Shown here: in pieces, positions 1 through 64,000 of the stretch
Position numbering within the stretch: the first letter of the stretch is position 1
Layout of the letters: each line of letters begins with the position of its first letter
Assembly (NCBI RefSeq): GCF_019801605.1
Contig: NZ_JAHVIT010000001.1
Location: 1,302,001-1,366,000 of the forward strand
Direction of reading: 5' to 3'
Source of the DNA: Maritimibacter alkaliphilus
GTDB lineage: Bacteria; Pseudomonadota; Alphaproteobacteria; Rhodobacterales; Rhodobacteraceae
Length of the DNA stretch: 64,000 bases
Notes under the pieces: generated by a model
Database searches by the model: none
What the model saw: the letters and a program-made list of their open reading frames with translations, nothing else
Told to the model about the DNA's origin: nothing
Program-made: the position numbers and the translations under genes

Positions 1-799
1 TGGTCATCACGCCGGTGGACATGACGTTGGACACGGCAGAGCCCGAGACGGAGCCCATCAGCGCCGAGGCCCCGACCGCCACCTTGGCGGTATTGCCCGG
101 CCCATCGCCCGCGGCCTTCAGGGCCACCTGCGTGAAGAAATCGCCGCCGCCCACGCACATCAGCATGCCCCCGAAGAGCACGAAGACCACCACGATGAAG
201 GCCGCGATCTGGAGCGCCTGCCCCCATGTGGCCGTGCTGTCCGCTCCGAGGAAGCCCAGTACATCGCCAAGCGGCATCGGCCGGCCCGCGATCGCGGCGG
301 GCGCGAGGTCCCCGAAGAGCGCGTAGAGCAGGACAACAGCGAAGATCACCACCAGCGTCCAGCCCACAACCCGGCGCAGCCCCTCCATCACGAGGAGCAC
401 GACGACGAGGCCGAGGGCCGCGCTTTCGGTGGGATGCATGAACTGGCCCTCCGAGAGGACCGGGAAGCGGGTGAAAACCCAGAAGGCGAGCACTGTGGAG
501 GCCGCGGCAAGGCACAGGTCGATCGCAAGAGGCACGCCACGCAATACCTTGATATCACGCAGGAACACCACCGACATTGCTGCCCCCAGCATGAGGCTGG
601 CCACCTGCTCCGGATAGATCAGCAGCCCCATGCGCTGCGGCACGGAGAGCACCCAGACGATCGCCAGTAGCGGCGTGATCACGCAGAGGGCGGACCCGTA
701 GAGCGCCGCGAAGCGGGCCAGCGGCGACGGGGCGACTACGGGGTCAGACACGGGCTCACGCACAGGCGCACTCTCAGGCTTGGTCACGGGATCGGACAA
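1..799 (-). CDS. TRAP transporter fused permease (small+large subunit), 3'-truncated by window edge
   Basis: Membrane permease of a TAXI-type TRAP importer, which would drive Na+-coupled uptake of an organic acid captured by the binding protein encoded just upstream (891-1850). About 266 codons are visible. Several hydrophobic segments lie in the first 230 residues, then the large-subunit signature GSVSGSAVSN, nearly identical to GSVSGSAVAN in the second permease of this window (54179-56050). I chose a TTG start at 799, giving (M)SDPVTKPES, because GGAG lies 7 bases before it; a GTG at 787 is the alternative and lacks that spacing. The C-terminal half is outside the window. Family call is firm, substrate unknown. 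Confidence 0.88.
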   Translation of the reverse strand, partial: MSDPVTKPESAPVREPVSDPVVAPSPLARFAALYGSALCVITPLLAIVWVLSVPQRMGLLIYPEQVASLMLGAAMSVVFLRDIKVLRGVPLAIDLCLAAASTVLAFWVFTRFPVLSEGQFMHPTESAALGLVVVLLVMEGLRRVVGWTLVVIFAVVLLYALFGDLAPAAIAGRPMPLGDVLGFLGADSTATWGQALQIAAFIVVVFVLFGGMLMCVGGGDFFTQVALKAAGDGPGNTAKVAVGASALMGSVSGSAVSNVMSTGVMT

Positions 800-822
800 G
801 GGCAGTCTCCGGAAACTCGGGT

Positions 823-851
823 CCCCGCGCCGCAAGAAGTCTGGCGCGGGG
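823..851 (-). promoter_or_regulatory. Intercistronic stem-loop between TAXI SBP and TRAP permease
   Basis: Perfect 9-bp inverted repeat CCCCGCGCC / GGCGCGGGG with an 11-base loop, lying between the binding-protein stop and the permease start. There is no T-run, so it is more likely an mRNA-stabilising or attenuating structure than a full terminator. A GC-rich second hairpin sits at about 858-880. A comparable element occurs at 56163-56187 in the second TAXI-TRAP operon. Confidence 0.55.
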
Positions 852-890
852 AGACAGGGCCGCGCGCGGCGGCCCCGGGGTGTGGGTCGC

Positions 891-1850
891 TTACTCGGCG
901 GGCCAGACGCCGACGCTTTCGTAGAAAGCCTTGGCCGCCGGGTGGTAGGGCAGCGTCTGCGCGGAGGCCATCAGGGCGGGATCGAACTCGGCCCAGAGGG
1001 GCCCGTGGGATTTCAACGCCGCCTCGCCGTCGTACAGCGCCTTGGCCGCCGCCGTGACGACCTCGTCCGAGGCCTCGGCACTGGCGAAGAGCATGTAGGG
1101 ATAGCTGAAGGTCACCGTCTCGTCGGAAATGCCGGGCATCTCCTTGGCGCCTTCCCAGGTCTTCAGGACGGTGCCGGGCAGTGCCTCGTCCAGCACCGCC
1201 TCGTCGCCCTCCTTGAGGGTCAGATAGGTGACGCCCCCGACGGCGGCCTCGATGTCATAGGTCGGCTGCGAGCCCACGGTGGCAATGGTCACATCCGTGA
1301 GCCCGTCCTTGATTGCCTGGAACATGGCCGGGAAGTTCGCCGTCGGCACGGGGGTCACGTCGTCATAGGTCAGCCCCGCGGTGGAGAGCACGGCCTTGAT
1401 GACGTAATCGCCGAGCGCCCCGTCCTGGAACTTGGGCACCCGCTTGCCGGCAAGGCCAGCGATGTCCGAGATTTCCAGCGCGGACGGCACCAGCAGACCC
1501 ACGTTGAAGGGGATCAGCGTGGCGACCATTTCGAGGCCCGGCATGGCGTGGCCTTCGGACATGGCGATGCCCTTCACGGCGAAACTGGCCTGCGGCAGGT
1601 TGGCGATGCCGAATTCGACGCGGCCGCTGTCCACCAGCGGCAGGTACTGCGAGGTGTTGGCCATCGCTTGCGGGCGCACCATCAGCGCGGACCCGTCCGA
1701 GATCACGGCGGCGAGCGCGTTGGAGACCTGCGCCGTGGCGCCGCCCTTGGTGGTGCCCATGGCGACGGTCTGGGCGGCGGCCAGCCCGGCGGTGCCGAGC
1801 GTCAGCGCAGCCGTCAGCGTGGCGGTCTTGAGGAAACGGGAATGGAACAT
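891..1850 (-). CDS. TAXI-family TRAP transporter solute-binding protein
   Basis: Periplasmic receptor of a TRAP importer, 319 residues, with a clear Sec signal peptide (about residues 1-26, cut after AAA). The mature start VAMGTTKGGATAQVSNALA and the later LPYHPAAKAFYESVGV tail are typical of the TAXI (TRAP-associated extracytoplasmic immunogenic) family; the second TAXI protein of the window ends with the closely similar PFHPAAKEFYESRGV. ATG at 1850 is preceded by GAGAG and opens the signal peptide; an upstream in-frame ATG at 1919 would add 23 arginine-rich residues and is rejected. It lies 59 bases after the ABC binding protein, so probably shares its transcript. Ligand unknown. Confidence 0.9.
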   Translation of the reverse strand: MFHSRFLKTATLTAALTLGTAGLAAAQTVAMGTTKGGATAQVSNALAAVISDGSALMVRPQAMANTSQYLPLVDSGRVEFGIANLPQASFAVKGIAMSEGHAMPGLEMVATLIPFNVGLLVPSALEISDIAGLAGKRVPKFQDGALGDYVIKAVLSTAGLTYDDVTPVPTANFPAMFQAIKDGLTDVTIATVGSQPTYDIEAAVGGVTYLTLKEGDEAVLDEALPGTVLKTWEGAKEMPGISDETVTFSYPYMLFASAEASDEVVTAAAKALYDGEAALKSHGPLWAEFDPALMASAQTLPYHPAAKAFYESVGVWPAE

Positions 1851-1876
1851 CTGAACTCTCCTAGTGGGACATGCTG

Positions 1877-1901
1877 GCCGCCCGGAGCCTGTCCGGGCGG
1901 C
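1877..1901 (-). promoter_or_regulatory. Stem-loop downstream of the ABC binding-protein gene
   Basis: Perfect 9-bp GC stem GCCGCCCGG / CCGGGCGGC with a 7-base loop, just after the stop of the livK-like gene and before the TAXI binding-protein gene. No T-tract follows on the minus strand. It probably protects the 3' end of the upstream message or partly terminates it, which would raise binding protein over downstream products. Confidence 0.5.
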
Positions 1902-1909
1902 AGGCAGGG

Positions 1910-3085
1910 TCACTCGCACTTATCTGCGGCGGCTTCCGCGAACTTGGTCCACTGACCGTCCTTGATCTCGATGACATAGCCGGGAAGCTCGGCGTCATGA
2001 CCGGCGAAACAGATGTCATCGCCCACGATGCCGTTGAAATGGACACCTTCCATGGCCGATGCCAGTTTCGCACGCTCTTCCTCGACCATCTCGGGGTCGC
2101 CGGTGATGCCGGTGGCTTCCATCAGCTGCTTCAGCAGGTAGACCCCGTCATAGGCCTGCGCATCCGTATGGTGCGCGCCCAGCTTGTGGATGCCCTTCTC
2201 GTCCAGCAGGGCCAGCAGCTCCTCGTTGAAGGCGGCGGCCTGCGGGGTTCGGTCCTTCCAGAAGCCCGCGACGACGATGGTGCCATCGCCTTCCGGGCCG
2301 AACAGCTCGGTCACGTTGGGATCAGCGAAGATCTGCGAGCCGATCACCCGGCCCTCGTAGCCCTGGCGACGCAGTTCCTTGATGATCTTGGAGGCGGATT
2401 CCGGCAGGCCCGCGACGGCGACGATATCGGGATTCTTCTGCATGATCGTGGCGACCTGCGCCGACATGTCGAAGGATTTGTACTGCACCGGGATCGGCTC
2501 GCCGGTCTCGATGCCCGCTTCCTTCAGGAGCGCCGGATAGAGCTGCGTGCCGGCGGAATTGGCAACCACCTCGTCCGAGACATAGACGATCTCGGCGGTC
2601 TTGTGCGGGATGTCCGAGGCGGTCAGCGCCGTCAGCAGGCGCGAGAACTGCTTCTGCTCGTCCTCGGTCAGGCGCCAGCTATAGGTGCGGCCCTCGGTCA
2701 GCCCGGGGGCCGAGGCGGCCGTCGGGATCATCAGCGTCTTGAACCGTTCGGCATCGTTCATCGCCACCCGGGATTCGCCCGAGGAGAACGGCCCGAGGAT
2801 GGCGAGCACGTCGTCATCCTGGATCAGCTTGCGCGCCCCGACCGAGGCCTGGCGCGGGTCGGAGCCGCTGTCAAAGCGGATCAGCTCGATCGGTTTGCCG
2901 TTCACGCCACCGGCGGCGTTGATCTCGTCCACCGCGATGTCGAAGGCGGTGATCGCGGTTTCGCCCACGCTCTTCAGGAAGCCCGATGCGGCGACGATAT
3001 TGCCGATCTTGATGGTGTCCTGGGCGTAGGCCGGCAGCGCGACCACGATCGCGGCAGCTGCAAGCAAGTGCGTGCGAAGTTTCAT
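1910..3085 (-). CDS. Branched-chain amino-acid-type ABC transporter substrate-binding protein (LivK-like)
   Basis: Periplasmic type I binding protein of a HAAT-family ABC importer, 391 residues with a signal peptide (MKLRTHLLAAAAIVVALPAYA). Hallmarks are IKIGNIVAASGFLKSVG at the mature N-terminus, AVDEINAAGGVNGKPIEL, and ILGPFSSGES. It sits 64 bases after livF in the leftward transporter operon. LivK relatives bind many ligands other than amino acids (aromatic acids, amides, urea). Next to a monooxygenase/amidase cluster, an aromatic or N-containing carboxylate is a reasonable guess, but nothing in the sequence fixes the ligand. Confidence 0.9.
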   Translation of the reverse strand: MKLRTHLLAAAAIVVALPAYAQDTIKIGNIVAASGFLKSVGETAITAFDIAVDEINAAGGVNGKPIELIRFDSGSDPRQASVGARKLIQDDDVLAILGPFSSGESRVAMNDAERFKTLMIPTAASAPGLTEGRTYSWRLTEDEQKQFSRLLTALTASDIPHKTAEIVYVSDEVVANSAGTQLYPALLKEAGIETGEPIPVQYKSFDMSAQVATIMQKNPDIVAVAGLPESASKIIKELRRQGYEGRVIGSQIFADPNVTELFGPEGDGTIVVAGFWKDRTPQAAAFNEELLALLDEKGIHKLGAHHTDAQAYDGVYLLKQLMEATGITGDPEMVEEERAKLASAMEGVHFNGIVGDDICFAGHDAELPGYVIEIKDGQWTKFAEAAADKCE

Positions 3086-3149
3086 GTTTTCAGGCTCCTT
3101 GTTGGAATTTGTTGTCTTTTGTTATTTCTATCTTGTGCGTTTCGGGCCG

Positions 3150-3857
3150 TCAGGCCGCGCCCAGGTAGGCCTCGGCCAGGCTGGGATCCGCGGCCAGTTG
3201 TGCCGCCGGTCCCGAGAGCGTCGCCCGGCCCAGCTCCAGCACGACGCCCCGCGCCGCCACGGAGAGCGCCATATGGGTGTTCTGCTCCACCAACAGGATC
3301 GAGATCCCGTCGCGGTTCAGTTCCTCGATCAGGTCGAAGAGGCGCTGCACGAAGAGCGGCGAGAGCCCCAGCGAGGGTTCATCCAGCATGATCAGCCGGG
3401 GCCGCGAGACGAGCGCGCGGCCCACCGCCAGCATCTGCTGCTCCCCGCCCGAGAGGACGGAGGCCCGCATGTCCTTGCGCTCGGCCAGATTGGGGAAGCG
3501 GTCATAGATCCCCTCTAGGTCGCGTTTCACCTCGCCGTCGGTGCGCAGGTAGGCGCCCATCAGCAGGTTCTCCTCGACCGTCATGGAGACAAAGATCTGC
3601 CGCCCCTCGGGCACCAGCGCCATGCCGCGCGCCACCCGGGCCGAGGCCGTCATGCCGGTCAGGTCCTCGCCGTCGAAGAGGATCTGCCCGCCCTGCGGCT
3701 TGCGCGCGCCCTGAAGCGCCCGCAGGAGCGAGGTCTTGCCCGCCCCGTTTGCGCCCAGAACGGTGACGATCTCGCCGGCATCGACCGAAAGCGACACGCC
3801 CCGCACCGCCTTGGTGCGGCCATAGGTGACCTCCAGGTCCTTGACCTCAAGCAACAT
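3150..3857 (-). CDS. livF: Branched-chain-type ABC transporter ATPase (LivF-like)
   Basis: Cytoplasmic ATPase of the HAAT ABC importer, 235 residues, the usual LivF size. Walker A GANGAGKT at residues 35-42, signature LSGGEQQM at 135-142, Walker B LIMLDE at 155-160, and H-loop region VEQNTHMAL. I start at ATG 3857 (MLLEVKDLEVTYG), which overlaps the livG-like gene by 11 bases; an in-frame ATG at 3950 lies inside livG and adds 31 arginine-rich residues. Translation is probably coupled to livG. Confidence 0.92.
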   Translation of the reverse strand: MLLEVKDLEVTYGRTKAVRGVSLSVDAGEIVTVLGANGAGKTSLLRALQGARKPQGGQILFDGEDLTGMTASARVARGMALVPEGRQIFVSMTVEENLLMGAYLRTDGEVKRDLEGIYDRFPNLAERKDMRASVLSGGEQQMLAVGRALVSRPRLIMLDEPSLGLSPLFVQRLFDLIEELNRDGISILLVEQNTHMALSVAARGVVLELGRATLSGPAAQLAADPSLAEAYLGAA

Positions 3858-4641
3858 TCTCAGCCTCCTTCGCGCTCTCTCCGGCGTGGCGCGGGCCCAG
3901 ATAGGCCTCCAGCACCAGCGGGTCCTTCTGCACGTCGGCCGTGCTGCCATCGTAGATTTTCTGACCGAAGTTCAGCACCACCGCCCGGTCGCAGAGCGAC
4001 CGCACGAGGGCCATGTCATGCTCCACCACAAGGAGCGTCACGCCGCTGTCGGAAATCCGGTCGAGGAAGGCCATCAGCTCTCCGGTCTCGGTCTCGTTCA
4101 GGCCCGCGGCGGGTTCGTCCAGCAGCAGCAGACGCGGACGGGCGGCGAGCGCGCGGACCAGTTCGATCTTCTTGCGGATGCCATAGGGCAGCGTCGAGAC
4201 GTCCTGCCCCGGTGCGACCTCCACGCCCATCTCGGCCAGCAGCGCCTCGGCCTCGGCCCGGGCACGGGAGCGACCGAAGATCGAGAGCGGCGCCAGCAGA
4301 CGGCCGGGACGATCCGGGCGCGCGTGCTGCCCCATCATCACGTTCTCCACCACGGACAGGTGCGGCATCAGGCGGATGTTCTGGAACGACCGCGCCATGC
4401 CATATCCGATCCGCTTGCGGCTGGGGACGTCGTCGATCACCTCGCCGCCCAGACGGATATGGCCCGTGTCCTGCCGGTAGACGCCCGAGAGCAGGTTGAA
4501 GATCGTCGTCTTCCCTGCCCCGTTCGGGCCGATCAGCGCCAGACGCCCGCCCTGTTCGAGGTCGAAGCTGACATCATTGATCACCTTGAGACCCCCGAAG
4601 GCGATCGAGAGGTTTTCGACGGAAAGCAGCGGCTCGGCCAT
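3847..4641 (-). CDS. livG: Branched-chain-type ABC transporter ATPase (LivG-like)
   Basis: Second ATPase of the importer, 264 residues. Walker A GPNGAGKTT at 38-46, degenerate LivG-type signature LPYGIRKK at 151-158, Walker B LLLLDE at 171-176, then VEHDMALVRSLCDRAVVL. The 5' end is GTGATG; the ATG at 4641 is preferred because GGAAGGAGG lies 7 bases before it, whereas the GTG would be only 4 bases away. The ATG overlaps the stop of livM in a TGATG arrangement, so translation is coupled. Confidence 0.92.
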   Translation of the reverse strand: MAEPLLSVENLSIAFGGLKVINDVSFDLEQGGRLALIGPNGAGKTTIFNLLSGVYRQDTGHIRLGGEVIDDVPSRKRIGYGMARSFQNIRLMPHLSVVENVMMGQHARPDRPGRLLAPLSIFGRSRARAEAEALLAEMGVEVAPGQDVSTLPYGIRKKIELVRALAARPRLLLLDEPAAGLNETETGELMAFLDRISDSGVTLLVVEHDMALVRSLCDRAVVLNFGQKIYDGSTADVQKDPLVLEAYLGPRHAGESAKEAENVA

Positions 4642-5558
4642 CACAGGGCCTCCTTCCGGGTGCTGCGGAACGGGTGGCTGATGCGTTCGACCATGGTCCG
4701 GGTGATCAGCCCCTCGGAGCGGAAGACCATCATCAGCACCGTCACCACGCCAAGCGCCACGAAGCGCCAGCTTTCATCGGGGGGCGACATGGAGCCCTCG
4801 GCCCCGAAAAGCGCGTAGAGTCCGGACTTCATTGCCGGCAGCGTGTTGCGCAGCAGTTCGGGCAGCAGGGTGAAGAAGGCCGCCCCCGCCAGCGGACCCC
4901 ATGCTGTCTGCGCCCCGCCGAGGAGGACGTAGAGCAGCACGTAGATGGAGAGCGAGGCGTTGAAGGTCTGCACTTCGACGTAGGTGTAGGCATGGGCATA
5001 GAGCCCGCCCGCAAAGCCCGCGAGCGCCGCACCGAGGGCGAAGAGCGCCACGCGCACCAGCCGCACATCCACGCCCAGCAGGTCGCAGACCACGTCGTCG
5101 TCATGCACCGCGCGCACCGCCAGTCCCAGCCGGGTGGACATCAGATAGAAGCAGAAAAGCGCCACGCAGACCGCCGCGATGGCGGGCACGTTCCAGTCGA
5201 TGAACTCGGGCACCGGAAGGCCCATGGCCCCGCCGAGCGCATCGGAGTTGATGATGACCCCCGCCACGACCTCCGCGAAGGCAAAGGTGCCAAGGACGAG
5301 GTAGACGCCCTTCAGCCGCAGGATCGGGAAGGCAAAGGCAAAGCCGATGCCGCCCGCCACCACGGCGGAGGCCCCGAGGGTGGCCCAGATCGGCCAGCCC
5401 TGTTCGGCACAGAGCCAGGCCGCCGCATAGGCGCCAAGGGCCTGGAAGCCTGCGCCGCCAAGGTTAAGCTGGCCGGTGGCCACGGCGAGGTAGATGCCAT
5501 AGGCAAAGACCACGTTGATCGACAGCAGGGTGATGATCCCGCTCCAGTAGCCGCTCAT
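4641..5558 (-). CDS. livM: Branched-chain-type ABC transporter permease (LivM-like)
   Basis: Inner-membrane permease, 305 residues, with many hydrophobic helices. The stretch GGAGFQALGAYAAA near residues 33-46 and LGLAVRAVHDDDVVCDLLGVD are the conserved LivM cytoplasmic-loop signature (family RAIRDNE-GVD). Start ATG 5558 overlaps the livH stop as TGATG, as between livM and livG. The C-terminal tail FRSEGLITRTMVERI is basic, as in LivM proteins. Confidence 0.92.
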   Translation of the reverse strand: MSGYWSGIITLLSINVVFAYGIYLAVATGQLNLGGAGFQALGAYAAAWLCAEQGWPIWATLGASAVVAGGIGFAFAFPILRLKGVYLVLGTFAFAEVVAGVIINSDALGGAMGLPVPEFIDWNVPAIAAVCVALFCFYLMSTRLGLAVRAVHDDDVVCDLLGVDVRLVRVALFALGAALAGFAGGLYAHAYTYVEVQTFNASLSIYVLLYVLLGGAQTAWGPLAGAAFFTLLPELLRNTLPAMKSGLYALFGAEGSMSPPDESWRFVALGVVTVLMMVFRSEGLITRTMVERISHPFRSTRKEAL

Positions 5559-6475
5559 CACAGTTTCCCCTTGCCGATGGCGTTATGTCCGAAAAGTCCC
5601 TGCGGGCGGATCAGCAGTGTGATCAGCAGCGCGCCCCAGACGGCGGCCTGCACGGTGTCCGCGCCGAAGAAGTGAATGGTGAGCATCTCGATCAGGCCGA
5701 CGATCACGCCGCCCGCGACCGCGCCCCAGAGCGAGCCGAGCCCGCCGACGACCATGCCCGCGATCGCCTTGGAGCCGATGTCCTCGCCCATCTGGGGGCT
5801 GACCTCGCCGTAGTTCACGGCAAAGAGCGCCCCTGCCAGACCGCAGAGCATCCCGGTCAGCATGAAGACGATGGGCACGACACGGTTGGGTTCGACCCCC
5901 AGCAGCGCCGCCGCGTCGGGATTTTCCGCGATGGCGCGCAGGCCGCGCCCGGTGCGGGTGGCGTTGATCACCCAGACCAGCCCGAGGATCAGCCCGATCA
6001 CGAGGACGAAGCTGACCAGCTGTGGCACGCGGACGAAGATCCCGCCGATATTGGCGGTCAGGTCCGCGCCCGGCCCCGGAAAGCGTTGCGCGTCAGAGCC
6101 ATAGGAGATCCGCACGAGGTTCTCGAGAATCAGCAGGAACCCCAGCGAGGACACCAGCGGGATCGCGTGTTCGGTCGAATCGCCGTGCTTCATCTTCATG
6201 TAGCGGAAGGTGAACCGCTCCACGATGAGCGAGCAGGCCACCGCCACGGCTATGCCCGCGGCAAGCGCCAGCGGCCAGGGCAGCGGACCACCAAGGCCGA
6301 AGGGCAGCCCGAAGAAGGCCAGCCCCCAGCCCACCATGCCCGCGACCATGAAGAGCGTCGGGATCGTGAAATTCAGGAAGTTCAGGATGCTGATGGTCAG
6401 GGTGAAGGCCACGGCCACGGTCACGTAGACCGAGCCGAGCATCAGGCCGTTCACGATCTGCTGGATCAGAAGCAT
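5558..6475 (-). CDS. livH: Branched-chain-type ABC transporter permease (LivH-like)
   Basis: First gene of the leftward transporter operon: an inner-membrane permease of 305 residues. It begins MLLIQQIVNGLMLGSVYVTV, the standard LivH N-terminus, and has the loop TGRGLRAIAENPDAAALLGV (family RAVAQD..A..LGI). The ATG at 6475 has only a weak ribosome-binding site (no clear AGGAG), but family alignment supports it; an 80-residue upstream extension in the same frame has no membrane-protein character. The end RPQGLFGHNAIGKGKL is typical. Confidence 0.9.
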   Translation of the reverse strand: MLLIQQIVNGLMLGSVYVTVAVAFTLTISILNFLNFTIPTLFMVAGMVGWGLAFFGLPFGLGGPLPWPLALAAGIAVAVACSLIVERFTFRYMKMKHGDSTEHAIPLVSSLGFLLILENLVRISYGSDAQRFPGPGADLTANIGGIFVRVPQLVSFVLVIGLILGLVWVINATRTGRGLRAIAENPDAAALLGVEPNRVVPIVFMLTGMLCGLAGALFAVNYGEVSPQMGEDIGSKAIAGMVVGGLGSLWGAVAGGVIVGLIEMLTIHFFGADTVQAAVWGALLITLLIRPQGLFGHNAIGKGKL

Positions 6476-6871
6476 CCGCGATGCCCCGCCGAGGGAAGAG
6501 AAACGGTATACATTCGGAGGGGCCCTTTCATCTTTGACTGGACAAATCCGAACAACAAAACCCGGCACCGGTCCAGCCAAACTGCGCGCCCGGGTGTTCA
6601 CCAGGTGAAAAAGAACACCGTCGATGCACAATAATTCACCGCACAAGCGCCGAAATTGGTCCTCATGCCGCGAATTCCCCTCATTTTGCGCAAATCGAGC
6701 CCGCGCGACACCCACAGCCCCCTGCTGCGCCGGAGCGCCAAAAAACAGGCACCTCCGTCTCTCCGATGGACAAGCGGGCTATTCCGAATTGATTTGTCCT
6801 TACATTATGTGCACAAACTTCGGCATCACTTCACCCTCACGACCCGTTGCCGCGCAAGGACTCGACTCACG
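6476..6871. promoter_or_regulatory. Divergent control region between liv/TRAP operon and monooxygenase operon
   Basis: 396 bases without a gene, AT-richer than its surroundings. It holds an exact palindrome TTCACC-A-GGTGAA (6597-6609) nested in GTGTTC...GAACAC (6594-6618), a palindrome TGTGCACA (6808-6815), and GGACAAATC (6540-6548) whose exact inverse GATTTGTCC lies at 6791-6799, with a further GGACAA at 6768-6773. These are candidate GntR-type operators for coordinated control of uptake and catabolism. Promoter boxes were not assigned. Confidence 0.5.
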
Positions 6872-8095
6872 ATGACACAGACCGAAAAGACCGTTCCCCA
6901 AAGGGTTATCGTGGTGGGCGCCGGCCCCGTGGGCCTCGTCGCGGCCGCGTCGCTGGCCCGCGAAGGCATCCCGGTGACGATTCTCGAAAAGAGCCGCGAC
7001 CTGCCAAAAGACCTGCGCGCCTCCACTTTCCATTCGCCCACGATGGACATGCTGGAGCCCTTCGGCGTGATGCCCGGGCTGATCGAGAAGGGCCTCGTCT
7101 GCCAGCACTGGCAGTTCCGCGACCGCGAGGAAGGCGTCATCGCCACCTATGACCTCGGCCTGCTGGAAGGCGCCACGAACTATCCCTTCCGGCTTCAGTG
7201 CGAACAGTGGAAGCTGACGGAAGCCCTGCGGGACATCCTCGAAGCCTCTGAGTCCACGGAACTTCTCTACAACCTCCGCGCCACCGGCGTGACGCAGGAC
7301 GACGACGGCGTGACGCTGACGGTGCAGCACGACGACGGCACGGTCGAAGAGATGAAGGCCGCCTATGTCATCGCCTGCGACGGGGCGCATTCGGCGCTGC
7401 GCAAGGCGCTCGACGTGCCCTTCGAGGGCATGACCATCCCCGAGATCTTCCTCTCCATGTCGACCACCTTCGACTTCGGCGCGGCGATCCCCGACCTGAC
7501 CCCGATCGCCTACCTGACCGACCCGCAGGAATGGGCGGTGCTGCTGCGCACACCCTCGCTCTGGCGGGTGCTGCTGCCGACCGATCCCGGCATGACCGAG
7601 GAGCAGATCAAGGACCCGGCCCTCATGGAGAAACGGCTTCAGGCGCTCTGCCCCAAGGAAGGTCCCTATGACGTGGTCCACGCCACGGCCTACCGGGTGC
7701 ACCAGCGGGTCGCGAAGAGCTATGTCGCGGGCCGTGTCTTCCTTGCCGGCGACAGCGCGCACCTGAACAACCCCCTTGGCGGCATGGGCATGAACGGCGG
7801 CGTCCACGATGCGGTGAACCTTGTGGAGAAGCTGGGCAAGATCTGGCGCGGCGAGGCCGGGCTGGAGCTGATGCAGCTCTATGACGCGCAGCGCCGCAAG
7901 GCCTGTATCGACACGGTGCAGAGCCAGTCGATCCGCAACCGCCGCATGATGGCCGAGACCGACCCCGAGGCCCGCAAGGCCTATCACGCGGAGCTGCGCG
8001 AGGTGGTCGCCGACCCCGAGAAACACCGCGCCTTCGTGATGCGCTCCTCCATGATCCAGTCGCTGCGCGACGTGGAGGCGCTGGAGGAGGCCTGA
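6872..8095 (+). CDS. FAD-dependent aromatic-type monooxygenase (FAD_binding_3 family)
   Basis: Probably hydroxylates an aromatic or heteroaromatic acid with NAD(P)H and O2, the likely entry reaction of this island. 407 residues: dinucleotide fold GAGPVG at 16-21, the NAD(P)H/FAD motif with DG at 170-171 (CDGAHSALR), and the second FAD motif GRVFLAGDSAHLNNPLGG around 288-304 with GD at 293-294. These three motifs define class A flavoprotein hydroxylases. It lacks the C-terminal thioredoxin-like domain of phenol hydroxylases, so it is of the compact kind (compare 6-hydroxynicotinate or 4-hydroxybenzoate monooxygenase sizes). ATG 6872 was chosen because the fold starts 10 residues later. First gene of the rightward operon; substrate unassigned. 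Confidence 0.87.
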   Translation: MTQTEKTVPQRVIVVGAGPVGLVAAASLAREGIPVTILEKSRDLPKDLRASTFHSPTMDMLEPFGVMPGLIEKGLVCQHWQFRDREEGVIATYDLGLLEGATNYPFRLQCEQWKLTEALRDILEASESTELLYNLRATGVTQDDDGVTLTVQHDDGTVEEMKAAYVIACDGAHSALRKALDVPFEGMTIPEIFLSMSTTFDFGAAIPDLTPIAYLTDPQEWAVLLRTPSLWRVLLPTDPGMTEEQIKDPALMEKRLQALCPKEGPYDVVHATAYRVHQRVAKSYVAGRVFLAGDSAHLNNPLGGMGMNGGVHDAVNLVEKLGKIWRGEAGLELMQLYDAQRRKACIDTVQSQSIRNRRMMAETDPEARKAYHAELREVVADPEKHRAFVMRSSMIQSLRDVEALEEA

Positions 8096-8187
8096 GGCAA
8101 GATGACCTGAGGGCCCAGAGATACGCCCGGCCAACGGGCACCGAGATCGGGCCGCGCGCCCGTGCAAGATCCAACAGAGGAAAGACA

Positions 8188-8934
8188 ATGACCGACAGCC
8201 TTGGCTACCGCATGAAATTCGGCGTCATCGCGCCCTCCACCAACACCTCGGTGCAGCCGGAATTCGACGACATGCGCCCCGTGGGGGTGACCAACCACTT
8301 CTCGCGCATCATCATCCCCGATGAGCCCGTGCACAGCGACGAGGATTTCAACAACCTCGTCATGGGTATCCGCGCGGCCACCATGGACGCCATCGACGCG
8401 GTCAAGACCTGCTCGCCCGGCGCGATGATCATGGGCATGTCGGCCGAGACCTTCTGGGACGGCAAGGAACGCGCCGACAAGCTGCAGGCAGAGATCATGG
8501 AACGCGCGGGCATGCCCGTGGCCATGGGCTCGGACGCCTGCATGAACGCACTGAAATGCTTCGGCGACATCAAGAAGATCGCCGTCATCACCCCCTATAT
8601 GCCCATCGGCGACGCGCAGGTGGAACGCTACTTCACCGACTGCGGCTTCGAGGTGGTGCAGGTGAAGGGGCTGAAGTGCCAGTCGCCCATGCTGATCGCC
8701 TATGAAACCGAGAAGACCCTGCGCGACGCGCTGATCGAGGTGAATGACCCCTCGGTCGAGGCGATCATCCAGGCCGGCACCAACCTTGCCATGGCGCGCG
8801 TTGGCGGCATCGCGGAGTTCTGGATGGACAAGCCCGTGATCGCGATCAACACCGCGACCTACTGGCACGCGCTGCGCATGAACGGGATCCAGGACAAGGT
8901 GCAGGGCTTCGGCTCGCTCCTGTCGCACTACTGA
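8188..8934 (+). CDS. Maleate-isomerase/arylmalonate-decarboxylase-fold protein lacking both catalytic cysteines
   Basis: 248 residues of the Asp/Glu racemase superfamily, closest in layout to maleate cis-trans isomerases: FGVIAPSTNT at 11-20 matches their PSSNT substrate loop. The first catalytic cysteine position (family ...CTSGS...) reads GMSAETFWDG (Ser85 region), and the second (family SCTN...) reads QAGTNLAMARV with Gly197. Cys-based isomerisation therefore looks impossible as in NicE. The fold, length and the conserved MSAETFW/GTNLA motifs look intact rather than decayed. It is the second gene of the operon, 92 bases after the monooxygenase. The real reaction is unknown; a lyase, decarboxylase or hydrolase using the same oxyanion pocket is possible. 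Confidence 0.8.
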   Translation: MTDSLGYRMKFGVIAPSTNTSVQPEFDDMRPVGVTNHFSRIIIPDEPVHSDEDFNNLVMGIRAATMDAIDAVKTCSPGAMIMGMSAETFWDGKERADKLQAEIMERAGMPVAMGSDACMNALKCFGDIKKIAVITPYMPIGDAQVERYFTDCGFEVVQVKGLKCQSPMLIAYETEKTLRDALIEVNDPSVEAIIQAGTNLAMARVGGIAEFWMDKPVIAINTATYWHALRMNGIQDKVQGFGSLLSHY

Positions 8935-9102
8935 CCTGACTGGTTGCGTTCACTGGCCGGGCGCACCCCTTCCCGCCCGGCCCCTTTTCTGCCCAAGCCC
9001 TCTTTGCCCTGCCCCTCTCTCCCCCGGCCCTCTCTGCCCCGGCCCTCTCTGACACGGACCCGCGATTGCGCGGCCCTCTCCCGGCCCTCAAGGACATCCC
9101 CG
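8935..9102. repeat. CT-rich spacer with short tandem repeats
   Basis: 168-base spacer inside the operon, dominated by near-copies of CCGGCCCTCTCTGCC (about 9015-9062) and related CCCTCT blocks. An open frame runs through it in phase with the downstream gene and would give a proline/serine repeat; I read this as low-complexity spacer, not protein, because family homology begins at 9103. Confidence 0.5.
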
Positions 9103-10014
9103 ATGCACTACGATTTCGTCCCGCTCCCCGACCGCAAGCCGCTCAAATGGCCCAATGGCAAGAAGCTGGCGGTCATCCTGACCACCAACCTCGAATACTG
9201 GGACCAGGAGCGTGACGACCCGGCACCCTATTACCCGGGCGGCCCCGGCATCGTGGGCGGCACCCTGCCCGGCGATGTCTATGACAACCCGAACTGGACC
9301 TGGCGCGAATACGGCCAGCGGGTCGGCGTCTGGCGGATGTTTGATCTCTTCAAGGCCGAAGGCGTCCCGACCTCTTGCACCATGAACGCCAAGATGGGGA
9401 TCGAGCGCCGCAAGGTCGTGGAGGCCGCCCTTGCCAACGGCTACGAGGTGATCCCGCACAACTACGTGCAATCCGACCTGCTGACCGACTTCGCCAAGGA
9501 CAAGGAGAAGGAGCGCGCCGTCATCCGCGAGACCCTCAAGGTCTACGAAGAGGTCTGCGGCCAGAAGGCCAGGGGCTGGCTCTCCTCCTCGCTGCGCTCG
9601 ACGCTGAACACGGCCGACATCCTTGCCGAGGAAGGACTGCTCTTCTTCACCGACCTTCTGAACGACGATCAGCCCTACATGGTCCAGACCGAGTGCGGCA
9701 AACCGCTGGTGTCGATTTCCTATACCTCCGAGGTGAACGATTTCACCGTCTTCATGCGGCAGGGCATGGACGTTGAGGGCGCGGCCCGCGTCTTCATCGA
9801 ACAGTTCAACTGGCTGCGCGAGGAGGCCGAGGCCACCGGGTCGGGCCGGTTCATGAACATCGGCCTGCACCCCCATGTCATCGGCCAGCCGTTCCGCATC
9901 CGGGCGATCCGCGAATTCATCCGCCACGCCAAGCAATTCGACGACATCTGGTTCGCAACGCGCGAAGAGCTTGCATCCTGGTACGCCGACAACCACGCTT
10001 CGCACATCGGCTGA
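9103..10014 (+). CDS. Polysaccharide-deacetylase-fold protein, PuuE-like clade
   Basis: 303 residues of the NodB/CE4 fold. The metal-binding residues of true deacetylases are absent: the usual T-[FY]-D-D position reads LTTNLEYWDQ and the HxxxH motif is replaced by EVIPHNYVQSDLL. This is typical of the PuuE-like branch, whose members hydrolyse C-N bonds in small molecules such as allantoin without a bound metal. A role in cleaving an amide, formamide or lactam intermediate is therefore more likely than a cell-wall role. No signal peptide, so cytoplasmic. ATG 9103 (MHYDFVPLPDRK) is chosen over an upstream in-frame ATG at 8944 that only adds repeat-encoded proline/serine sequence. Confidence 0.8.
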   Translation: MHYDFVPLPDRKPLKWPNGKKLAVILTTNLEYWDQERDDPAPYYPGGPGIVGGTLPGDVYDNPNWTWREYGQRVGVWRMFDLFKAEGVPTSCTMNAKMGIERRKVVEAALANGYEVIPHNYVQSDLLTDFAKDKEKERAVIRETLKVYEEVCGQKARGWLSSSLRSTLNTADILAEEGLLFFTDLLNDDQPYMVQTECGKPLVSISYTSEVNDFTVFMRQGMDVEGAARVFIEQFNWLREEAEATGSGRFMNIGLHPHVIGQPFRIRAIREFIRHAKQFDDIWFATREELASWYADNHASHIG

Positions 10015-10032
10015 AGAGCAACGGAGCCCGCA

Positions 10033-10788
10033 ATGCCCGATCAAGGCCCCCAGATTCCCGGCTTCTCCCATGACGGGGCGCCCGACGACCTGTCCGACAT
10101 GAAGCCCGCGGACCGCGCCTACCACGTGATCCGCGAGGCGATCCTGTCGGGGGAGCTGGCTCCGGGCTCCCATCTGGCGGAGAGCCAGCTGGCCGCCATG
10201 TGCAATTCCTCGCGCACCCCCGTGCGCGAGGCCCTGCAACGGTTGACCGCTGAGGGGCTGGCGCTCTCCGAGGGGCGCAGCCGGTTCGTGGCGAATTTCA
10301 CCTACCACGAGGTTTCCATCGTCTTCGACCTGCGCGCCCGGATCGAGGCCTACGTGGCCCAGATCGCCGCCCGGCTGATCACCCCACGCGAACTGGACAT
10401 GATGGAGCAGCTGGTGGAAGAGATGGACCGCCTCGACCGGGGCGAGTTCGAGGCCTTCCACAACCTAAACGGCGAGTTTCACGACGCTATCCTGCGAGCC
10501 GCGCGGTCGGAACAGCTCCGCTCGGTCACGCGACAGGTCTTTGCCCTGCCCCTGACCGTGATCAAGCAGTCCTTCTGCAACCAGCCCATCGACATCGTCC
10601 GCTCCAACGCGCAGCACAAGGATATCCTCGGCGCGCTGCGGGCGCGGGACGAGGGCTGGGCCTCCTCCGCGATGCTCGTGCACCTGCTCTCCACCAAGCC
10701 CGCACCGCCCGACGAGGCCGGCGCCCCCGGCCTCGGCACCCTGCTGCCGCCGGGGCTCAGCACCTTCGTCCCTCCGAGAACTTCATGA
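10033..10788 (+). CDS. GntR-family transcriptional regulator (FadR/FCD type)
   Basis: 251 residues. The N-terminal winged helix-turn-helix is clear (about residues 25-90: AYHVIREAILSGELAPGSHL, then SRTPVREALQRLTAEGL), followed by an all-helical FCD effector domain with the conserved FHNLNGEFHDAIL (family D..FH) and a later H (NAQHKDILGAL). The last 30 residues are a proline-rich tail. It is embedded in the catabolic operon, so it probably senses a pathway intermediate and acts on the 6476-6871 region. Ligand unknown. Confidence 0.88.
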   Translation: MPDQGPQIPGFSHDGAPDDLSDMKPADRAYHVIREAILSGELAPGSHLAESQLAAMCNSSRTPVREALQRLTAEGLALSEGRSRFVANFTYHEVSIVFDLRARIEAYVAQIAARLITPRELDMMEQLVEEMDRLDRGEFEAFHNLNGEFHDAILRAARSEQLRSVTRQVFALPLTVIKQSFCNQPIDIVRSNAQHKDILGALRARDEGWASSAMLVHLLSTKPAPPDEAGAPGLGTLLPPGLSTFVPPRTS

Positions 10789-10798
10789 CCGGAACCCC

Positions 10799-11635
10799 AT
10801 GACCCAGACCTCTGCCGCGCCCCTCGCCGGGCGCAGGATCCTCGTCACCGGCGCCTCCCGCGGGCTTGGCCGGGAAATGGCCCTCGCCCTTGCGGAGGCC
10901 GGGGCCGACCTCGCCCTCATGGGCGCCCGTCCCGGCGCCGCGCTCGATGCCACGGTGGCCGAGGCGGAAGCGCTTGGCGCGACCGTCCTGCCACTGACCT
11001 GCGACGTGGCCGATCCCGCCGCCTGCGCCGCCGCGATGCAGGCCGTGATCACCCGGTTCGGCGGCCTCGACGTGCTGGTGAACAACGCGGGCCTCGGGAT
11101 GCGCGCGATATCCGAGCGCTTCAACACCGTCCCCACCCGGTTCTGGGAGGCCGATCCCGCCGCCTGGGCCGCGATCGTGGCCACGAACGTGAACGGCCCC
11201 TTCTACCTCGCCCGGCTGGCGGCGCAGCAGATGGTCGCGCAGGGCGCGGGCAAGATCGTGAACATCTCGACCTCCGATCAGACAATGGTGCGGCGCGGCT
11301 ATTCTCCCTACGGGCCTTCCAAGGCCGCTCTCGAAGCCGCCTCGCGGGTCTGGGCGCAGGACCTCGCGGGCACCGGCGTCACGGTCAACGTCTACCTCCC
11401 CGGCGGGGCGGCGGACACCGACCTGCTGCCGCCCTCCGCCAACAAGCGCGGGGCCGATGGCAACCTGCTGCCGGCGGGGATCATGCGCCGGGCGATCCTC
11501 TGGCTCTGCGGGCCGGCGTCCGACGGGCAGACCGGCGGGCGCTACATCGCGCGGCTCTGGGACGACAGCCTGCCCGAGGCGGCAGCCGCAGAAGGCGCCC
11601 GCTGCCGGTCCGTCGAGAAGCCGGAGATCATGTGA
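10799..11635 (+). CDS. Short-chain dehydrogenase/reductase (SDR)
   Basis: NAD(P)-dependent oxidoreductase of 278 residues. Cofactor motif TGASRGLG near residue 18, NNAG near 94, catalytic Ser in NISTSDQT and YGPSK as the Tyr/Lys pair. It lies 10 bases after the GntR gene and overlaps the following hydrolase gene by one base (TGATG), so it is translationally coupled. It would interconvert a hydroxyl and keto group of a pathway intermediate. The C-terminus has an extra charged segment after the usual SDR core; substrate not predictable. Confidence 0.87.
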   Translation: MTQTSAAPLAGRRILVTGASRGLGREMALALAEAGADLALMGARPGAALDATVAEAEALGATVLPLTCDVADPAACAAAMQAVITRFGGLDVLVNNAGLGMRAISERFNTVPTRFWEADPAAWAAIVATNVNGPFYLARLAAQQMVAQGAGKIVNISTSDQTMVRRGYSPYGPSKAALEAASRVWAQDLAGTGVTVNVYLPGGAADTDLLPPSANKRGADGNLLPAGIMRRAILWLCGPASDGQTGGRYIARLWDDSLPEAAAAEGARCRSVEKPEIM

Positions 11636-12543
11636 TGCTGCACCTCGGCCCCGGCGTGACCCTCGAGCGGGCGCTGGATCTCTCGCCTTTCACCCTGCCC
11701 TTCGACCTGCTCTTCCCGGGACGCGACATCGCGGATCTGGACGGCGCGCGGGACTGGCTGGCGCCGCTCCACGTGGATTTCGCCGCGCAGACGATCCTGC
11801 TCGACGTGCAGAGCCATGTCCTGCGGATCGGCGACAAGGTGATCCTGATCGACACCTGCGTCGGCGAACATAAGCACCGCCCGCGCCGGGCCGACTGGCA
11901 CAACCGGGCCGCCACGGGCTACCTAGACCGGCTGGCGGCCCTCGGGCTGCGGGCCGAGGATGTGGACGTGGTCTTCTGCACCCATCTCCACACCGATCAC
12001 GTCGGCTGGAACACGCGGCTGGAGAATGGCCGCTGGGTACCGACCTTTCCCCGGGCGCGCTACCTCGTGGGCGAGGCGGAGCTGGCGCATTGGCTGGCGG
12101 AAGAGGCCCGCGCCCCCGGCGAGGCCAATCACGGCTGCTTTGCCGACAGCGTGCAGCCGGTGCTGGACGCCGGCCTGATGGAGACCGTGGCCGATGGCGC
12201 GGATCTCTGCTGCGGGATGGCGCTGGAGGCGACCACGCTGACCGTGACCCCCACGCCCGGACACACGCCCGGACACCGGGCGCTGACCCTGCGCCGCCGC
12301 GACGTGACCGCGCTGCTGTGCGGCGACGCGATCCATACGCCGGCGCAGCTTTACCGGCCCGACTGGTATTCCCGCTTCTGCTCTGACGGGCCGCTGGCCG
12401 TGGCGACCCGGCGCGCGCTTCTGCAAGAGGCCACTGAACACGGCCATATCCTCGTCCCCGGTCACCTGCGCGGCGCCATGGGGATGCGGGTGCATCCGCT
12501 GGAGGCCCCACACGGAGACGTATGGAAACCGGAATGGCTGTGA
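11635..12543 (+). CDS. Metallo-beta-lactamase-fold hydrolase
   Basis: 302 residues, no signal peptide. The zinc motif HLHTDH sits at 117-122 (CTHLHTDHVGW), followed by TPGHTPGH and CGDAIHT, which supply the remaining metal ligands, and a terminal VPGHL. The layout resembles lactonase/esterase members of the family (AHL-lactonase-like) rather than beta-lactamases. The start ATG at 11635 overlaps the SDR stop, with GGAG 8 bases upstream; a GTG one codon earlier is less likely. In this operon it could open a lactone or thioester intermediate. Last gene of the first rightward operon, convergent with the next GntR gene. Confidence 0.87.
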   Translation: MLHLGPGVTLERALDLSPFTLPFDLLFPGRDIADLDGARDWLAPLHVDFAAQTILLDVQSHVLRIGDKVILIDTCVGEHKHRPRRADWHNRAATGYLDRLAALGLRAEDVDVVFCTHLHTDHVGWNTRLENGRWVPTFPRARYLVGEAELAHWLAEEARAPGEANHGCFADSVQPVLDAGLMETVADGADLCCGMALEATTLTVTPTPGHTPGHRALTLRRRDVTALLCGDAIHTPAQLYRPDWYSRFCSDGPLAVATRRALLQEATEHGHILVPGHLRGAMGMRVHPLEAPHGDVWKPEWL

Positions 12544-12602
12544 CCGGGAGCGCCCGCAACGCGTGCGGACCGGCGGGAGCGCCCCTCAGGCCGCCGCGGC
12601 GC

Positions 12603-13373
12603 TCAGCCCTGGCCCCGGTTGCGCTTGATGTGCATCTTGTAGCTCAGCTGCTCCGCCGGGTGCCAGTTGCACGAGGCAATCACCACGCCTTCCGACGAAT
12701 GGTAGCGCCGCAGCAATTGCAGCGCGATCGCCCCCGGCGCCAGCCCGAGGTAGCGCTGCGCCTTCTCCGGCATCGGGGCGGCGCTGATCTCCTGCTCGCA
12801 TTCGTCGATCGGCACGGCCGAGTGGCTTTCCAGAAGCGAGAAGAACGCGCCCTGGTGACCCTGGAACTCCGGCACGTATTTCGCGAAACGGGCGGGCACA
12901 TAGCTCTCGATGAAGGCCAACGGACGGCCGCCCGGTTCGGTCCAGCGAACACCTTCGACGCGGGTCCAGGTCTCGCCCGCCTTGCCGCCCACGACCTCGG
13001 CCAGGGCTTTGTCCAGAACAACCTCCTCCGTGTGCATGACCACGTAGTAGGTCTCCACCGCCACCTGGAACAGCTCCTGAAGGCTGTCGAAGGTCTGGCT
13101 GTAGCGCATCTGCGGCTCGGTCGAGATCACCCGCGTGCCAAGCCCCTGCCGCCGCTCGACGAAGCCGGTCTCGGTCAGGTGGCGCAGCGCCTCGCGCACG
13201 GTGAAGCGCGAGGTGTCGAACTCTGCGGCCAGCTCGATCTCCGTCGGCATGAGAGATCCGACCGGATAGGTCCCGTCCCGCAGGCGGCTCTCGAGGATCT
13301 TCTGGATCCGGGCGTAGCGCGGGCCCGTGCCTTCGTCCGGCGTCTGCGTCGTGGTGTCGTCCTGTGCACTCAT
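12603..13373 (-). CDS. GntR-family regulator with UTRA domain (HutC type)
   Basis: 256 residues. N-terminal winged helix (about 18-85: YARIQKILESRLRDGTYPVG, SRFTVREALRHLTETGFVER) plus a C-terminal UTRA/chorismate-lyase-like ligand domain (VRWTEPGGRPLAFIESYVP, then LQLLRRYHSSEGVVIA). It is read away from the 13581 operon, with 207 bases between them, the usual arrangement for a local repressor of the divergent operon. HutC-type regulators commonly sense small carboxylated or amino-acid-like ligands. Confidence 0.9.
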   Translation of the reverse strand: MSAQDDTTTQTPDEGTGPRYARIQKILESRLRDGTYPVGSLMPTEIELAAEFDTSRFTVREALRHLTETGFVERRQGLGTRVISTEPQMRYSQTFDSLQELFQVAVETYYVVMHTEEVVLDKALAEVVGGKAGETWTRVEGVRWTEPGGRPLAFIESYVPARFAKYVPEFQGHQGAFFSLLESHSAVPIDECEQEISAAPMPEKAQRYLGLAPGAIALQLLRRYHSSEGVVIASCNWHPAEQLSYKMHIKRNRGQG

Positions 13374-13580
13374 CTGCGGCCTCTCTCCTCCTCCGGATCA
13401 GCCCCCGTCCTGCGCGGGGTTCCGGAAGCATCTGTTCTTTTCTCGCCACTTGTCCAGCCAAATGCGTGAAAACCGGACATTGCGCCCGGCTATCGCGGTA
13501 AATGTATGGACATTAATGGCAGATCATGTGACGTAATAGCGAACAAACACGGGTTCCGGCAAACGGAATCGGAGCAAGAC
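13374..13580. promoter_or_regulatory. Divergent promoter/operator region of the HutC-type regulator and isomerase-lyase operon
   Basis: 207-base gap between divergent genes. It contains the exact inverted repeat AATGT-atgg-ACATT (13501-13514) and a TTGTCC...GGACAT pair (13450-13480, half-sites 19 bases apart). GGACATT recurs at 13508-13514, so the GGACA/TGTCC element is repeated here and also occurs in the 6476-6871 region. GGAGCAAGAC before ATG 13581 is a good ribosome-binding site. Confidence 0.5.
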
Positions 13581-14387
13581 ATGACCCAGACTTCCAACCC
13601 GCCCCCGAACCAGACCAGCTGCCCGACCCTTCGACCGGACCGCCGCCAGCTCAGCTATGGCCAGCGGGGACGCCTCGGCCTGATCTGCCCGCCCACCAAC
13701 ACGGTGAACGAGGCGGAGTGGGCGCAGCTCGTGCCGGAGGGGGTCACCTTCCACAGCCACCGGATGAAGCTCCACCCCGACACCAAGAGCGACGCGGGCC
13801 TCGCAGGGCTGCACGCGGACCTCGACGCCGCCATCGCCATGCTGAAGGTCGCGGATGTGGACGTGGTGGCCTATGCCTGCACCGCGGGCTCCATGATCTC
13901 GCCCGCGCGCGCCCTGCCCGAGGCGCTGACCGCCCGCAACGGGATCGCCACTGTCACCACCGCCGCCGCCATCGTCGGCGCGCTGCAGGCGCTTGGGTTG
14001 ACGAAGATCAGCGTGGCTACGCCCTATCACGATGCGCTCAACGATCACGAGGTGCATTTCCTCGCCGATCACGGGATCGAGGTCCTCTCCATCGCGGGCC
14101 TCGGGCTCGGGGCCAAGGGCCCGGCGGAGTTCCCGCTCATCGCCCAGACCCCGCTCGACATGGTCGCGGCCCATGCCCGCACCACCTTCGCGGAGGGGTC
14201 GCAGGCGCTGCTCCTCTCCTGCACCGATTTTCCGACCCTGCCCCTGATCCCGACCCTCGAGGCCGAACTGGGGGTGCCGGTCATCTCGTCCAACACCGCC
14301 ACGCTGCACGGGGCGCTTGCCGCCGCGGGGCTGGAGGACCTCGCCATTCCCGGCGCGGGGCGTTTGCTGGGCGTCACCAACGTCTGA
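13581..14387 (+). CDS. Asp/Glu racemase-superfamily enzyme, maleate isomerase-like (canonical cysteines)
   Basis: 268 residues. It has the substrate loop CPPTNT (36-41) and both catalytic cysteines in the expected places: Cys100 in AYACTAGSM and Cys214 in LSCTDFPTL. That pattern fits cis-trans isomerisation of maleate-like dicarboxylates (NicE type) or an arylmalonate-decarboxylase-like reaction. It heads the second rightward operon and is followed 12 bases later by a lyase and then an amidase, which suggests amide to maleate-like acid to trans acid to lyase. An N-terminal proline/asparagine-rich stretch of about 25 residues precedes the fold. Confidence 0.83.
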   Translation: MTQTSNPPPNQTSCPTLRPDRRQLSYGQRGRLGLICPPTNTVNEAEWAQLVPEGVTFHSHRMKLHPDTKSDAGLAGLHADLDAAIAMLKVADVDVVAYACTAGSMISPARALPEALTARNGIATVTTAAAIVGALQALGLTKISVATPYHDALNDHEVHFLADHGIEVLSIAGLGLGAKGPAEFPLIAQTPLDMVAAHARTTFAEGSQALLLSCTDFPTLPLIPTLEAELGVPVISSNTATLHGALAAAGLEDLAIPGAGRLLGVTNV

Positions 14388-14399
14388 GGAGGAGACACC

Positions 14400-15290
14400 A
14401 TGGCAGACCCCACCCTGCGCAAGAAACTGGAGGCAGGCGAGTTCATCCTCGCCCCCGGCATCTATGACCTAATCTCGGCGCTCTTTGCCGACCGGGGCGA
14501 TTTTCCCGCGCTCTATGTCACCGGCTACGGCACGGTGGCCTCGCACCTCGGCCTGCCCGATGCGGGGCTGGCGACCTACAGCGAGATGCTGGGCCGCATC
14601 GCGCAGATGGTGAAACGGACAACGAAACCCGTGATTGCCGATGCGGACACCGGCTATGGCGGGCTGCTGAACGTGCGCCACACAGTGCAGGGCTACGAAG
14701 ACGCGGGCGTCACCGCGATCCAGATCGAGGACCAGGAATTCCCCAAGAAATGCGGCCATACCCTTGGCCGCCGGGTGATCGCCGCCGAGGACATGGCCCG
14801 CAAGATCGCCGTCGCCGTGGACAGCCGCCGGTCCGAGGATTTCCTGATCATCGCCCGCACCGATGCCCGCACCACGCTCGGCCTCGACGAGGCGATCCGG
14901 CGCGGCAGGCTCTATGCCGAGGCGGGCGCGGATGTCATCTTTGTCGAAAGCCCCGAGAGCGTGGAGGAGATGACCCGCATCGCCGGCGAGATCGACCGCC
15001 CGCTGGTCGCGAACATGGTACAGGGCGGGCGCACGCCGATGCTGAGCGCCGAGGAGCTTGCCACCATCGGCTACCGTATGGCGATCCATCCGGCGGCGGG
15101 GTTCCTCGCCACCGGTGCCGCGCTGCAGGCGGCCTATGGCGACCTCGCCGCCCATGGCGCCATGACGGACGCGGTTCCGCTGCACCCGTTTTCCGATTTC
15201 AACTCCCTCGTCGGCTTCGAGGACATCTGGGCGTTCGAGAAACGCTTCCCCGAGGTCGGCCCCAACACGCAGGACAGGACACAGGAATGA
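14400..15290 (+). CDS. Isocitrate lyase/PEP mutase-superfamily lyase (methylisocitrate/dimethylmalate lyase-like)
   Basis: 296 residues. DADTGYG at 81-87 holds the Mg-binding aspartates and KKCGH at 116-120 carries the lyase cysteine (Cys118), as in 2-methylisocitrate, oxaloacetate-type and 2,3-dimethylmalate lyases; PEP mutases lack this cysteine. It would cleave a 2-hydroxy-dicarboxylate into pyruvate or glyoxylate plus a short acid. GAGGAGG precedes ATG 14400, and its end overlaps the amidase gene by ATGA. No 2-methylcitrate-cycle genes are nearby, so propionate metabolism is unlikely and a role in this pathway is favoured. Confidence 0.87.
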   Translation: MADPTLRKKLEAGEFILAPGIYDLISALFADRGDFPALYVTGYGTVASHLGLPDAGLATYSEMLGRIAQMVKRTTKPVIADADTGYGGLLNVRHTVQGYEDAGVTAIQIEDQEFPKKCGHTLGRRVIAAEDMARKIAVAVDSRRSEDFLIIARTDARTTLGLDEAIRRGRLYAEAGADVIFVESPESVEEMTRIAGEIDRPLVANMVQGGRTPMLSAEELATIGYRMAIHPAAGFLATGAALQAAYGDLAAHGAMTDAVPLHPFSDFNSLVGFEDIWAFEKRFPEVGPNTQDRTQE

Positions 15291-15922
15291 GCGAAGATCT
15301 CGGCGAAAACTACGCCCGCGCCTATGGCAAGAAGGCCGGCTACGGGCAGCGCCCGGCGCTGGTGATGGTGGACTTCGCGCAGGCCTACTACGACCCCGAC
15401 TGCCCGCTCTACGGGGCTGAGGGCTGCATCGATGCGCTCGCCTCGGCGCTGCGCATCCGAGAGGCCGCGCACAAGGCCGGCATCCCGGTGATCCTGACCG
15501 AGGTGAGCTACGCCGATGATCGCGGCCTGACCGGCGGGCGTTTCTGGGAAAAGGCCAAGCCGCTCGCGGCCTTCGTGAAGGGCCGCAGCACCGCCGCCTT
15601 CGCAGACGGTCTCGTACCACGCGAGGACGAGGTCATCGTGACCAAGCAATACCCCTCCGCCTTCTTCGGCACCTCGCTGGCGCCGATGCTGACGGCCATG
15701 GGCGTGGACAACGTGATCCTCACCGGGCTGACGACCTCCGGTTGCGTGCGCGCCTCCTGCGTCGACAGCATGAGCCACGGCTTCATCACCACCGTCGTTG
15801 GCGAGGCCTGCGGCGACCGCCATCCCGGCCCCCATGAGGCCAACCTCTTCGACATGAACGCGAAATACGCCGACGTGGTGAGCGAGGCGGAGATCCTCGA
15901 CCACCTCGCCACCTTCGCCTGA
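15287..15922 (+). CDS. Isochorismatase-fold amidohydrolase (maleamate amidase / N-carbamoylsarcosine amidase-like)
   Basis: Cytoplasmic cysteine amidase of 211 residues. Catalytic triad Asp29 (VMVDFAQAYY), Lys120 (VTKQYPSAFFGT) and Cys153 (TTSGCVRASCVD) is complete. The FGT after the lysine and the SGCVRAS motif are the form seen in maleamate amidohydrolase (NicF) and N-carbamoylsarcosine amidase rather than in nicotinamidase. It starts inside the stop of the lyase gene (ATGA). A step producing maleate or a substituted maleate and ammonia would supply the neighbouring isomerase; this is inference from the context. Confidence 0.87.
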   Translation: MSEDLGENYARAYGKKAGYGQRPALVMVDFAQAYYDPDCPLYGAEGCIDALASALRIREAAHKAGIPVILTEVSYADDRGLTGGRFWEKAKPLAAFVKGRSTAAFADGLVPREDEVIVTKQYPSAFFGTSLAPMLTAMGVDNVILTGLTTSGCVRASCVDSMSHGFITTVVGEACGDRHPGPHEANLFDMNAKYADVVSEAEILDHLATFA

Positions 15923-15947
15923 TCCCCTCCCCGAAAGGACCTCTCCC

Positions 15948-16703
15948 ATGACGACCCTCTCGCCCGCGGCCCCCGGTGGCCGCACCATCGCCGTGCTCGG
16001 CGGCGCCGGTGGCATCGGCCGCGCCCTTGTCGCCTCGCTCGAAGCCCTCGGCGACACGGTCATCGTCCTCGACCTGCCGCGCGCGCTGGAGCATCACGCA
16101 CTGGACGGGATCGGGCTGGACGCGGGCGACGAGGCCGCGGTGGAGACAGCAGCCTCCGCGCTCAAGGAAAAGGCGCCCGGAGGCCTCGACGGCTTCGTGA
16201 ACCTCGCGGGCTGGAACAGCGAGATCCGTCCGGTGAGCGAGACCCCCGCCACCTATTTCGACGATGTGGTGCAGGGCAACCTGCGCTCCACCTTCCTCAC
16301 GACCAAGGCAATCGCGCCCATGATGAAGGACGGCGGCGGCATCGTCCTGTGCTCCTCCGGGCTGGGTCAGTTCATCCGGCCGGGGTTCGGTGCCTATGCG
16401 GCCTCCAAGGCCGGTGTCATCGCGCTGACCAAGACCTTTGCGCTGGAACTCGCCCCGCGTCTGCGTGTAAACGCCGTGGGGCCGGCCGTTGTCGACACCG
16501 CTTTCCTGCGCGGTGGCACCGGGCGCTCGGACGAGAGCGCCGAGAACATCCTCGACCTCGATCGGTACAAGGCAATGACGCCGCTGGGACGCGTGGCACA
16601 GCCCGACGACGTGGCCGGGCCGATCCGCTTCCTGCTGGGCCCGGACGCCGGCTTCATGACCGGGCAGATCCTCTGGGTCAACGGTGGCGGCTACATGCCC
16701 TGA
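15948..16703 (+). CDS. Short-chain dehydrogenase/reductase (SDR)
   Basis: 251 residues. Cofactor motif GGAGGIG, NLAG in place of NNAG, catalytic Ser in CSSGLGQ and YAASK. The classical C-terminal ending MTGQILWVNGGGYMP shows the complete fold. It lies 25 bases after the amidase with GAAAGGAC before the ATG, and is followed by a strong terminator. It would oxidise or reduce a hydroxy/keto intermediate; the substrate is not evident. Confidence 0.87.
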   Translation: MTTLSPAAPGGRTIAVLGGAGGIGRALVASLEALGDTVIVLDLPRALEHHALDGIGLDAGDEAAVETAASALKEKAPGGLDGFVNLAGWNSEIRPVSETPATYFDDVVQGNLRSTFLTTKAIAPMMKDGGGIVLCSSGLGQFIRPGFGAYAASKAGVIALTKTFALELAPRLRVNAVGPAVVDTAFLRGGTGRSDESAENILDLDRYKAMTPLGRVAQPDDVAGPIRFLLGPDAGFMTGQILWVNGGGYMP

Positions 16704-16754
16704 TCCCCCCGGCTCCGCGCGGCCGATCCGCGCGGGACCGCCCTCTTTCCAAGG

Positions 16755-16784
16755 CCGGGCCCCGGGGCCCGGTTTCGTCTCTTT
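16755..16784 (+). terminator. Rho-independent terminator-like hairpin after the SDR gene
   Basis: An 18-base perfect palindrome (16755-16772, CCGGGCC arms around CCGG) followed by TTTCGTCTCTTT. It ends only 14 bases before the GTG start of the membrane protein gene, so that gene is either read through or translated from leakage. Confidence 0.7.
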
Positions 16785-16797
16785 CCGCGAGGCCTTC

Positions 16798-17934
16798 GTG
16801 ACCATCACTTCCGAGACCGCATCCCCCACCGTCCCCGCGCAATGGCTGCGCGGCCCGTTGCGACTGGGGGTGATGTGGCTGCTGCTGCTCGCACTCTCGG
16901 CGCTGCTGGCCTGGGGGCTGGAACTGGTGCACCTGCCTGCCGCCCTGCTGCTGGGGCCGATGGCCGCGGCCATCACGCTGGCCGCCAGCGGGCTGACCTC
17001 GGCCAACCACGTGCTGCCACGCTCCATGGGGCTGCCGCGGGGGGTCTTCACCTTCGCGCAATCGGTGGTCGGCACGATGATCGCCACGACGATCCCGGTC
17101 GAGACCCTGGGAAGCGTAATGCTGGACCTGCCGGTCTTTCTCTTCGGGGTGATCTCGGTCATCGCGGCCTCGGCCTGGCTGGGCTACGTGCTCACCAAGC
17201 GACAGGTCCTGCCGGGCGCAACGGCGGTCTGGGGCTCCACCCCCGGGGCGGCACAGGCGATGGTCTTCCTTGCCGAGGCGAATGGTGCTGACATGCGACT
17301 CGTCGCGGTCATGCAGTACCTGCGCGTCGGCATGGTGGCCGCGGGCGCCTCGCTGATCGCGCGGTTCTGGGTCGGCGCTCCGGACGTGCCCCCGCCGCCG
17401 ATCGACTGGTTCCCCGCGCCGGACCTCGCCTTGCTCCAGGCCTGCGGGCTGATGGCCGCCGGCATGGTGATCGGGCGCGTCTTCAGGATTCCCGCGGGCG
17501 AATTCCTCAGCCCGCTCCTGATCGGCACGGCGCTGCAGGCGCTCGGGCTGATCTCGCCCGAGGTGCCGCATTGGCTGCTGGCGCTCGCCTTCGCGGTGAT
17601 CGGCTGGACCATCGGGCTGCGCTTCACCAAGGCGATCCTGCTGCACGCCTGGAAGGCGCTGCCGCGGCTCGTCTTCTCGATCCTGCTGTTGATGACGCTC
17701 TGCGCGGGCTTCGCGGTGGTGATCTCGTTCACGATGGACGTGGACCTGCTGACTGCCTACCTCGCCACCAGCCCGGGCGGCGCGGATTCCGTGGCGGTGA
17801 TCGCCGCGTCGAGCGACGTGGACATCGCCTTCGTCATGGCGATGCAGACGCTGCGGTTCGTCCTCGTGCTGATCTCGGGCCCGATGATCGCGAAGTTCGT
17901 GGCGAAGAAGGTGGGTGCGCTGGCGCAGGGGTGA
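16798..17934 (+). CDS. AbrB-family (duplicated-domain) membrane transporter
   Basis: 378-residue inner-membrane protein with about ten hydrophobic helices arranged as two similar halves, each carrying a proline/glycine-rich motif (PRGVFTFAQSVVGTMI and IPAGEFLSPLLIGTAL) and loops rich in GS(T)PGGA (GSTPGAAQAM, TSPGGADSVAV). This is the AbrB/COG3180 pattern. The start is a GTG at 16798 (VTITSETASP) with only CGAGG upstream. It is the last gene of the catabolic island and could export or import an organic acid; the biochemical role of the family is poorly known. Confidence 0.82.
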   Translation: MTITSETASPTVPAQWLRGPLRLGVMWLLLLALSALLAWGLELVHLPAALLLGPMAAAITLAASGLTSANHVLPRSMGLPRGVFTFAQSVVGTMIATTIPVETLGSVMLDLPVFLFGVISVIAASAWLGYVLTKRQVLPGATAVWGSTPGAAQAMVFLAEANGADMRLVAVMQYLRVGMVAAGASLIARFWVGAPDVPPPPIDWFPAPDLALLQACGLMAAGMVIGRVFRIPAGEFLSPLLIGTALQALGLISPEVPHWLLALAFAVIGWTIGLRFTKAILLHAWKALPRLVFSILLLMTLCAGFAVVISFTMDVDLLTAYLATSPGGADSVAVIAASSDVDIAFVMAMQTLRFVLVLISGPMIAKFVAKKVGALAQG

Positions 17935-18320
17935 CGGCCCGCCTCTTGGGCGGACCGGGTATCGGGGCGTGCCTCACAGGTGGGGCGGACGTAGCCCCGC
18001 CAACCTCCGCCCCAGACGCGAAGCCGTGCATCGCCGGCGCGCGCGGAGGCGATCTGCCCTCTCTGGCAAGCAGTTTATCGCAGCCAAGCTCGTCCCTCCC
18101 TCGAAAGCGACCGCCCAGCCTCACCAAATCGCCGCCGCGTGGGCGCGCGCCGGCGATGCGCGGCGGCCTGCGGCCTTGCCCCGCGCGGCAGACAGTCGGA
18201 ACCGGTGGAAGGGCCCTGCATCTGCCATCTCGTGAGCCCCGTCAGTTCAGCTGCCGTCTTGTAAGCCCGTCCGTTCAACGCCCCAGCGAAACCCCTTACG
18301 GAACCGCACCTCCAACGCGC
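17935..18320. other. Gene-free stretch with a long inverted repeat
   Basis: No credible gene is seen. It contains a perfect 17-bp inverted repeat (18028-18044 and 18143-18159; core GCATCGCCGGCGCGCGC) whose arms continue imperfectly into GGAGGCGAT / ATCGCCGCC. Two similar segments, TCTCGTGAGCCCCGTC (near 18227) and TCTTGTAAGCCCGTCC (near 18256), lie between it and the proA terminator. It marks the boundary between the catabolic island and the housekeeping block. Confidence 0.6.
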
Positions 18321-18354
18321 AAAAACAGAAAGGGCCGCCCCCCGGGACGGCCCT
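18321..18354 (-). terminator. Rho-independent terminator of the proBA operon
   Basis: On the minus strand AGGGCCG...CGGCCCT forms a 7-bp (extendable) stem, followed by TTTCTGTTTTTG. It lies 24 bases beyond the proA stop. Confidence 0.85.
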
Positions 18355-18378
18355 CTCGCTTTCCACCAATTCGGCGCG

Positions 18379-19644
18379 TTACTTACGCACGGCCCCATCG
18401 CCCTCGACGAGGTACTTGAAGCTCGTCAGCTGTTCCGCCCCGATCGGGCCGCGGGCGTGCATCTTTCCGGTGGCGATGCCGATCTCCGCGCCCATCCCGA
18501 ACTCGCCGCCATCGGCGAACTGGGTCGAGGCATTGCGGATCAGGATCGCACTGTCGAGCTCGTTGAAGAACCGTGCCGCCGCAGCGTCATCCTCGGTCAG
18601 GATCGCGTCGGTATGGGCCGAGTGATGCGTGCGGATGTAGTCGAGCGCCTCGTCGAGGTCCTCCACCACCCGCGCGGCGAGGATACTGTCGAGGTATTCC
18701 TTGCCCCAGTCCTCATCCGTGGCGGCCACCACGCCCTCGATCTTCTGCAACGTCTCGTCGCCGCGCACCTCGACGCCGAGGTCCAGCAGCGCCCGCACGA
18801 TGCCTTGCCCGATGGTGTCCACCACGTCGCGATGGATCAGCAGGCATTCGGCCGCGCCACAGATGCCGGTGCGCCGGGTCTTGGCGTTGATCACCACGTC
18901 CAGCGCCTTCTGCGGGTCGGCGGCCTTGTCGAGGTAGATGTGAACGATCCCCTCGAGGTGGGCAAAGACCGGTACCCGGGCCTCGCGCTGCACCAGCCCG
19001 ACGAGGCCCTTGCCGCCGCGCGGCACGATCACGTCGATATGCTCGACCGCCTGCAGCATCGCCTGCACGGCGGCGCGGTCGCGGGTCGGCACCAGCTGGA
19101 TCGCCGCCTCGGGCAGGCCCGCCACGCGCAGCCCCTCGACGAGGCAGGCATGAATGGCGGAAGAGGAGTGGAAGCTCTCGGAGCCGCCGCGCAGGATCAC
19201 CGCATTGCCCGCCTTGAGGCAGAGCGCGCCCGCATCGGCGGTCACGTTGGGACGGCTTTCATAGATCACGCCGATCACGCCGAGCGGCGTGCGCACGCGG
19301 CGAATGTGCAGGCCCGAGGGCTGGTCCCATTCGGCCAGCACCGCACCCACGGGATCGGCCTGCGCCGCGACCGAGCGCAACCCGTCGCAGATGCCCTTGA
19401 TCCGCGCCTCGTCCAGCATCAGCCGGTCCATCATCGCGGGGCTCAGCCCCTTGTCACGACCGTAGTCGAGGTCCTTTGCATTGGCCTCGATGATCTCCTT
19501 GCGGCGCGACCAGACCGCGTCGGCGGCGGCCTCCAGCGCGCGGCGCTTGGTCTCGGCTGGGGCCGTGGCGAGGATCGCGGCGGCCTTGCGGGCAGCCTGG
19601 CCGATCTCGTCCATAAGGGCAGGAATGTTCTCCAAGTCCTTCAT
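18379..19644 (-). CDS. proA: Gamma-glutamyl phosphate reductase
   Basis: Second step of proline synthesis: NADPH reduction of gamma-glutamyl phosphate to glutamate 5-semialdehyde. 421 residues, standard size. Recognised by [23 protein letters not shown] (127-149), RGGSESFHS (152-160) and the catalytic cysteine region [11 protein letters not shown] with Cys262. Start ATG 19644 ([10 protein letters not shown]) has AAAGG 8 bases upstream; the in-frame ATG at 19662 would overlap proB by only 4 bases and is a possible alternative. Lies 14 bases after proB. Confidence 0.97.
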
Positions 19645-19658
19645 ATCACGGGCCTTTC

Positions 19659-21853
<2,195 letters not shown>

Positions 21854-21870
21854 TCAGGCCGTGTGGCGGT

Positions 21871-22473
21871 TCAATCCAGTTTGCGGCTGTAGGTCCAGGT
21901 CGCCACCTTGGCGGCGCGGGCTACAGAATACGACTCGGCATCACCGATATAGGCGAAACCGCAGTTGGTCAGAACCCGTGCCGAGGCCGGGTTGTCCTGA
22001 AAGACCGAGGCGAAATACGTCCGGTGCCCGCCCGGGTTCGCCGCGATCAGCGCGTTCAGCGCGGCGGTGGCGATGCCGCTGTTCCAGTACGCCGGGCCGA
22101 CCCAGAAGTGGACCTCGGCCTGTTCGCTGGCCCCGGTGTCGGGGATGCCCGCCTCGCCATCCGCATCCGCACGGCGCAGGGTGATCAGCCCCATGACCTC
22201 GGCCCCGCCATGGTCGGCGGCGTCGATGGTCCAGACACTGCCTTCCTGATCGGTCGTCAGCGCCCGGCGAATGAAGGCTTCGGTCGCGGTCGGCGGCAGC
22301 GGGTGCGGCACCTTGCGGGTGTTGCGCGCCACGCGCTCGTCCTTGGTGTAATGCTCGATCAGACCCATGTCCGACAGCCGCAGGGGGCGCAGGACAAAGG
22401 TCTCTGCCTCGATCACGGGCAGGTCCCGCGGCTTCAGGTTGCTTTGCCGAACGATCTTGTCGTGCATCATCAT
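21871..22473 (-). CDS. GNAT-family N-acetyltransferase (RimJ/RimL-like)
   Basis: 200 residues. It opens with the RimJ/L pattern ETFVLRPLRLSDM, has the acceptor-side HFWVGPAYWNSGIATAAL (family W.....G..TEA) and the acetyl-CoA loop VFQDNPASARVLTNCGFAYIG (family N..S..VLEK.GF). It would transfer acetyl from acetyl-CoA to a protein N-terminus or small amine. Sits between rpmA and obgE in the same direction; the rpmA terminator lies in front of it. Confidence 0.88.
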   Translation of the reverse strand: MMMHDKIVRQSNLKPRDLPVIEAETFVLRPLRLSDMGLIEHYTKDERVARNTRKVPHPLPPTATEAFIRRALTTDQEGSVWTIDAADHGGAEVMGLITLRRADADGEAGIPDTGASEQAEVHFWVGPAYWNSGIATAALNALIAANPGGHRTYFASVFQDNPASARVLTNCGFAYIGDAESYSVARAAKVATWTYSRKLD

Positions 22474-22520
22474 GGGCTGTCTCCTCCAGCCTGCGTCATG
22501 CGTCAGGCCACGGCCCCCGG

Positions 22521-22557
22521 AAAGGGAAAAGGGGACCGGGCGTTTCCGCCGATCCCC
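22521..22557 (-). terminator. Terminator after rpmA
   Basis: Minus-strand hairpin GGGGATC-GGCG-gaaa-CGCC-cgGTCCCC followed by TTTTCCCTTT, 28 bases after the rpmA stop. It separates the ribosomal protein pair from the acetyltransferase-obgE-proBA genes. Confidence 0.8.
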
Positions 22558-22584
22558 TGTTCTGTCTCAAACCTTAAGATCGGC

Positions 22585-22854
22585 TTACTCAGCGGCCTCC
22601 GCCACTGGCAGGACCGAAATGAAGGTGCGGCCCTTGAGGCCGGTGCGGAACTTCACCGCGCCTTCGGCAGTCGCGAAGATCGTGTGATCCTTGCCCATGC
22701 CGACGCCCTCGCCCGGCCACCACTTGGTGCCGCGCTGACGTGCGATGATGTTGCCGGGGATGACGGCTTCGCCGCCGAACTTCTTGATGCCAAGGCGGCG
22801 GCCGGCAGAGTCGCGACCGTTGCGGGAGGAACCGCCAGCTTTTTTGTGTGCCAT
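22585..22854 (-). CDS. rpmA: 50S ribosomal protein L27
   Basis: 89 residues. N-terminus [20 protein letters not shown] is canonical L27, whose tail reaches the peptidyl-transferase centre; there is no cleavable N-terminal extension of the Firmicutes kind. Followed by [18 protein letters not shown] and [11 protein letters not shown]. 22 bases downstream of rplU in one operon. Confidence 0.98.
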
Positions 22855-22876
22855 CTCGGTGGTCTCCTTCTATACC

Positions 22877-23503
22877 TTACTTGGCCAGTTCTTTGGCCTG
22901 GTCAACCCAGCCCTCACGCTCGATACGGCCCTTGAACGACAGTTCTTCGTCGAACTTGGCAATATCGGCTTCGGTCCAGGACGCGATCTGCGCGAAGCTG
23001 GTGATGCCGGCTTCGATCAGTTTCTTCTCCAGCGCCGGGCCAACGCCCGAGAGCTTCTTCAGATCGTCTGCGCCAGCGGCTTTTTCAACCTTGGCGGCAG
23101 CTTTTTTCGGCGCCGGTGCGGCGGCCTCGACGGCTGCGCCCGAAACCGAGCCTGCGCCGATGGCTGCTTTCACGCCCGATGCGTCGCCGCCTTCGGCGAG
23201 GATCTCGGTCACGCGGAGCAGGGTCAGCTGCTGACGGTGGCCACGGGTCCGCTTGGACGAGTGCTTACGACGGCGCTTGACGAACTTGATCGTCTTTTCG
23301 CCTTTGATCTGATCGATCACCTCTGCCTGAACGGCTGCGCCAGCCACGAGGGGCGCGCCGAGAACGGTGTTGTCGCCGCCCAGCATGAGGATGTCGTTGA
23401 ATTGGACTTTTTCACCGGCCGCAGCGGCCAGCTTCTCGACACGCAGAAGGTCGCCCGATTGGACCTTGTACTGCTTGCCGCCGGTTTTCAGAACCGCGAA
23501 CAT
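22877..23503 (-). CDS. rplU: 50S ribosomal protein L21 with C-terminal helix-hairpin-helix extension
   Basis: Residues 1-103 are normal L21 ([38 protein letters not shown]). The protein continues to 208 residues: an Ala/Lys-rich linker (about 104-145) and a folded tail [16 protein letters not shown] (151-166) plus [13 protein letters not shown], a helix-hairpin-helix of the kind that binds nucleic acid. The extended form is known from Rhodobacterales relatives; there is no frameshift, so it is a real fusion. The tail's role is unknown. Confidence 0.95.
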
Positions 23504-23692
23504 AAGCGTCTTCCTTTTTTCACCGCGTCTCGTGGCCCCTTCGGGATCATGACCCTTCAGGCGTTCGGACCGTTTCGGTCGCCGGTGGACTGCGCGTCCT
23601 TACGGACGTCGTTGAACATCATTAATAGGTGCCCGGAACAGACTGGGCCTGCCGGGTTGCGGGCTTATCCATCGGTTGCACCGTGAAGTCAA
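23504..23692 (-). promoter_or_regulatory. rplU-rpmA promoter and structured 5' leader
   Basis: On the minus strand TTGACT (23687-23692) and GATAAG (23664-23669) are separated by exactly 17 bases, a plausible sigma70 promoter. The transcript would have a leader of about 150 bases with small hairpins CGTCC-ttac-GGACG (23595-23608) and GACCG-ttt-CGGTC (23568-23580), and GAAAAAAGGAAG before the start codon. Autoregulation by L21 is conceivable but not shown. From 23693 to 23889 I see no gene, only a hairpin GGGGTCT...AGACCCC near 23813-23832. Confidence 0.6.
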
Positions 23693-23889
23693 GGGAAGTT
23701 TCGGGGGCGTGTCAGAGGTCGCTCCGCGCCGTGGGAGCCCTAATGGTTTCGGGCGACCGCAGCAAGACATAGCGGGGCCTGGGCCACCCTGCCCCGCGGC
23801 GTACCGCGCATGGGGTCTCCGCATAGACCCCGACACCGACCGCGCCAAGCACACACCTGCGCGCGCGAGCCCTCCGGCTCCGGGCTTGG

Positions 23890-24756
23890 TCAGAGTTCCT
23901 CGGAGGCCGCTTCGCTCGCCACCGCGAGGCCGAGCGCGTGGTAGACCTGATCGTAGACCGCGTTGAACCCGGCAAAGAAGGCCCGGTTCAGGCGCTGCCC
24001 CGGTTCGCTCTCGGACAGTTCGACCAAGGTGCGCAGGTCCTCTTCCGCCAGCGGCGCATAAGCGGTGGACAGGAAGGCCCGCAGCCAGGTCGTGCTTTCC
24101 TGCGTGGTGTCTTCCTCGCGCTCCCAGACATCGGCCAGCATCTCGTCGTCGGAGAGCTCCAACACACCGCCGTCGCCGAGGCCCCGGTAGAACTGGTAGT
24201 TCGAGTTCATCGCCCCCATCACGTTATAGGCCACGAGGTCGTTCACCTCGATGTAGCGGTCGATCAGGGTCATCTGCCCCTCGGGCAGCGCGGTGCCGCC
24301 CGCAACGGCCTGATTGGCGGCATCCTCCACCGCGGCGTCAAGGAAGGAGCGCCGGGCCTCGATCTCGAGTTTGACAACCTGCCGGCCCACCGCGCTGTCA
24401 TAGAAATTGAGGATCGGGGCCAGGTCGGCGCCCGCGATGTCCGCCTCAAAGGCGCGGCGCAACGTTGCCTCCAGCGCCTTGGGCGCCGTGATCTCCTCGA
24501 CGGCTGCGGTCCAGCCCGGGCCCGGACGCCCGTCCAGGTGGGTCTCGGCCAGATCGTCGGTCAGGGCCAGCAGCTCCTGCCGCATCACGTCGAGCGTCTC
24601 TGACATGCCCGTCAGTTCGAACAATCTCTCCTGCGGGCCCGGCAGCGGGGCCGCCGCCTGCGCCGTTTCGGGCAGTTGTTGTGCAGTGGCCGCGCCACCC
24701 GCCATCAGCGGGGCGAGCGCGAGACCGAGAGAAAGGACGAACTTGCTGGGTGTCAT
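23890..24756 (-). CDS. DUF2059-like secreted protein
   Basis: 288 residues with a signal peptide (MTPSKFVLSLGLALAPLMAGGAATA). The mature part is helical and acidic, with LFELTGMSETLDVMRQELLAL near the start and ILNFYDSAVGRQVVKLE (about 140) and LVELSESEPGQRLNRAFFAGF (about 250). The FYxS..G..... pattern is the DUF2059 signature, here present twice in one protein. Probably periplasmic; function unknown. Its start overlaps the stop of the similar upstream gene, so the two are co-translated. Confidence 0.75.
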   Translation of the reverse strand: MTPSKFVLSLGLALAPLMAGGAATAQQLPETAQAAAPLPGPQERLFELTGMSETLDVMRQELLALTDDLAETHLDGRPGPGWTAAVEEITAPKALEATLRRAFEADIAGADLAPILNFYDSAVGRQVVKLEIEARRSFLDAAVEDAANQAVAGGTALPEGQMTLIDRYIEVNDLVAYNVMGAMNSNYQFYRGLGDGGVLELSDDEMLADVWEREEDTTQESTTWLRAFLSTAYAPLAEEDLRTLVELSESEPGQRLNRAFFAGFNAVYDQVYHALGLAVASEAASEEL

Positions 24757-25613
24757 CAGAGATCCTGCGCGGGGGCGAGGCCCCGCATTTCCTTTGCCAG
24801 CGCCTCGAAGCGGTTGGCCATGATTTCGAACTGGACGGCATTCATCAGTTCATAAACCCGCTGCATCAACGGATGTTCCAAGGCCTCTGCATAGGTGTCG
24901 AGTTCGCCGTCGGTGAAATCCTTGTAGGTCGCGGCGGAGGAGGCCAGCGAGGAGATCTCGATCGACTTGGCAATCTCGGGCGCGCTCTGGCGCTGGACCT
25001 CGCGCAGTTGCTCCTCGTCGATACGCAGCGTGATGACACCTGCGGCCTGCGCCGCGAGGATGAACCGCAGTTCGACCGTCTGCAGCGCGCGCACCGAAGT
25101 ATCGACCGAACCGATCGCCTCCATCATGCGTTGCAGCAACTTGATCCGCTCGGGATCGCTCTCGCCATAGCTTTCCACGAGGGCCTGCCCCTCGGAATAC
25201 TTGTCGTCCGAGCCACGCAGGTGCGAGTCGTTCTCCGCCTCCACCAGCCGCTGCCCCAGATCGGAGCCATAGAAGGCCTCCGCATAGGCGAGGGCATCAT
25301 CGTCGAGCGCGGCCACGAGGATCTCGGTCCCCATCTGCTGCATCAGCGGCACGTCAAAGACCTCGTCCACCAGCACCTGCCAGCTGGCACCGAAGTCGTC
25401 CGCCTCGACGCCGAGCATGCGCGGGGCCTGTTCGGCGGATTGCTTGATGCTCTCGAGGGAGACATCGAATCCGGTGACCTTGAGGAAATCCTGCACCCGC
25501 GCGGTATCGGCTGCCTTGGCCGGCAGCGCGGCCAGCAGCGGCAGGGCCAGCAGGCAGATCTGCAACAGCGCGAAGGCCTTGTAGGAAAGGCGCGGAAGGG
25601 GATTCGGACGCAT
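24756..25613 (-). CDS. DUF2059-like secreted protein (paralogue)
   Basis: 285 residues with an N-terminal hydrophobic export segment (about residues 12-35, KAFALLQICLLALPLLAALP). DUF2059 pattern: FLKVTGFDVSLESIKQSAEQAPRML, EAFYGSDLGQRLVEAEN (about 115) and YAEALEHPLMQRVYELMNA (about 245). It is a diverged neighbour of the 23890 gene with the same order of motifs, so the pair probably arose by tandem duplication. Function unknown; likely periplasmic. Confidence 0.75.
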   Translation of the reverse strand: MRPNPLPRLSYKAFALLQICLLALPLLAALPAKAADTARVQDFLKVTGFDVSLESIKQSAEQAPRMLGVEADDFGASWQVLVDEVFDVPLMQQMGTEILVAALDDDALAYAEAFYGSDLGQRLVEAENDSHLRGSDDKYSEGQALVESYGESDPERIKLLQRMMEAIGSVDTSVRALQTVELRFILAAQAAGVITLRIDEEQLREVQRQSAPEIAKSIEISSLASSAATYKDFTDGELDTYAEALEHPLMQRVYELMNAVQFEIMANRFEALAKEMRGLAPAQDL

Positions 25614-25780
25614 GAGGGGGCTCCTGTCTTGGTCGCGGATTGGCGCGTGGCGGAACGGCGCCCTCGGGGGTGCCGGACCGCATCATGGGGCAACGTTAGG
25701 CGAAATCTACGTCACGGCAATGCAAATCACCTCTTGCGCCCGTGATGGGACCTGTGTAGATCGCCCCCCACGACCCCCGC

Positions 25781-25870
25781 GGAGAGGTGCCGGAGTGGTC
25801 GAACGGGACGGTTTCGAAAACCGTTGTACTCGCAAGGGTACCCAGGGTTCGAATCCCTGTCTCTCCGCCA
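25781..25870 (+). tRNA. tRNA-Ser (anticodon CGA)
   Basis: Class II tRNA of 90 bases including an encoded CCA end. The acceptor stem GGAGAGG pairs with TCTCTCC, the anticodon stem ACGGT/ACCGT holds loop TTCGAAA with anticodon CGA (reads UCG), a long variable arm (TGTACTCGCAAGGGTACC) follows, and the T arm is CAGGG-TTCGAAT-CCCTG. The long variable arm and anticodon both identify serine. Confidence 0.96.
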
Positions 25871-25903
25871 CTTTCCCTTCTCGCAAGGGAAAGCGCGTTT
25901 CTT
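25871..25903 (+). terminator. Terminator after tRNA-Ser
   Basis: Perfect 9-bp stem CTTTCCCTT / AAGGGAAAG with loop CTCGC immediately after the CCA end, followed by GCGTTTCTTT. A second hairpin-forming segment (GGTCGCCC-ttt-GGGCGGCC) lies at about 25922-25942. No gene is seen between here and 26085. Confidence 0.8.
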
Positions 25904-26084
25904 TCGAAGACGTTAAGCAGAGCGGTCGCCCTTTGGGCGGCCCCTGCTGCGTTTCCGGCCTCGCCATCGCAGCGTTCTGTCTTGCAGCACCCTGTCGCCT
26001 CGCGTCGAAACCATTTTCCGCCGGCAAACCGCCTTCCCGCCTCAGCCGGAACCCGCCGGTTTGCGCTCCGGCCTCCGGCCCCTG

Positions 26085-27470
26085 TCACCCCACGGCCGCC
26101 CTTGGCCTGCCGCGGCCCGTCTCGGCCTGCCGTGTCAGCGTGAACTGACCGATCAGCGCGTTGAGCCGCAGCACGTTGTCCCGCAACGTCGCCGCCTCTG
26201 CCGAGGTTTCCTCCCCCATGGCGGCGTTCTGCTGGGTCAGGTTGCCGGTGTCCGACACGCCCTTGTTCACCCGCCGCACACCCTGTGCCTGCTGATCGGC
26301 CATGCGCGCGATCTCTCCAAGGAGGTGGTAGATCTCCAGCACCTTGTCGCGCGTGACAGACAGGTCCTCGCTCGTCCGGTTGACCAGCGCCTCGCCCCGG
26401 TCCACCTGCGCAGCACTTGCATCCATCAGGGTGCGGATGTTCTTCGCCGCCTCGGCAGAACGCTGCGCGAGGCTGCGCACCTCGGTCGCCACCACCGCAA
26501 AGCCGCGCCCGGCCTCGCCGGCGCGGGCGGCCTCGACCCCCGCATTCAGGGCCAGCAGGTTGGTCTGCATCGCGATCGTGTCGATGACCGAGACGATCTG
26601 GCGAATCTCGCGCGACGAGGTGGCGATCTCGGCCATGGTCGCCCGCGTTTCGCCCATCTGCTCCGCCGAGCCGGTGACCATCGCGCGCGCCTCGCTGGCC
26701 GCCGCCGCGGCGGTGCGCCCGCTCTCGCTGGTCTGGGTCAGCATCGTGCTCACCCCCTCCAGTTCCGATCCGGAATGGCCGAGCGCCGCGGCCTGCTGCT
26801 CGGTCCGTCGCGACATGGCATCGACCGCTGCCGCGATATGCTCCGCCGCGCCCTGAACCTCCGCCGAGGCGCTCACGATCTCCGAAAGCGTGGTGTGGAG
26901 CGTGTCGGTCGCGGAATTGAAATCCTCCCGCGCCCGCGCGATCTTCTTCGGCGCCTCCTCCCCGATGCGATGGGTCAGGTCGCCGCGCGCAAGGGCCTGG
27001 AGCGCCCCGCCGAGGACCTCGGTCCCGCGCCGGTCCTCCTCTGCCTCGACCTCGAAGAAATGGTGCATTGCCACGGCGACATCGCTGAAGATGGAGGTCA
27101 TCAGCGACTGGATCAGGCTGTCCGACAGCGCGCCGCGCCCCTCCGCGCGCGAGAGCGCGCACATCAGGTTGCCCGCGTAATGGGCGTAGCCCATCAGGTA
27201 GGTGGGGAAATCGACCTGTCCCGCGATATTGCGCGCAAGCCCGCGCTGCAGTTCGAAATAGGCCGGTGAGAAATCGCCGGTGGAGATGTGATCGAACTTG
27301 GCCTGTTCGTTGCGCCAGAGCGTGTCCGGCAGGGTCTGAAGCCCCGGATCGACGACCCGGTAGGCCTTCAGCAGCACCTCCCGCAGCTGGCCGCCGATGG
27401 CCCGGCGCACCTGTTCGCCGGTCGCCCGTTCCGCCGCCCCCCAGGGGCGGATCTTCTCTTCGATCTTCAC
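26085..27470 (-). CDS. Soluble methyl-accepting chemotaxis protein with globin-sensor-like N-terminal domain
   Basis: 461 residues without membrane segments, so a cytoplasmic chemoreceptor. Residues about 20-165 resemble a protoglobin/HemAT sensor ([20 protein letters not shown], then [16 protein letters not shown]), but the position of the haem-ligating proximal His reads Asn81. Residues about 200-445 are the MCP signalling domain, with the hairpin tip around [20 protein letters not shown] and [19 protein letters not shown], which contacts CheA/CheW. GTG 27470 is chosen because GGAAGGAGAG precedes it; upstream in-frame sequence is not family-like. No CheR-binding tail pentapeptide is seen. 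Confidence 0.85.
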
Positions 27471-27635
27471 CGGTCTCTCCTTCCTGTCAGGGCCCGGGGG
27501 CATCCTGACAGCAGGGACTTTCAGACCGGTAAACGCCCGATGAGCCCCGAAATCGCCCGATTTCGGAGCCGTGAACGCTGTTTTTCCGCCATGGAAACCC
27601 GCTAGCCCTCTAGGATGACCGAGAAGGGATACGCC

Positions 27636-27989
27636 ATGACCCCGCCCCGCCTGCCATTCAGCGGCCAGCCCGGCCCCACCCCCGAGGCGCTGCGCCATCA
27701 GCGCCTGTTCGAATACCTGCGCCACACGCACCTGGCCACCGCCGCGCTGCGGGCCGCGGCCGATCCGGGACAGGATATGGGGCAGGATTCGGCACCGGAT
27801 TCAGGACGGGATCCGGGTCAGGCCGCTGTACAGGCACGCCTGCAGAGCGCGGGCCAACCGACCCCCGGCGCGTCGCTGTCAGAACTGGCCCGTGCCTCGG
27901 CGGCGAGCCTCCGACCCCTGCCCCCGGTGCCGCCGCTCTACCGGCGGATGGCAGCCAGGCTGCCGCTCGGCCCGCTCCGCCGCCGCTAG
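27636..27989 (+). CDS. Hypothetical small protein
   Basis: 117 codons, not recognised. The ATG at 27636 has AAGGGA 7 bases upstream; an in-frame ATG at 27615 lacks one. The first half has strongly GC-ending codons like real genes here and could form a helix ([20 protein letters not shown]); the middle has a short imperfect repeat of D-x-G-Q ([16 protein letters not shown]); the end is basic and proline-rich ([15 protein letters not shown]). It sits between the divergent chemoreceptor gene and the convergent rlmE, filling an otherwise empty 530-base gap. It could still be a chance frame. Confidence 0.45.
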
Positions 27990-28002
27990 GCGACCGGCCC
28001 AC

Positions 28003-28791
28003 TCACTCCGCGTCCGCCCCCCCGGCGCGGAACCCCGTGGCGACCACAAATTTCTCCGAGCTGTCCGAACGCGACGCCGGCGGCTTGACGTTCGCCACCT
28101 TGGTGAACTTGCGCTTCAGCAGCTTCTGCAGCTCGCCCTCGGCGCCCCCGGCAAGGACCTTGGCCACGAAGGTGCCGCCCTCTTCCAGCACGTCGAAGGC
28201 GAAATAGGCCGCCGTCTCGCACAGCGCGATGATCCGCAGGTGGTCGGTCTGCTTGTGGCCCGACGAGGAGGCCGCCATGTCGGACATGACCACGTCGGCC
28301 TTGCCGCCAAGCCACTCCTTCACCTTCAGATCCGCGTCGTCCTCCATGAAGTCGAGCTGGTAGATCTCGGCGCCGGGGATCGGCTCCACCTCCTGCAGGT
28401 CGACGCCGATGATCGTGCCGACGGCCTTGCCCTTCTTCTCGCCAAGCGCGTTGATCCGGGGCACGGCCACCTGGATCCAGCCGCCCGGCGCACAGCCCAG
28501 ATCGACGACCCGGGCCCCGGGCACGAGGAAGCGGAACTTGTCATCCAGCTCCATGATCTTGAAGGCGGCACGCCCGCGATAGCCCTCGGCCTGCGCGCGG
28601 CGCACGTAGGGATCGTTCAGCTGCCGCTGCAGCCAGCGGGTGGAGGAGAGCGAGCGGCCCCGGGCGGTCTTCACCTGCACCGTCAGGTCGCGCTGCCCGC
28701 GCCCCGAGGTGTTCTTGCCCGTGGGCTTCTTGCCGCCGGGCTTACCGGCCCCGCCTGCACCTGACTTGCTTCCACCGGGTTTCTTGGCCAC
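28003..28791 (-). CDS. rlmE: 23S rRNA 2'-O-ribose U2552 methyltransferase
   Basis: SAM-dependent methyltransferase (FtsJ/RrmJ) acting on 23S rRNA of the 50S subunit. 262 residues: DLGCAPGGW at 97-105 binds SAM; catalytic tetrad Lys78 (RAAFKIME), Asp171 (VMSDMAAS), Lys211 ([10 protein letters not shown]), Glu246 ([11 protein letters not shown]) is complete. The first 45 residues are an extra Gly/Lys-rich basic tail, disordered by composition, longer than in E. coli RrmJ. Pairs with ppx upstream on the same strand. Confidence 0.95.
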
Positions 28792-28805
28792 TGGACCGCC
28801 CCTTC

Positions 28806-28862
28806 ATCTTTCCACAAATACCTCCGGGGGAGCGTGCCTTGGCACGCGGGGGCAGCGCCCCC
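28806..28862. repeat. Intergenic double-hairpin repeat (REP-like)
   Basis: Two adjacent hairpins, GCGTGCC-tt-GGCACGC (28832-28847) and GGGGGC-agc-GCCCCC (28848-28862), next to the segment reading TTTCCACAAATACCTCCGG on the plus strand. From memory, closely similar elements (CTCCCCCGGAGTATTTTTGG type) recur between genes in Rhodobacteraceae genomes. It lies in the ppx-rlmE spacer; the rest of that spacer (28863-29069) shows nothing recognisable. Confidence 0.6.
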
Positions 28863-29069
28863 ACCCGGACCCCGCCTAGAACACCACATTTGCGGGAGAG
28901 TCAAAACCTCGCAATGCATTCGGGCCATGCGTTCGGTTGGTTGGACGACGCCCCGTCATGGCCCTTCCCGCGGGTCGCCCCCCGCAACAGGGCCTCTCGA
29001 CGCCCGGTGCCGCAGCAGCAAGCCGGTCCCGACAGGTCCCCAGCCTCGTGCCCACGGCCCTCCGATCAC

Positions 29070-30182
29070 TCAGAACGGCCCATCCTCCAGCACGCCATCG
29101 GCGCTCATCTGGGCATAGAGCAGTCCCTCGCGCAGCCCCCGGTCCGCGACCGAGAGCCGGTCGGTGGGCCAGCACCGCAGCAGCGCCTGCAGGATCGCCG
29201 CGCCCGACATGATCAGCGCCTGCCGGTCCTGACCGATCCGGGGATCGCGGCGGCGGCCTTCGGGGCCCATGTCGAGGTAGGAGCGGATCACCTTGTCGAT
29301 CTGGTCCGAGGTCATGCGCAGCCCGTCGACCTTGGTCCGGTCATAGCGCTTCAGCCCGAGATGGCTGGCCGCCACGGTGGTGACCGTGCCGGAGGTGCCG
29401 ACGATCTGGAAACCTTCCCGGGTCTGCTCGTCCTTGTAGGGGGCGAACTCGGCGAGGCTCTCCTCGAAGTACCACGACATCAGCGCGAAGCGCGCGGCGT
29501 CGTCCTGTACGTCGCGGAACTGGTCGCGCAGTGTCGCCACGCCAAGGGGGACCGAGATCCAGTCCACCACCTTGGCCGCCGGGAACGGGCTCTGCGGCGG
29601 ATGGAAGCCCGCGTGCAGCCGCATGATCGCCCGGGGGCGTTCGCGGTTCGGCACGGAGGTGAGGTCGATCCAGACAAGCTCGGTCGAGCCGCCACCGATG
29701 TCCACCACCAGCAGCTGTTCGGTCTTGGTAGAGACCAGCGGCGCGCAGGAGATCACCGCGAGGCGGGCCTCCTCCTCGGGCTCGATGATCTCGAGCTTGA
29801 GGCCGGTTTCCCGTTCGACGTTCTTGATGAACTTGCGCGCGTTGCAGGCGCGCCGGCAGGCCTCGGTGGCCACCAGCCGCATGCGTTCCACCTTGTGGCG
29901 CTTGAGTTTCTGCTGACAGACCCGGAGCGCCTGCACCGTGCGCCCCATGGACGCCCGGGACAATTGCCCAGAACTCTCCAGACCGGTGCCGAGCTGCACC
30001 GATTTCGAGAAGCTGTCGACCACATGAAACTGAGAGCCCTTCGGCTGGGCAATCAGCATGCGGCAAGAGTTGGTCCCCAGGTCCAGCGCAGCATACAGCT
30101 CCGCCGGATCGGGCGGGTTTGGCGCGGGGCTCTCTACCGGTTTCGGGAACGCGCCCGCGCTTTTGGGACGCCTGGGCGCCAT
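29070..30182 (-). CDS. Exopolyphosphatase / guanosine pentaphosphate phosphatase (Ppx/GppA family)
   Basis: 370 residues of the ASKHA-fold Ppx/GppA family, which hydrolyses polyphosphate and/or pppGpp. ALDLGTNSCRMLIA (32-45) is the first phosphate loop, VVDIGGGSTELVW (about 155-167) the second, and GTSGTVTTVAASHL the third; REGLLY near the end is also conserved. Only the two N-terminal ASKHA lobes are present, as in short alphaproteobacterial Ppx. Start ATG 30182 has GGAGGG 7 bases upstream. The same frame stays open for 1.6 kb further upstream but that is antisense to the MFS gene. Confidence 0.92.
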   Translation of the reverse strand: MAPRRPKSAGAFPKPVESPAPNPPDPAELYAALDLGTNSCRMLIAQPKGSQFHVVDSFSKSVQLGTGLESSGQLSRASMGRTVQALRVCQQKLKRHKVERMRLVATEACRRACNARKFIKNVERETGLKLEIIEPEEEARLAVISCAPLVSTKTEQLLVVDIGGGSTELVWIDLTSVPNRERPRAIMRLHAGFHPPQSPFPAAKVVDWISVPLGVATLRDQFRDVQDDAARFALMSWYFEESLAEFAPYKDEQTREGFQIVGTSGTVTTVAASHLGLKRYDRTKVDGLRMTSDQIDKVIRSYLDMGPEGRRRDPRIGQDRQALIMSGAAILQALLRCWPTDRLSVADRGLREGLLYAQMSADGVLEDGPF

Positions 30183-30500
30183 GGTTGCGCCCTCCATATC
30201 GTGTTGGTCCCAAGGTAGACCGTCCCGGGTCCGCACGCAAGCGGTGACACATCCCGAACCCGTGATGCCGCCGCCGCTACCCGTCCCGAAGGCCCCCGCC
30301 CGGCGCGCCGGGACGACCAAGCGCCCGCCCCGGACGCCTGTCAGAGCGCCCCGGCAGCCCCGAAAACCCGGGCGTGATGCGCTGTGCGCAAGTGCCTCAG
30401 GGCACACGTGAAATTTACCTGACGCCTGCACATACTTGACAAACACACGCAAATCGCGGAGAACCGCGGCATCCGCTCCCCGGCGCAGACAGGTCCCCGC
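30183..30500. other. Divergent intergenic region, ppx / MFS transporter
   Basis: 318 bases between two genes read apart. A TTGACA box occurs at about 30436-30441 on the plus strand, but no good -10 box stands at the right distance. The MFS GTG start has only AGGTCCCC in front. No palindrome or small gene worth naming was seen. Confidence 0.4.
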
Positions 30501-31931
30501 GTGACGCGAGAACAGATTTCCATCGCCCTCATCGTCTCTGCCGCGATGTTCATCAACGCGCTGTCCCAGACCACACTGGGCACCGCCCTGCCCTCGATCG
30601 CGCGCGATTTCGGGATCGAGCCGCTGCGCCTCTCCATCGCCGTGACCGCGGAGTACCTGACCCTCGCCGTCTTCATGCCCATGAGCGGCTGGATGGCCGA
30701 CCGCTTCGGCGCGCGCCGGGTCTTCTTCGCGGCGCTCACCGTCTACATGCTGGCCACGATCGGCTGCGCCCTCTCGGTCAACCTCGAGATGCTGGTGAGC
30801 TTCCGCGCCCTGCAGGGCGTGGGCGGCGCGATGCTGGTGCCCGTGGCGCGGCTGGTGCTGCTCAAGGTCACCTCCCGCGATCAGCTGGTGCAGGCGATGA
30901 CATGGGTGACGATCCCCGCCCTGACCGGCACGGTCATGGGCCCGCCGGTGGCCGGTGTCCTCGTGACCTATGCCAGCTGGCCCGCGATCTTCTGGGTCTA
31001 CATCCCGGTCTGCCTGATGCTCTTCGCCCTCGCAGCGTGGAAACTGCCGGATTTCCGCGAAGAGGCCGCGCCGCCCTTCGACTGGACCGGCTTCGCGCTC
31101 TCCGGGCTCGGCGTGGCCGCGCTGCTGCTGGGGCTCGACCGGCTGGCCCATGCGGCGCGGGAGATCTGGCCGCCGCTCCTCTACCTGAGTGCCGCCGCGG
31201 TGCTGCTGACGCTCTACACACGCCACGCGCGCCGCGCCGCAGCCCCGATCATCGACCTGCGGCTGCTGGAGATCCCGGCCTACAGGATCGCGCTCGTGGG
31301 CGGGCTGATCTTCCGCTCGGCGCAGGCGACCATGCCCTTCCTGCTGCCGATCCTCTTCCAGTCCGTCTTCGGCTGGTCGGCGCTGACCTCGGGCGGGCTG
31401 ACCTTCGCCTCTGCCATCGGCGCGCTCAGCGTCAAGTTCGCCGCCCCCGCGGTGCTGCGCCACGCAGGATTCCGGGGCGTGCTGCTGGTGAACGGGGTAC
31501 TGGCGGCGGCCAGCATCGTCGCCTGCGCCTTCTTCGACCCGCAGACGCCCCACGTGGTCATCATGGCGGTGCTCTTCATCGGCGGCTGGTTCCGCTCGCT
31601 GCAATACACGGCGCTCAACGTGCTGACCTTTGCCGACCTCGGTCAGCGGGACATCAGCCGCGCCACCGGGGTCAGCGCGATGCTGCAACGCCTTGGACAG
31701 GCGATCGGCGTCGGGCTGGCGGCACTGGTGACGCTGATCCTGTCGGGCGGCGGCGGGCAGACGCCGGACGCGGCGCATTTCGTCTGGGCCTTCGTCTTCT
31801 TCGGGCTCTGGACCCTGCTGGCTCAGATCGTCTTCGTCCGGCTGAGCCCGATGGATGGCGCCAGTGCCCGTCCCAGTGCCCGTTCCAGTGCCCGTTCCAG
31901 TGCCCGGCCGCGCCGGGCGGCGCGGGGCTGA
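30501..31931 (+). CDS. MFS transporter, DHA2 (EmrB/QacA-like) type
   Basis: 476-residue inner-membrane proton-coupled exporter with 14 predicted helices. Motif A-like GWMADRFGARRVF (about 63-75), motif C-like ALTGTVMGPPVAGVLV (about 140-155), and opening SQTTLGTALPSIARDFG typical of DHA2 proteins. Start is a GTG at 30501 (V/MTREQISIAL). The C-terminus ends in a low-complexity tail PSARSSARSSARPRR encoded by a 12-base tandem repeat. It may export toxic compounds or metabolites; no regulator gene is adjacent. Confidence 0.9.
   Translation: MTREQISIALIVSAAMFINALSQTTLGTALPSIARDFGIEPLRLSIAVTAEYLTLAVFMPMSGWMADRFGARRVFFAALTVYMLATIGCALSVNLEMLVSFRALQGVGGAMLVPVARLVLLKVTSRDQLVQAMTWVTIPALTGTVMGPPVAGVLVTYASWPAIFWVYIPVCLMLFALAAWKLPDFREEAAPPFDWTGFALSGLGVAALLLGLDRLAHAAREIWPPLLYLSAAAVLLTLYTRHARRAAAPIIDLRLLEIPAYRIALVGGLIFRSAQATMPFLLPILFQSVFGWSALTSGGLTFASAIGALSVKFAAPAVLRHAGFRGVLLVNGVLAAASIVACAFFDPQTPHVVIMAVLFIGGWFRSLQYTALNVLTFADLGQRDISRATGVSAMLQRLGQAIGVGLAALVTLILSGGGGQTPDAAHFVWAFVFFGLWTLLAQIVFVRLSPMDGASARPSARSSARSSARPRRAARG
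31863..31910 (+). repeat. 12-base tandem repeat (4 copies) in the MFS gene 3' end
   Basis: Four in-phase copies of AGTGCCCGTTCC (the first and last with substitutions; the two middle copies are identical) encode the repeated SAR-S peptide tail. The unit is a multiple of three, so copy-number change would alter tail length but not the reading frame. Confidence 0.85.
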
Positions 31932-31957
31932 CGCGCGCCCTGCGCCCCACCCGGCGG

Positions 31958-32791
31958 TCAGGCGTTCCAGTCGACCCAGTCGTTCCCGAACCGCCGCCCG
32001 TCGGGGCGCGCCATGGCCGAGAGCCGGGCCATCTGGGCGTCGCTCAGTTCGAAATCCGTGATCGCGATGTTCTGGGCAATCCGCTCGGGGTTGCGGGAGC
32101 GCGGGATCGCCACGACCCCCTGTTGCAGATGCCAGCGGAGGACGACCTGCGCCGGTGTCCGGCCGGTCTCGGCGGCAAGGTCCGCCAGCTCCGGGTCATC
32201 CAGCAGCCCGCCGCTGCCGATCGGCGCATAGGCGGTGAAGGCGATGCCCTCGCGGCGGCAAAGCTCCAGCAGCTCGGTCTGATCGAGGCGCGGGTGATAT
32301 TCGCACTGGTTCGCCGAGAGCGGCGCATCGGCGAGCGAGATCGCCTCGCGCAGCAGGCGCGGCGGGAAGTTGGAGACGCCGATATGCCTGGCGAACCCTT
32401 CCTTCTGCGCGGTGCAGAGCGCGCCGATCACCTCGGCCATGGGTCTGTCAGGACTGGGCCAGTGCACCAGCAGCAGGTCCGCGGGCCCCATGCCGATGCG
32501 CTCGACCGAGGCCTCGGCACTGCGCAGGAAGGTCTCCTCCGCCAGATCGTCACGCCAGACCTTGGTGGTGATGAACATCTCGTCCCGGGGCACGTCCGAA
32601 GCGCGCAGCGCCGCGCCGAGGTCGGCCTCGTTCTCGTAGCGCTTGGCGGTGTCGAAATGGCGGTATCCGGCGGCAAGGGCGGCCTCGACCGATCCGGCCA
32701 GCACGTCTCCCTGCAACTCCCAGGTGCCGAGACCGATCTGCGGAATGGAGGCGCCATTGGCCTCGATGACTGGAATGGCGGGCTTGGACAT
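31958..32791 (-). CDS. Aldo/keto reductase
   Basis: NADPH-dependent carbonyl reductase with a TIM-barrel fold, 277 residues. Catalytic tetrad Asp47, Tyr52 (HFDTAKRYENE), Lys77 (ITTKVWRDD) and His110 (LLLVHWPSP) is complete; the cofactor loop IPRSRNPERIAQN follows near 235. It is closest to the 2,5-diketo-gluconate reductase/YeaE-like group by pattern. Single-gene unit, convergent with the MFS gene. Substrate not determinable. Confidence 0.92.
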   Translation of the reverse strand: MSKPAIPVIEANGASIPQIGLGTWELQGDVLAGSVEAALAAGYRHFDTAKRYENEADLGAALRASDVPRDEMFITTKVWRDDLAEETFLRSAEASVERIGMGPADLLLVHWPSPDRPMAEVIGALCTAQKEGFARHIGVSNFPPRLLREAISLADAPLSANQCEYHPRLDQTELLELCRREGIAFTAYAPIGSGGLLDDPELADLAAETGRTPAQVVLRWHLQQGVVAIPRSRNPERIAQNIAITDFELSDAQMARLSAMARPDGRRFGNDWVDWNA

Positions 32792-32947
32792 GTCTGTCTC
32801 CTGTTCAGCGTGCGTGGTGCGGCGGTCCCTGCGGTGCGACCGATGTGCGAGGCCGGTGCTGCCTCATGGGCTCGCGGCCCGCGAGCCGTTTCTCGATATA
32901 GGGCGCACGGGCCGTATCGGAACCGGCAGCGGGCGGACAAAACCCTG

Positions 32948-32990
32948 TGACACCGGTATGATATCTGTCCGTGACGCCTGTCCGGTGTCA
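32948..32990. repeat. Inverted repeat upstream of the aldo/keto reductase
   Basis: Perfect 9-bp arms TGACACCGG and CCGGTGTCA with a 25-base spacer, in the 329-base gap between the reductase start and the dehydrogenase stop. A related direct repeat follows (TCCGTGACGCCTGTCCGGT versus TCCGTGGCGCCCGCCCGGT). It may be an operator or a small intergenic element. Otherwise the gap holds only the terminator at 33079. Confidence 0.45.
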
Positions 32991-33078
32991 TTTGGCATCG
33001 GTCCGTGGCGCCCGCCCGGTAACGGCTGCGGGGCCGCGGGATGTCTGCTTCCGGGGGCTGGCGCATGGCCTCGCCCCC

Positions 33079-33110
33079 CCGAAACGAAACCGGGGGCCGC
33101 GTGGCCCCCG
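33079..33110 (-). terminator. Terminator of the tartrate/D-malate dehydrogenase gene
   Basis: Minus strand: CGGGGGCC-acgc-GGCCCCCG hairpin (33091-33110) followed by TTTCGTTTCG, 11 bases after the stop codon. Confidence 0.85.
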
Positions 33111-33120
33111 ATCCTTCACC

Positions 33121-34167
33121 TCAGCCCTTCAGCGCCGCGACCACCGCGGCGGTGATCTCGTCGGTGGAGTGGCTGCCCGGGCGGGTGCCGACGCCGGTCG
33201 CCGTGGCTGCCTCGATGGCGGTCAGGATGGCGCTCGCGGCCTCGGCCTCACCCAGATGCTCCAGCATCATCGCGCCGGACCAGATCGCGGCGATCGGGTT
33301 GGCCAGCCCCTTGCCCGCGATGTCGGGGGCAGAGCCGTGCACCGGCTCGAACATCGAGGGCGCGGTGCGGTCGGGGTTGATGTTGGCGGAAGCGGCAAAG
33401 CCAAGCCCGCCCTGGATGGCCGCGCCGAGGTCGGTCAGGATGTCCCCGAAGAGGTTCGAGGCCACCACCACGTCCAGATCCTCGGGCGCCATGACCATCT
33501 TGGCCGCCATGGCATCGATGTGCATGTGGCTGACGGTCACCTCGGGGTATTCGGCGGCCAGTTCCTTCGTCACCTCGTCCCAGAACACCATCGAGTATTT
33601 CTGCGCGTTCGACTTGGTGACCGAGGTCAGGTGCTTGCGGCGCTGCATCGCCTGTTCGAAGCCGAAGCGCAGGATGCGCTCGACACCCGCGCGGGTGAAG
33701 ATCGAGGTCTCGACCGCCACCTCGTTCGCGGTGCCCTCGTGGACCCGGCCACCGGCGCCGGAATATTCGCCCTCGGTGTTCTCGCGGATGCACAGGATGT
33801 CGAAGCCTTCGGCCTTCAGCGGCCCCTCGACACCTTTCAGCAGGCGGTGCGGGCGGATGTTGGCGTATTGAGTGAAGGCCTTGCGGATCGGCAGCAGCAG
33901 CCCGTGGAGCGACACGCTGTCGGGCACAGTCTTGGGCCAGCCCACCGCCCCGAGGTAGACGGCATCGAAGCCGCGCAGGGTCTCGATCCCATCGGCGGGC
34001 ATCATGGCGCCGGTCTCGACGTAGTATTCGCAGGACCAGGGAAAGGTCTCGGTCTTGAGCGCGAAGCCATGGGCCTCGCCCGCGGCCGTCAGCACCTCCA
34101 TCGTCGCGTCTGTCACATCGACACCGATGCCGTCACCGGGGATGAGCGCAATGGAATGGGTCTTCAT
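33121..34167 (-). CDS. Tartrate dehydrogenase/decarboxylase or D-malate dehydrogenase (isocitrate/isopropylmalate dehydrogenase family)
   Basis: NAD+- and metal-dependent beta-decarboxylating dehydrogenase, 348 residues. IALIPGDGIGVDVT (6-19) and the metal-site ATNLFGDILTDLGAAI-type segment (VASNLFGDILTDLG) mark the family; ANIRPHRLLKGVEGPL and IRENTEGEYSGAGGRVHEG match the TtuC/DmlA group more than LeuB, and no leuC/leuD genes are nearby. Product from D-malate would be pyruvate plus CO2. ATG 34167 has TCAGGAGACCC upstream. Follows the ArgE-like gene by 181 bases. Confidence 0.87.
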   Translation of the reverse strand: MKTHSIALIPGDGIGVDVTDATMEVLTAAGEAHGFALKTETFPWSCEYYVETGAMMPADGIETLRGFDAVYLGAVGWPKTVPDSVSLHGLLLPIRKAFTQYANIRPHRLLKGVEGPLKAEGFDILCIRENTEGEYSGAGGRVHEGTANEVAVETSIFTRAGVERILRFGFEQAMQRRKHLTSVTKSNAQKYSMVFWDEVTKELAAEYPEVTVSHMHIDAMAAKMVMAPEDLDVVVASNLFGDILTDLGAAIQGGLGFAASANINPDRTAPSMFEPVHGSAPDIAGKGLANPIAAIWSGAMMLEHLGEAEAASAILTAIEAATATGVGTRPGSHSTDEITAAVVAALKG

Positions 34168-34348
34168 GGGGGTCTCCTGATGGGCGCGGGAGGGACCGCG
34201 CAGATTGTCGTCAATGTCTCTTTCAGGCAGGGCGGCCAAGGTCAACGCCCCGCAGGCCTGCGCGGGCCGCTTCGGGGCGCCCTGCCCGTCGCCGCGCCGC
34301 GGATTGCCCTGCGCAGGTCAGGCGCGCCTGACCCCGGCCGGCTGGACG

Positions 34349-35452
34349 TCACAGGGCCAGCCGGTGCCCCAGGTCGAGCGCGAGGTGGTAGGCCGCGTCC
34401 AGCTCTCCGACGGTGATGTATTCCTCGGGCTTGTGGGCCCGGCTGATGTCGCCTGGGCCGCAGACGATGGAGGGCACGCCCGCCGCCTGGAAGAGCCCCG
34501 CCTCGGTGCCGTAGCTGACCGCCGCCAGGGGCGCCTTGCCGGTGAGCCCCTCCAGCAGCGCGGCCAGCGGATGGCTCTCCTCGGTGGCGAGCGCCGGGTA
34601 GGAGGAGATCGCCTCGAACCCCAGGTCGGGCGCGGCCGCCTGCAGCGGCGCGAAGAGATCGATCGGATCGACACCGGGAATGGCGCGGGCCTCGATCAGC
34701 GCCTCGGCGCGGTCCGGGATGATGTTCACCGCCTGACCGCCGCCCACGGTGCCCACCTGCATGGTGGAATAGGGCGGCGCGAAATGGGCGTCCTGCGCGT
34801 CGGACTTGAGGTCCTCCGCCGCCTGCGCCGCCGCGGCAAGCGCCGGCACCAGCATGTGGATGGCATTCTGCCCAAGATCGGTGCGCGAGGAATGGCCCGG
34901 CACGCCGCGCGCGGTGACCTTCATGGTGACCTTGCCCTTGTGGCGCAGGACCGGCGTCATGTTCGACGGCTCCCCCACGATGCATCCCAGCGGCGTGGCG
35001 CAGAGTTCGGGCAGCCTGGCGATCATGTGCGGCACGCCGCGACAGCCCGCCTCCTCGTCGTAGGAGATCGCGAAATGCACCGGACGCTTCAGGTCGAGCT
35101 TCGCCAGCTCCGGCACGGCGGCAAGGACGGCGGCCACGAAGCCCTTCATGTCGCAGGCCCCGCGCCCGATCAGCCGCTCGCCTTCGCGGCGCAGGGTGAA
35201 GGGATCGCCCAGCCACTCCGGCTCGCCTGCCGGGACCACGTCCACGTGGCCAGAGAAGATGTAGCCCGGCACGTCCTTCGGCCCCAGCGTGGCAAAGAGG
35301 TTCGACCGGTCGCCCTCGGGGCCCGGGATCACCGTGCAGGCGGCGCCGTGCTCTTCCAGGTAGGCCTTCAGCGCCGCGATCAGATCGCCGTTGGGCTGGC
35401 CCACCACGGTCGGGAAGGACAGGATATGGGCGAGCATTTTTTCGGGGGACAT
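34349..35452 (-). CDS. Acetylornithine deacetylase-like M20 metallohydrolase (ArgE type)
   Basis: Cytoplasmic dizinc amidohydrolase of 367 residues. Metal and catalytic residues are visible in SGHVDVVP (His and Asp), GACDMKGFVA, the general-base pair DEEAGCRG and YGTEAGLFQ; the lid/dimer segment HKGKVTMKVTARGVPGHSS lies in the middle. It fits N2-acetylornithine deacetylase (arginine synthesis) but could act on another N-acyl amino acid. ATG 35452 has GGAGG 4-5 bases upstream. Confidence 0.87.
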   Translation of the reverse strand: MSPEKMLAHILSFPTVVGQPNGDLIAALKAYLEEHGAACTVIPGPEGDRSNLFATLGPKDVPGYIFSGHVDVVPAGEPEWLGDPFTLRREGERLIGRGACDMKGFVAAVLAAVPELAKLDLKRPVHFAISYDEEAGCRGVPHMIARLPELCATPLGCIVGEPSNMTPVLRHKGKVTMKVTARGVPGHSSRTDLGQNAIHMLVPALAAAAQAAEDLKSDAQDAHFAPPYSTMQVGTVGGGQAVNIIPDRAEALIEARAIPGVDPIDLFAPLQAAAPDLGFEAISSYPALATEESHPLAALLEGLTGKAPLAAVSYGTEAGLFQAAGVPSIVCGPGDISRAHKPEEYITVGELDAAYHLALDLGHRLAL

Positions 35453-35738
35453 GGGACCTCCTTGTCGTCGAGGGAAGAATGGGGTCGGAACGGCCCGCCC
35501 CGACCATACGCCGTAGACGCGCGAGTTAAAGGGCCGATTGTCCGGACCACCCGCAAGGGCGAGCCGCCCTGCGGCCCCCGCCCTGCAACCGTCCCCCGCG
35601 CATCGCTTTACGCAAAATGTCACACGTGCCCCAAGGACTTGGCGAAACGGCGCTGTCCGGATCACGCGCGCGGCCATTCCCCATTGCCTTTCCAAACAGG
35701 GTGGCGCACTAATATATCAGATTTCACGGAGGAGTGAC

Positions 35739-36485
35739 ATGACCCAGAAAATCGCGCTCGTGACGGGCGGAGGCAGCGGCGTCGGCTTTGCGGCGGCGAC
35801 CGCTCTGGCGGAGATCGGCTTTACCCTCGTCCTCACCGGACGCCGGGCCGAGGTCGTCGAGGCCGCCGCCGCAAAGCTGCCCGGCGAGGGCCACCTCGGC
35901 CTTGCCGCCGACGTGGGCGATGCCGCCGCGGTGGAGGCGCTCTTTGCAGAGGTCGAGCATCGCTTTGGCCGGCTCGACCTTCTCTTCAACAACGCGGGCC
36001 GCAATGGTCCTGCGGTGGATATCGACGAGTTGCCGGTCGAGACGTGGAACGACATCGTCGCCACCAACCTCACCGGCTCCTTCCTCTGTGCCCGCGCGGC
36101 CTTCGGCCTGATGAAACGGCAAAGCCCGATGGGCGGGCGGATCATCAACAACGGCTCGATCAGCGCCCATGTGCCCCGTCCGCTGTCCCTGCCCTACACG
36201 GCCACGAAACACGCGATCACCGGGATGACCCGGTCGCTCTCGCTGGACGGGCGGGCCTACGACATCGCCTGCGGCCAGATCGACATCGGCAATGCCGCAA
36301 GCGAGATGACCGAACGCATGACACAAGGCGTGCTGCAACCGGACGGCACCCGCCGGGCCGAGCCGCGGATGGACGCGGGCGACGTGGGCAAGACGGTGGC
36401 CTACATGGCCGGTCTGCCGCTCTCGACCAACGTGCAGTTCGTGACGGTGATGGCGACCAAGATGCCCTTCATCGGGCGCGGCTGA
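35739..36485 (+). CDS. Short-chain dehydrogenase/reductase (SDR)
   Basis: NAD(P)-dependent oxidoreductase of 248 residues: TGGGSGVG near residue 9, NNAG near 86, catalytic Ser in NGSISAHV and YTATK. The C-terminal region (SEMTERMTQGVLQPDGTRR, then DVGKTVAYMAGLPLSTNVQFVTVMATKMPFIGRG) is the form common to proteobacterial orphan SDRs. ACGGAGGAG precedes ATG 35739 and an AT-rich TAATATATC lies 20 bases further up. The 286-base gap to the divergent ArgE-like gene holds no other gene. Confidence 0.88.
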   Translation: MTQKIALVTGGGSGVGFAAATALAEIGFTLVLTGRRAEVVEAAAAKLPGEGHLGLAADVGDAAAVEALFAEVEHRFGRLDLLFNNAGRNGPAVDIDELPVETWNDIVATNLTGSFLCARAAFGLMKRQSPMGGRIINNGSISAHVPRPLSLPYTATKHAITGMTRSLSLDGRAYDIACGQIDIGNAASEMTERMTQGVLQPDGTRRAEPRMDAGDVGKTVAYMAGLPLSTNVQFVTVMATKMPFIGRG

Positions 36486-36624
36486 AGGCCCCGCCCCGCG
36501 CCTGCGACAGGCCCCGGCGGCACCCTGCGCACCGCTGGACCCCGCCCGAGCCTGCGGTTTTCGCAAGCCGCGTCGGTCGAGGCCGCGATCCGGGACGCCC
36601 CGTGAGGCGCCCCGGCTTTCGCGA

Positions 36625-37842
36625 TCAGGCCGCGTCGGTGGCCACGCCGACGGTGCCGAGGATCGTGGCGAGACCGGCGTTGAGGCCGCGCAGGCTCTCC
36701 TCGATCTCCACGTCGATCCATTCGTCGAGCGAATGCGCCCGCCCGCCGTCCCCACCCGAGCCGAGGCGGATCGCCGGAATGCCGAGGCTCATGGCGATAT
36801 TCGCATCCGTCGAGCTGGAGCCCGTAGACTTCTCGAAGCCGAAGAGCGGCAGCGCGGCAAAGGCGGCCTGCACGATCCGGCTGTCATGGGGCGTGGCACC
36901 CGCCGGACGGTTGCCGATCCGCTCGATCCGCGCGACGATCTCGCCATGGACGGTGCTGGCGCGGGCATTCTCGGCCGCCGTGGCCTCGGCGATCAGCCCG
37001 TGGAACAGCCCGTCGAGCCGGTCCAGCTCCGACTGGCTCTCGGAGCGCAGGTCGACCTCGATCCAGATCTGCTCGGGGATCGCGTTGACGGAGGTGCCGC
37101 CGCCCACGACCGAGGCGCAGTAGCTGGTGCGCGGGCTCTCCGGCACTTCCCATCCGGCCATGCCGGTCAGCAGCGTGCCAAGGGCATAGGCCGGGTTCAC
37201 CGTGCCGAAGGCCGCCAGCGAATGCCCGCCGGGCCCGTCGAAGGCGACGCGGTAGCGGTAGGAGCCGATGGCGGTGGTGGTGACCTCCTCCAGCCGCAGA
37301 CCGTCCACGGTGAAGAAGCCCGCGATCTGGTCGCGATACTTGCCCTTGGTGAAGAGGTGCCGCATCCCGCGCAGGTCGCCCTTGCCCTCCTCGCCCACGT
37401 TGCCGACGAAGAGCAGGTCCTGCTCGGTCTCGATCCCGGCCGCATCGAGGGCGCGGATGAAGGCCAGCACGGCGGCCAGCCCCCGGGTGTCATCGCCGAC
37501 GCCCGGCGCGAAGAGCTTGGTCCCCTCGCGGCGCACGGTGCAATCGGTGCCCTCCGGGAAGACGGTGTCGAGGTGGGCCGCCACGCAGATCATCTGCCCG
37601 TTGCCCCGCCCGCGGCGAATGCCGAGCACGTTGCCGATCTCGTCGCGGTGCACCTCCTCGAGCCCGAGGGCGAGGAACTTCTGCTCGTAGGCCAGCGAAC
37701 GGCGCTCTTCCATGAAGGGCGGCGCGGGGATCTCGGTCAGCTCGATGATCTCGGAAACGAAGAGATCGTGCTGGTCGCGCAGGGTGGTCTGGGCGGTCTT
37801 GAAGGCATCGGAGGCGGTGATAGCGGCGACATCGTAGGTCAT
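36625..37842 (-). CDS. M20-family metallopeptidase (PepT/tripeptidase-like)
   Basis: 405 residues, cytoplasmic dizinc peptidase. AAHLDTVFPEG (metal His/Asp), GVGDDTRGLAAVLAF (bridging Asp), NVGEEGKGDLRGMRHLF (general-base Glu), GPGGHSLAAFG (dimerisation-domain His) and the terminal GGDGGRAHSLDEWID (metal His) are all present. Last gene of the dpp-type operon, 132 bases after the hydrolase gene, so it probably cleaves the imported peptide or N-acyl compound. Confidence 0.9.
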   Translation of the reverse strand: MTYDVAAITASDAFKTAQTTLRDQHDLFVSEIIELTEIPAPPFMEERRSLAYEQKFLALGLEEVHRDEIGNVLGIRRGRGNGQMICVAAHLDTVFPEGTDCTVRREGTKLFAPGVGDDTRGLAAVLAFIRALDAAGIETEQDLLFVGNVGEEGKGDLRGMRHLFTKGKYRDQIAGFFTVDGLRLEEVTTTAIGSYRYRVAFDGPGGHSLAAFGTVNPAYALGTLLTGMAGWEVPESPRTSYCASVVGGGTSVNAIPEQIWIEVDLRSESQSELDRLDGLFHGLIAEATAAENARASTVHGEIVARIERIGNRPAGATPHDSRIVQAAFAALPLFGFEKSTGSSSTDANIAMSLGIPAIRLGSGGDGGRAHSLDEWIDVEIEESLRGLNAGLATILGTVGVATDAA

Positions 37843-37900
37843 GGGCTCTTCCCTTTGGGGCAAGGCCGCCGCCCGGGGGCGGGCGGCGGCATCTGTCAGG

Positions 37901-37921
37901 GGATATCCGCGCGGGATATCC
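37901..37921. repeat. Paired GGATATCC palindromes
   Basis: Two copies of the palindrome GGATATCC (37901-37908 and 37914-37921), 13 bases apart, in the spacer between the M20 peptidase start and the hydrolase stop. Possible internal operator of the operon, or chance. Confidence 0.35.
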
Positions 37922-37974
37922 GGCGCGTACAAGGGTCCGGCGCGGGGATCAGGCGCGCGCGCCGGACCGCCGGA

Positions 37975-38850
37975 TCAGGCGTTGACGGTGTTCGACCCGG
38001 CGCCGAGCACCTCGGCGGAGGGCAGACCGCCCTCGAACCACATGCCGGCGGCGGCCTGCGACATGGCACAGCCGTCATGGGCCACGCCGGGCACCTCGGT
38101 GTACTGCCAGTTGAACGCGCAGCCGAGCGCCTCGGCCGCGGCACGGCCCTTGGCCATGTAGTTCTGCGCCCGGGCAAAGCGGCCCGGCCCCTGGGCGATC
38201 GCCTCGGGGTTGGTGGGCAGGTTGTCGGCGGTGGCCGCCGCGTCCTCGACCCCGGCCATGATCCACAGGTCGGAGGCGAGAAGAGCCTTCAGCCCGTCCT
38301 CGTCGATGCCGATCCCGCCAAGGCCTGCGGGGAAGTCGGCCTCCAGCGTCGGCAGCGAGTACCAGCCCGCGTTGGCCGCGATGACCGAGGTGAAGGGCCC
38401 CTTGCCCACCAGCGACACCATCCGGTGCAGGAATTGGCCCCCGGCGGAGTGGCCGTAGATGCGCAGCGCTCCCGCGGTGGCGAGACCGAGCGAGACCAGC
38501 TCCTCGGCGACGCGGCCCGGCACGCTGTAGATCCAGCTGTCCTTCGGCGTCACCTGACCTTCGGCATCCAGCACGACGCCGTTGTTGTAGCCTTCCGACT
38601 CGGGGAAATCGGCGTTCGGGAAGGTCGGCGCGACGATCAGCAGGCCGTGCTGGTCCGCAGCGCGGATCCAGAAGTCGCGGTAATCGTTGCCGTTGCGCAT
38701 CATGCCATGCTGGACGAAGACGACGGGCTTGCCGGGGGCATAGCCCTCGGAGACGTAGCAGTTGAGGACGATCGACTTGCCCGGCTGTCCGGTGAAGTCA
38801 TAGGCGATGGCGCTCCGCCCCTTTTGGGCGAGCAGGGTGTTCAGGGTCAT
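37975..38850 (-). CDS. Alpha/beta hydrolase (esterase/PHB-depolymerase-like)
   Basis: 291 residues without a signal peptide. Oxyanion region VVFVQHGMMRNGNDYRDFW, nucleophile Ser in IYGHSAGGQF (GxSxG), and a late His in GVAHDGCAMS; the acid residue is probably in DLWIMAGVED. The GHSAGGQF elbow and overall order resemble the PHB depolymerase/feruloyl-esterase-like cytoplasmic hydrolases. Begins 7 bases after the dppF-like stop, thus part of the importer operon and likely acts on the imported ester or amide. Confidence 0.82.
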   Translation of the reverse strand: MTLNTLLAQKGRSAIAYDFTGQPGKSIVLNCYVSEGYAPGKPVVFVQHGMMRNGNDYRDFWIRAADQHGLLIVAPTFPNADFPESEGYNNGVVLDAEGQVTPKDSWIYSVPGRVAEELVSLGLATAGALRIYGHSAGGQFLHRMVSLVGKGPFTSVIAANAGWYSLPTLEADFPAGLGGIGIDEDGLKALLASDLWIMAGVEDAAATADNLPTNPEAIAQGPGRFARAQNYMAKGRAAAEALGCAFNWQYTEVPGVAHDGCAMSQAAAGMWFEGGLPSAEVLGAGSNTVNA

Positions 38851-38857
38851 TCGAGCC

Positions 38858-39892
38858 TCAATTTGCGTCGTGAAGGTGACAGGAAACGGTCCGCCCGGGC
38901 GCGATCTCGCGCGTGACGGGGGCCTCGGCGCGGCAGCGCGCGGTGGCCATCGGGCAACGGGGATGGAAGGCACAGCCCGAGGGCGGCTTGTGCGGTGAGG
39001 GAATTTCGCCCTTCACCGCCTCGAAGTGCCGCTTGCGGTTCTTCACCGAGGGGATCTGCTCCAGCAGCGTCCGGGTGTAGGGATGCGCGGGGTTGGCGAA
39101 GATCTCCTGCGCCGGGGCCATCTCGACGATCTTGCCGAGATACATGATCGCGACCCGGTCGGCGATGTGGCGCACGACCGAAAGGTCGTGGGAGATGAAG
39201 AGGTAGGTCAGGTTCCGCTTCGCCCGCAGGGCGAGGAAGAGGTTGATCACCTGCGCCTGGATCGACACGTCGAGCGCGGCGATCGGCTCGTCACAGACGA
39301 GGAACGAGGGCTCGACGATCAGCGCGCGGGCGATGCCGATCCGCTGGCGCTGCCCGCCCGAGAACTGGTGCGGGTAGCGGTCGCGGTAGGAGGTGTCGAG
39401 GCCGACCTCGGTCAGGGCGGCATCCACGCGGCGGCGGATGTCGGCCTTGTCGGTGGCGAGCCCGTGCACGCGCAGCGGTTCGGCAAGGATCTCGCCCACC
39501 CGCTGGCGCGGGTTCAGCGAGGCATAGGGGTCCTGGAAGATCATCTGCACGCCGAGGGTGAAGTCCTTCAGCGCCTGCCCCTTCATGGCCGAGATATCGG
39601 CGCCCTGGTAGGTGACCGCGCCGCCGGTGGGCGGGATGATCCCGGTGATCATCCGGCCGAGCGTGGACTTGCCGCAGCCGGATTCCCCGACGAGGCCGAG
39701 GACCTCGCCTTCCCGGATCGCGAAATCGACCGAGCGGACCGCTTTCAGCGAGGGCGTGTCGGGGGCTTTGCCGACCAGCTTCATGAGCCGTTCGGCCAGC
39801 ACCGGCTTGCGGGCAAACTCCCGCTCCAGCCCGCGCAGTTCCATGACGGTTTCGGGCACGGCATCGGGCGCTTGGGTCGTGGTATCGAGCAT
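38858..39892 (-). CDS. Peptide-type ABC transporter ATPase (DppF/OppF-like)
   Basis: 344 residues. Walker [15 protein letters not shown] (about 66-79), Q-loop [14 protein letters not shown], signature [15 protein letters not shown], Walker [15 protein letters not shown], then the Opp/Dpp C-terminal iron-sulfur-type cysteine motif (CAFHPRCP, later CRAE and SCHLHD). It powers the importer together with the DppD-like subunit, whose stop codon it overlaps (ATG at 39892). Confidence 0.93.
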
Positions 39893-40890
39893 CAGGCAGC
39901 CTCCTGCGCGGTGATGGGATGGTGGCAGCGCCAGATCCGTCCGGCGCCGTCGCCCTGGGGCGCGGGGTCGCTGCTGCGGCAGAGGTCCGTCGCCTGGGCG
40001 CAGCGCGGGTGGAACGGGCAGCCGAAGGGCCGCGCGTTGAGCGGCGGCGCGCTGCCCTCGATCTGGCGCAGCGGCTCGCCCGGGGGCACGTCGCCGGGCA
40101 CGGAGTCGAGCAGGCCCCGGGTATAGGGATGGCGCGGCCGGTCGAGCACCTCGTCGGTGGTGCCGATCTCGACGATATCGCCCGCGTACATCACCGCGAT
40201 CCGATCGGCGAGTTCGGCCACCACGCCAAGGTCATGGGAGATCCAGATCAGCGCCGCGCCGCTGTCGTGCTGCAGGCGCTGCATCTCGGCGATGATCTGG
40301 CTCTGGATCGTCACGTCGAGCGCGGTGGTCGGCTCGTCCGCGATGATCACCTTGGGGCTGTTGAGCAGCGCGATGGCAATCACCACCCGTTGCCGCATCC
40401 CGCCCGAAAGCTCGTGCGGGTACTGGCTGAGCCGTTCCTCCGGAGAGGTGATGCCCACCTTGGTCAGCGTGTCGATGCAGCGCCGGCGCAGGGCCTCCGC
40501 ATCGGCCTGCCCGTGTTCGGTGATCGCCTCGCCCATCTGTTCACCGATGGTCAGCACCGGGTTCAGCGTGGTCAGCGGGTCCTGGAAGATCATCGACAGG
40601 TCGGCGCCGCGCAGCTTGCGCAGGCTTTCCTCGTCCATCTCGCGCAGGTCCTTGCCCTGGAAGAGGACGCGGCCGGCGGTGATCTCGCCGGGGGTGTCGA
40701 TCAGGCCGAGGATCGAGAAGCCGGCGACCGACTTGCCCGAGCCGCTTTCGCCCACGAGGCCGAGCACTTCGCCCTCGTAGATCGTCAGGTCCAGCGCGTT
40801 GATCGCGGGCCAGGCCCCTTCCAGGTCATGGAAGACGGTCTGCAGGCCCTCGACTTCGAGGACGGGTTTGCGTGTGCGAGGATCGGTCAT
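39892..40890 (-). CDS. Peptide-type ABC transporter ATPase (DppD/OppD-like)
   Basis: 332 residues. Walker [16 protein letters not shown]-loop [14 protein letters not shown], signature [15 protein letters not shown], Walker [16 protein letters not shown]-loop [12 protein letters not shown]-terminal [16 protein letters not shown] is the oligopeptide-family tail. The ATG at 40890 overlaps the permease stop by 4 bases (ATGA). Upstream in-frame sequence lies inside the permease gene and is rejected. Confidence 0.93.
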
Positions 40891-41849
40891 GAGCGTTTCG
40901 GGTCCAGGGCCGTCCGCAGGCGGTCGCCCACGAGGTTGAGAGAGAAGATGAGCACGAGGAGCGCGATGCCGGGATAGAGGCTGATCCAGTAGTCGCCGCT
41001 CATCAGGTAATCGAAGCCGCTGGCGACCAGCAGGCCGAGAGAGGGCTGCGTCACCGGCACGCCCACGCCGAGGAAGGAGAGCGTCGCCTCCAGCGTGATC
41101 GCCGAGGCGATCTGCACCGTGGCCACCACGAGGACGGCGTTCAGGCTGTTGGGCATGATGTGGCGGAACATGACCCGCGGCTTGCCGTAGCCGAGGTTGA
41201 AGGCCGCCTCGACATATTCGCGGCGCCGCTCCGACAGCGCGGCAGAGCGCATGATCCGGGCGTAGTTGGCCCATTGCACCACCACGATGGCGAGGATCAC
41301 CTTGTCCACCCCGCGCCCGATCATGGCCAGCATCACCAGCGCCACGAGGATCGTCGGGAAGCCGAGGATGAAGTCCACGAGCCGCATCAGCATCGCCTCG
41401 ATCCGGCCGCCCATGACGGCGGCGACGAGACCCACGCAGACCCCGATGACAAGGGCCAGCCCGGTGGAGACGAGCCCCACCAGCAGGCTGACGCGCAGCC
41501 CGTAGAAGATGGCCGAGAGCATGTCGCGGCCCTGCTGGTCGGTGCCGAGCAGGAACCTGGTGCCCTCGAAGCTCTCGGACCCCGGGGCCAGCCGGTTGTC
41601 CATCACGCTGAAGGAGGTCAGGTCATAGGGGTTCTGCGGCGCGAAGAAGGGCAGCGTCAGCCCGATCACAACGATCAGGAACAGCGCGATGAGAGAGCCC
41701 TTCACGCTGGGGCGGCGTTTCAGCCGCTTCAGCATCGCGCGGCGCTGCGGGGTGTCGCCGATCGGCGCGCGGCGTTGCGGGACGGGCTCGCCTACTCCTT
41801 GCTGGCCCAGTGCTTGCTGGCCGGTCAGTTGCTGGCTGGTATCGGTCAT
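40887..41849 (-). CDS. Peptide-type ABC transporter permease (DppC-like)
   Basis: 320 residues with six helices; LGTDQQGRDMLSAIFYGLRVSL is the DppC periplasmic/first-helix signature and EAAFNLGYGKPRVMFRHIMPNSL the EAA loop that contacts the ATPases. The first 38 residues are an unusual glutamine-rich, cytoplasmic N-tail (QQLTGQQALGQQGVG). Starts 4 bases inside the dppB-like gene end. Confidence 0.93.
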   Translation of the reverse strand: MTDTSQQLTGQQALGQQGVGEPVPQRRAPIGDTPQRRAMLKRLKRRPSVKGSLIALFLIVVIGLTLPFFAPQNPYDLTSFSVMDNRLAPGSESFEGTRFLLGTDQQGRDMLSAIFYGLRVSLLVGLVSTGLALVIGVCVGLVAAVMGGRIEAMLMRLVDFILGFPTILVALVMLAMIGRGVDKVILAIVVVQWANYARIMRSAALSERRREYVEAAFNLGYGKPRVMFRHIMPNSLNAVLVVATVQIASAITLEATLSFLGVGVPVTQPSLGLLVASGFDYLMSGDYWISLYPGIALLVLIFSLNLVGDRLRTALDPKRS

Positions 41850-42823
41850 GACATGCGCTCCGACAGTTTCACGCGCGGATCGAGCGCGGCATAGGCGAAG
41901 TCGACGAGCAGGTTCACAGTCACGAAGATGAAGGTGACGAGCATCACGTAGGCGACGACGACGGGCCGGTCGAGTTGGTAGATCGAGGTGATGAGCAGCT
42001 TGCCCATGCCCGGCCAGGCGAAGACCGTCTCGGTGATCGTCGAGAAGGCGATGAGCGAGCCGAATTCCACGCCCAGAACGGTGACGATCGGGATCAGGAT
42101 GTTGCGCAGGATGTGGCGACGCACGATGCGCGTGTCGCGGACCCCCTTGGCGCGGGCGAATTTCACGTAGTCCATGCGGGCGGATTCCGAGGCGCCGGCG
42201 GCGGTCAGCCGGATCATCAGCGCGATGTTCGGAATGGCGAGGTTGATCACCGGCATCGCCATGTGGCGCAGCCCGTCCACGGTCAGGAAGCTGAACGGCA
42301 CGCCAAGGACGGTCACCGTGTCACCGCGGCCCGAGGCCGGCAGCCAGTTGAGCCAGACGGCGCAGACGAGGATCAGCACCATGCCCTTCCAGAAGCTGGG
42401 GATCGAATAGCCGAGGATCGAGCCGGTCATCACCGCGCGGGCCCCGAGGCTGCCGTCGTTCAGGCCGACCCAGAGGCCGATCGGAATGCCGATGATGCTG
42501 GCCAGCAGCAGCGCGCTCACCACCAGTTCGAAGGTCGCGGGAATGCGGCTGAGGATCAGCGACAGCGCGGGCTGGCCGTGCACGAAGGAGGTGCCGAGGT
42601 CGCCCTGCAGCGCGTTGCCGAGGAAAGTCAGGTACTGGGCCCAGACCGGGCGGTCGAGGCCGAGCCGCGCGATCATCTCGGCCCGTTCGGCCTGTGTGGC
42701 CTCGGGGCTGATCAGCAGGTCGACGGGGTTGCCGACGGCGTAGACCGCCAGGAAGACCGCGATCGAGACCGCGAAAAGCACGGCGACGCTTTGCAGCAGG
42801 CGCTGTGTCACGAAGGTGAGCAT
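41846..42823 (-). CDS. Peptide-type ABC transporter permease (DppB-like)
   Basis: 325 residues: MLTFVTQRLLQSVAVLFAVS N-terminus, DRPVWAQYLTFLGNALQGDLGTSF (the DppB periplasmic loop) and the EAA-type loop DYVKFARAKGVRDTRIVRRHILRN. Forms the channel with the DppC-like subunit. Begins 72 bases after the binding-protein stop. Confidence 0.93.
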   Translation of the reverse strand: MLTFVTQRLLQSVAVLFAVSIAVFLAVYAVGNPVDLLISPEATQAERAEMIARLGLDRPVWAQYLTFLGNALQGDLGTSFVHGQPALSLILSRIPATFELVVSALLLASIIGIPIGLWVGLNDGSLGARAVMTGSILGYSIPSFWKGMVLILVCAVWLNWLPASGRGDTVTVLGVPFSFLTVDGLRHMAMPVINLAIPNIALMIRLTAAGASESARMDYVKFARAKGVRDTRIVRRHILRNILIPIVTVLGVEFGSLIAFSTITETVFAWPGMGKLLITSIYQLDRPVVVAYVMLVTFIFVTVNLLVDFAYAALDPRVKLSERMS

Positions 42824-42894
42824 GGGCAGAATCCGGGAAAATGTGGCTCCGGCGCGTCAGGCGCGCCGGGGCGGGTGTCGCGGAGCGGGTCCGC

Positions 42895-44517
42895 TTAGTT
42901 CGCAGCGTCGGACGTGATCTCGTCCGCCAAGGTGTACTGGTCCTTGCGGCCCTCGTAGTTGAGGCCCTTGCGGAACGCCCAGATCGAGCTTTCGAAGTGG
43001 ATCGGGATGAAGCCCATCTCGTCCACGGCCATCTGCTCGGCCTGCTGCAGCAGCTCGGTGCGCTTGGCCTCGTCGATGGTCTGGATCGCCTCGATGATGA
43101 CCTTGTCGAACGCCGGGTCGGACCAGCCGCCGTAGTTCGAGCCGCCGATGCCGAGGTCCGGGTTGCCGGTCGTCACGTACTGGCGCAGGAACGAGGCCGC
43201 GCCGCCTTCGCTGGAGCCCCAGCCGCCCATCGAGAAGCTGAACTCCCGGCCGCTGCGGCGGCTGAAGAAGATCGAGCGGGTCATCGCGTCCAGATCGGTC
43301 TGGATGCCGACGCGGGTCAGGAACTGCGCGATGGCCTGCGCAACCTGGCTGTCGTTGATGTAGCGGTCATTGGTGGCGTGGAAGGTCAGCTTGAAGCCGT
43401 CGGGATAGCCCGCCTCGGCCAGCAGTTCCTTGGCCTTCTCGGGGTTGTACTCCAGCTCTGCCGGGTTCTCGATCGCGCCGAACATCCCGTCGGGGATGAA
43501 CTGGTACGCGGGTTCGGCGAATCCGTCCATGATCCGGTCAACGATGGCCTGACGGTCGATCGCCATGGAGATCGCCTTGCGCACCCGCACGTCCTGCAGC
43601 GGGTTGGAGCCGTCTTCGGTCTCGACGAAGGGAGTCTCGTCGCGGCCCACGTCCATCTGCAGGAAGATCACCCGGTTCGACGAGGCGGAGGTGTATTCCA
43701 GCCCGTCGTTCTTCTCGATCTGCACGATGTCACGGGCAGCGGGGTTCTCGATCATGTCGTAGTCGCCCGAGAGCAGACCCGCGAGGCGCGGACCGGCGGA
43801 GGGCACGGGCACGAAGGTGACTTCGTCCCATTCCGGCTTGGTGCCGAAGTAGTTTTCATTGCGCGCCAGCGAGATCTTGGAGCCCTTGGTGAAGTCCTTC
43901 AGCACGAAGGGGCCGGTGCCGATGGCCGCGGAGCCGTTGTTGAAATCCTCGACCGAGGGCCATGCGCCGGTGACGCCGCACTGGTTCTCGAGATCGAAGG
44001 AGATATCGCCATGCTCGGTGATCCCCTCGCTCAGCACCATGATCTGGGCCAGCAGTTCGGGCAGCAGCGGTTCGACTTCCTTGGTGGTGATCTTCAGCGT
44101 GTAGGGGTCAACGGCCTCGACCGCTGCCATGTTCGCGACTTCCTTGCCGGTCGCGCCCACGGCGCTCTCGTTGTTGACCTGGCGGCAGAAGGTGAAGATC
44201 ACGTCATCGGCGTCGAATTTCGAGCCGTCGGAGAAGGTGACGTCGTCCCGGAGGTTGAACACCCAGGTCTTGTCGTCTTCGTTGGTCCACGACTTGGCGA
44301 GCGCGGGCACGACGTTCTGGTTCGCGTCGAGGGCGCCAAGGGCAGAGAAGATGTGACGCGTGAGCGCGTTGTTGGGGGCGACGTCATGATAGTGCGGATC
44401 GACCGCGGTGGGCTCCGACGCGAGACCGATGGTGAGGCTTTCCGCCGTCGCCACGCCGGCCGAGAGGCTGGCAACAAGGGCCGTGCCGGCCATGAGATGA
44501 AGTCGTTTCAAGGGCAT
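42895..44517 (-). CDS. Peptide-type ABC transporter substrate-binding protein (DppA/SBP_bac_5 family)
   Basis: 540 residues with a signal peptide (MPLKRLHLMAGTALVASLSAGVATA). SBP_bac_5 features: ESLTIGLASEPTAVDPHYHD at the mature N-terminus, WVFNLRDDVTFSDGSKFDADDVIFTF, KAISMAIDRQAIVDRIMDGFA and YNPEKAKELLAEAGYPDGF. First gene of the operon, opposite the RpiR gene. Members bind di/oligopeptides, glutathione, opines or nickel complexes; the adjacent peptidase and esterase-like genes favour a peptide or N-acylated ligand. Confidence 0.92.
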   Translation of the reverse strand: MPLKRLHLMAGTALVASLSAGVATAESLTIGLASEPTAVDPHYHDVAPNNALTRHIFSALGALDANQNVVPALAKSWTNEDDKTWVFNLRDDVTFSDGSKFDADDVIFTFCRQVNNESAVGATGKEVANMAAVEAVDPYTLKITTKEVEPLLPELLAQIMVLSEGITEHGDISFDLENQCGVTGAWPSVEDFNNGSAAIGTGPFVLKDFTKGSKISLARNENYFGTKPEWDEVTFVPVPSAGPRLAGLLSGDYDMIENPAARDIVQIEKNDGLEYTSASSNRVIFLQMDVGRDETPFVETEDGSNPLQDVRVRKAISMAIDRQAIVDRIMDGFAEPAYQFIPDGMFGAIENPAELEYNPEKAKELLAEAGYPDGFKLTFHATNDRYINDSQVAQAIAQFLTRVGIQTDLDAMTRSIFFSRRSGREFSFSMGGWGSSEGGAASFLRQYVTTGNPDLGIGGSNYGGWSDPAFDKVIIEAIQTIDEAKRTELLQQAEQMAVDEMGFIPIHFESSIWAFRKGLNYEGRKDQYTLADEITSDAAN

Positions 44518-44633
44518 CCTCCTGCGTGTTGCGCCGGGGGGCCGCGGGCCTCCGTTGTCAGCGCATGAAATATTTGTTACGGAGTGATGAAATTCATGAA
44601 ACGGCTCGCTGGGTCAAGAGACTGATTAGGTAA
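44518..44633. promoter_or_regulatory. Divergent promoter/operator between dppA-like and RpiR genes
   Basis: 116 bases. Contains the palindrome ATGAA-A-TTCAT (44587-44597) and a related ATGAAATATTTG (from 44564). RpiR-family regulators such as MurR recognise TGAAATTTCA-like sites, so this is a good candidate operator, placed about 40 bases before the regulator ATG and 75 before the dppA ATG. Confidence 0.55.
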
Positions 44634-45488
44634 ATGGACAAGAAATTCTATTCTGACGTTGCGAAACGGGTCTCCAAGGCCTACCCGTCCATGAGCCCGG
44701 GACACCGGCAGATCGCCGATTTCATTATGAAAAATCCAAGCGAAGCTGCAACGATGAGCAATGTGGAGCTGGCCCGCCGCTGCGAGGTTTCGACCGCGAC
44801 GGCGACCCGCTTCGCCCGGACCATCGGCTTTGCCAGTTTCGCCGAATTCCGCGAGTCGCAGGTCTCGGCGCTGCGGGATGACCTGTCACACGCGACGAAA
44901 CTCAGCGCCGAGATCGACGCCGACGCCTCGCATTTCGACGTGGTCCGCAACGGGCTGGAACAGGACCTCTCCAACCTCTCCGCCACCAGCGGCGGGCTGG
45001 ACGAGGAGACCTGCAGCCGGGCCATCGAGCTGATCCTGAACGCCGACCGGATCTTTGCCTACGGCGGCGGCCTCAGCCAGTTCGCCATCGGGGTGCTGAT
45101 GCACGGGCTGGAGCCCTACTGCCGCGGCAACGCCACCAACATCGGACCGATGGGCAACGGCAACGCAGCGATCCGAAGGGTCCTGCACAGCACGCCGCGC
45201 GACGTGGTGATCACCTGCTCCCTGCCCCATTACGCGCCCGAGACGATCGAGGTCACGCAGCTGGCCCGGGAACGCGGCGCCGGGGTGATCTGCATCACCG
45301 ATCATCCGACCAGCCCGCTGGTGCGCTACGCCGATGCCGCGCTCTATGCCCATGCCGGGCGCAAGCTGCTGCCGAACTCGATCACCTCTGCCGTGGCCGT
45401 GGCCGAGGGGCTGGTGGCCGCCATCGCCAACCGCCGGGTCGAGGGGCTGGACCTGCACCGCCGTCTGGACGCCCGTCACAAGGCCTGA
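44634..45488 (+). CDS. RpiR-family transcriptional regulator
   Basis: 284 residues. N-terminal HTH_6 (about 1-77: SPGHRQIADFIMKNPSEAAT, SNVELARRCEVSTATATRFARTIG) and C-terminal SIS domain (about 125-260: RIFAYGGGLSQFAIGVLMHG, VVITCSLPHYAPETIEVTQLARERGAGVICITD). SIS domains usually bind phosphosugars. In this case the gene faces a peptide-type importer operon, so the effector may be an amino-sugar or muropeptide-like compound; that is inference. Confidence 0.92.
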   Translation: MDKKFYSDVAKRVSKAYPSMSPGHRQIADFIMKNPSEAATMSNVELARRCEVSTATATRFARTIGFASFAEFRESQVSALRDDLSHATKLSAEIDADASHFDVVRNGLEQDLSNLSATSGGLDEETCSRAIELILNADRIFAYGGGLSQFAIGVLMHGLEPYCRGNATNIGPMGNGNAAIRRVLHSTPRDVVITCSLPHYAPETIEVTQLARERGAGVICITDHPTSPLVRYADAALYAHAGRKLLPNSITSAVAVAEGLVAAIANRRVEGLDLHRRLDARHKA

Positions 45489-45640
45489 GTCACAAGGCCT
45501 TACCCGCGAGACCTGCGCCGGAAAGCCCAAAACACTGGACCTGAAACACAGGGCCCGGAACACGGTTCCTGAAGGACAAGGCCCTAAAATCAAGGACCCA
45601 AGGGCGTGCCCCCCGGCACAGGCTCCCAACCGAACGCCCC

Positions 45641-45673
45641 AAACGAAAAGGGGCGCCCGCCTGCGGACGCCCC
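45641..45673 (-). terminator. Terminator of the M29 aminopeptidase gene
   Basis: Minus strand: GGGGCGTCC-gcag-GCGGGCGCCCC hairpin (45650-45673) followed by TTTTCGTTT, about 93 bases beyond the gene end. The rest of 45489-45765 contains no gene; it shows several diverged short repeats built on AAGGCC/CAAGG. Confidence 0.75.
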
Positions 45674-45765
45674 TTGCTCGACTGGCCGTGCGCCGGCTCC
45701 TCGCCGGCGCTCAGCCCGCCTTCAGCCCAAGGCCGGGAGGCCGCGCCCCCTGCCCCGAGGCCACC

Positions 45766-47007
45766 TCAGCGGGCCCATTCGCCCTTGCGGAAGACCGGCA
45801 CGCGGGTGCCATCGGCCCGGACGCCGTCGATGTCCGTGTCGGGCCCGCCGATCATCCAGTCCACGTGGATGACGGAACTGTTGCCGCCCTGCGCCGCGAT
45901 CTGCTCGGACGAGAGCGACGCCCCGTCGAGGAAGCACTTGGAGTAGCACTGTCCCATGGCGATGTGGCAGGCGGCGTTCTCGTCGAAGAGCGTGTTGTAG
46001 AACAGAAGCCCGGTCTGGGAGATCGGCGAGGAGAAGGGCACCAGTGCCACCTCCCCCAGACGGCGCGCGCCCTCGTCGCTGTCGATCATCCGGTGCAGCA
46101 CCGTCTCGCCCTTGCTGGAGCGCGCCTCGACCGCGCGTCCGCCCTCGAAGCGCATCTCGATCTCCTCGATCAGCGCGCCGTTGTAGGACAGCGGCTTGGT
46201 GGCGCGCACCGTGCCGTCGACCCGGTGGGCGTGGGGCGTGGTGAAGACCTCCTCGGTCGGGATGTTGGGGTTGCAGGTCACGCCGTTCTGCGCGGTGGAG
46301 GCGCCGCCGTGCCATTCGTGCCCCTCGGCGAGGCCGACCATCAGGTCGGTCCCCGGCCCGGTGAAATGCAGCGCGTCGAACCGTTCCGCGTTGAGCCAGC
46401 TGGAGCGTTCACGCAGCGCCGCGTTATGCGCGGCCCAGGCCCCGACGGGATCGTCGCCCGCCACCCGCGAGGCGGCAAAGATCGCCTCGGCCAGGGTCCG
46501 CACCGCCTCCTCCTCGGGCAGATCGGGGAAGACCTGACGCGCCCAGCCGACGGTCGGATAGGCCGCGATGGTCCAGTTGATCTCGAAGGTGGAGATCTTC
46601 TCCAGCGCGGGCTTGTAGGCCAGCGAGTTGGCCTTGTTGGCGCGGGCGACCTTCTCGGGGTCCTCCCCTGCCAGGGCCATCGGGTCCGCGCCCGCGATCG
46701 CCATCCGGCCCGCGCCCGCGTCGAAGGCCTGCGCCATGCCCTTGTAGAGCCAGTCCGGCGCGCGGTCGAAGCTGGCGTCGGAGGCGTGGCGGAACCGGGC
46801 GCGCGCAATCTCGTCATCCGAAAGGATCGGGGTCACGACCCCGGCCCCGGCGCGATAGGCGCTCTGCGCGATGGCCCGGACGAGGGGCAGCGCCTCGGCC
46901 GGGGCGGTCAGGATCAGGTCCTGCCCCGGCTGCAGGTTGAGGCCGACGTTGACGGCGACATCGGCAAGGCGGGCAAGCTGCGCGGGATCGATGGGGCTGG
47001 CGGTCAT
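45766..47007 (-). CDS. M29-family aminopeptidase
   Basis: 413 residues, the usual size of AmpS/PepS/aminopeptidase T. TCNPNIPTEEVFTTPHAHRVDG carries the family metal ligands (Glu-Glu...His), with EGHEWHGG before it and NAACHIAMGQCYSKCF and HVDWMIGGPDTDIDG after. ATG 47007 has CAAGGAG 7 bases upstream; the longer in-frame start runs into the divergent gene's control region. The fold is shared with 2,5-dihydroxypyridine dioxygenase (NicX), but the full peptidase motif favours an aminopeptidase. Confidence 0.9.
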   Translation of the reverse strand: MTASPIDPAQLARLADVAVNVGLNLQPGQDLILTAPAEALPLVRAIAQSAYRAGAGVVTPILSDDEIARARFRHASDASFDRAPDWLYKGMAQAFDAGAGRMAIAGADPMALAGEDPEKVARANKANSLAYKPALEKISTFEINWTIAAYPTVGWARQVFPDLPEEEAVRTLAEAIFAASRVAGDDPVGAWAAHNAALRERSSWLNAERFDALHFTGPGTDLMVGLAEGHEWHGGASTAQNGVTCNPNIPTEEVFTTPHAHRVDGTVRATKPLSYNGALIEEIEMRFEGGRAVEARSSKGETVLHRMIDSDEGARRLGEVALVPFSSPISQTGLLFYNTLFDENAACHIAMGQCYSKCFLDGASLSSEQIAAQGGNSSVIHVDWMIGGPDTDIDGVRADGTRVPVFRKGEWAR

Positions 47008-47273
47008 GGGAACTCCTTGAAACTCCGGGTCCGGGCACGCCGGACCGATTGCGCACAGCCTGCGGATCCGGACGGCGAGTGCAAGGGCCTCTGCGCGGCA
47101 GCCCCGGTCACGTCCTCGCGCGTGAGGTGACGGGGCGCAGACCGCTGCCGACGCAGCGGCACGGGATTCGAGGGTGACCCGGGGACCCCTCTGGCCTACG
47201 CTGCCCCTGCGGCACCCCATATTTCCATTTCTCCCATGCCGTGTGTTTCAGGTAGTCATCGGAGGTTTTCACG

Positions 47274-49148
47274 ATGCGTATATTGACAGGCCCTGCGGCC
47301 CTTCTTCTGGGCACCCTCCTGACGGCGGGCGGCAGCCACGCACAGGACATCGCGGACCGGATTTATTCCGGCGGCCCGATCCTCACCATCAACGATGCAG
47401 AACCGAGGGCCGAGGCCGTCGCCGTGAAGGACGGGGTAATCCTCGCCACCGGCACGCTGGATGCGCTCGCCGCCCACAAGGGCCCCGAGACGGAGATGTT
47501 CGACCTCGCCGGGCGCACAATGGTGCCGGGATTCATCGACAGCCACGGCCACGTGGTGCTGGGCGGGTTACAGGCGCTCTCGGCCAACATGCTGGCCCCG
47601 CCCGACGGCGACGTGCGCGATATTCCCAGTCTTCAGAAAGGCTTGCGCGACTGGGTTGACGCAAACCGCGAAACCGTCGAGGCCGCGGGCGTGATCATCG
47701 GTTTCGGCTATGACAATGCGCAGCTGGCCGAATTACGCCACCCGACGCGCGACGACCTCGACGCCGTGTCGACCGAGATACCGATCGTGATCGTGCACCA
47801 GTCCGGCCACCTCGGCGTGGCGAATTCCAAGACGCTGGAGCTGGCCGGCATCACGTCCGCAACCGAGAACCCGCCCGGCGGCGTGATCCAGCGTGACGCG
47901 GACGGCCGCCCGAACGGCGTGCTGGAGGAATACGCCTTCTTCGGCGCGCTCTTCCCGCTGCTCGGCCAGTTGGGTCCGGATGCCTTCGAGGCCTTTGCCA
48001 AGGCCGGTGCGGATATGTGGGCGCGGTTCGGCTATACAACCGGTCAGGAGGGACGCTCCAGCGCGGGCAATGTCGCCGCACTCAAGGCGGTGGACGCGAA
48101 GGGCGAGCTGCCCATCGACGTGGTGGCCTTCCCGGACGTGCTGGAGGCGCGCGACTTCATCGAGGACACGGTATCGCGCGACTATGACGGCCACGTCCGC
48201 GTCGGCGGCTGCAAGCTGACCATCGACGGCTCGCCGCAGGGCTTCACCGCGCTGCGCGACCGGCCCTACTACGACCCGGTCGGGGCCTATCCCCCGGGCT
48301 ACAAGGGCTATTCCGCGATCACCGAAGACCAGACCATGGAGGCGGTCGACTGGTGCTTCAGCAAGGGCATCCAGATCATCACCCATGCCAATGGCGAAGG
48401 CGCCTCGGACATGCTGATCGCCGCGATCGAGGCGGCGGAGGAAACCTATGGCCCGCCGGTGAACCGCCCGGTCCTCGTGCATGGCCAGTTCCTGCGCGAG
48501 GATCAGGTCGACAGCCTGCAACGGCTGGGGATTTTCCCCTCGCTCTTCCCCATGCACACCTTCTACTGGGGCGACTGGCACCGCGACCACACCGTGGGCC
48601 CGGTGAATGCCGACAACATCTCGCCCACCGGCTGGGTCCGGACCCGGGGCATGATGTTCGGCTCGCACCATGACGCGCCGGTGGCCTTCCCGGACAGCAT
48701 GCGCATCCTCTCGGCCACGGTCACCCGGCGCACGCGCTCCGGCGACATCCTCGGCCCGGAGCACCGGGTGAGCGTGATGGACGGGCTCAAGGCGCTGACG
48801 ATCTGGCCCGCCTGGCAGCACTTCGAGGAAGACCGCAAGGGCAGCATCGAGGCCGGCAAGCTGGCCGATTTCGTGCTGCTCTCCGATGACCCCACCGCGG
48901 TCGATCCCGAGACTCTGGCCGAGATCGATGTGCTGGTGACGGTGAAAGAGGACAAGGTGATCTACGAGGCGCAGGAGGGCGTGAAGAAGACCGAACTGCG
49001 CGATCACCCCTTCTTCGGCAATCCCGACTTCGCCCACTATGCCCTGCACGGCATGAACCGGGCGATCGGGGTCGAACGCCCCATCGGCTGCCTGCTGGCG
49101 GCCGAGGAGTGCCGCCGTCTCTTCGGAACCTACGTGAGCCCGATGTAG
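47274..49148 (+). CDS. Secreted amidohydrolase (YtcJ-like, amidohydrolase_3)
   Basis: 624 residues with a signal peptide (cut near residue 23, GGSHA-QD), so periplasmic. Metal residues HGH at 91-93 (PGFIDSHGHVVLGG), a Lys in CKLTIDGSPQG, His in ITHANGEGA, His in VLVHGQFLRED and Asp/His in GSHHDAPVAFPD match the family. It would hydrolyse an exocyclic or cyclic amide. CGGAGG stands 9 bases before ATG 47274; the 266-base gap to the divergent peptidase gene has no other gene. Longer than typical YtcJ (about 540) by a C-terminal segment. Confidence 0.87.
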   Translation: MRILTGPAALLLGTLLTAGGSHAQDIADRIYSGGPILTINDAEPRAEAVAVKDGVILATGTLDALAAHKGPETEMFDLAGRTMVPGFIDSHGHVVLGGLQALSANMLAPPDGDVRDIPSLQKGLRDWVDANRETVEAAGVIIGFGYDNAQLAELRHPTRDDLDAVSTEIPIVIVHQSGHLGVANSKTLELAGITSATENPPGGVIQRDADGRPNGVLEEYAFFGALFPLLGQLGPDAFEAFAKAGADMWARFGYTTGQEGRSSAGNVAALKAVDAKGELPIDVVAFPDVLEARDFIEDTVSRDYDGHVRVGGCKLTIDGSPQGFTALRDRPYYDPVGAYPPGYKGYSAITEDQTMEAVDWCFSKGIQIITHANGEGASDMLIAAIEAAEETYGPPVNRPVLVHGQFLREDQVDSLQRLGIFPSLFPMHTFYWGDWHRDHTVGPVNADNISPTGWVRTRGMMFGSHHDAPVAFPDSMRILSATVTRRTRSGDILGPEHRVSVMDGLKALTIWPAWQHFEEDRKGSIEAGKLADFVLLSDDPTAVDPETLAEIDVLVTVKEDKVIYEAQEGVKKTELRDHPFFGNPDFAHYALHGMNRAIGVERPIGCLLAAEECRRLFGTYVSPM

Positions 49149-49183
49149 GCCTCGGGCGCATGGCGCGCCTGTCAGGACCGGAA

Positions 49184-49210
49184 AAAGGGCGCGGTGATCC
49201 CGCGCCCTTT
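49184..49210. terminator. Bidirectional terminator between amidohydrolase and symporter genes
   Basis: Perfect 11-bp stem AAAGGGCGCGG / CCGCGCCCTTT with loop TGATC between two convergent genes. T-residues stand on both strands (CTTTCGTG on plus, TTTTTCCGG on minus), so it can serve both. Confidence 0.85.
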
Positions 49211-49279
49211 CGTGTGTCGTCGGTCCCGAGGTGCCTTCCGGGGAAGGCCTCTCAGCATGCGGCCCTCGGTGCGGGGCCC

Positions 49280-50626
49280 TCAGTGCGGGCGCGCCGCCTC
49301 TGCCAGATGCCCCTCGGCGACCGGATCGATATCCAGCTTGTCGCTGATCACCCCGGCCTCGGGGTTCTCGTAGACCGCCATGTCGAGTTGGCCCTCGCTC
49401 TTCGCCACGATGGTCGTCACCACCGCATCGCCGGTGATGTTCACCGCGGTACGGATCATGTCCATCAGGCGGTCGACGCCGAGGATCAGGGCGATGCCCT
49501 CGATCGGCAGGCCCACCTGCCCCAGAACCATCGTCAGCATCACGAGGCCCACGCCCGGCACGCCCGCCGTGCCGATGGAGGCCAGCACGGCCATGGCGAT
49601 CACCGTCAGGTAGCCTCCCAGGCCGAGGTCGATGCCATAGACATTGGCGAGGAAGACCGTCGCCACGCCCTGCATGATCGCCGTTCCGTCCATGTTGATC
49701 GTCGCACCAAAGGGCACCGAGAAGGAGGCGACCGAGTTGGTGGCCCCCATCCGCTCGGTCACGCAGCGCAGGGTGACGGGGATCGTTGCGTTGGAGGACG
49801 CGGTCGAGAAGGCAAAGACCTGCGCCGGGCGGATCTTCTTCATGAAGATGAAGGGATTGAGCCCCGAGAAGACCTTGAGATAGATCATCAGCGTGCCGAA
49901 GAGGTGCAGCAGCAGCGCGAAGACCAGCACGAGGACATAGGCCAGCACGGGCAGGAAGAGCCCGATGCCCTGCTCGGTGAAGGTCTTGGTGATCAGGCAG
50001 AAGACCCCGATCGGCGCGAAGGCCATGACGATCTGCACGACCTTCATCATCAGCTCGTTCATGTATTCGCAGGCTTCCACGAAGGTCTTGGACCGGTCCC
50101 CCATCATCAGCACCGCGATGCCGAGGATGATGGTATAGAAGATGATCTGCAGCATCTCGCCGCCCGCGAAGGCGGCCACCGGGTTGCGCGGCACGATGGA
50201 GGCGAAGGTATCCCAGACCGAGGGCGCCTCGCGGCCGGTGACGCCTGAGGTATCGACGCCCTCCATCTGGAAGCCCTGCCCCGGCCCGACCACGAGGGCG
50301 ATCAGGATCGCGACGGCAATGGCCGTTGCGGTGGTCAGCAGGTAGAGGCCGAAGGCCTTGCCGCCGACGCGCCCGAGAATGCGGATGTCACCGATCCCGG
50401 CCACGCCGCAGATCAGCGAGAAGAAGACCAGCGGCACGACCAGCATCGAGAGCGCGTTGACGAACATCCGTCCGACCATCCCGAAGAGGCCGCCCACGAT
50501 ATGGGTGTTGATGAACTCGATCTGGATCATGTTCAGGATCACGCCGAGCACGAGGCCCGCGCTCATCCCGATCATCACCTGTGTGGTGAGCGAATAGCGT
50601 TTCTTGCCGGGGGGGACATCACTCAT
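49280..50626 (-). CDS. Dicarboxylate/amino-acid:cation symporter (DAACS family)
   Basis: 448-residue inner-membrane carrier related to GltP/DctA. The helical-hairpin 1 motif AFSTASSNATIPVTL (family SSSAATLP), the NMDGTA motif (ATINMDGTAIMQG) and the hairpin 2 region ASIGTAGVPGVGLVML are all present, as is DRLMDMIRTAVNITGDA. Imports glutamate, aspartate or C4-dicarboxylates with Na+ or H+. GGAGG precedes ATG 50626. Single-gene unit. Confidence 0.93.
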   Translation of the reverse strand: MSDVPPGKKRYSLTTQVMIGMSAGLVLGVILNMIQIEFINTHIVGGLFGMVGRMFVNALSMLVVPLVFFSLICGVAGIGDIRILGRVGGKAFGLYLLTTATAIAVAILIALVVGPGQGFQMEGVDTSGVTGREAPSVWDTFASIVPRNPVAAFAGGEMLQIIFYTIILGIAVLMMGDRSKTFVEACEYMNELMMKVVQIVMAFAPIGVFCLITKTFTEQGIGLFLPVLAYVLVLVFALLLHLFGTLMIYLKVFSGLNPFIFMKKIRPAQVFAFSTASSNATIPVTLRCVTERMGATNSVASFSVPFGATINMDGTAIMQGVATVFLANVYGIDLGLGGYLTVIAMAVLASIGTAGVPGVGLVMLTMVLGQVGLPIEGIALILGVDRLMDMIRTAVNITGDAVVTTIVAKSEGQLDMAVYENPEAGVISDKLDIDPVAEGHLAEAARPH

Positions 50627-50813
50627 GGGGACCTCCGAAATAGCGTTCTGGAAAGTGCCACCCTTGCGGGCCGCGGATGAAATGATGGGGCAAGTATGTG
50701 GCGCGACTAGACTTTTGTCTGCCCATTTATCTGCAGACACGCGTTTTCCGCGCGTGCGCACCGGGCATTTCGCCTGCAGGAGGTGCATTGACGGAGGCCG
50801 CGCCCCCTTTGCG

Positions 50814-50844
50814 GACAAGAAAAGGCCGGGCACAGGGCCCGGCC
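50814..50844 (-). terminator. Terminator after the FAD hydroxyacid dehydrogenase gene
   Basis: Minus strand: GGCCGGGC-cctgt-GCCCGGCC (50824-50844) followed by TTTTCTTG. It closes the ThDP-enzyme/dehydrogenase transcript before the symporter promoter region (50627-50813). Confidence 0.88.
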
Positions 50845-50904
50845 AGTTTGGAGAATGCCAGCGACATTTCCGGGAGAAAAGGATGTCGTCTCGGTGCCCC
50901 TGAG

Positions 50905-52347
50905 TCAGAGCACCTTACCGGGATTCATCAGCCCTTCGGGGTCGAGGGCCTGCTTGATGGTGTCCATCAGTTTCAGCGCCACAGGGTCCTTGTAGCGCCG
51001 CAGTTCCTTGCGTTTCACCATGCCGATGCCGTGCTCGGCCGAGATCGAGCCGTTCATGCCGGCGACGATGTCATGCACGATCCGGTTGAAGGCGGGATAT
51101 TCCTCGAGGAACTCCGCATCGGTCATGTCGAGCGGACGCGACAGGTTGAAATGCAGGTTGCCGTCGCCGAAGTGGCCGAAGGGCACGACCCGCACGGAGG
51201 GCATATGCGCGCGGCAGGCGTCGGGCGCGACATGCAGGAACTCCGCCACCTTGGAGACCGGCACCGCCACGTCGTGCTTGATCGAGGCGCCCTCGGGCTT
51301 CTGGCTTTCCGACAGATGTTCGCGCAGGTTCCACAGCGCGTTGCGCTGCGCCTCGGAGGCCCCGATGACGGCGTCGAAGACCTCCTCGGCCTCGAAGGCC
51401 TCCCCCAGCACCGCTTCCATGCGGGCGTCGAGATCGGCATTCGCATCGGGCGAGGTCAGTTCGACCAGACAATAGGCCGGGTGAACCTCGCCCATGGGAT
51501 CGGTGCAGCCGGGCGCGTGATCCAGCACCATCTGAAGCGCCATCCGCTCGATATACTCGAAGGTCGAGAGGCTGTCGGCGGCCTGTGCGCGCATCCGGTC
51601 ATAGAGCGCGAGCGCCGCGTCGGGCCCCTCGCAGGCGACCATGGCGGTGGACCGGGTCGCGGGCTTGGGGAAGAGCTTCAGCACCGCGGCGGTGATGATC
51701 CCCAGCGTGCCCTCGGCCCCGATGAAGAGGTTCTTCAGGTCGTAGCCGGTGTTGTTCTTGCGCAGCCCGTTCAGGTCGCTGAGGATCTCGCCATCGGGCA
51801 GGACGACCTCCAGCCCCAGCACCAGTTCGCGCGTGTTGCCATAGCGCAGGACGGCGGTGCCGCCCGCGTTGGTCGAGAGGTTGCCGCCGATCTGGCAGGA
51901 GCCTTCCGAGGCCAGCGACAGCGGGAAGAGACGTCCCGCCTCCTCCGCCGCCTGTTGCAGGGTCAGCAGGATGCAGCCCGCCTCCACCGTCATGGTGGAG
52001 TTCAAGGGATCGACCTCGCGGATACGGTTCATCCGGTCGGTGGCGAGGATCACCGCGCCCTGCGGCACGCCCCCGCCCACGAGGCCGGTGTTGCCGCCCT
52101 GCGGCACGATGGGCACGGCGGCCGCGCGGCAGGCCTTGACGATATCCGCGACCTCCTGCGTCGAGCCGGGCCGTACGAGGGCAAGCGCGTGCCCGTTGTA
52201 GAGGCCACGATCCTCGACCACGCGCAGGGCCATGTCACCGGCATCCGAGGTAACATAGCTGGCGCCGACGATCGTTTCGAGGGTCTGGTAGAGGCCCTCC
52301 GGCAGGGCCACCAGCATGGGTTTGCTCATTTGGGTCTGCACGTTCAT
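50905..52347 (-). CDS. FAD-linked 2-hydroxyacid dehydrogenase (GlcD/D-lactate/D-2-hydroxyglutarate dehydrogenase family)
   Basis: 480 residues, VAO/PCMH fold. FAD-binding PQGGNTGLVGGGVPQGAVILAT (about 83-104) and SEGSCQIGGNLSTNAGGTAVLRYGNTRE; C-terminal FAD-oxidase domain with FGHFGDGNLHFN (metal-ligating His pair) and SAEHGIGMVKRKEL. Would oxidise a D-2-hydroxyacid to the 2-oxoacid. Lies 10 bases after the ThDP enzyme gene, so the two are probably co-expressed and share a 2-oxoacid intermediate. It also lies near larE-larB. Confidence 0.9.
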   Translation of the reverse strand: MNVQTQMSKPMLVALPEGLYQTLETIVGASYVTSDAGDMALRVVEDRGLYNGHALALVRPGSTQEVADIVKACRAAAVPIVPQGGNTGLVGGGVPQGAVILATDRMNRIREVDPLNSTMTVEAGCILLTLQQAAEEAGRLFPLSLASEGSCQIGGNLSTNAGGTAVLRYGNTRELVLGLEVVLPDGEILSDLNGLRKNNTGYDLKNLFIGAEGTLGIITAAVLKLFPKPATRSTAMVACEGPDAALALYDRMRAQAADSLSTFEYIERMALQMVLDHAPGCTDPMGEVHPAYCLVELTSPDANADLDARMEAVLGEAFEAEEVFDAVIGASEAQRNALWNLREHLSESQKPEGASIKHDVAVPVSKVAEFLHVAPDACRAHMPSVRVVPFGHFGDGNLHFNLSRPLDMTDAEFLEEYPAFNRIVHDIVAGMNGSISAEHGIGMVKRKELRRYKDPVALKLMDTIKQALDPEGLMNPGKVL

Positions 52348-52357
52348 TCCCCCTGCC

Positions 52358-54055
52358 TCACGCGGTCTGCTTGGCGAGGGCTGCCTTGCGCAGCGCCGTG
52401 ATCGTGGTGCGCGAGGAGATCTGCTCGGGGTCGGTGACCAGCTCCAGCACCGCCGGGCGGCCGCTTTCGCGGGCGCGGGTGAAGGCGGCGGCGAAGTCCT
52501 CGGTCTTCTCGACCCGCTCGGCGTAGCAGCCCAGACCCTCGGCCATGCGCACGAAGTCCTGGTTCTTCAGGGTGGTGCCCGACACACGCTCGGGGTGGTC
52601 GCGCTCCTGGTGCATCCGGATGGTGCCGTAGACGCCGTTGTTGAAGACCAGCACCAGCGGACGGCCGCCGTATTGCGCGGCGGTGGCCAGTTCGTTGCCG
52701 CTCATCATGAAGCCGCCATCGCCCACGAAGGAGAGCACCAGCCGCTCGGGGTCCATCAGCGAGGCCGCGACGGCGGCGGGCACGGAGTAGCCCATGGCGC
52801 CGCAGGTGGAGCCGACGATGCGGCCCGGGCGGCCGAAGCGCAGGAAGCGCTGCGCCCAGCCGGTGTGGTTGCCCGCGTCCAGCGTGACGACCACGTCGTC
52901 GGGCAGGCTGTCGCGGACCTGCGCAAGGGCCACGCCCATGTCGAGCGTCCAGTCGCCACCGTTGGGCGCCTCGGTATCGGCGAGGAAATCGCCGTGGATC
53001 GCGGCGCACCATTCGGCCCAGTCATCGGCCTTGCCGAGATCCGCGTCCTCCAGCGCCTCCGCCAGCACCGAAGGTGCGCAGGCGAGGCCGAGGTCCGGGG
53101 AATAGACCCGGCCGACCTCGTCCGCCTCGGGGTAGACATGGACCAGCCGGATGCCGGGGTTCGGCGAGGCCAGCGATTCATAGGTGCGGGTCGTCATCTC
53201 GCCGAGGCGCGCGCCGATGACCACCAGCAGATCGGCCTCTTCGAGGCGCTTGTAGAGCGAGGGCGCGGTCGAGGTGCCGAAGTCGCCGCCATAGACCGGC
53301 GAGAGGTTGTCGACGATGTCCTGACGGCGGAAGGAACAGGTGACGGGGATGTTGTTCGCCTCGGCGAAGCGGGTGATCGCGGCGGCGGCGGCATCATCCC
53401 AGCCCGAGCCGCCGAGCAGCAGCATCGGCTTGGAGGCGGCGGTCAGTTCGGCCTTCAGGGCCTCCACGTCGGCGGGCACGATACCGGCCTTGGTAGGCGT
53501 GTAGGGGCGCGCATCGGCCACGGCCACGGCATCGGTCAGCATGTCCTCGGGCAGCGCGATCACCACCGGACCCGGACGGCCCGAGGTGGCGACGCGGAAG
53601 GCGCGGGCCATGTATTCTGGAATGCGGCGCGCATCGTCGATCTGGGTCGCCCACTTGGCGATCGGGCCGAACATGGCGCGGTAGTCGACCTCCTGGAAGG
53701 CCTCGCGGTCGGTGGTGTCACGGGCGATCTGGCCCACGAGCAGGATCATCGGCGTGCTGTCCTGCTGCGCGATATGCACGCCGATGGCGGCGTGGCAGGC
53801 ACCGGGGCCGCGGGTGACCATGCAGATGCCTGGCTTGCCGGTCATCTTGCCGTAGGCCTCGGCCATGTCGGCAGCGCCGGCCTCGTGGCGGGCATTGATC
53901 AGGGTGAAACGGTCCGTCACGTCATGCAGGGCATCCAGAACCTCGAGGTAGCTTTCGCCGGGCACGCAATAGGCGGTATCGGCGCCGTGGATCAGCAGTT
54001 GATCGACGAGGATCTGGCCGCCGGTGCGGACCGGGTGCGAGGTGGATTGCAGCAT
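52358..54055 (-). CDS. Thiamine-diphosphate-dependent enzyme, acetolactate-synthase-like
   Basis: 565 residues in the three-domain POX/ALS order. The N-terminal catalytic Glu is in YCVPGESYLEVL, followed by NARHEAGAADMAEAYGKMTG; the C-terminal ThDP/Mg motif is VGDGGFMMSGNELATAAQ to NNGVYGTIR. No ilvN is next to it, and the active-site region GESYLEVLDAL differs from biosynthetic ALS, so a catabolic 2-oxoacid decarboxylase or carboligase is likely. ATG 54055 has GGAGA 6 bases upstream. Separated from the TRAP operon by a strong terminator. Confidence 0.87.
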   Translation of the reverse strand: MLQSTSHPVRTGGQILVDQLLIHGADTAYCVPGESYLEVLDALHDVTDRFTLINARHEAGAADMAEAYGKMTGKPGICMVTRGPGACHAAIGVHIAQQDSTPMILLVGQIARDTTDREAFQEVDYRAMFGPIAKWATQIDDARRIPEYMARAFRVATSGRPGPVVIALPEDMLTDAVAVADARPYTPTKAGIVPADVEALKAELTAASKPMLLLGGSGWDDAAAAAITRFAEANNIPVTCSFRRQDIVDNLSPVYGGDFGTSTAPSLYKRLEEADLLVVIGARLGEMTTRTYESLASPNPGIRLVHVYPEADEVGRVYSPDLGLACAPSVLAEALEDADLGKADDWAEWCAAIHGDFLADTEAPNGGDWTLDMGVALAQVRDSLPDDVVVTLDAGNHTGWAQRFLRFGRPGRIVGSTCGAMGYSVPAAVAASLMDPERLVLSFVGDGGFMMSGNELATAAQYGGRPLVLVFNNGVYGTIRMHQERDHPERVSGTTLKNQDFVRMAEGLGCYAERVEKTEDFAAAFTRARESGRPAVLELVTDPEQISSRTTITALRKAALAKQTA

Positions 54056-54140
54056 GGGGGTCTCCGTTTCACGGGGTGTCTCTGGGCATGCGGGGTCCGG
54101 GCGGTGGCCGATGCGGCCTCCGCGGGGCATGCGGGGGAAG

Positions 54141-54174
54141 AAAAAACCCCGGCCGGTGTGCGCCGGCCGGGGTT
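54141..54174 (-). terminator. Strong terminator after the TAXI-TRAP operon
   Basis: Perfect 12-bp stem AACCCCGGCCGG / CCGGCCGGGGTT with a 6-base loop, followed on the minus strand by TTTTTTCTTCC. It begins only 5 bases beyond the permease stop. Confidence 0.95.
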
Positions 54175-54178
54175 GGGA

Positions 54179-56050
54179 TCACTCGCCGGCCTGAGCCACT
54201 GGCTGGCTCTGGGTCCGGGTCAGCTGCCGTGCCAGCACGAGGCCGGTGCAGACCAGACCCGCGACGGTCACGCGCCAGTCGGGATAGATCATGCAGATCG
54301 CGCCGACGAAGAGCAGACCGGCCTGCCAGTACTCGAGCTTGCCGTAGAAGAACCGTTGCAGTGCGGCGGCCAGCAGGATCACACCCAGCGTCGCGAAGCC
54401 GACCACGGTGATGATGCCAAAGATATCCCCCTGCAGCAGGATCGAGGGCTCGTAGACGAACATGAAGGGAACGATGAAGCCCGTCATGCCCAGCTTGACC
54501 GCGGCGATGGACGCCTCGACGATCTTGGCCTGGCTCAGCGTGTTCGCGGCATAGACCGCCATGGCGACCGGCGGCGTGATGGCCGAGAGGATCGCGAAGT
54601 AGAACACGAAGAGGTGCGCCGCTTCGACTTCCACGCCCAGTTTCACCAGCGCCGGAACCAGCAGGGCGACCTGCACGATGTAGGCGGGGGTGGTGGGCAT
54701 GCCCATGCCGAGGATGATGCCCGCGACCATCGAGAGCAGCAGCGCGATGACGAGGGTGTCCTGCGCGGCGGAGATCACGAAGTTCGAGAAGGTCAGGCCA
54801 AGGCCGGTGATGTCGATGACACCCACGACGATACCCGCACAGGCACAGGCCGCGGCGATGGAGAGCACGTTGCGCGCACCGCCTTCGAGGGCTGCGAGGA
54901 TGTTGTCGATGGTGACATAGTGACGGGTGGTCTTGCGCATGGCCGCAACGGGCACCACCGAGATCACGCCGCAGAGCGCCGCGTAGGGGGCGGAGTAGCC
55001 CATCATCAGCACGCCGATGATGACGGCCAGCGGGAGGAAGAGGTGGCCACGTTCACGCAGCACCTGCTTCATCGGCACCTGGTCCTCTTTCGGGACCGAA
55101 CCGATGCCACGGCGCTTGGCCTCGAAGTGGACGGCGGCGAAGAGCGCGACGTAGAACAGGACCGCGGGGACGATGGCGTACTTGGCAACCGTCAGGTAGC
55201 CGACGCCGAGGTATTCCGCCATCACGAAGGCAGCGGCACCCATCACCGGCGGCATGATCTGACCGCCCGTGGAGGCCACGGCCTCGACCGCACCGGCGAA
55301 GGCGGGCTTGAAGCCCATGCGCTTCATCAGCGGGATCGAGAAGGTGCCGGTGGTCATCACGTTGGCCACGGCCGACCCCGAAACCGAGCCGAACATGCCC
55401 GAGGTCACGCAGGCCACCTTGGCGGGGCCGCCGGCCTGACGACCGGTAAGTGCGACGGCGAAGTCCATGAAGAGCTGGCCCACGCCCATCCGTTCGACCA
55501 ATGCGCCGAAGAGGATGAAGAGCACCATGTAGGTTGCCGACACCGAGATCGGGATACCGAAGATGCCTTCGGGGGTCATGAACAGCTGTTCGAGGATCAC
55601 GCTCGGCAGGGTCGAGGTGAAGAAGAGGCCATAGGCCATGAAGCAGATCGCGGTGATCGGCAGGACCGGCCCCAGCATACGTCGGGTCGCTTCCAGCAGC
55701 AGCACCACGAGCGTGATGCCCACGGCGATGTCCATCGGCTCCAGCGGGTCCACGTAGAGGAACCGCATGTAGATGTAATCGAGATTCAGCGAGGGATAGA
55801 GCGCCGCCAGGCAGGCGATGCCGCCCAGCAGGATGTCGTACCAGCGCGGCACCTCCTGCTGACGTCCCTTGTAGTCATGGGTCAGGTAGATGAGCAGCAG
55901 GGCCAAGGCCACGTGCACGCCACGCATCACGTAGGGGTTGGGCGGACCTGCAAAGGCCACGTAAAGATGCCACAACGCCATGCCGATCAGGATCAGACGT
56001 ACGATCCTCGAAAGCAGCGGTATGTGTCTTGAGAACAGACTCAGGCTCAT
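54179..56050 (-). CDS. TRAP transporter fused permease (4TM/12TM)
   Basis: 623-residue inner-membrane protein in which the small (DctQ-like, about 1-150) and large (DctM-like, about 160-600) subunits are fused, as usual for TAXI-TRAP systems. Large-subunit motifs are GMFGSVSGSAVANVMTTG, EAVASTGGQIMPPVMGAAAFVMAEYL, MVAGIILGMGMPTTPAYI and AILSAITPPVAMAVYAA. Imports an organic acid captured by the TAXI protein encoded upstream. The operon is terminated at 54141-54174 and probably controlled by the divergent GntR regulator. Confidence 0.93.
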   Translation of the reverse strand: MSLSLFSRHIPLLSRIVRLILIGMALWHLYVAFAGPPNPYVMRGVHVALALLLIYLTHDYKGRQQEVPRWYDILLGGIACLAALYPSLNLDYIYMRFLYVDPLEPMDIAVGITLVVLLLEATRRMLGPVLPITAICFMAYGLFFTSTLPSVILEQLFMTPEGIFGIPISVSATYMVLFILFGALVERMGVGQLFMDFAVALTGRQAGGPAKVACVTSGMFGSVSGSAVANVMTTGTFSIPLMKRMGFKPAFAGAVEAVASTGGQIMPPVMGAAAFVMAEYLGVGYLTVAKYAIVPAVLFYVALFAAVHFEAKRRGIGSVPKEDQVPMKQVLRERGHLFLPLAVIIGVLMMGYSAPYAALCGVISVVPVAAMRKTTRHYVTIDNILAALEGGARNVLSIAAACACAGIVVGVIDITGLGLTFSNFVISAAQDTLVIALLLSMVAGIILGMGMPTTPAYIVQVALLVPALVKLGVEVEAAHLFVFYFAILSAITPPVAMAVYAANTLSQAKIVEASIAAVKLGMTGFIVPFMFVYEPSILLQGDIFGIITVVGFATLGVILLAAALQRFFYGKLEYWQAGLLFVGAICMIYPDWRVTVAGLVCTGLVLARQLTRTQSQPVAQAGE

Positions 56051-56162
56051 GGCGATCCTCCTCTTGGCGCCCGTGGGAACCGCACCGCCCCTTCAGACGC
56101 CGTTTCGGTTCCATTCGCTCTGTATGTACCGCCCTGCCCCTCCTGTGGCGCGGACGGAGAAA

Positions 56163-56187
56163 GGCGGGGCCACGATGCAGCCCCGCC
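56163..56187 (-). promoter_or_regulatory. Intercistronic stem-loop between TAXI SBP and permease
   Basis: Perfect 8-bp stem GGCGGGGC / GCCCCGCC with a 9-base loop, followed on the minus strand by TTTCTCCGTCC: a partial terminator or RNA-stability element. A smaller ATCCCGC-TTGGGAT hairpin lies at 56192-56206. Expected effect is more binding protein than permease. Confidence 0.65.
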
Positions 56188-56208
56188 CGGTCATCCCGCT
56201 TGGGATGA

Positions 56209-57168
56209 TCAGTTCATGCTGACGCCGCGGGACTCGTAGAATTCCTTGGCGGCGGGGTGGAACGGCACACCGATGTCGGTGGCCATCATGTCCACGGTCA
56301 GGCCGGCCATCGACTTGGTGATCGCACCAAAGCTGTCGATGTTGTCGGCGATCGCGCCGAGGACAGCCTTGATGATCTCACCGTCGAAGTCGCAGGCCGC
56401 GACCATGTGGGTGTCGTAGGAAATCGCGTGCTTCAGCTCGTCGATGCCCGGGTAGGAGCCCGGCTTGACTTCACGCAGCTGGAAGGCGGCGTTCATGTCC
56501 TTGAAGTGCTTGAAGGTTTCCTCGTCGATGTCGATCATGTTGATGTCGCGCGACGACGCGAGGTCCATGACAGAGCCGGTGGGCAGCGAGGAGCCGAGGG
56601 TGAAGATGTCGGCGTGGCCATCCTTCATCTGGCTGGCGCTGTCCGAGTAGGACGTATGCGCGACCGACTTCATGTCGTCGAAGGTCAGGCCAGCGGTGCC
56701 GAGCAGTTCGCGGGTGAGGTATTCACCGGTGTTGCCGAGCTGCTGGGTGGTCAGGTCGTGGCCCTTCATGTCCGCAACCGAGTTGATGCCGCTGTCCGCG
56801 GTCACGACAACCTGGAAGTACTGCGGATAGAGAACGCCGATGTTGCAGACGTTGGTGGTCGCCTTGCGGAAGGGCTCCTTGCCTTCGAGGCTGTCCACGG
56901 TCGAAATCGAGTTCGCGAAGGCGATCGGGAAACGACCCGCATCGACGCCGACCACGTTGGCCACGCCCGCGCCGGGGGTAACGGTGATCGACAGGTCGGG
57001 GATTTCCTTTTCCACGATAGCCTTGATCGCGCCGCCGACGGGGAACCAGGACCCGCCCTGCTGGCCGGTGGCCATCACGAATTCATCGGCCTGTGCGGCC
57101 ACGGCCCCGGATGCAACGATGGCAGCCACGGCAACTGCGCCGCGGGCGGCTTTGAGAACTTGAGACAT
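56209..57168 (-). CDS. TAXI-family TRAP transporter solute-binding protein
   Basis: 319 residues, periplasmic, with signal peptide (MSQVLKAARGAVAVAAIVASGAVAAQA). Mature start DEFVMATGQQGGSWFPVGGAIKA is the classic TAXI opening (family TGgtgGtyyPvG), then GAGVANVVGVDAGRFPIAFANS and VPFHPAAKEFYESRGV. First gene of the leftward operon. Same length as the 891-1850 protein but clearly diverged, so the two importers take different ligands. The context (hydroxyacid dehydrogenase, larE-larB) suggests a 2-hydroxy- or 2-oxoacid. Confidence 0.93.
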   Translation of the reverse strand: MSQVLKAARGAVAVAAIVASGAVAAQADEFVMATGQQGGSWFPVGGAIKAIVEKEIPDLSITVTPGAGVANVVGVDAGRFPIAFANSISTVDSLEGKEPFRKATTNVCNIGVLYPQYFQVVVTADSGINSVADMKGHDLTTQQLGNTGEYLTRELLGTAGLTFDDMKSVAHTSYSDSASQMKDGHADIFTLGSSLPTGSVMDLASSRDINMIDIDEETFKHFKDMNAAFQLREVKPGSYPGIDELKHAISYDTHMVAACDFDGEIIKAVLGAIADNIDSFGAITKSMAGLTVDMMATDIGVPFHPAAKEFYESRGVSMN

Positions 57169-57488
57169 GTAACTCCTCCCGAGTTTTGCTGACTGAGCTC
57201 AGGGCCGGCTGCGCGGATCTCCTCCCGCATAGCCAATGGTCCTGCCCGTCGCTCCTCCCTGATACGACACGGGCGTGCCGTCTCCGGCAACTTCCCCCAC
57301 AACGTGACAACTTGTCAAACGAAAATACAAGTAAGCCCGGTTCTCTTTGTGCTTGCCAAGCAAAATATGGCGGAAACTCCCTTATTTTGCAGGTGCAGAA
57401 ACGATTCCCCTGGCACCTCAACCTGTAAGGTCCTCATATTGACATCTTATAATACAAGTGTACCGTCGATCCCCGGAGGAGACTTTCA
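57169..57488. promoter_or_regulatory. Divergent promoter/operator region, TAXI-TRAP operon / GntR-larE-larB operon
   Basis: 320 bases, AT-rich near both ends. Contains the exact palindrome TGACAA-C-TTGTCA (57305-57317), and AATACAAGT twice (57324-57332 and 57451-57459), the first forming an ACTTGT...ACAAGT pair with the palindrome. On the plus strand TATAAT (57448-57453) is a good -10 box about 36 bases before the GntR ATG, overlapping the second AATACAAGT, which fits autorepression. CCCGGAGGAG precedes ATG 57489. Confidence 0.6.
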
Positions 57489-58280
57489 ATGAGCGAGATA
57501 TTCGGGAAATCCGTGTCTCTGACGCGCGGGTCGACCCTGAGCGATCAGGTGACCGAGGCGTTGCGCCAGAACGTGACCAGCGGCACCTGGCCCGTGGGCA
57601 GCATGTTGCCCTCCGAGGCCATGCTTTGCCAAGAGCTGAATGTCTCCCGCACCGTCATCCGCGAGGCGGTTTCCCGGCTGAAAGCAGAGGGGCTGCTCTC
57701 CAGCCAGCAGGGCCGCGGGGCCTTCGTGGCCGCCAGCCGCTCCCGCCTCGGATTCTCCATCGACGCGGGTGACGTGGACAACCGGTGGAAACTCGGCCAG
57801 ATCCTCGAACTCCGCATGGGAGCCGAGATCGAGGCCGCCGCCATCGCCGCCCGGCGCCGCACCGAAGAGGACCTCGCCACGATTCGCGAAGCGGTCGAGG
57901 CCTTCGCGGCGCAGCAGCAGCACAGCCCCGAGAATGCCCGCGCCGGCGTGGAGGCCGACCTACGTTTCCACCGGGCGATCTGCGAGGCGACGCGCAACAG
58001 CTATTACCTCGCCTTCTACGACTACCTAAGCGCCAGCCTGCGCGAGACCATCGAGGCCGGTCGTCACCGCGCGCTTGAACGGGGCGGCGACAGCCGGGAG
58101 GCCGCGGAGGAACACCGCTCCATCGTCGAGGCCATCGCCGAGCAGGACATGTTCGCCGCCCGCAAGCGGATGCGCAAACACCTCGAACTGTCGCGCGACC
58201 GCCTGCTGGGGCAGCTCTGGGACCACCAGGGCGAGAAGAGCGACCTGCACCGCAACGACCGGCCCGAGGCGGCGGAGTGA
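57489..58280 (+). CDS. GntR-family regulator (FadR/FCD type)
   Basis: 263 residues. N-terminal winged helix (about 16-80: LSDQVTEALRQNVTSGTWPVGSM, SRTVIREAVSRLKAEGLL, GRGAFVA) and C-terminal FCD domain with VEADLRFHRAICEAT and EEHRSIVEAI, the conserved metal/ligand histidines. This pattern is shared by LldR/GlcC-type regulators of hydroxyacid use. It overlaps larE by 4 bases and faces the TAXI-TRAP operon, so it likely regulates both. Confidence 0.92.
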   Translation: MSEIFGKSVSLTRGSTLSDQVTEALRQNVTSGTWPVGSMLPSEAMLCQELNVSRTVIREAVSRLKAEGLLSSQQGRGAFVAASRSRLGFSIDAGDVDNRWKLGQILELRMGAEIEAAAIAARRRTEEDLATIREAVEAFAAQQQHSPENARAGVEADLRFHRAICEATRNSYYLAFYDYLSASLRETIEAGRHRALERGGDSREAAEEHRSIVEAIAEQDMFAARKRMRKHLELSRDRLLGQLWDHQGEKSDLHRNDRPEAAE

Positions 58281-59104
58281 CCTGCGCGCCCCGCCCCCAG
58301 GGCCCCGCCCTGCCCGCCGCGCTCCACGACGCGTTGCAGGCGCCCGACCGGCTGACCATCGCGCTGAGTGGCGGCATCGATTCGCTAACGCTATCCGCCG
58401 CCGCAGCCCTCGCCCGCGACGGGCAGGTCTCGCTGGTGCATGCGGTCTCCGCCGCCGTGCCCGCTGCCGCCACCGCGCGGGTGAAGGACTTCGCCGCCGC
58501 CCGCGCCCTGCCCCTGCGGCTGGTCGATGCGGGCGAATTCGCCGATCCGCGTTATCGCGCGAACCCGGTGAACCGCTGCTACTTCTGCAAGTCGAACCTC
58601 TATGGCACCCTGCGCCAGTTGGCGGGCGACGGGGCCATTGCCGCGGGCACCAACCTCGATGACCTCGGCGATTACCGCCCCGGTCTTCAGGCTGCGGACG
58701 AACATGCCATCCTGCATCCCTTCGTCGAGGCGGAGATGCCGAAATCCGAGGTCCGCGCCCTTGCCCGGCGCCTCGGCCTCGGCGATCTGGCGGACCTGCC
58801 CGCCGCCCCCTGCCTCGCCAGCCGGATCGAGACCGGCCTGCGGGTGGAGCCCGCCGAACTGGCACTGATCGACGCGGTGGAGAGCGCGCTGCGCGACCGG
58901 CTGGGCGCCGTCACCCTGCGCTGCCGCCGCCTGCCCGATGCCCTCGCGATCGAGATCGACGCGGCGACCCTTGCCACCCTGACACCGGAGGCGCAGGTCG
59001 CGTTGACCGACCACGCCCGCGCCGTCGCAGCTGCCCACGACGCCGCCCACCTGCCGCTGCGCCTGCGGGCCTACAAGAGAGGGAGCGCCTTCATCCATGC
59101 CTGA
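58277..59104 (+). CDS. larE: ATP-dependent sacrificial sulfur transferase LarE
   Basis: Supplies sulfur to the pyridinium dithio-bis-acid precursor of the nickel-pincer nucleotide (NPN), the cofactor of lactate racemase and related 2-hydroxyacid racemases. 275 residues: PP-loop SGGIDS at 31-36, an additional CYFC pair (Cys101, Cys104), and the family's C-terminal cysteine in PCLASRI (Cys179), which corresponds to the sacrificial Cys176 of L. plantarum LarE. With three cysteines it may belong to the LarE type proposed to carry a [4Fe-4S] cluster. ATGA overlap with the regulator upstream and 8-base overlap with larB downstream. Confidence 0.92.
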   Translation: MTCAPRPQGPALPAALHDALQAPDRLTIALSGGIDSLTLSAAAALARDGQVSLVHAVSAAVPAAATARVKDFAAARALPLRLVDAGEFADPRYRANPVNRCYFCKSNLYGTLRQLAGDGAIAAGTNLDDLGDYRPGLQAADEHAILHPFVEAEMPKSEVRALARRLGLGDLADLPAAPCLASRIETGLRVEPAELALIDAVESALRDRLGAVTLRCRRLPDALAIEIDAATLATLTPEAQVALTDHARAVAAAHDAAHLPLRLRAYKRGSAFIHA

Positions 59105-59855
59105 GGACCGTTTCGACAGCGACCCGAACGTCACATTCGACCGCGACCGCCAGCTGCGCATCGGGCTGGAGGAGGCCGTGCTGGCGGAGTTCAAGACCGT
59201 CGCGCAGGTCTCGGCCATCCTCGGCGATGCCATCGCCGAGGGCCGACGCCTGCTGCTGACCCGCCTGACCCGCGATCAGCACGCCGCCCTGCCCGAGGCG
59301 CAGCGCGCGGCCATCGACTATTGCCCGCTCTCTCGGACCGCGATCCTCGGGGCGCTGCCGCCGCAGGCCGTGACCCCGCGGGTGGCGCTGGTCAGTGCGG
59401 GCACCTCGGATGCGGGCCCGGCGGTAGAGGCGCAGCGCGTGCTGGCCTATTCCGGCCTCTCCGCGACCATGGTGGCCGACGTGGGCGTGGCCGGGCTCTG
59501 GCGCCTGCTGCGGCAGGAGGAGCTGCTGAAATCCATGCAGGTCGTCATCGTCTTCGCCGGCATGGATGCGGCGCTGCCCTCGGTGGTGGCGGGCCTCGTG
59601 CCGGGCATGGTGATCGCGGTGCCCACCTCGGTCGGCTATGGCGTGGCGGCGGGCGGCCAGACGGCGCTGAACGCCACGCTGGCCAGCTGCGCGCCGGGCA
59701 TCCTCGTGACCAATATCGACAACGGCTATGGCGCCGCCTGCGCCGCGCTGCGGTTCGCCCGTGTGACCGGGACACCCGCCCCCCGTACGCCTGACGCCGC
59801 ATCCGGCGCCCCATCGGACCGGGCGGCGCGCCCTGCACCCCCCGACGGCTTTTGA
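59097..59855 (+). CDS. larB: Nickel-pincer cofactor biosynthesis carboxylase LarB
   Basis: First enzyme of NPN synthesis: carboxylates and hydrolyses nicotinic acid adenine dinucleotide. 252 residues; the C-terminal half is an AIR-carboxylase (PurE)-like domain with VSAGTSDAGPAVEAQRVL, FAGMDAALPSVVAGLVPG and VPTSVGYGVAAGG, the LarB signatures. The tail after residue 225 is proline/alanine-rich. larC (nickel insertion) and larA (racemase) are not in this window. Confidence 0.93.
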   Translation: MPEDRFDSDPNVTFDRDRQLRIGLEEAVLAEFKTVAQVSAILGDAIAEGRRLLLTRLTRDQHAALPEAQRAAIDYCPLSRTAILGALPPQAVTPRVALVSAGTSDAGPAVEAQRVLAYSGLSATMVADVGVAGLWRLLRQEELLKSMQVVIVFAGMDAALPSVVAGLVPGMVIAVPTSVGYGVAAGGQTALNATLASCAPGILVTNIDNGYGAACAALRFARVTGTPAPRTPDAASGAPSDRAARPAPPDGF

Positions 59856-59931
59856 CATGTCGGACAGCCTGCGGATAATACCCCCCATCACGGGGGCCCG
59901 CGCCGGGTCCACGGCAACGGGTGGCATCGGA

Positions 59932-60648
59932 ATGGACAACGGCAAGCTGACGATCCGCAAGCGCAAGACGCTCTCGGACCAGCTCTATGGCCAGATCCTC
60001 GAACAGATCGTCTCGGGCACCCTGACGCAGGGCGAGAAGCTGCCCTCCGAGAACCAGATCTGCTCCGCCTTCGAGGTCTCCCGCCCCGTTGTCCGCGAAG
60101 CCCTGCGCAAGCTGCAGGAGGACGGTCTGATCGAGGCCCGTCGCGGTGTCGGCTCCTTCGTGCGCAAGCGGCCGCCACAGGGGCTGATCGAGTTCACCAC
60201 GGCGGACAGCGTCTCGGGCCTGATGCGGGCCATGGAAGCGCGGATCGTGCTGGAGAAGGAAACCGCCCGCCTCGCCGCCATCCGCGCCGAGCCCCGCGAC
60301 ATTGCCAAGATCGAGGCGGCGCTGGAGCGGCTCGAAGCCTCGATGCAGGTGCGCGCGCCCTCTCTGGATGCGGACTACGACTTTCACCTCGCCGTGGCCG
60401 AGGCCAGCGGGAACGAGGTCTTCGTCACAATGCTGACCGCGATCCGCGAGGTAGCCGAGCGCACGATCCAGGTGGCGCAGAACATCACCCGGGGCGGCAC
60501 GCAGGCGCGGATCGACCGGGTCGCGCGAGAACACCGACAGGTGCTGGAGGCGATCAAGTCCCGTGATGGCGAAGCCGCCGGACTGACCATGGCCTACCAC
60601 CTGCTTCAGGCGCGCCAGCGGGTCACCGACACCGCCCGGGACGATTGA
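59932..60648 (+). CDS. GntR-family regulator (FadR/FCD type)
   Basis: 238 residues from ATG 59932. Winged helix at about 10-78 (LSDQLYGQILEQIVSGTLTQGEKLPSENQICSAFEVSRPVVREALRK region, GVGSFV) and FCD domain with DADYDFHLAVAEASGN and REHRQVLEAI. An in-frame ATG at 59857, one base after the larB stop, would add 25 residues; both starts have weak ribosome-binding sites, and I prefer 59932 because homologous sequence begins there. Likely regulates the nearby sugar-acid or lar genes. Confidence 0.87.
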   Translation: MDNGKLTIRKRKTLSDQLYGQILEQIVSGTLTQGEKLPSENQICSAFEVSRPVVREALRKLQEDGLIEARRGVGSFVRKRPPQGLIEFTTADSVSGLMRAMEARIVLEKETARLAAIRAEPRDIAKIEAALERLEASMQVRAPSLDADYDFHLAVAEASGNEVFVTMLTAIREVAERTIQVAQNITRGGTQARIDRVAREHRQVLEAIKSRDGEAAGLTMAYHLLQARQRVTDTARDD

Positions 60649-60889
60649 TCCGCGAGGTCACCGACGGCGTCTGGTATGAATGACCCACGAGGTCCCGGAT
60701 GGTGTCTGGGGTGAGGCGGCCGGCGTGTCACGCGCGACGCTCAGGCCGCCTGATCCACAACGCCACGCAAACGCCCCAAGACATGGGCCACTGCGGGTCA
60801 TGTAGACGCAAGAGACCTTGACCTCCCCCAGCGGCGGCACCTGCGATCCTTGATGACATCGCTGTCCTGTAAGCCGCCCCAATCAGCAG

Positions 60890-60981
60890 TTTGCAAAGCC
60901 GCGAGAGGTGGTTTGCAAAGCAACCCGCCCCATCCGCGTGGCCGATCCAACTTTGCAAACAGCGCACTGGAGATTTGCAAA
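60890..60981. repeat. Four-copy TTTGCAAA palindrome array
   Basis: Exact TTTGCAAA at 60890-60897, 60912-60919, 60952-60959 and 60974-60981. The copies form two pairs with 22-base spacing, and the pairs are offset by 62 bases, close to whole helical turns. Flanks are partly conserved (GCAAAGC, GCG). A fifth copy lies inside the next gene at 61789-61796. Confidence 0.75.
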
Positions 60982-61182
60982 GCACCCCCTGAAGGCACCT
61001 ACGGCAAGCCTGCTGCCCCCACCGGCCTCGGGACCGGCCTCCACTCAGCGGCCGCCGCTCAAAAAACGCGCGCCCTAACGCCACCGGCCCCACACGGAAT
61101 GTGCGGGGCCGATGGGTCTTGCATTGGACATGACTGACTGGCGTGGCCGATCAGGTGGGCCCGGCCACTTCAGCCCCGATCG

Positions 61183-61210
61183 ACCTGGTCTGATCAACCA
61201 GGTCTGATCA
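61183..61210. repeat. 14-base tandem duplication
   Basis: ACCTGGTCTGATCA followed directly by ACCAGGTCTGATCA (13 of 14 identical). CCTGGT and ACCAGG can also pair as a small hairpin around CTGATCA. Located 69 bases beyond the dehydratase stop. Confidence 0.6.
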
Positions 61211-61278
61211 GCAGGGGTTGCGCAAACTGGACCTGCTCAATCGGGCCCGACAACCCGGGACCCATCGAACGCCCCCTG

Positions 61279-62184
61279 TCACTTTCGCCCGGCGATCAGG
61301 TCTTCCATCATGCCACGCTCTTCCTCGGTCAGGTCGGTGAGCGGAGCGCGCACCGGGCCGGTCTCGAAGCCGCGCAGGCTGACGCCCGCCTTGATCGCCG
61401 AGACCGCGTAACCGGCGCAGCGGTCGCGGATCTTGGCGAACGGATAGTAGAACTCCCGCAGCAGCCGCTCGCAGGTGGCGTCGTCGCCCTTGCTGAAGGC
61501 ATCGAAGAAGCTCAGCGCCGTTTCGGGCACGAAGTTGAAGACGGCCGAGGAATAGGTCGGCATCCCCGCCCCGCGATAGGCCTGCGCGAAAAGCTCGTGC
61601 GTGGGCATCCCGCCGATGTAGGACAGCCGGTCGCCCATCTGGATCGTCACCCGGCGCACCGTGTCGATGTCGCCGGTGCCATCCTTGAAGCCGATCAGGT
61701 TGGGGCATTCCTCCGCCAGTTGCTCCAGCGTCTCGGCCGAGACGCGCGAGGCGCCGCGGTTGTAGACGATGACGCCCATGTTGGTGGATTTGCAAACCGC
61801 GCGGATGCGGTTTGCAACACCTTCCTGCGGGCCCTCGGTCAGGTAGTGCGGCAGCAGCAGGATGCCGTCGCCGCCTGCCGCTTCGATCGCCTGCGCCATG
61901 TCGCAGGCCATCCTTGTGCCATAGCCGCAGCCCGCGATCACGGGCGCATCGCCTGCCACCTGACGGGCGACCTTCACCACCTCGACCACCTCGTCGGGGG
62001 TGAGGGAGAAGAGCTCCCCCGTGCCGCCGGCCACGATCAGGCCGGCCACCGGATAGGAGGAAAGCCAGTCGAGATGCGCGGCGAAAGGCTTGGGCGCAAA
62101 GCGGTCCTGATCGTCGAAGGGCGTCACCGGGAAGGACAGCAGCCCGGTGCGGATCGTTTCACGCAGGTCGTTCGGTGCAATCAT
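61279..62184 (-). CDS. kdgD: 5-dehydro-4-deoxyglucarate dehydratase (DapA superfamily)
   Basis: Converts 5-dehydro-4-deoxy-D-glucarate to 2-oxoglutarate semialdehyde with loss of water and CO2. 301 residues of the DHDPS/NAL fold: GGTGELFSLTPDE (53-65), the Tyr141 of VYNRGASRVS and Schiff-base Lys167 in IGFKDGTGD. The RETIRTGLLSFPVTPF N-terminus and NRGASR motif point to KdgD rather than DapA. It follows the semialdehyde dehydrogenase gene by 10 bases; together they finish glucarate/galactarate oxidation to 2-oxoglutarate. Confidence 0.9.
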   Translation of the reverse strand: MIAPNDLRETIRTGLLSFPVTPFDDQDRFAPKPFAAHLDWLSSYPVAGLIVAGGTGELFSLTPDEVVEVVKVARQVAGDAPVIAGCGYGTRMACDMAQAIEAAGGDGILLLPHYLTEGPQEGVANRIRAVCKSTNMGVIVYNRGASRVSAETLEQLAEECPNLIGFKDGTGDIDTVRRVTIQMGDRLSYIGGMPTHELFAQAYRGAGMPTYSSAVFNFVPETALSFFDAFSKGDDATCERLLREFYYPFAKIRDRCAGYAVSAIKAGVSLRGFETGPVRAPLTDLTEEERGMMEDLIAGRK

Positions 62185-62194
62185 CGTACCGCTC

Positions 62195-63724
62195 TCACTT
62201 CATGTCCGCAGGCAGGATCGAGGCCGGCACGTTCTGGTAGCTCACCGGGCGCAGGAAGCGGCGGATCGACATCGTGCCGACGCTGGTCGCGCCGAAGTTG
62301 GTGGAGGCCGGGTACGGACCACCATGGACCATGGCATCGCAGACCTCGACACCGGTCGGGAAGCCGTTGACCAGCACGCGACCGGCCTTGCGTTCCAGCA
62401 CCGGCAGCAGGCGGCGGGCGTCGTCGGCGTCCCCATCGTCCATGTGGATCGTCGCAGTCAGCTGGCCCTCGAACCCCTTGGCGAGGCCGACCATCTCGTC
62501 GATCGAGTTCACCCGCACCACGAGGCCGAGCGGGCCGAAGACCTCCTCGCCGAGCGCGTGATCCTGCAGGTAGGTCTCGGCGTCGGTTTCATAGAGGTTC
62601 GGCAGTGCACCGCGGGTGCCGGCATCCTTGGTCAGCAGCGGGCGCACGGCGTTGCGACCGTCGAAACGGGCCTTGCCGTCGCGATAGGCCTTGGCGATGC
62701 CGTCGGTCAGCATGACCTGTTCACCCACCTGATCCAGCGCGACGCGGGCGGCGTTCACGAAGGCATCGCCGGCGGCGCCCTTCTCGACCACGGCGATGCC
62801 GGGATTGGTGCAGAACTGGCCCGCGCCCATGGTCAGCGACCCGGCCCAGCCGGCCCCCATTTCGGCAGAGCGGGCCTTGACCGCTTCGGGCATCATGAAC
62901 ATCGGGTTGACCGAGCCCAGTTCCCCGAAGAAGGGGATCGGCTCGGGCCGCTGCGCGCAGAGGTCGAAGAGCGCCCGGCCCCCGGCCAGCGAACCGGTGA
63001 AGCCCACGGCCTTGATCAGCGGGTGCTGGACGAGCGCGCTGCCGACCTGGCGGTTGCCGCCCTGGATGAGCGAGAAGACACCGGGGTGCAGCTTGCAGCG
63101 TTCGATGGCGGCGTGGATCGCCTCGGCCACGATCTCGCCGGTGCCGGGATGGGCGGAGTGGCCCTTGACCACAACGGGGCAGCCCGCGGCGAGGGCGGCG
63201 GCGGTGTCGCCCCCGGCGGTGGAGAAGGCCAGCGGGAAGTTCGAGGCGCCGAAAACGGCGACGGGGCCGATCGGGCGCTGCATCAGCTTGATGTCGGGAC
63301 GCGGCAGCGGCTCACGGTCCGGCAGCGCCTTGTCGTGGCGGATGTCGAGGTAGGCGCCGTCGCGGATGTGCTGCGCGAAGAGACGCAGCTGACCGGTGGT
63401 ACGGCCACGCTCGCCCTGCATCCGGGCCACGGGAAGACCGGATTCGCGGTGCCCGATCTCGGTGATCTGCTCGGCGCGGGCTTCCATCTCGTCGGCGATG
63501 GTCTCGAGGAAGATCGCGCGTTCCTCGCGGGTGGAATAGCCGTAGGTCCAGAAGGCCTCTTCCGCGGCTTCGCAGGCGGCATCCACATGGTCCACGGTGC
63601 CGACGGAGAAATCGTGCTGCGGCCCCTCGAAGGGCTCGTTCTTGAAGTGCGACGGGCCCTCGACCCAGTCGCCTGCGATCAGATGCTTGCCGTGCGGTGT
63701 GAAGTGAAGTGCGTTTCCGTCCAT
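62195..63724 (-). CDS. 2-oxoglutarate semialdehyde dehydrogenase (NAD(P)+ aldehyde dehydrogenase)
   Basis: 509 residues. Catalytic Cys305 (GAGQFCTNPG), general-base Glu268 (FFGELGSVNP) and oxyanion Asn162 (FGASNFPLAFS) are present, and KGHSAHPGT and GFTGSLAGGRAL complete the cofactor site. The ELGSVNP/GQFCTNPG forms and length are those of the type III KGSADH group. The adjacent kdgD provides its substrate. ATG 63724 has GGGAGGGG 4 bases upstream. First gene of the leftward operon. Confidence 0.9.
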   Translation of the reverse strand: MDGNALHFTPHGKHLIAGDWVEGPSHFKNEPFEGPQHDFSVGTVDHVDAACEAAEEAFWTYGYSTREERAIFLETIADEMEARAEQITEIGHRESGLPVARMQGERGRTTGQLRLFAQHIRDGAYLDIRHDKALPDREPLPRPDIKLMQRPIGPVAVFGASNFPLAFSTAGGDTAAALAAGCPVVVKGHSAHPGTGEIVAEAIHAAIERCKLHPGVFSLIQGGNRQVGSALVQHPLIKAVGFTGSLAGGRALFDLCAQRPEPIPFFGELGSVNPMFMMPEAVKARSAEMGAGWAGSLTMGAGQFCTNPGIAVVEKGAAGDAFVNAARVALDQVGEQVMLTDGIAKAYRDGKARFDGRNAVRPLLTKDAGTRGALPNLYETDAETYLQDHALGEEVFGPLGLVVRVNSIDEMVGLAKGFEGQLTATIHMDDGDADDARRLLPVLERKAGRVLVNGFPTGVEVCDAMVHGGPYPASTNFGATSVGTMSIRRFLRPVSYQNVPASILPADMK

Positions 63725-63863
63725 GGTCCCCTCCCGAGAGATGGTATCTTGCGTTTCATGTGCACTAATATTTTAATTCACCCAATCCGTCAACCGGCGG
63801 GGTCACGTTGCGCCGCCCTGCGGCACGGGTTAGCGTATCGGGCGAGCATGAGGGGACAAGGCA
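63725..63863. promoter_or_regulatory. Divergent promoter region, KGSADH-kdgD operon / GntR gene
   Basis: 139 bases with an AT-rich core TGTGCACTAATATTTTAATTC (split by eye: TGTGCAC at about 63758-63764, then TAATATTTTAA). TGTGCAC also occurs as part of TGTGCACA at 6808-6815. AGGGGACAAGGC stands before ATG 63864. Likely operator for the adjacent GntR regulator. Confidence 0.45.
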
Positions 63864-64000
63864 ATGACAAATCTGGGTTTTCTGGCGCCTGAACGACCTG
63901 CGGGCGGCTCTGCCGCGACCCGTGTCTTCGAGGATTTGCGCCGCCGGATCATCGCGCTGGAGCTTCCGCCGGGCACGCCCTTCCTGCGCGCGGAGCTGGC
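63864..64000 (+). CDS. GntR-family regulator, 3'-truncated by window edge
   Basis: Only 45 codons are visible: MTNLGFLAPERPAGGSAATR then VFEDLRRRIIALELPPGTPF, the first helix and turn of a GntR winged helix (family ..LR..I..G.l.PG..L). Faces the KGSADH-kdgD operon, so probably its regulator. The subfamily cannot be told because the effector domain lies outside the window. Confidence 0.75.
   Translation, partial: MTNLGFLAPERPAGGSAATRVFEDLRRRIIALELPPGTPFLRAEL

Follow-up and report, generated by a model that had tools for sequence, protein, structure and literature searches.

What does a run of neighbouring catabolic genes in Maritimibacter alkaliphilus do, and do the genes belong together at all? 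Within the 64,000-nucleotide stretch that we analysed (the window), open reading frames and family scans revealed a cluster of about nineteen adjacent genes, which extends from a TAXI-TRAP importer, beginning just left of the window, through to ~17934 (Table 1). All of the genes named in the original prediction were found, and the unit is larger than it had stated. The predicted pair of co-directional operons with two GntR regulators held for the operons, both on the plus strand, but the second regulator (GntR-UTRA) sits between them on the minus strand. Nine of the genes encode enzymes: the flavin monooxygenase (FMO), Amd1, the PuuE-type hydrolase, SDR1, the MBL protein, Amd2, the PEPM lyase, the amidase and SDR2. 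None of their NCBIfam matches reached its cut-off (for the FMO and the two SDRs, among the best 25 of 100, 224 and 209 matches), in keeping with the earlier view that no described pathway has this set.

Table 1. Genes of the cluster, with positions in the window.
Feature	Position	Strand	Basis or remark
TAXI-TRAP fused permease, C-terminal part	1..835	-	ORF start ~1.17 kb left of window
TAXI-family TRAP solute-binding protein	891..1919	-	NMT1_3 1.3e-15; Thioclava homologue annotated TAXI family
HAAT-type ABC solute-binding protein	1910..3085	-	Peripla_BP_6 6e-53; identity 72-74% in G042, G203
LivF-type ATPase	3150..3950	-	LivF model 1.4e-72, under cut-off; ABC_tran
LivG-type ATPase	3847..4644	-	ABC_tran; synteny
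LivM-type permease	4641..5561	-	BPD_transp_2
LivH-type permease	5558..6490	-	BPD_transp_2; ORF reaches 6715, conserved range from about residue 76
Group A flavin monooxygenase (FMO)	6872..8095	+	FAD_binding_3 5e-63; closest solved relatives PnpA, HspB
Amd1, maleate-isomerase/AMDase fold without catalytic cysteines	8188..8934	+	Family scans, alignment, structure model
PuuE-type C-N hydrolase, polysaccharide-deacetylase fold	9103..10014	+	Likely start 9103, not TTG at 8944
GntR-FCD regulator	10033..10788	+	Family scan
SDR1 oxidoreductase	10799..11635	+	Family scan
MBL-fold hydrolase, lactonase-like	11632..12543	+	Family scans
GntR-UTRA regulator	12603..13373	-	GntR 1e-17, UTRA 7e-16; between two plus-strand operons
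Amd2, maleate-isomerase-type protein with both cysteines	13581..14387	+	Likely start 13581
PEPM/ICL-family lyase, petal-death-protein type	14400..15290	+	PKKCGH motif
Isochorismatase-fold amidase, maleamate-amidase type	15287..15922	+	Family scan, residues
SDR2 oxidoreductase	15948..16703	+	Family scan
AbrB-family membrane protein	16798..17934	+	ORF start 16684; GTG at 16798 likelier

At the left end, the HAAT (branched-chain-type) ABC transporter genes together span 1910-~6490 on the minus strand. Their solute-binding protein was considered as a pointer to the substrate and rejected, its matches ranging from amino-acid/amide and Leu/Ile/Val binders to AmiC and urea binders. The TAXI-TRAP permease, whose DctM domain scores 3e-82 in locus L113 (14832-16835), has matches in 22 of 86 related loci. 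At the right end the AbrB protein is the least certain member of the unit; among 80 loci selected by Amd1 only 4 showed it, as did Thioclava, and many of these loci stop short of its place. Several relatives carry an aldehyde dehydrogenase gene between GntR-FCD and SDR1, which is absent from that place in the window. Genes to the left of the cluster resembled a molybdenum hydroxylase, which we considered as an upstream step and did not count, because by the scans they encode a PaoABC-like aldehyde oxidoreductase and adjoin a sugar-type ABC operon.

Searching relatives with the window proteins (tblastn) recovered nearly the same gene order in Rhodobacterales and Hyphomicrobiales, as expected if the genes form one conserved unit; homologues kept their neighbourhoods and were not scattered singly. 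In Allorhizobium, a member of another order, a plasmid carries all nine enzymes. Among the 80 loci, which were retrieved with the Amd1 patterns G[MI]SAETFW or AINTA[TI][YF]W, are covered for at most 10 kb per side and include close relatives that are not independent, all nine enzymes were present at 40% identity or more in nine and at least seven in 17. One of these loci, L030, and genome G203 are apparently one record and do not count as two independent cases. Within the 54 loci of at least 15 kb, Amd2 occurred with the FMO in 25 and the PEPM lyase in 19, and neither was found without it; over all 80 loci the lyase lacked an FMO in two, L046 (3.3 kb) and L073 (12.6 kb). Co-occurrence of the FMO with the amidase, and of PuuE with the amidase, showed no association (p 0.58 and 0.58), and 10 of 42 FMO loci had neither PuuE nor amidase within the stretch covered. 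A 33-kb stretch of Thioclava gave no match to PuuE, PEPM or SDR2, 40 kb of G124 gave none above 90 bits to Amd2 or the amidase, and no PuuE, PEPM, MBL or SDR2 was found in L041 and L042; in G081 the PEPM lyase is the sole member of the nine present. As these partial sets show, the pathway steps are not obligatorily together.

Such partial sets, together with the minus-strand regulator in between, would also be expected of two unrelated operons that became neighbours by chance, as would the lack of a convincing operator common to the two intergenic regions, where perfect palindromes and cross-region 16-mers stood at or near shuffle level (5 shuffles each). We regard this as very improbable, since in both Rhodobacterales and Hyphomicrobiales the two halves stay linked with their gene order kept, and in one MAG (L084) six enzymes from both halves form a compact single-strand operon, PuuE-amidase-Amd1-FMO-PEPM-Amd2. 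The FMO was found in at least 11 of 385 genomes, our own included (four candidates scored per genome), and its tree (43 rows) mixes Rhodobacterales with Hyphomicrobiales, the starred branches forcing at least four changes for each. In G207, a genome of the same genus, the segment is missing beside proA, which there adjoins homologues of genes 10.7-14 kb left of the window; this absence could reflect loss in G207 rather than gain here. Because the gene order is kept in two orders, the FMO tree is mixed and G207 is without the segment, we conclude that the cluster is a conserved catabolic unit, not a set of chance neighbours, and that it is probably horizontally transferable. As a bounded gene set of this kind, it makes the substrate findable in several species.

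The closest solved relatives of the FMO include HspB, the 6-hydroxy-3-succinoylpyridine monooxygenase, and its identity in the genomes G042 and G203 is ~70%. The amidase retains the Asp-Lys-Cys triad (D29, K120, C153) in 25 of 25 rows and a PHEA motif in which P, H and A are present in all 25 and E in 22. This motif is common to 3ot4 and 4l07, which we take to be maleamate amidases, and is not in two N-carbamoylsarcosine hydrolases. Triad and motif suggest maleamate specificity, in line with the NicF-like amidase of the original prediction. In Amd2 both catalytic cysteines, C99 and C213, are present in each of the 28 rows. The predicted cysteine of the isocitrate-lyase-family enzyme is likewise present, as the ICL-type C118 in 24 of 24 rows with the KKCGH motif. 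The best PDB sequence match of this lyase is petal death protein (201.6 bits), a lyase active on 2-alkylmalates; against the curated family of the methylisocitrate lyase PrpB it scored 255.6 bits, below the cut-off of 354.4.

The aerobic nicotinate pathway runs NicC-NicX-NicD-NicF-NicE and shares with the cluster a group A flavin hydroxylase and enzymes of the maleamate-amidase and maleate-isomerase types; the cluster adds the PuuE-type hydrolase, a Cys-less AMDase-fold protein, the MBL hydrolase, SDRs and the PEPM lyase. It is possible to envisage a variant in which the FMO yields a 2,5-dihydroxypyridine-like ring, an unrecognised opener, perhaps the FMO itself, cleaves it, the PuuE-type protein stands in for NicD, and the amidase and Amd2 perform the NicF and NicE steps. 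The relationship of the FMO to PnpA and HspB, the NicF/NicE-like residues and the PuuE fold, which is common to N-deacetylases, would suit it. We nevertheless consider this variant unlikely, as the PEPM lyase would be superfluous for an unsubstituted maleate and no match among the cluster genes is named as a ring-cleaving dioxygenase. Among these genes there was also no match named NicX dioxygenase or NicD deformylase and none to an alpha/beta-hydrolase, so the reported absence of NicX and NicD equivalents stands.

The nearest fold of the PuuE-type protein is the PuuE allantoinase group (TM 0.82-0.83), yet it scored 133.7 bits against the curated PuuE allantoinase family, with a cut-off of 424.6. 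The fold would suit a route for cyclic ureides, starting from a hydantoin-, allantoin- or pyrimidine-like substrate, with ring opening by the PuuE-type protein, loss of the carbamoyl group through the amidase and the AMDase-fold proteins as racemases. The top sequence match of the amidase is indeed an N-carbamoylsarcosine hydrolase, and elsewhere Amd1 homologues lie beside a hydantoinase-A/caprolactamase-like protein (L100) and an annotated RutA (L024). However, the amidase differs from carbamoylsarcosine hydrolases in its PHEA motif, the PEPM lyase would have no role and Amd1 lacks the racemase cysteines, making this route somewhat less probable still than the nicotinate variant.

The original prediction treated both isomerase-fold proteins alike; this holds for Amd2, which has both maleate-isomerase cysteines, and is unsupported for Amd1, because no row of 90 has a cysteine at either aligned catalytic position (one row is gapped at G197). 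The residues aligned to these cysteines are G83/M84 and G197; G83 and M84 lie in the search patterns by which the loci were picked, so their invariance is partly built in, and G197 is outside them. A cysteine occurs at the neighbouring position 196 in 10 of the 90 rows. The structure model (pLDDT 91.3) superposes on maleate isomerase 2xec with TM 0.83-0.87 and on the AMDase-family 3dg9 with 0.81-0.86, supporting a predicted AMDase/maleate-isomerase fold. Arylmalonate decarboxylases share this fold, and their genes also lie near TRAP, TTT or ABC importers; they have C188, the proton donor, and P15, and Amd1 has neither, with G197 and P16-S17 at the C188 and P14-P15 places in our alignment to the motifs printed in the available text of PMC4996985. 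According to that text many proteins annotated as AMDase are without the essential features and unlikely to act on arylmalonates. Amd1 and its relatives (at least 578 confirmed) form a large branch within a well-studied fold, one without the catalytic cysteines in the 90 rows checked. Once assigned, the Amd1 reaction would aid the correction of database entries that currently bear the name arylmalonate decarboxylase. In G042 and G203, the nearest full clusters compared, Amd1 has the highest identity of the nine enzymes, at 89-92%; the remaining eight stand at 55-76%.

From the conserved gene content and order, the enzyme families and the catalytic residues we infer a substrate, an order of steps and a hydration step. 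A carboxylated N-heterocycle, or its cyclic imide or lactam, would enter through the two importers, TAXI-TRAP and HAAT, and have its ring hydroxylated by the flavin enzyme. Side chains would be trimmed, or a hydroxylactam oxidised, by SDR1 and the MBL hydrolase, joined by the aldehyde dehydrogenase in relatives that carry it. The PuuE-type hydrolase would open the cyclic amide, and Amd1 may act close to this opening with chemistry not known for the AMDase fold. Release of ammonia by the amidase would give a substituted maleate, which Amd2 would convert to the trans acid; after hydration, the PEPM lyase could cut the substituted malate, leaving a 2-oxo acid plus a short carboxylic acid, the two GntR proteins controlling the operons. 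We favour this apparently undescribed route over each alternative set out here, at slightly under even chances. The gene-level observation of the original prediction is confirmed, and its interpretation as a different N-heterocycle or substituted maleamate route is partly supported.

Vitamin B6 degradation also uses a flavin ring oxygenase, SDR dehydrogenases and an MBL lactonase, like the cluster; 4-pyridoxolactonase is only a weak match to the MBL protein (2e-4), and the best 60 of 124 PDB matches of the FMO do not include the B6 oxygenase. The dimethylmaleate/2,3-dimethylmalate branch of nicotinate fermentation is anaerobic and shares a PEPM-family lyase that cuts an alkylmalate; the other enzymes known from that route are absent from the cluster.

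In fungi, the available text of PMC9304392 describes a cyclic imidase, HxnM, related to PuuE and HpPgdA, in the hxn nicotinate pathway of Aspergillus nidulans. The original prediction suggested a methylated maleate and pyruvate as an end product; because the PuuE-type fold includes this enzyme, the route may just as well be one for a cyclic imide or lactam. The two sets resemble each other in their enzyme classes (flavin hydroxylase, SDR-like dehydrogenase, cyclic imidase, amidase); unlike the hxn pathway as given there, the cluster is without an alkene reductase and has an isomerase and a C-C lyase. The PuuE-type protein of the window scored 119.5 bits to 1z7a and 28 bits to HpPgdA, which places it closer to the PuuE group. 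A more specific version, in which substituted cyclic imides such as alkylmaleimides from haem, chlorophyll or bilins are degraded, with Amd1 performing a new reaction (hydration or ring hydrolysis) and the petal-death-type lyase acting last, is doubtful, and the least probable of the pathways considered. Riboflavin catabolism was set aside, since the available text of PMC12746152 builds it on a different enzyme set (P450, xanthine oxidase, Rieske and catechol dioxygenases).

In open-licence PMC articles we found no description recognisable as the cluster, nor any link of it to homarine/trigonelline, tetrapyrrole maleimides, isonicotinate or pyrrole-2-carboxylate. The pathway is apparently largely complete and undescribed, and may throw light on the recycling of an N-ring compound by marine and soil bacteria.

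The hydratase needed before the lyase is absent from the cluster genes. PrpD was considered for this step and rejected, with just a 26% match in the genome of the window; on clustering, PrpD-family proteins adjoin Amd1 in 8 of 86 loci. A different arrangement is seen in Tistrella (L023), where the neighbourhood includes Amd1, GntR and the amidase and the FMO, PuuE, Amd2 and PEPM gave no match. Also encoded at this locus are a CoA-transferase, whose best score is to mesaconate CoA-transferase (297.9 bits, below the cut-off of 700), and a protein of the HMG-CoA-lyase type, which at 335.7 bits passes its cut-off of 246; these could provide an alternative cleavage of a malate-type acid.

Family scans bore out the presence of every enzyme named in the original prediction, and their genes lie in two operons with a regulator gene between them. 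Leftward, and divergent from operon 1, are the genes of two importers, one a HAAT-type ABC system and the other a TAXI-TRAP system; the open reading frame of the TAXI-TRAP permease starts ~1.17 kb beyond the left window edge. The right flank carries chromosomal proA-, proB- and obg-type genes. In the PuuE-type gene the start region of the longest reading frame (window 8944-9102) is a short repeat resembling CGGCCCTCTCTGCCC, and the ATG at 9103 is the likelier start.

Layout of the two operons and the intervening regulator (window coordinates)
Feature	Genes	Position	Strand
Operon 1	FMO (group A flavin monooxygenase), Amd1 (AMDase/maleate-isomerase fold), PuuE-type hydrolase, GntR-FCD, SDR1, MBL hydrolase	6872-12543	plus
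Regulator	GntR-UTRA	12603-13373	minus
Operon 2	Amd2 (maleate-isomerase type), PEPM lyase, amidase (isochorismatase fold), SDR2, AbrB (membrane protein)	13581-17934	plus

The cluster is one unit. Of 244 genomes sampled from the order, 5, counting the cluster's own, have a PEPM orthologue (E <= 1e-80). Two besides its own, G042 and G203, hold a near-complete set in the same gene order and with the importers; AbrB had no match above 90 bits in either. A third genome, G124, carries a rearranged set in which Amd2 and the amidase have no match above 90 bits, and in G081 PEPM is the only one of the nine enzymes (all those in the table) within the 40 kb examined. In G042, PEPM is also present as two paralogues with equal scores, separated by 8.9 kb (C2:59152-68910), which suggests a tandem duplication near the cluster.

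Across the class, FMO orthologues (E <= 1e-120) occur in at least 11 of 385 genomes, again counting its own. We also scanned GTDB representatives with an Amd1 alignment and compared 80 loci, among the matches listed, of 578 confirmed relatives. At >=40% identity, all nine enzymes were present in 9 of the 80, at least eight in 15, at least seven in 17 and at least four in 33. The complete loci belong to Albimonas donghaensis, three Pseudooceanicola, Kandeliimicrobium, Aquibium, two Rhizobium and Agrobacterium rosae, with a rearranged order in Rhizobium sp. RU36D (L047). The full set of nine enzymes also sits on a plasmid of Allorhizobium pseudoryzae, and Martelella (Hyphomicrobiales in the NCBI taxonomy), Microvirga and Neorhizobium each lack one.

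A metagenome-assembled locus, L084, has the compact operon PuuE-amidase-Amd1-FMO-PEPM-Amd2, which we take as the core of the unit; on that view the SDRs, MBL hydrolase, aldehyde dehydrogenase and AbrB would seem peripheral. Among the 54 loci spanning 15 kb or more (counts for both, FMO only and partner only), FMO was associated with Amd2 (25/9/0), PEPM (19/15/0), SDR1 (23/11/1) and PuuE (23/11/2) and showed no association with the amidase (17/17/8, p 0.58), p-values being purely descriptive here because the loci have common ancestry. In two shorter loci, PEPM is present but FMO is not.

The cluster seems to move between genomes. On the FMO tree (43 rows), Rhodobacterales require 5 changes and Hyphomicrobiales 6, and starred branches force at least 4 in each order, though such mixing is by itself no proof of transfer. 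In G207, the only same-genus genome listed in the order sample, proA directly abuts homologues of genes that here sit 10.7-14 kb beyond the left window edge, so that ~29 kb including the cluster is missing at that place. The missing segment also takes in L113:5351-14721 (~1.3-10.6 kb left of the window), probably a separate operon, which encodes a sugar-type ABC importer, an SDR, a zinc alcohol dehydrogenase and a PaoABC-like molybdenum aldehyde oxidoreductase.

The structural model of the PuuE-type protein (pLDDT 88.5) aligns with the PuuE allantoinase group at TM 0.82-0.83. The match is weaker (TM 0.72-0.75) to HpPgdA, the structure used for comparison of the fungal cyclic imidase HxnM in PMC9304392. 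Opening of a cyclic amide ring would be the simplest role for this protein.

Residues are conserved throughout the alignments of three enzymes: both catalytic cysteines of Amd2 in 28/28 rows, C118 of the PEPM lyase in 24/24, and D29, K120 and C153 of the amidase in 25/25. The amidase shares a PHEA motif with 3ot4 and 4l07, which we take to be the maleamate amidases NicF and Ami; at these positions the two N-carbamoylsarcosine hydrolases compared carry different residues. The nearest relative of the PEPM lyase, which scores below the methylisocitrate-lyase cut-off, is petal death protein, a 2-alkylmalate lyase. Lyases of this type cleave a 2-hydroxy-dicarboxylic acid. The scheme is weakest here, since no gene in the window could be assigned to the hydration that such a lyase needs.

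Class III CoA-transferases occur near a TPP enzyme in L041, by clustering in L042 and L052, and with an HMG-CoA-lyase-type protein in the Amd1-GntR-amidase neighbourhood of Tistrella (L023), where FMO, PuuE, Amd2 and PEPM have no match. Those of L023 and L052 score far below the cut-offs of named models. These four loci would fit an end product that needs splitting between two carbons.

The likeness to both the bacterial Nic pathway and the fungal hxn route is at the level of families; the cluster lacks NicX and NicD of the former and the alkene reductase of the latter, and has the lyase in addition. Text searches of an open-licence library gave no published description of this gene set, and a paper elsewhere is possible. 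The families are known, but their combination is apparently undescribed and one enzyme subfamily has no assigned function.

Amd1 is the most conserved enzyme in G042 and G203 (89-92% identity; 55-76% for the other eight). Its model (pLDDT 91.3) best matches maleate isomerase (TM up to 0.87). Profile-profile comparison places M84 and G197 at the positions of the two Amd2 cysteines, M84 being one off from G83, the position suggested by the published AMDase (arylmalonate decarboxylase) motif in our own reading. Cysteine occurs at neither position in any of 90 rows, one of them gapped at G197, and at position 196 in 10 of the 90. By our own alignment to motifs printed in PMC4996985, C188 and P15 of true AMDases are absent. 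Judged by the residues tested, Amd1 is neither a maleate isomerase nor an AMDase.

Amidase relatives lie near Amd1 in 33 of the 80 loci (>=40% identity). Other neighbours are a hydantoinase-A protein (L100; best model caprolactamase alpha, 573.5 bits against a cut-off of 1000), an annotated RutA (L024) and a glutamate-cyclase-domain protein (L025). Cyclic amides are the substrates of several of these neighbours, from which we infer that Amd1 works close to ring opening. Its other settings, beside an NRPS-type gene for example, do not point to ring opening.

On plasmids of Leisingera and Bradyrhizobium (L026:12001-16821 and L027:12001-16779), an Amd1 relative lies immediately upstream of an amino acid adenylation (NRPS-type) protein, a setting quite unlike the cluster. 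In Defluviicoccus, Rhodospirillaceae and other alphaproteobacterial MAGs (L082, L085, L087, L089, L092, L095, L097), Amd1 has the amidase nearby and is followed by opposite-strand genes that cluster with CoxE-, MobA- and molybdenum-hydroxylase-type representatives. A further neighbourhood, perhaps a second pathway, recurs in L066, L067, L068, L090 and L093, where Amd1 is found with a distant PuuE protein, MmgE/PrpD proteins, a class III CoA-transferase and, in 4 of the 5, an acyl-CoA dehydrogenase.
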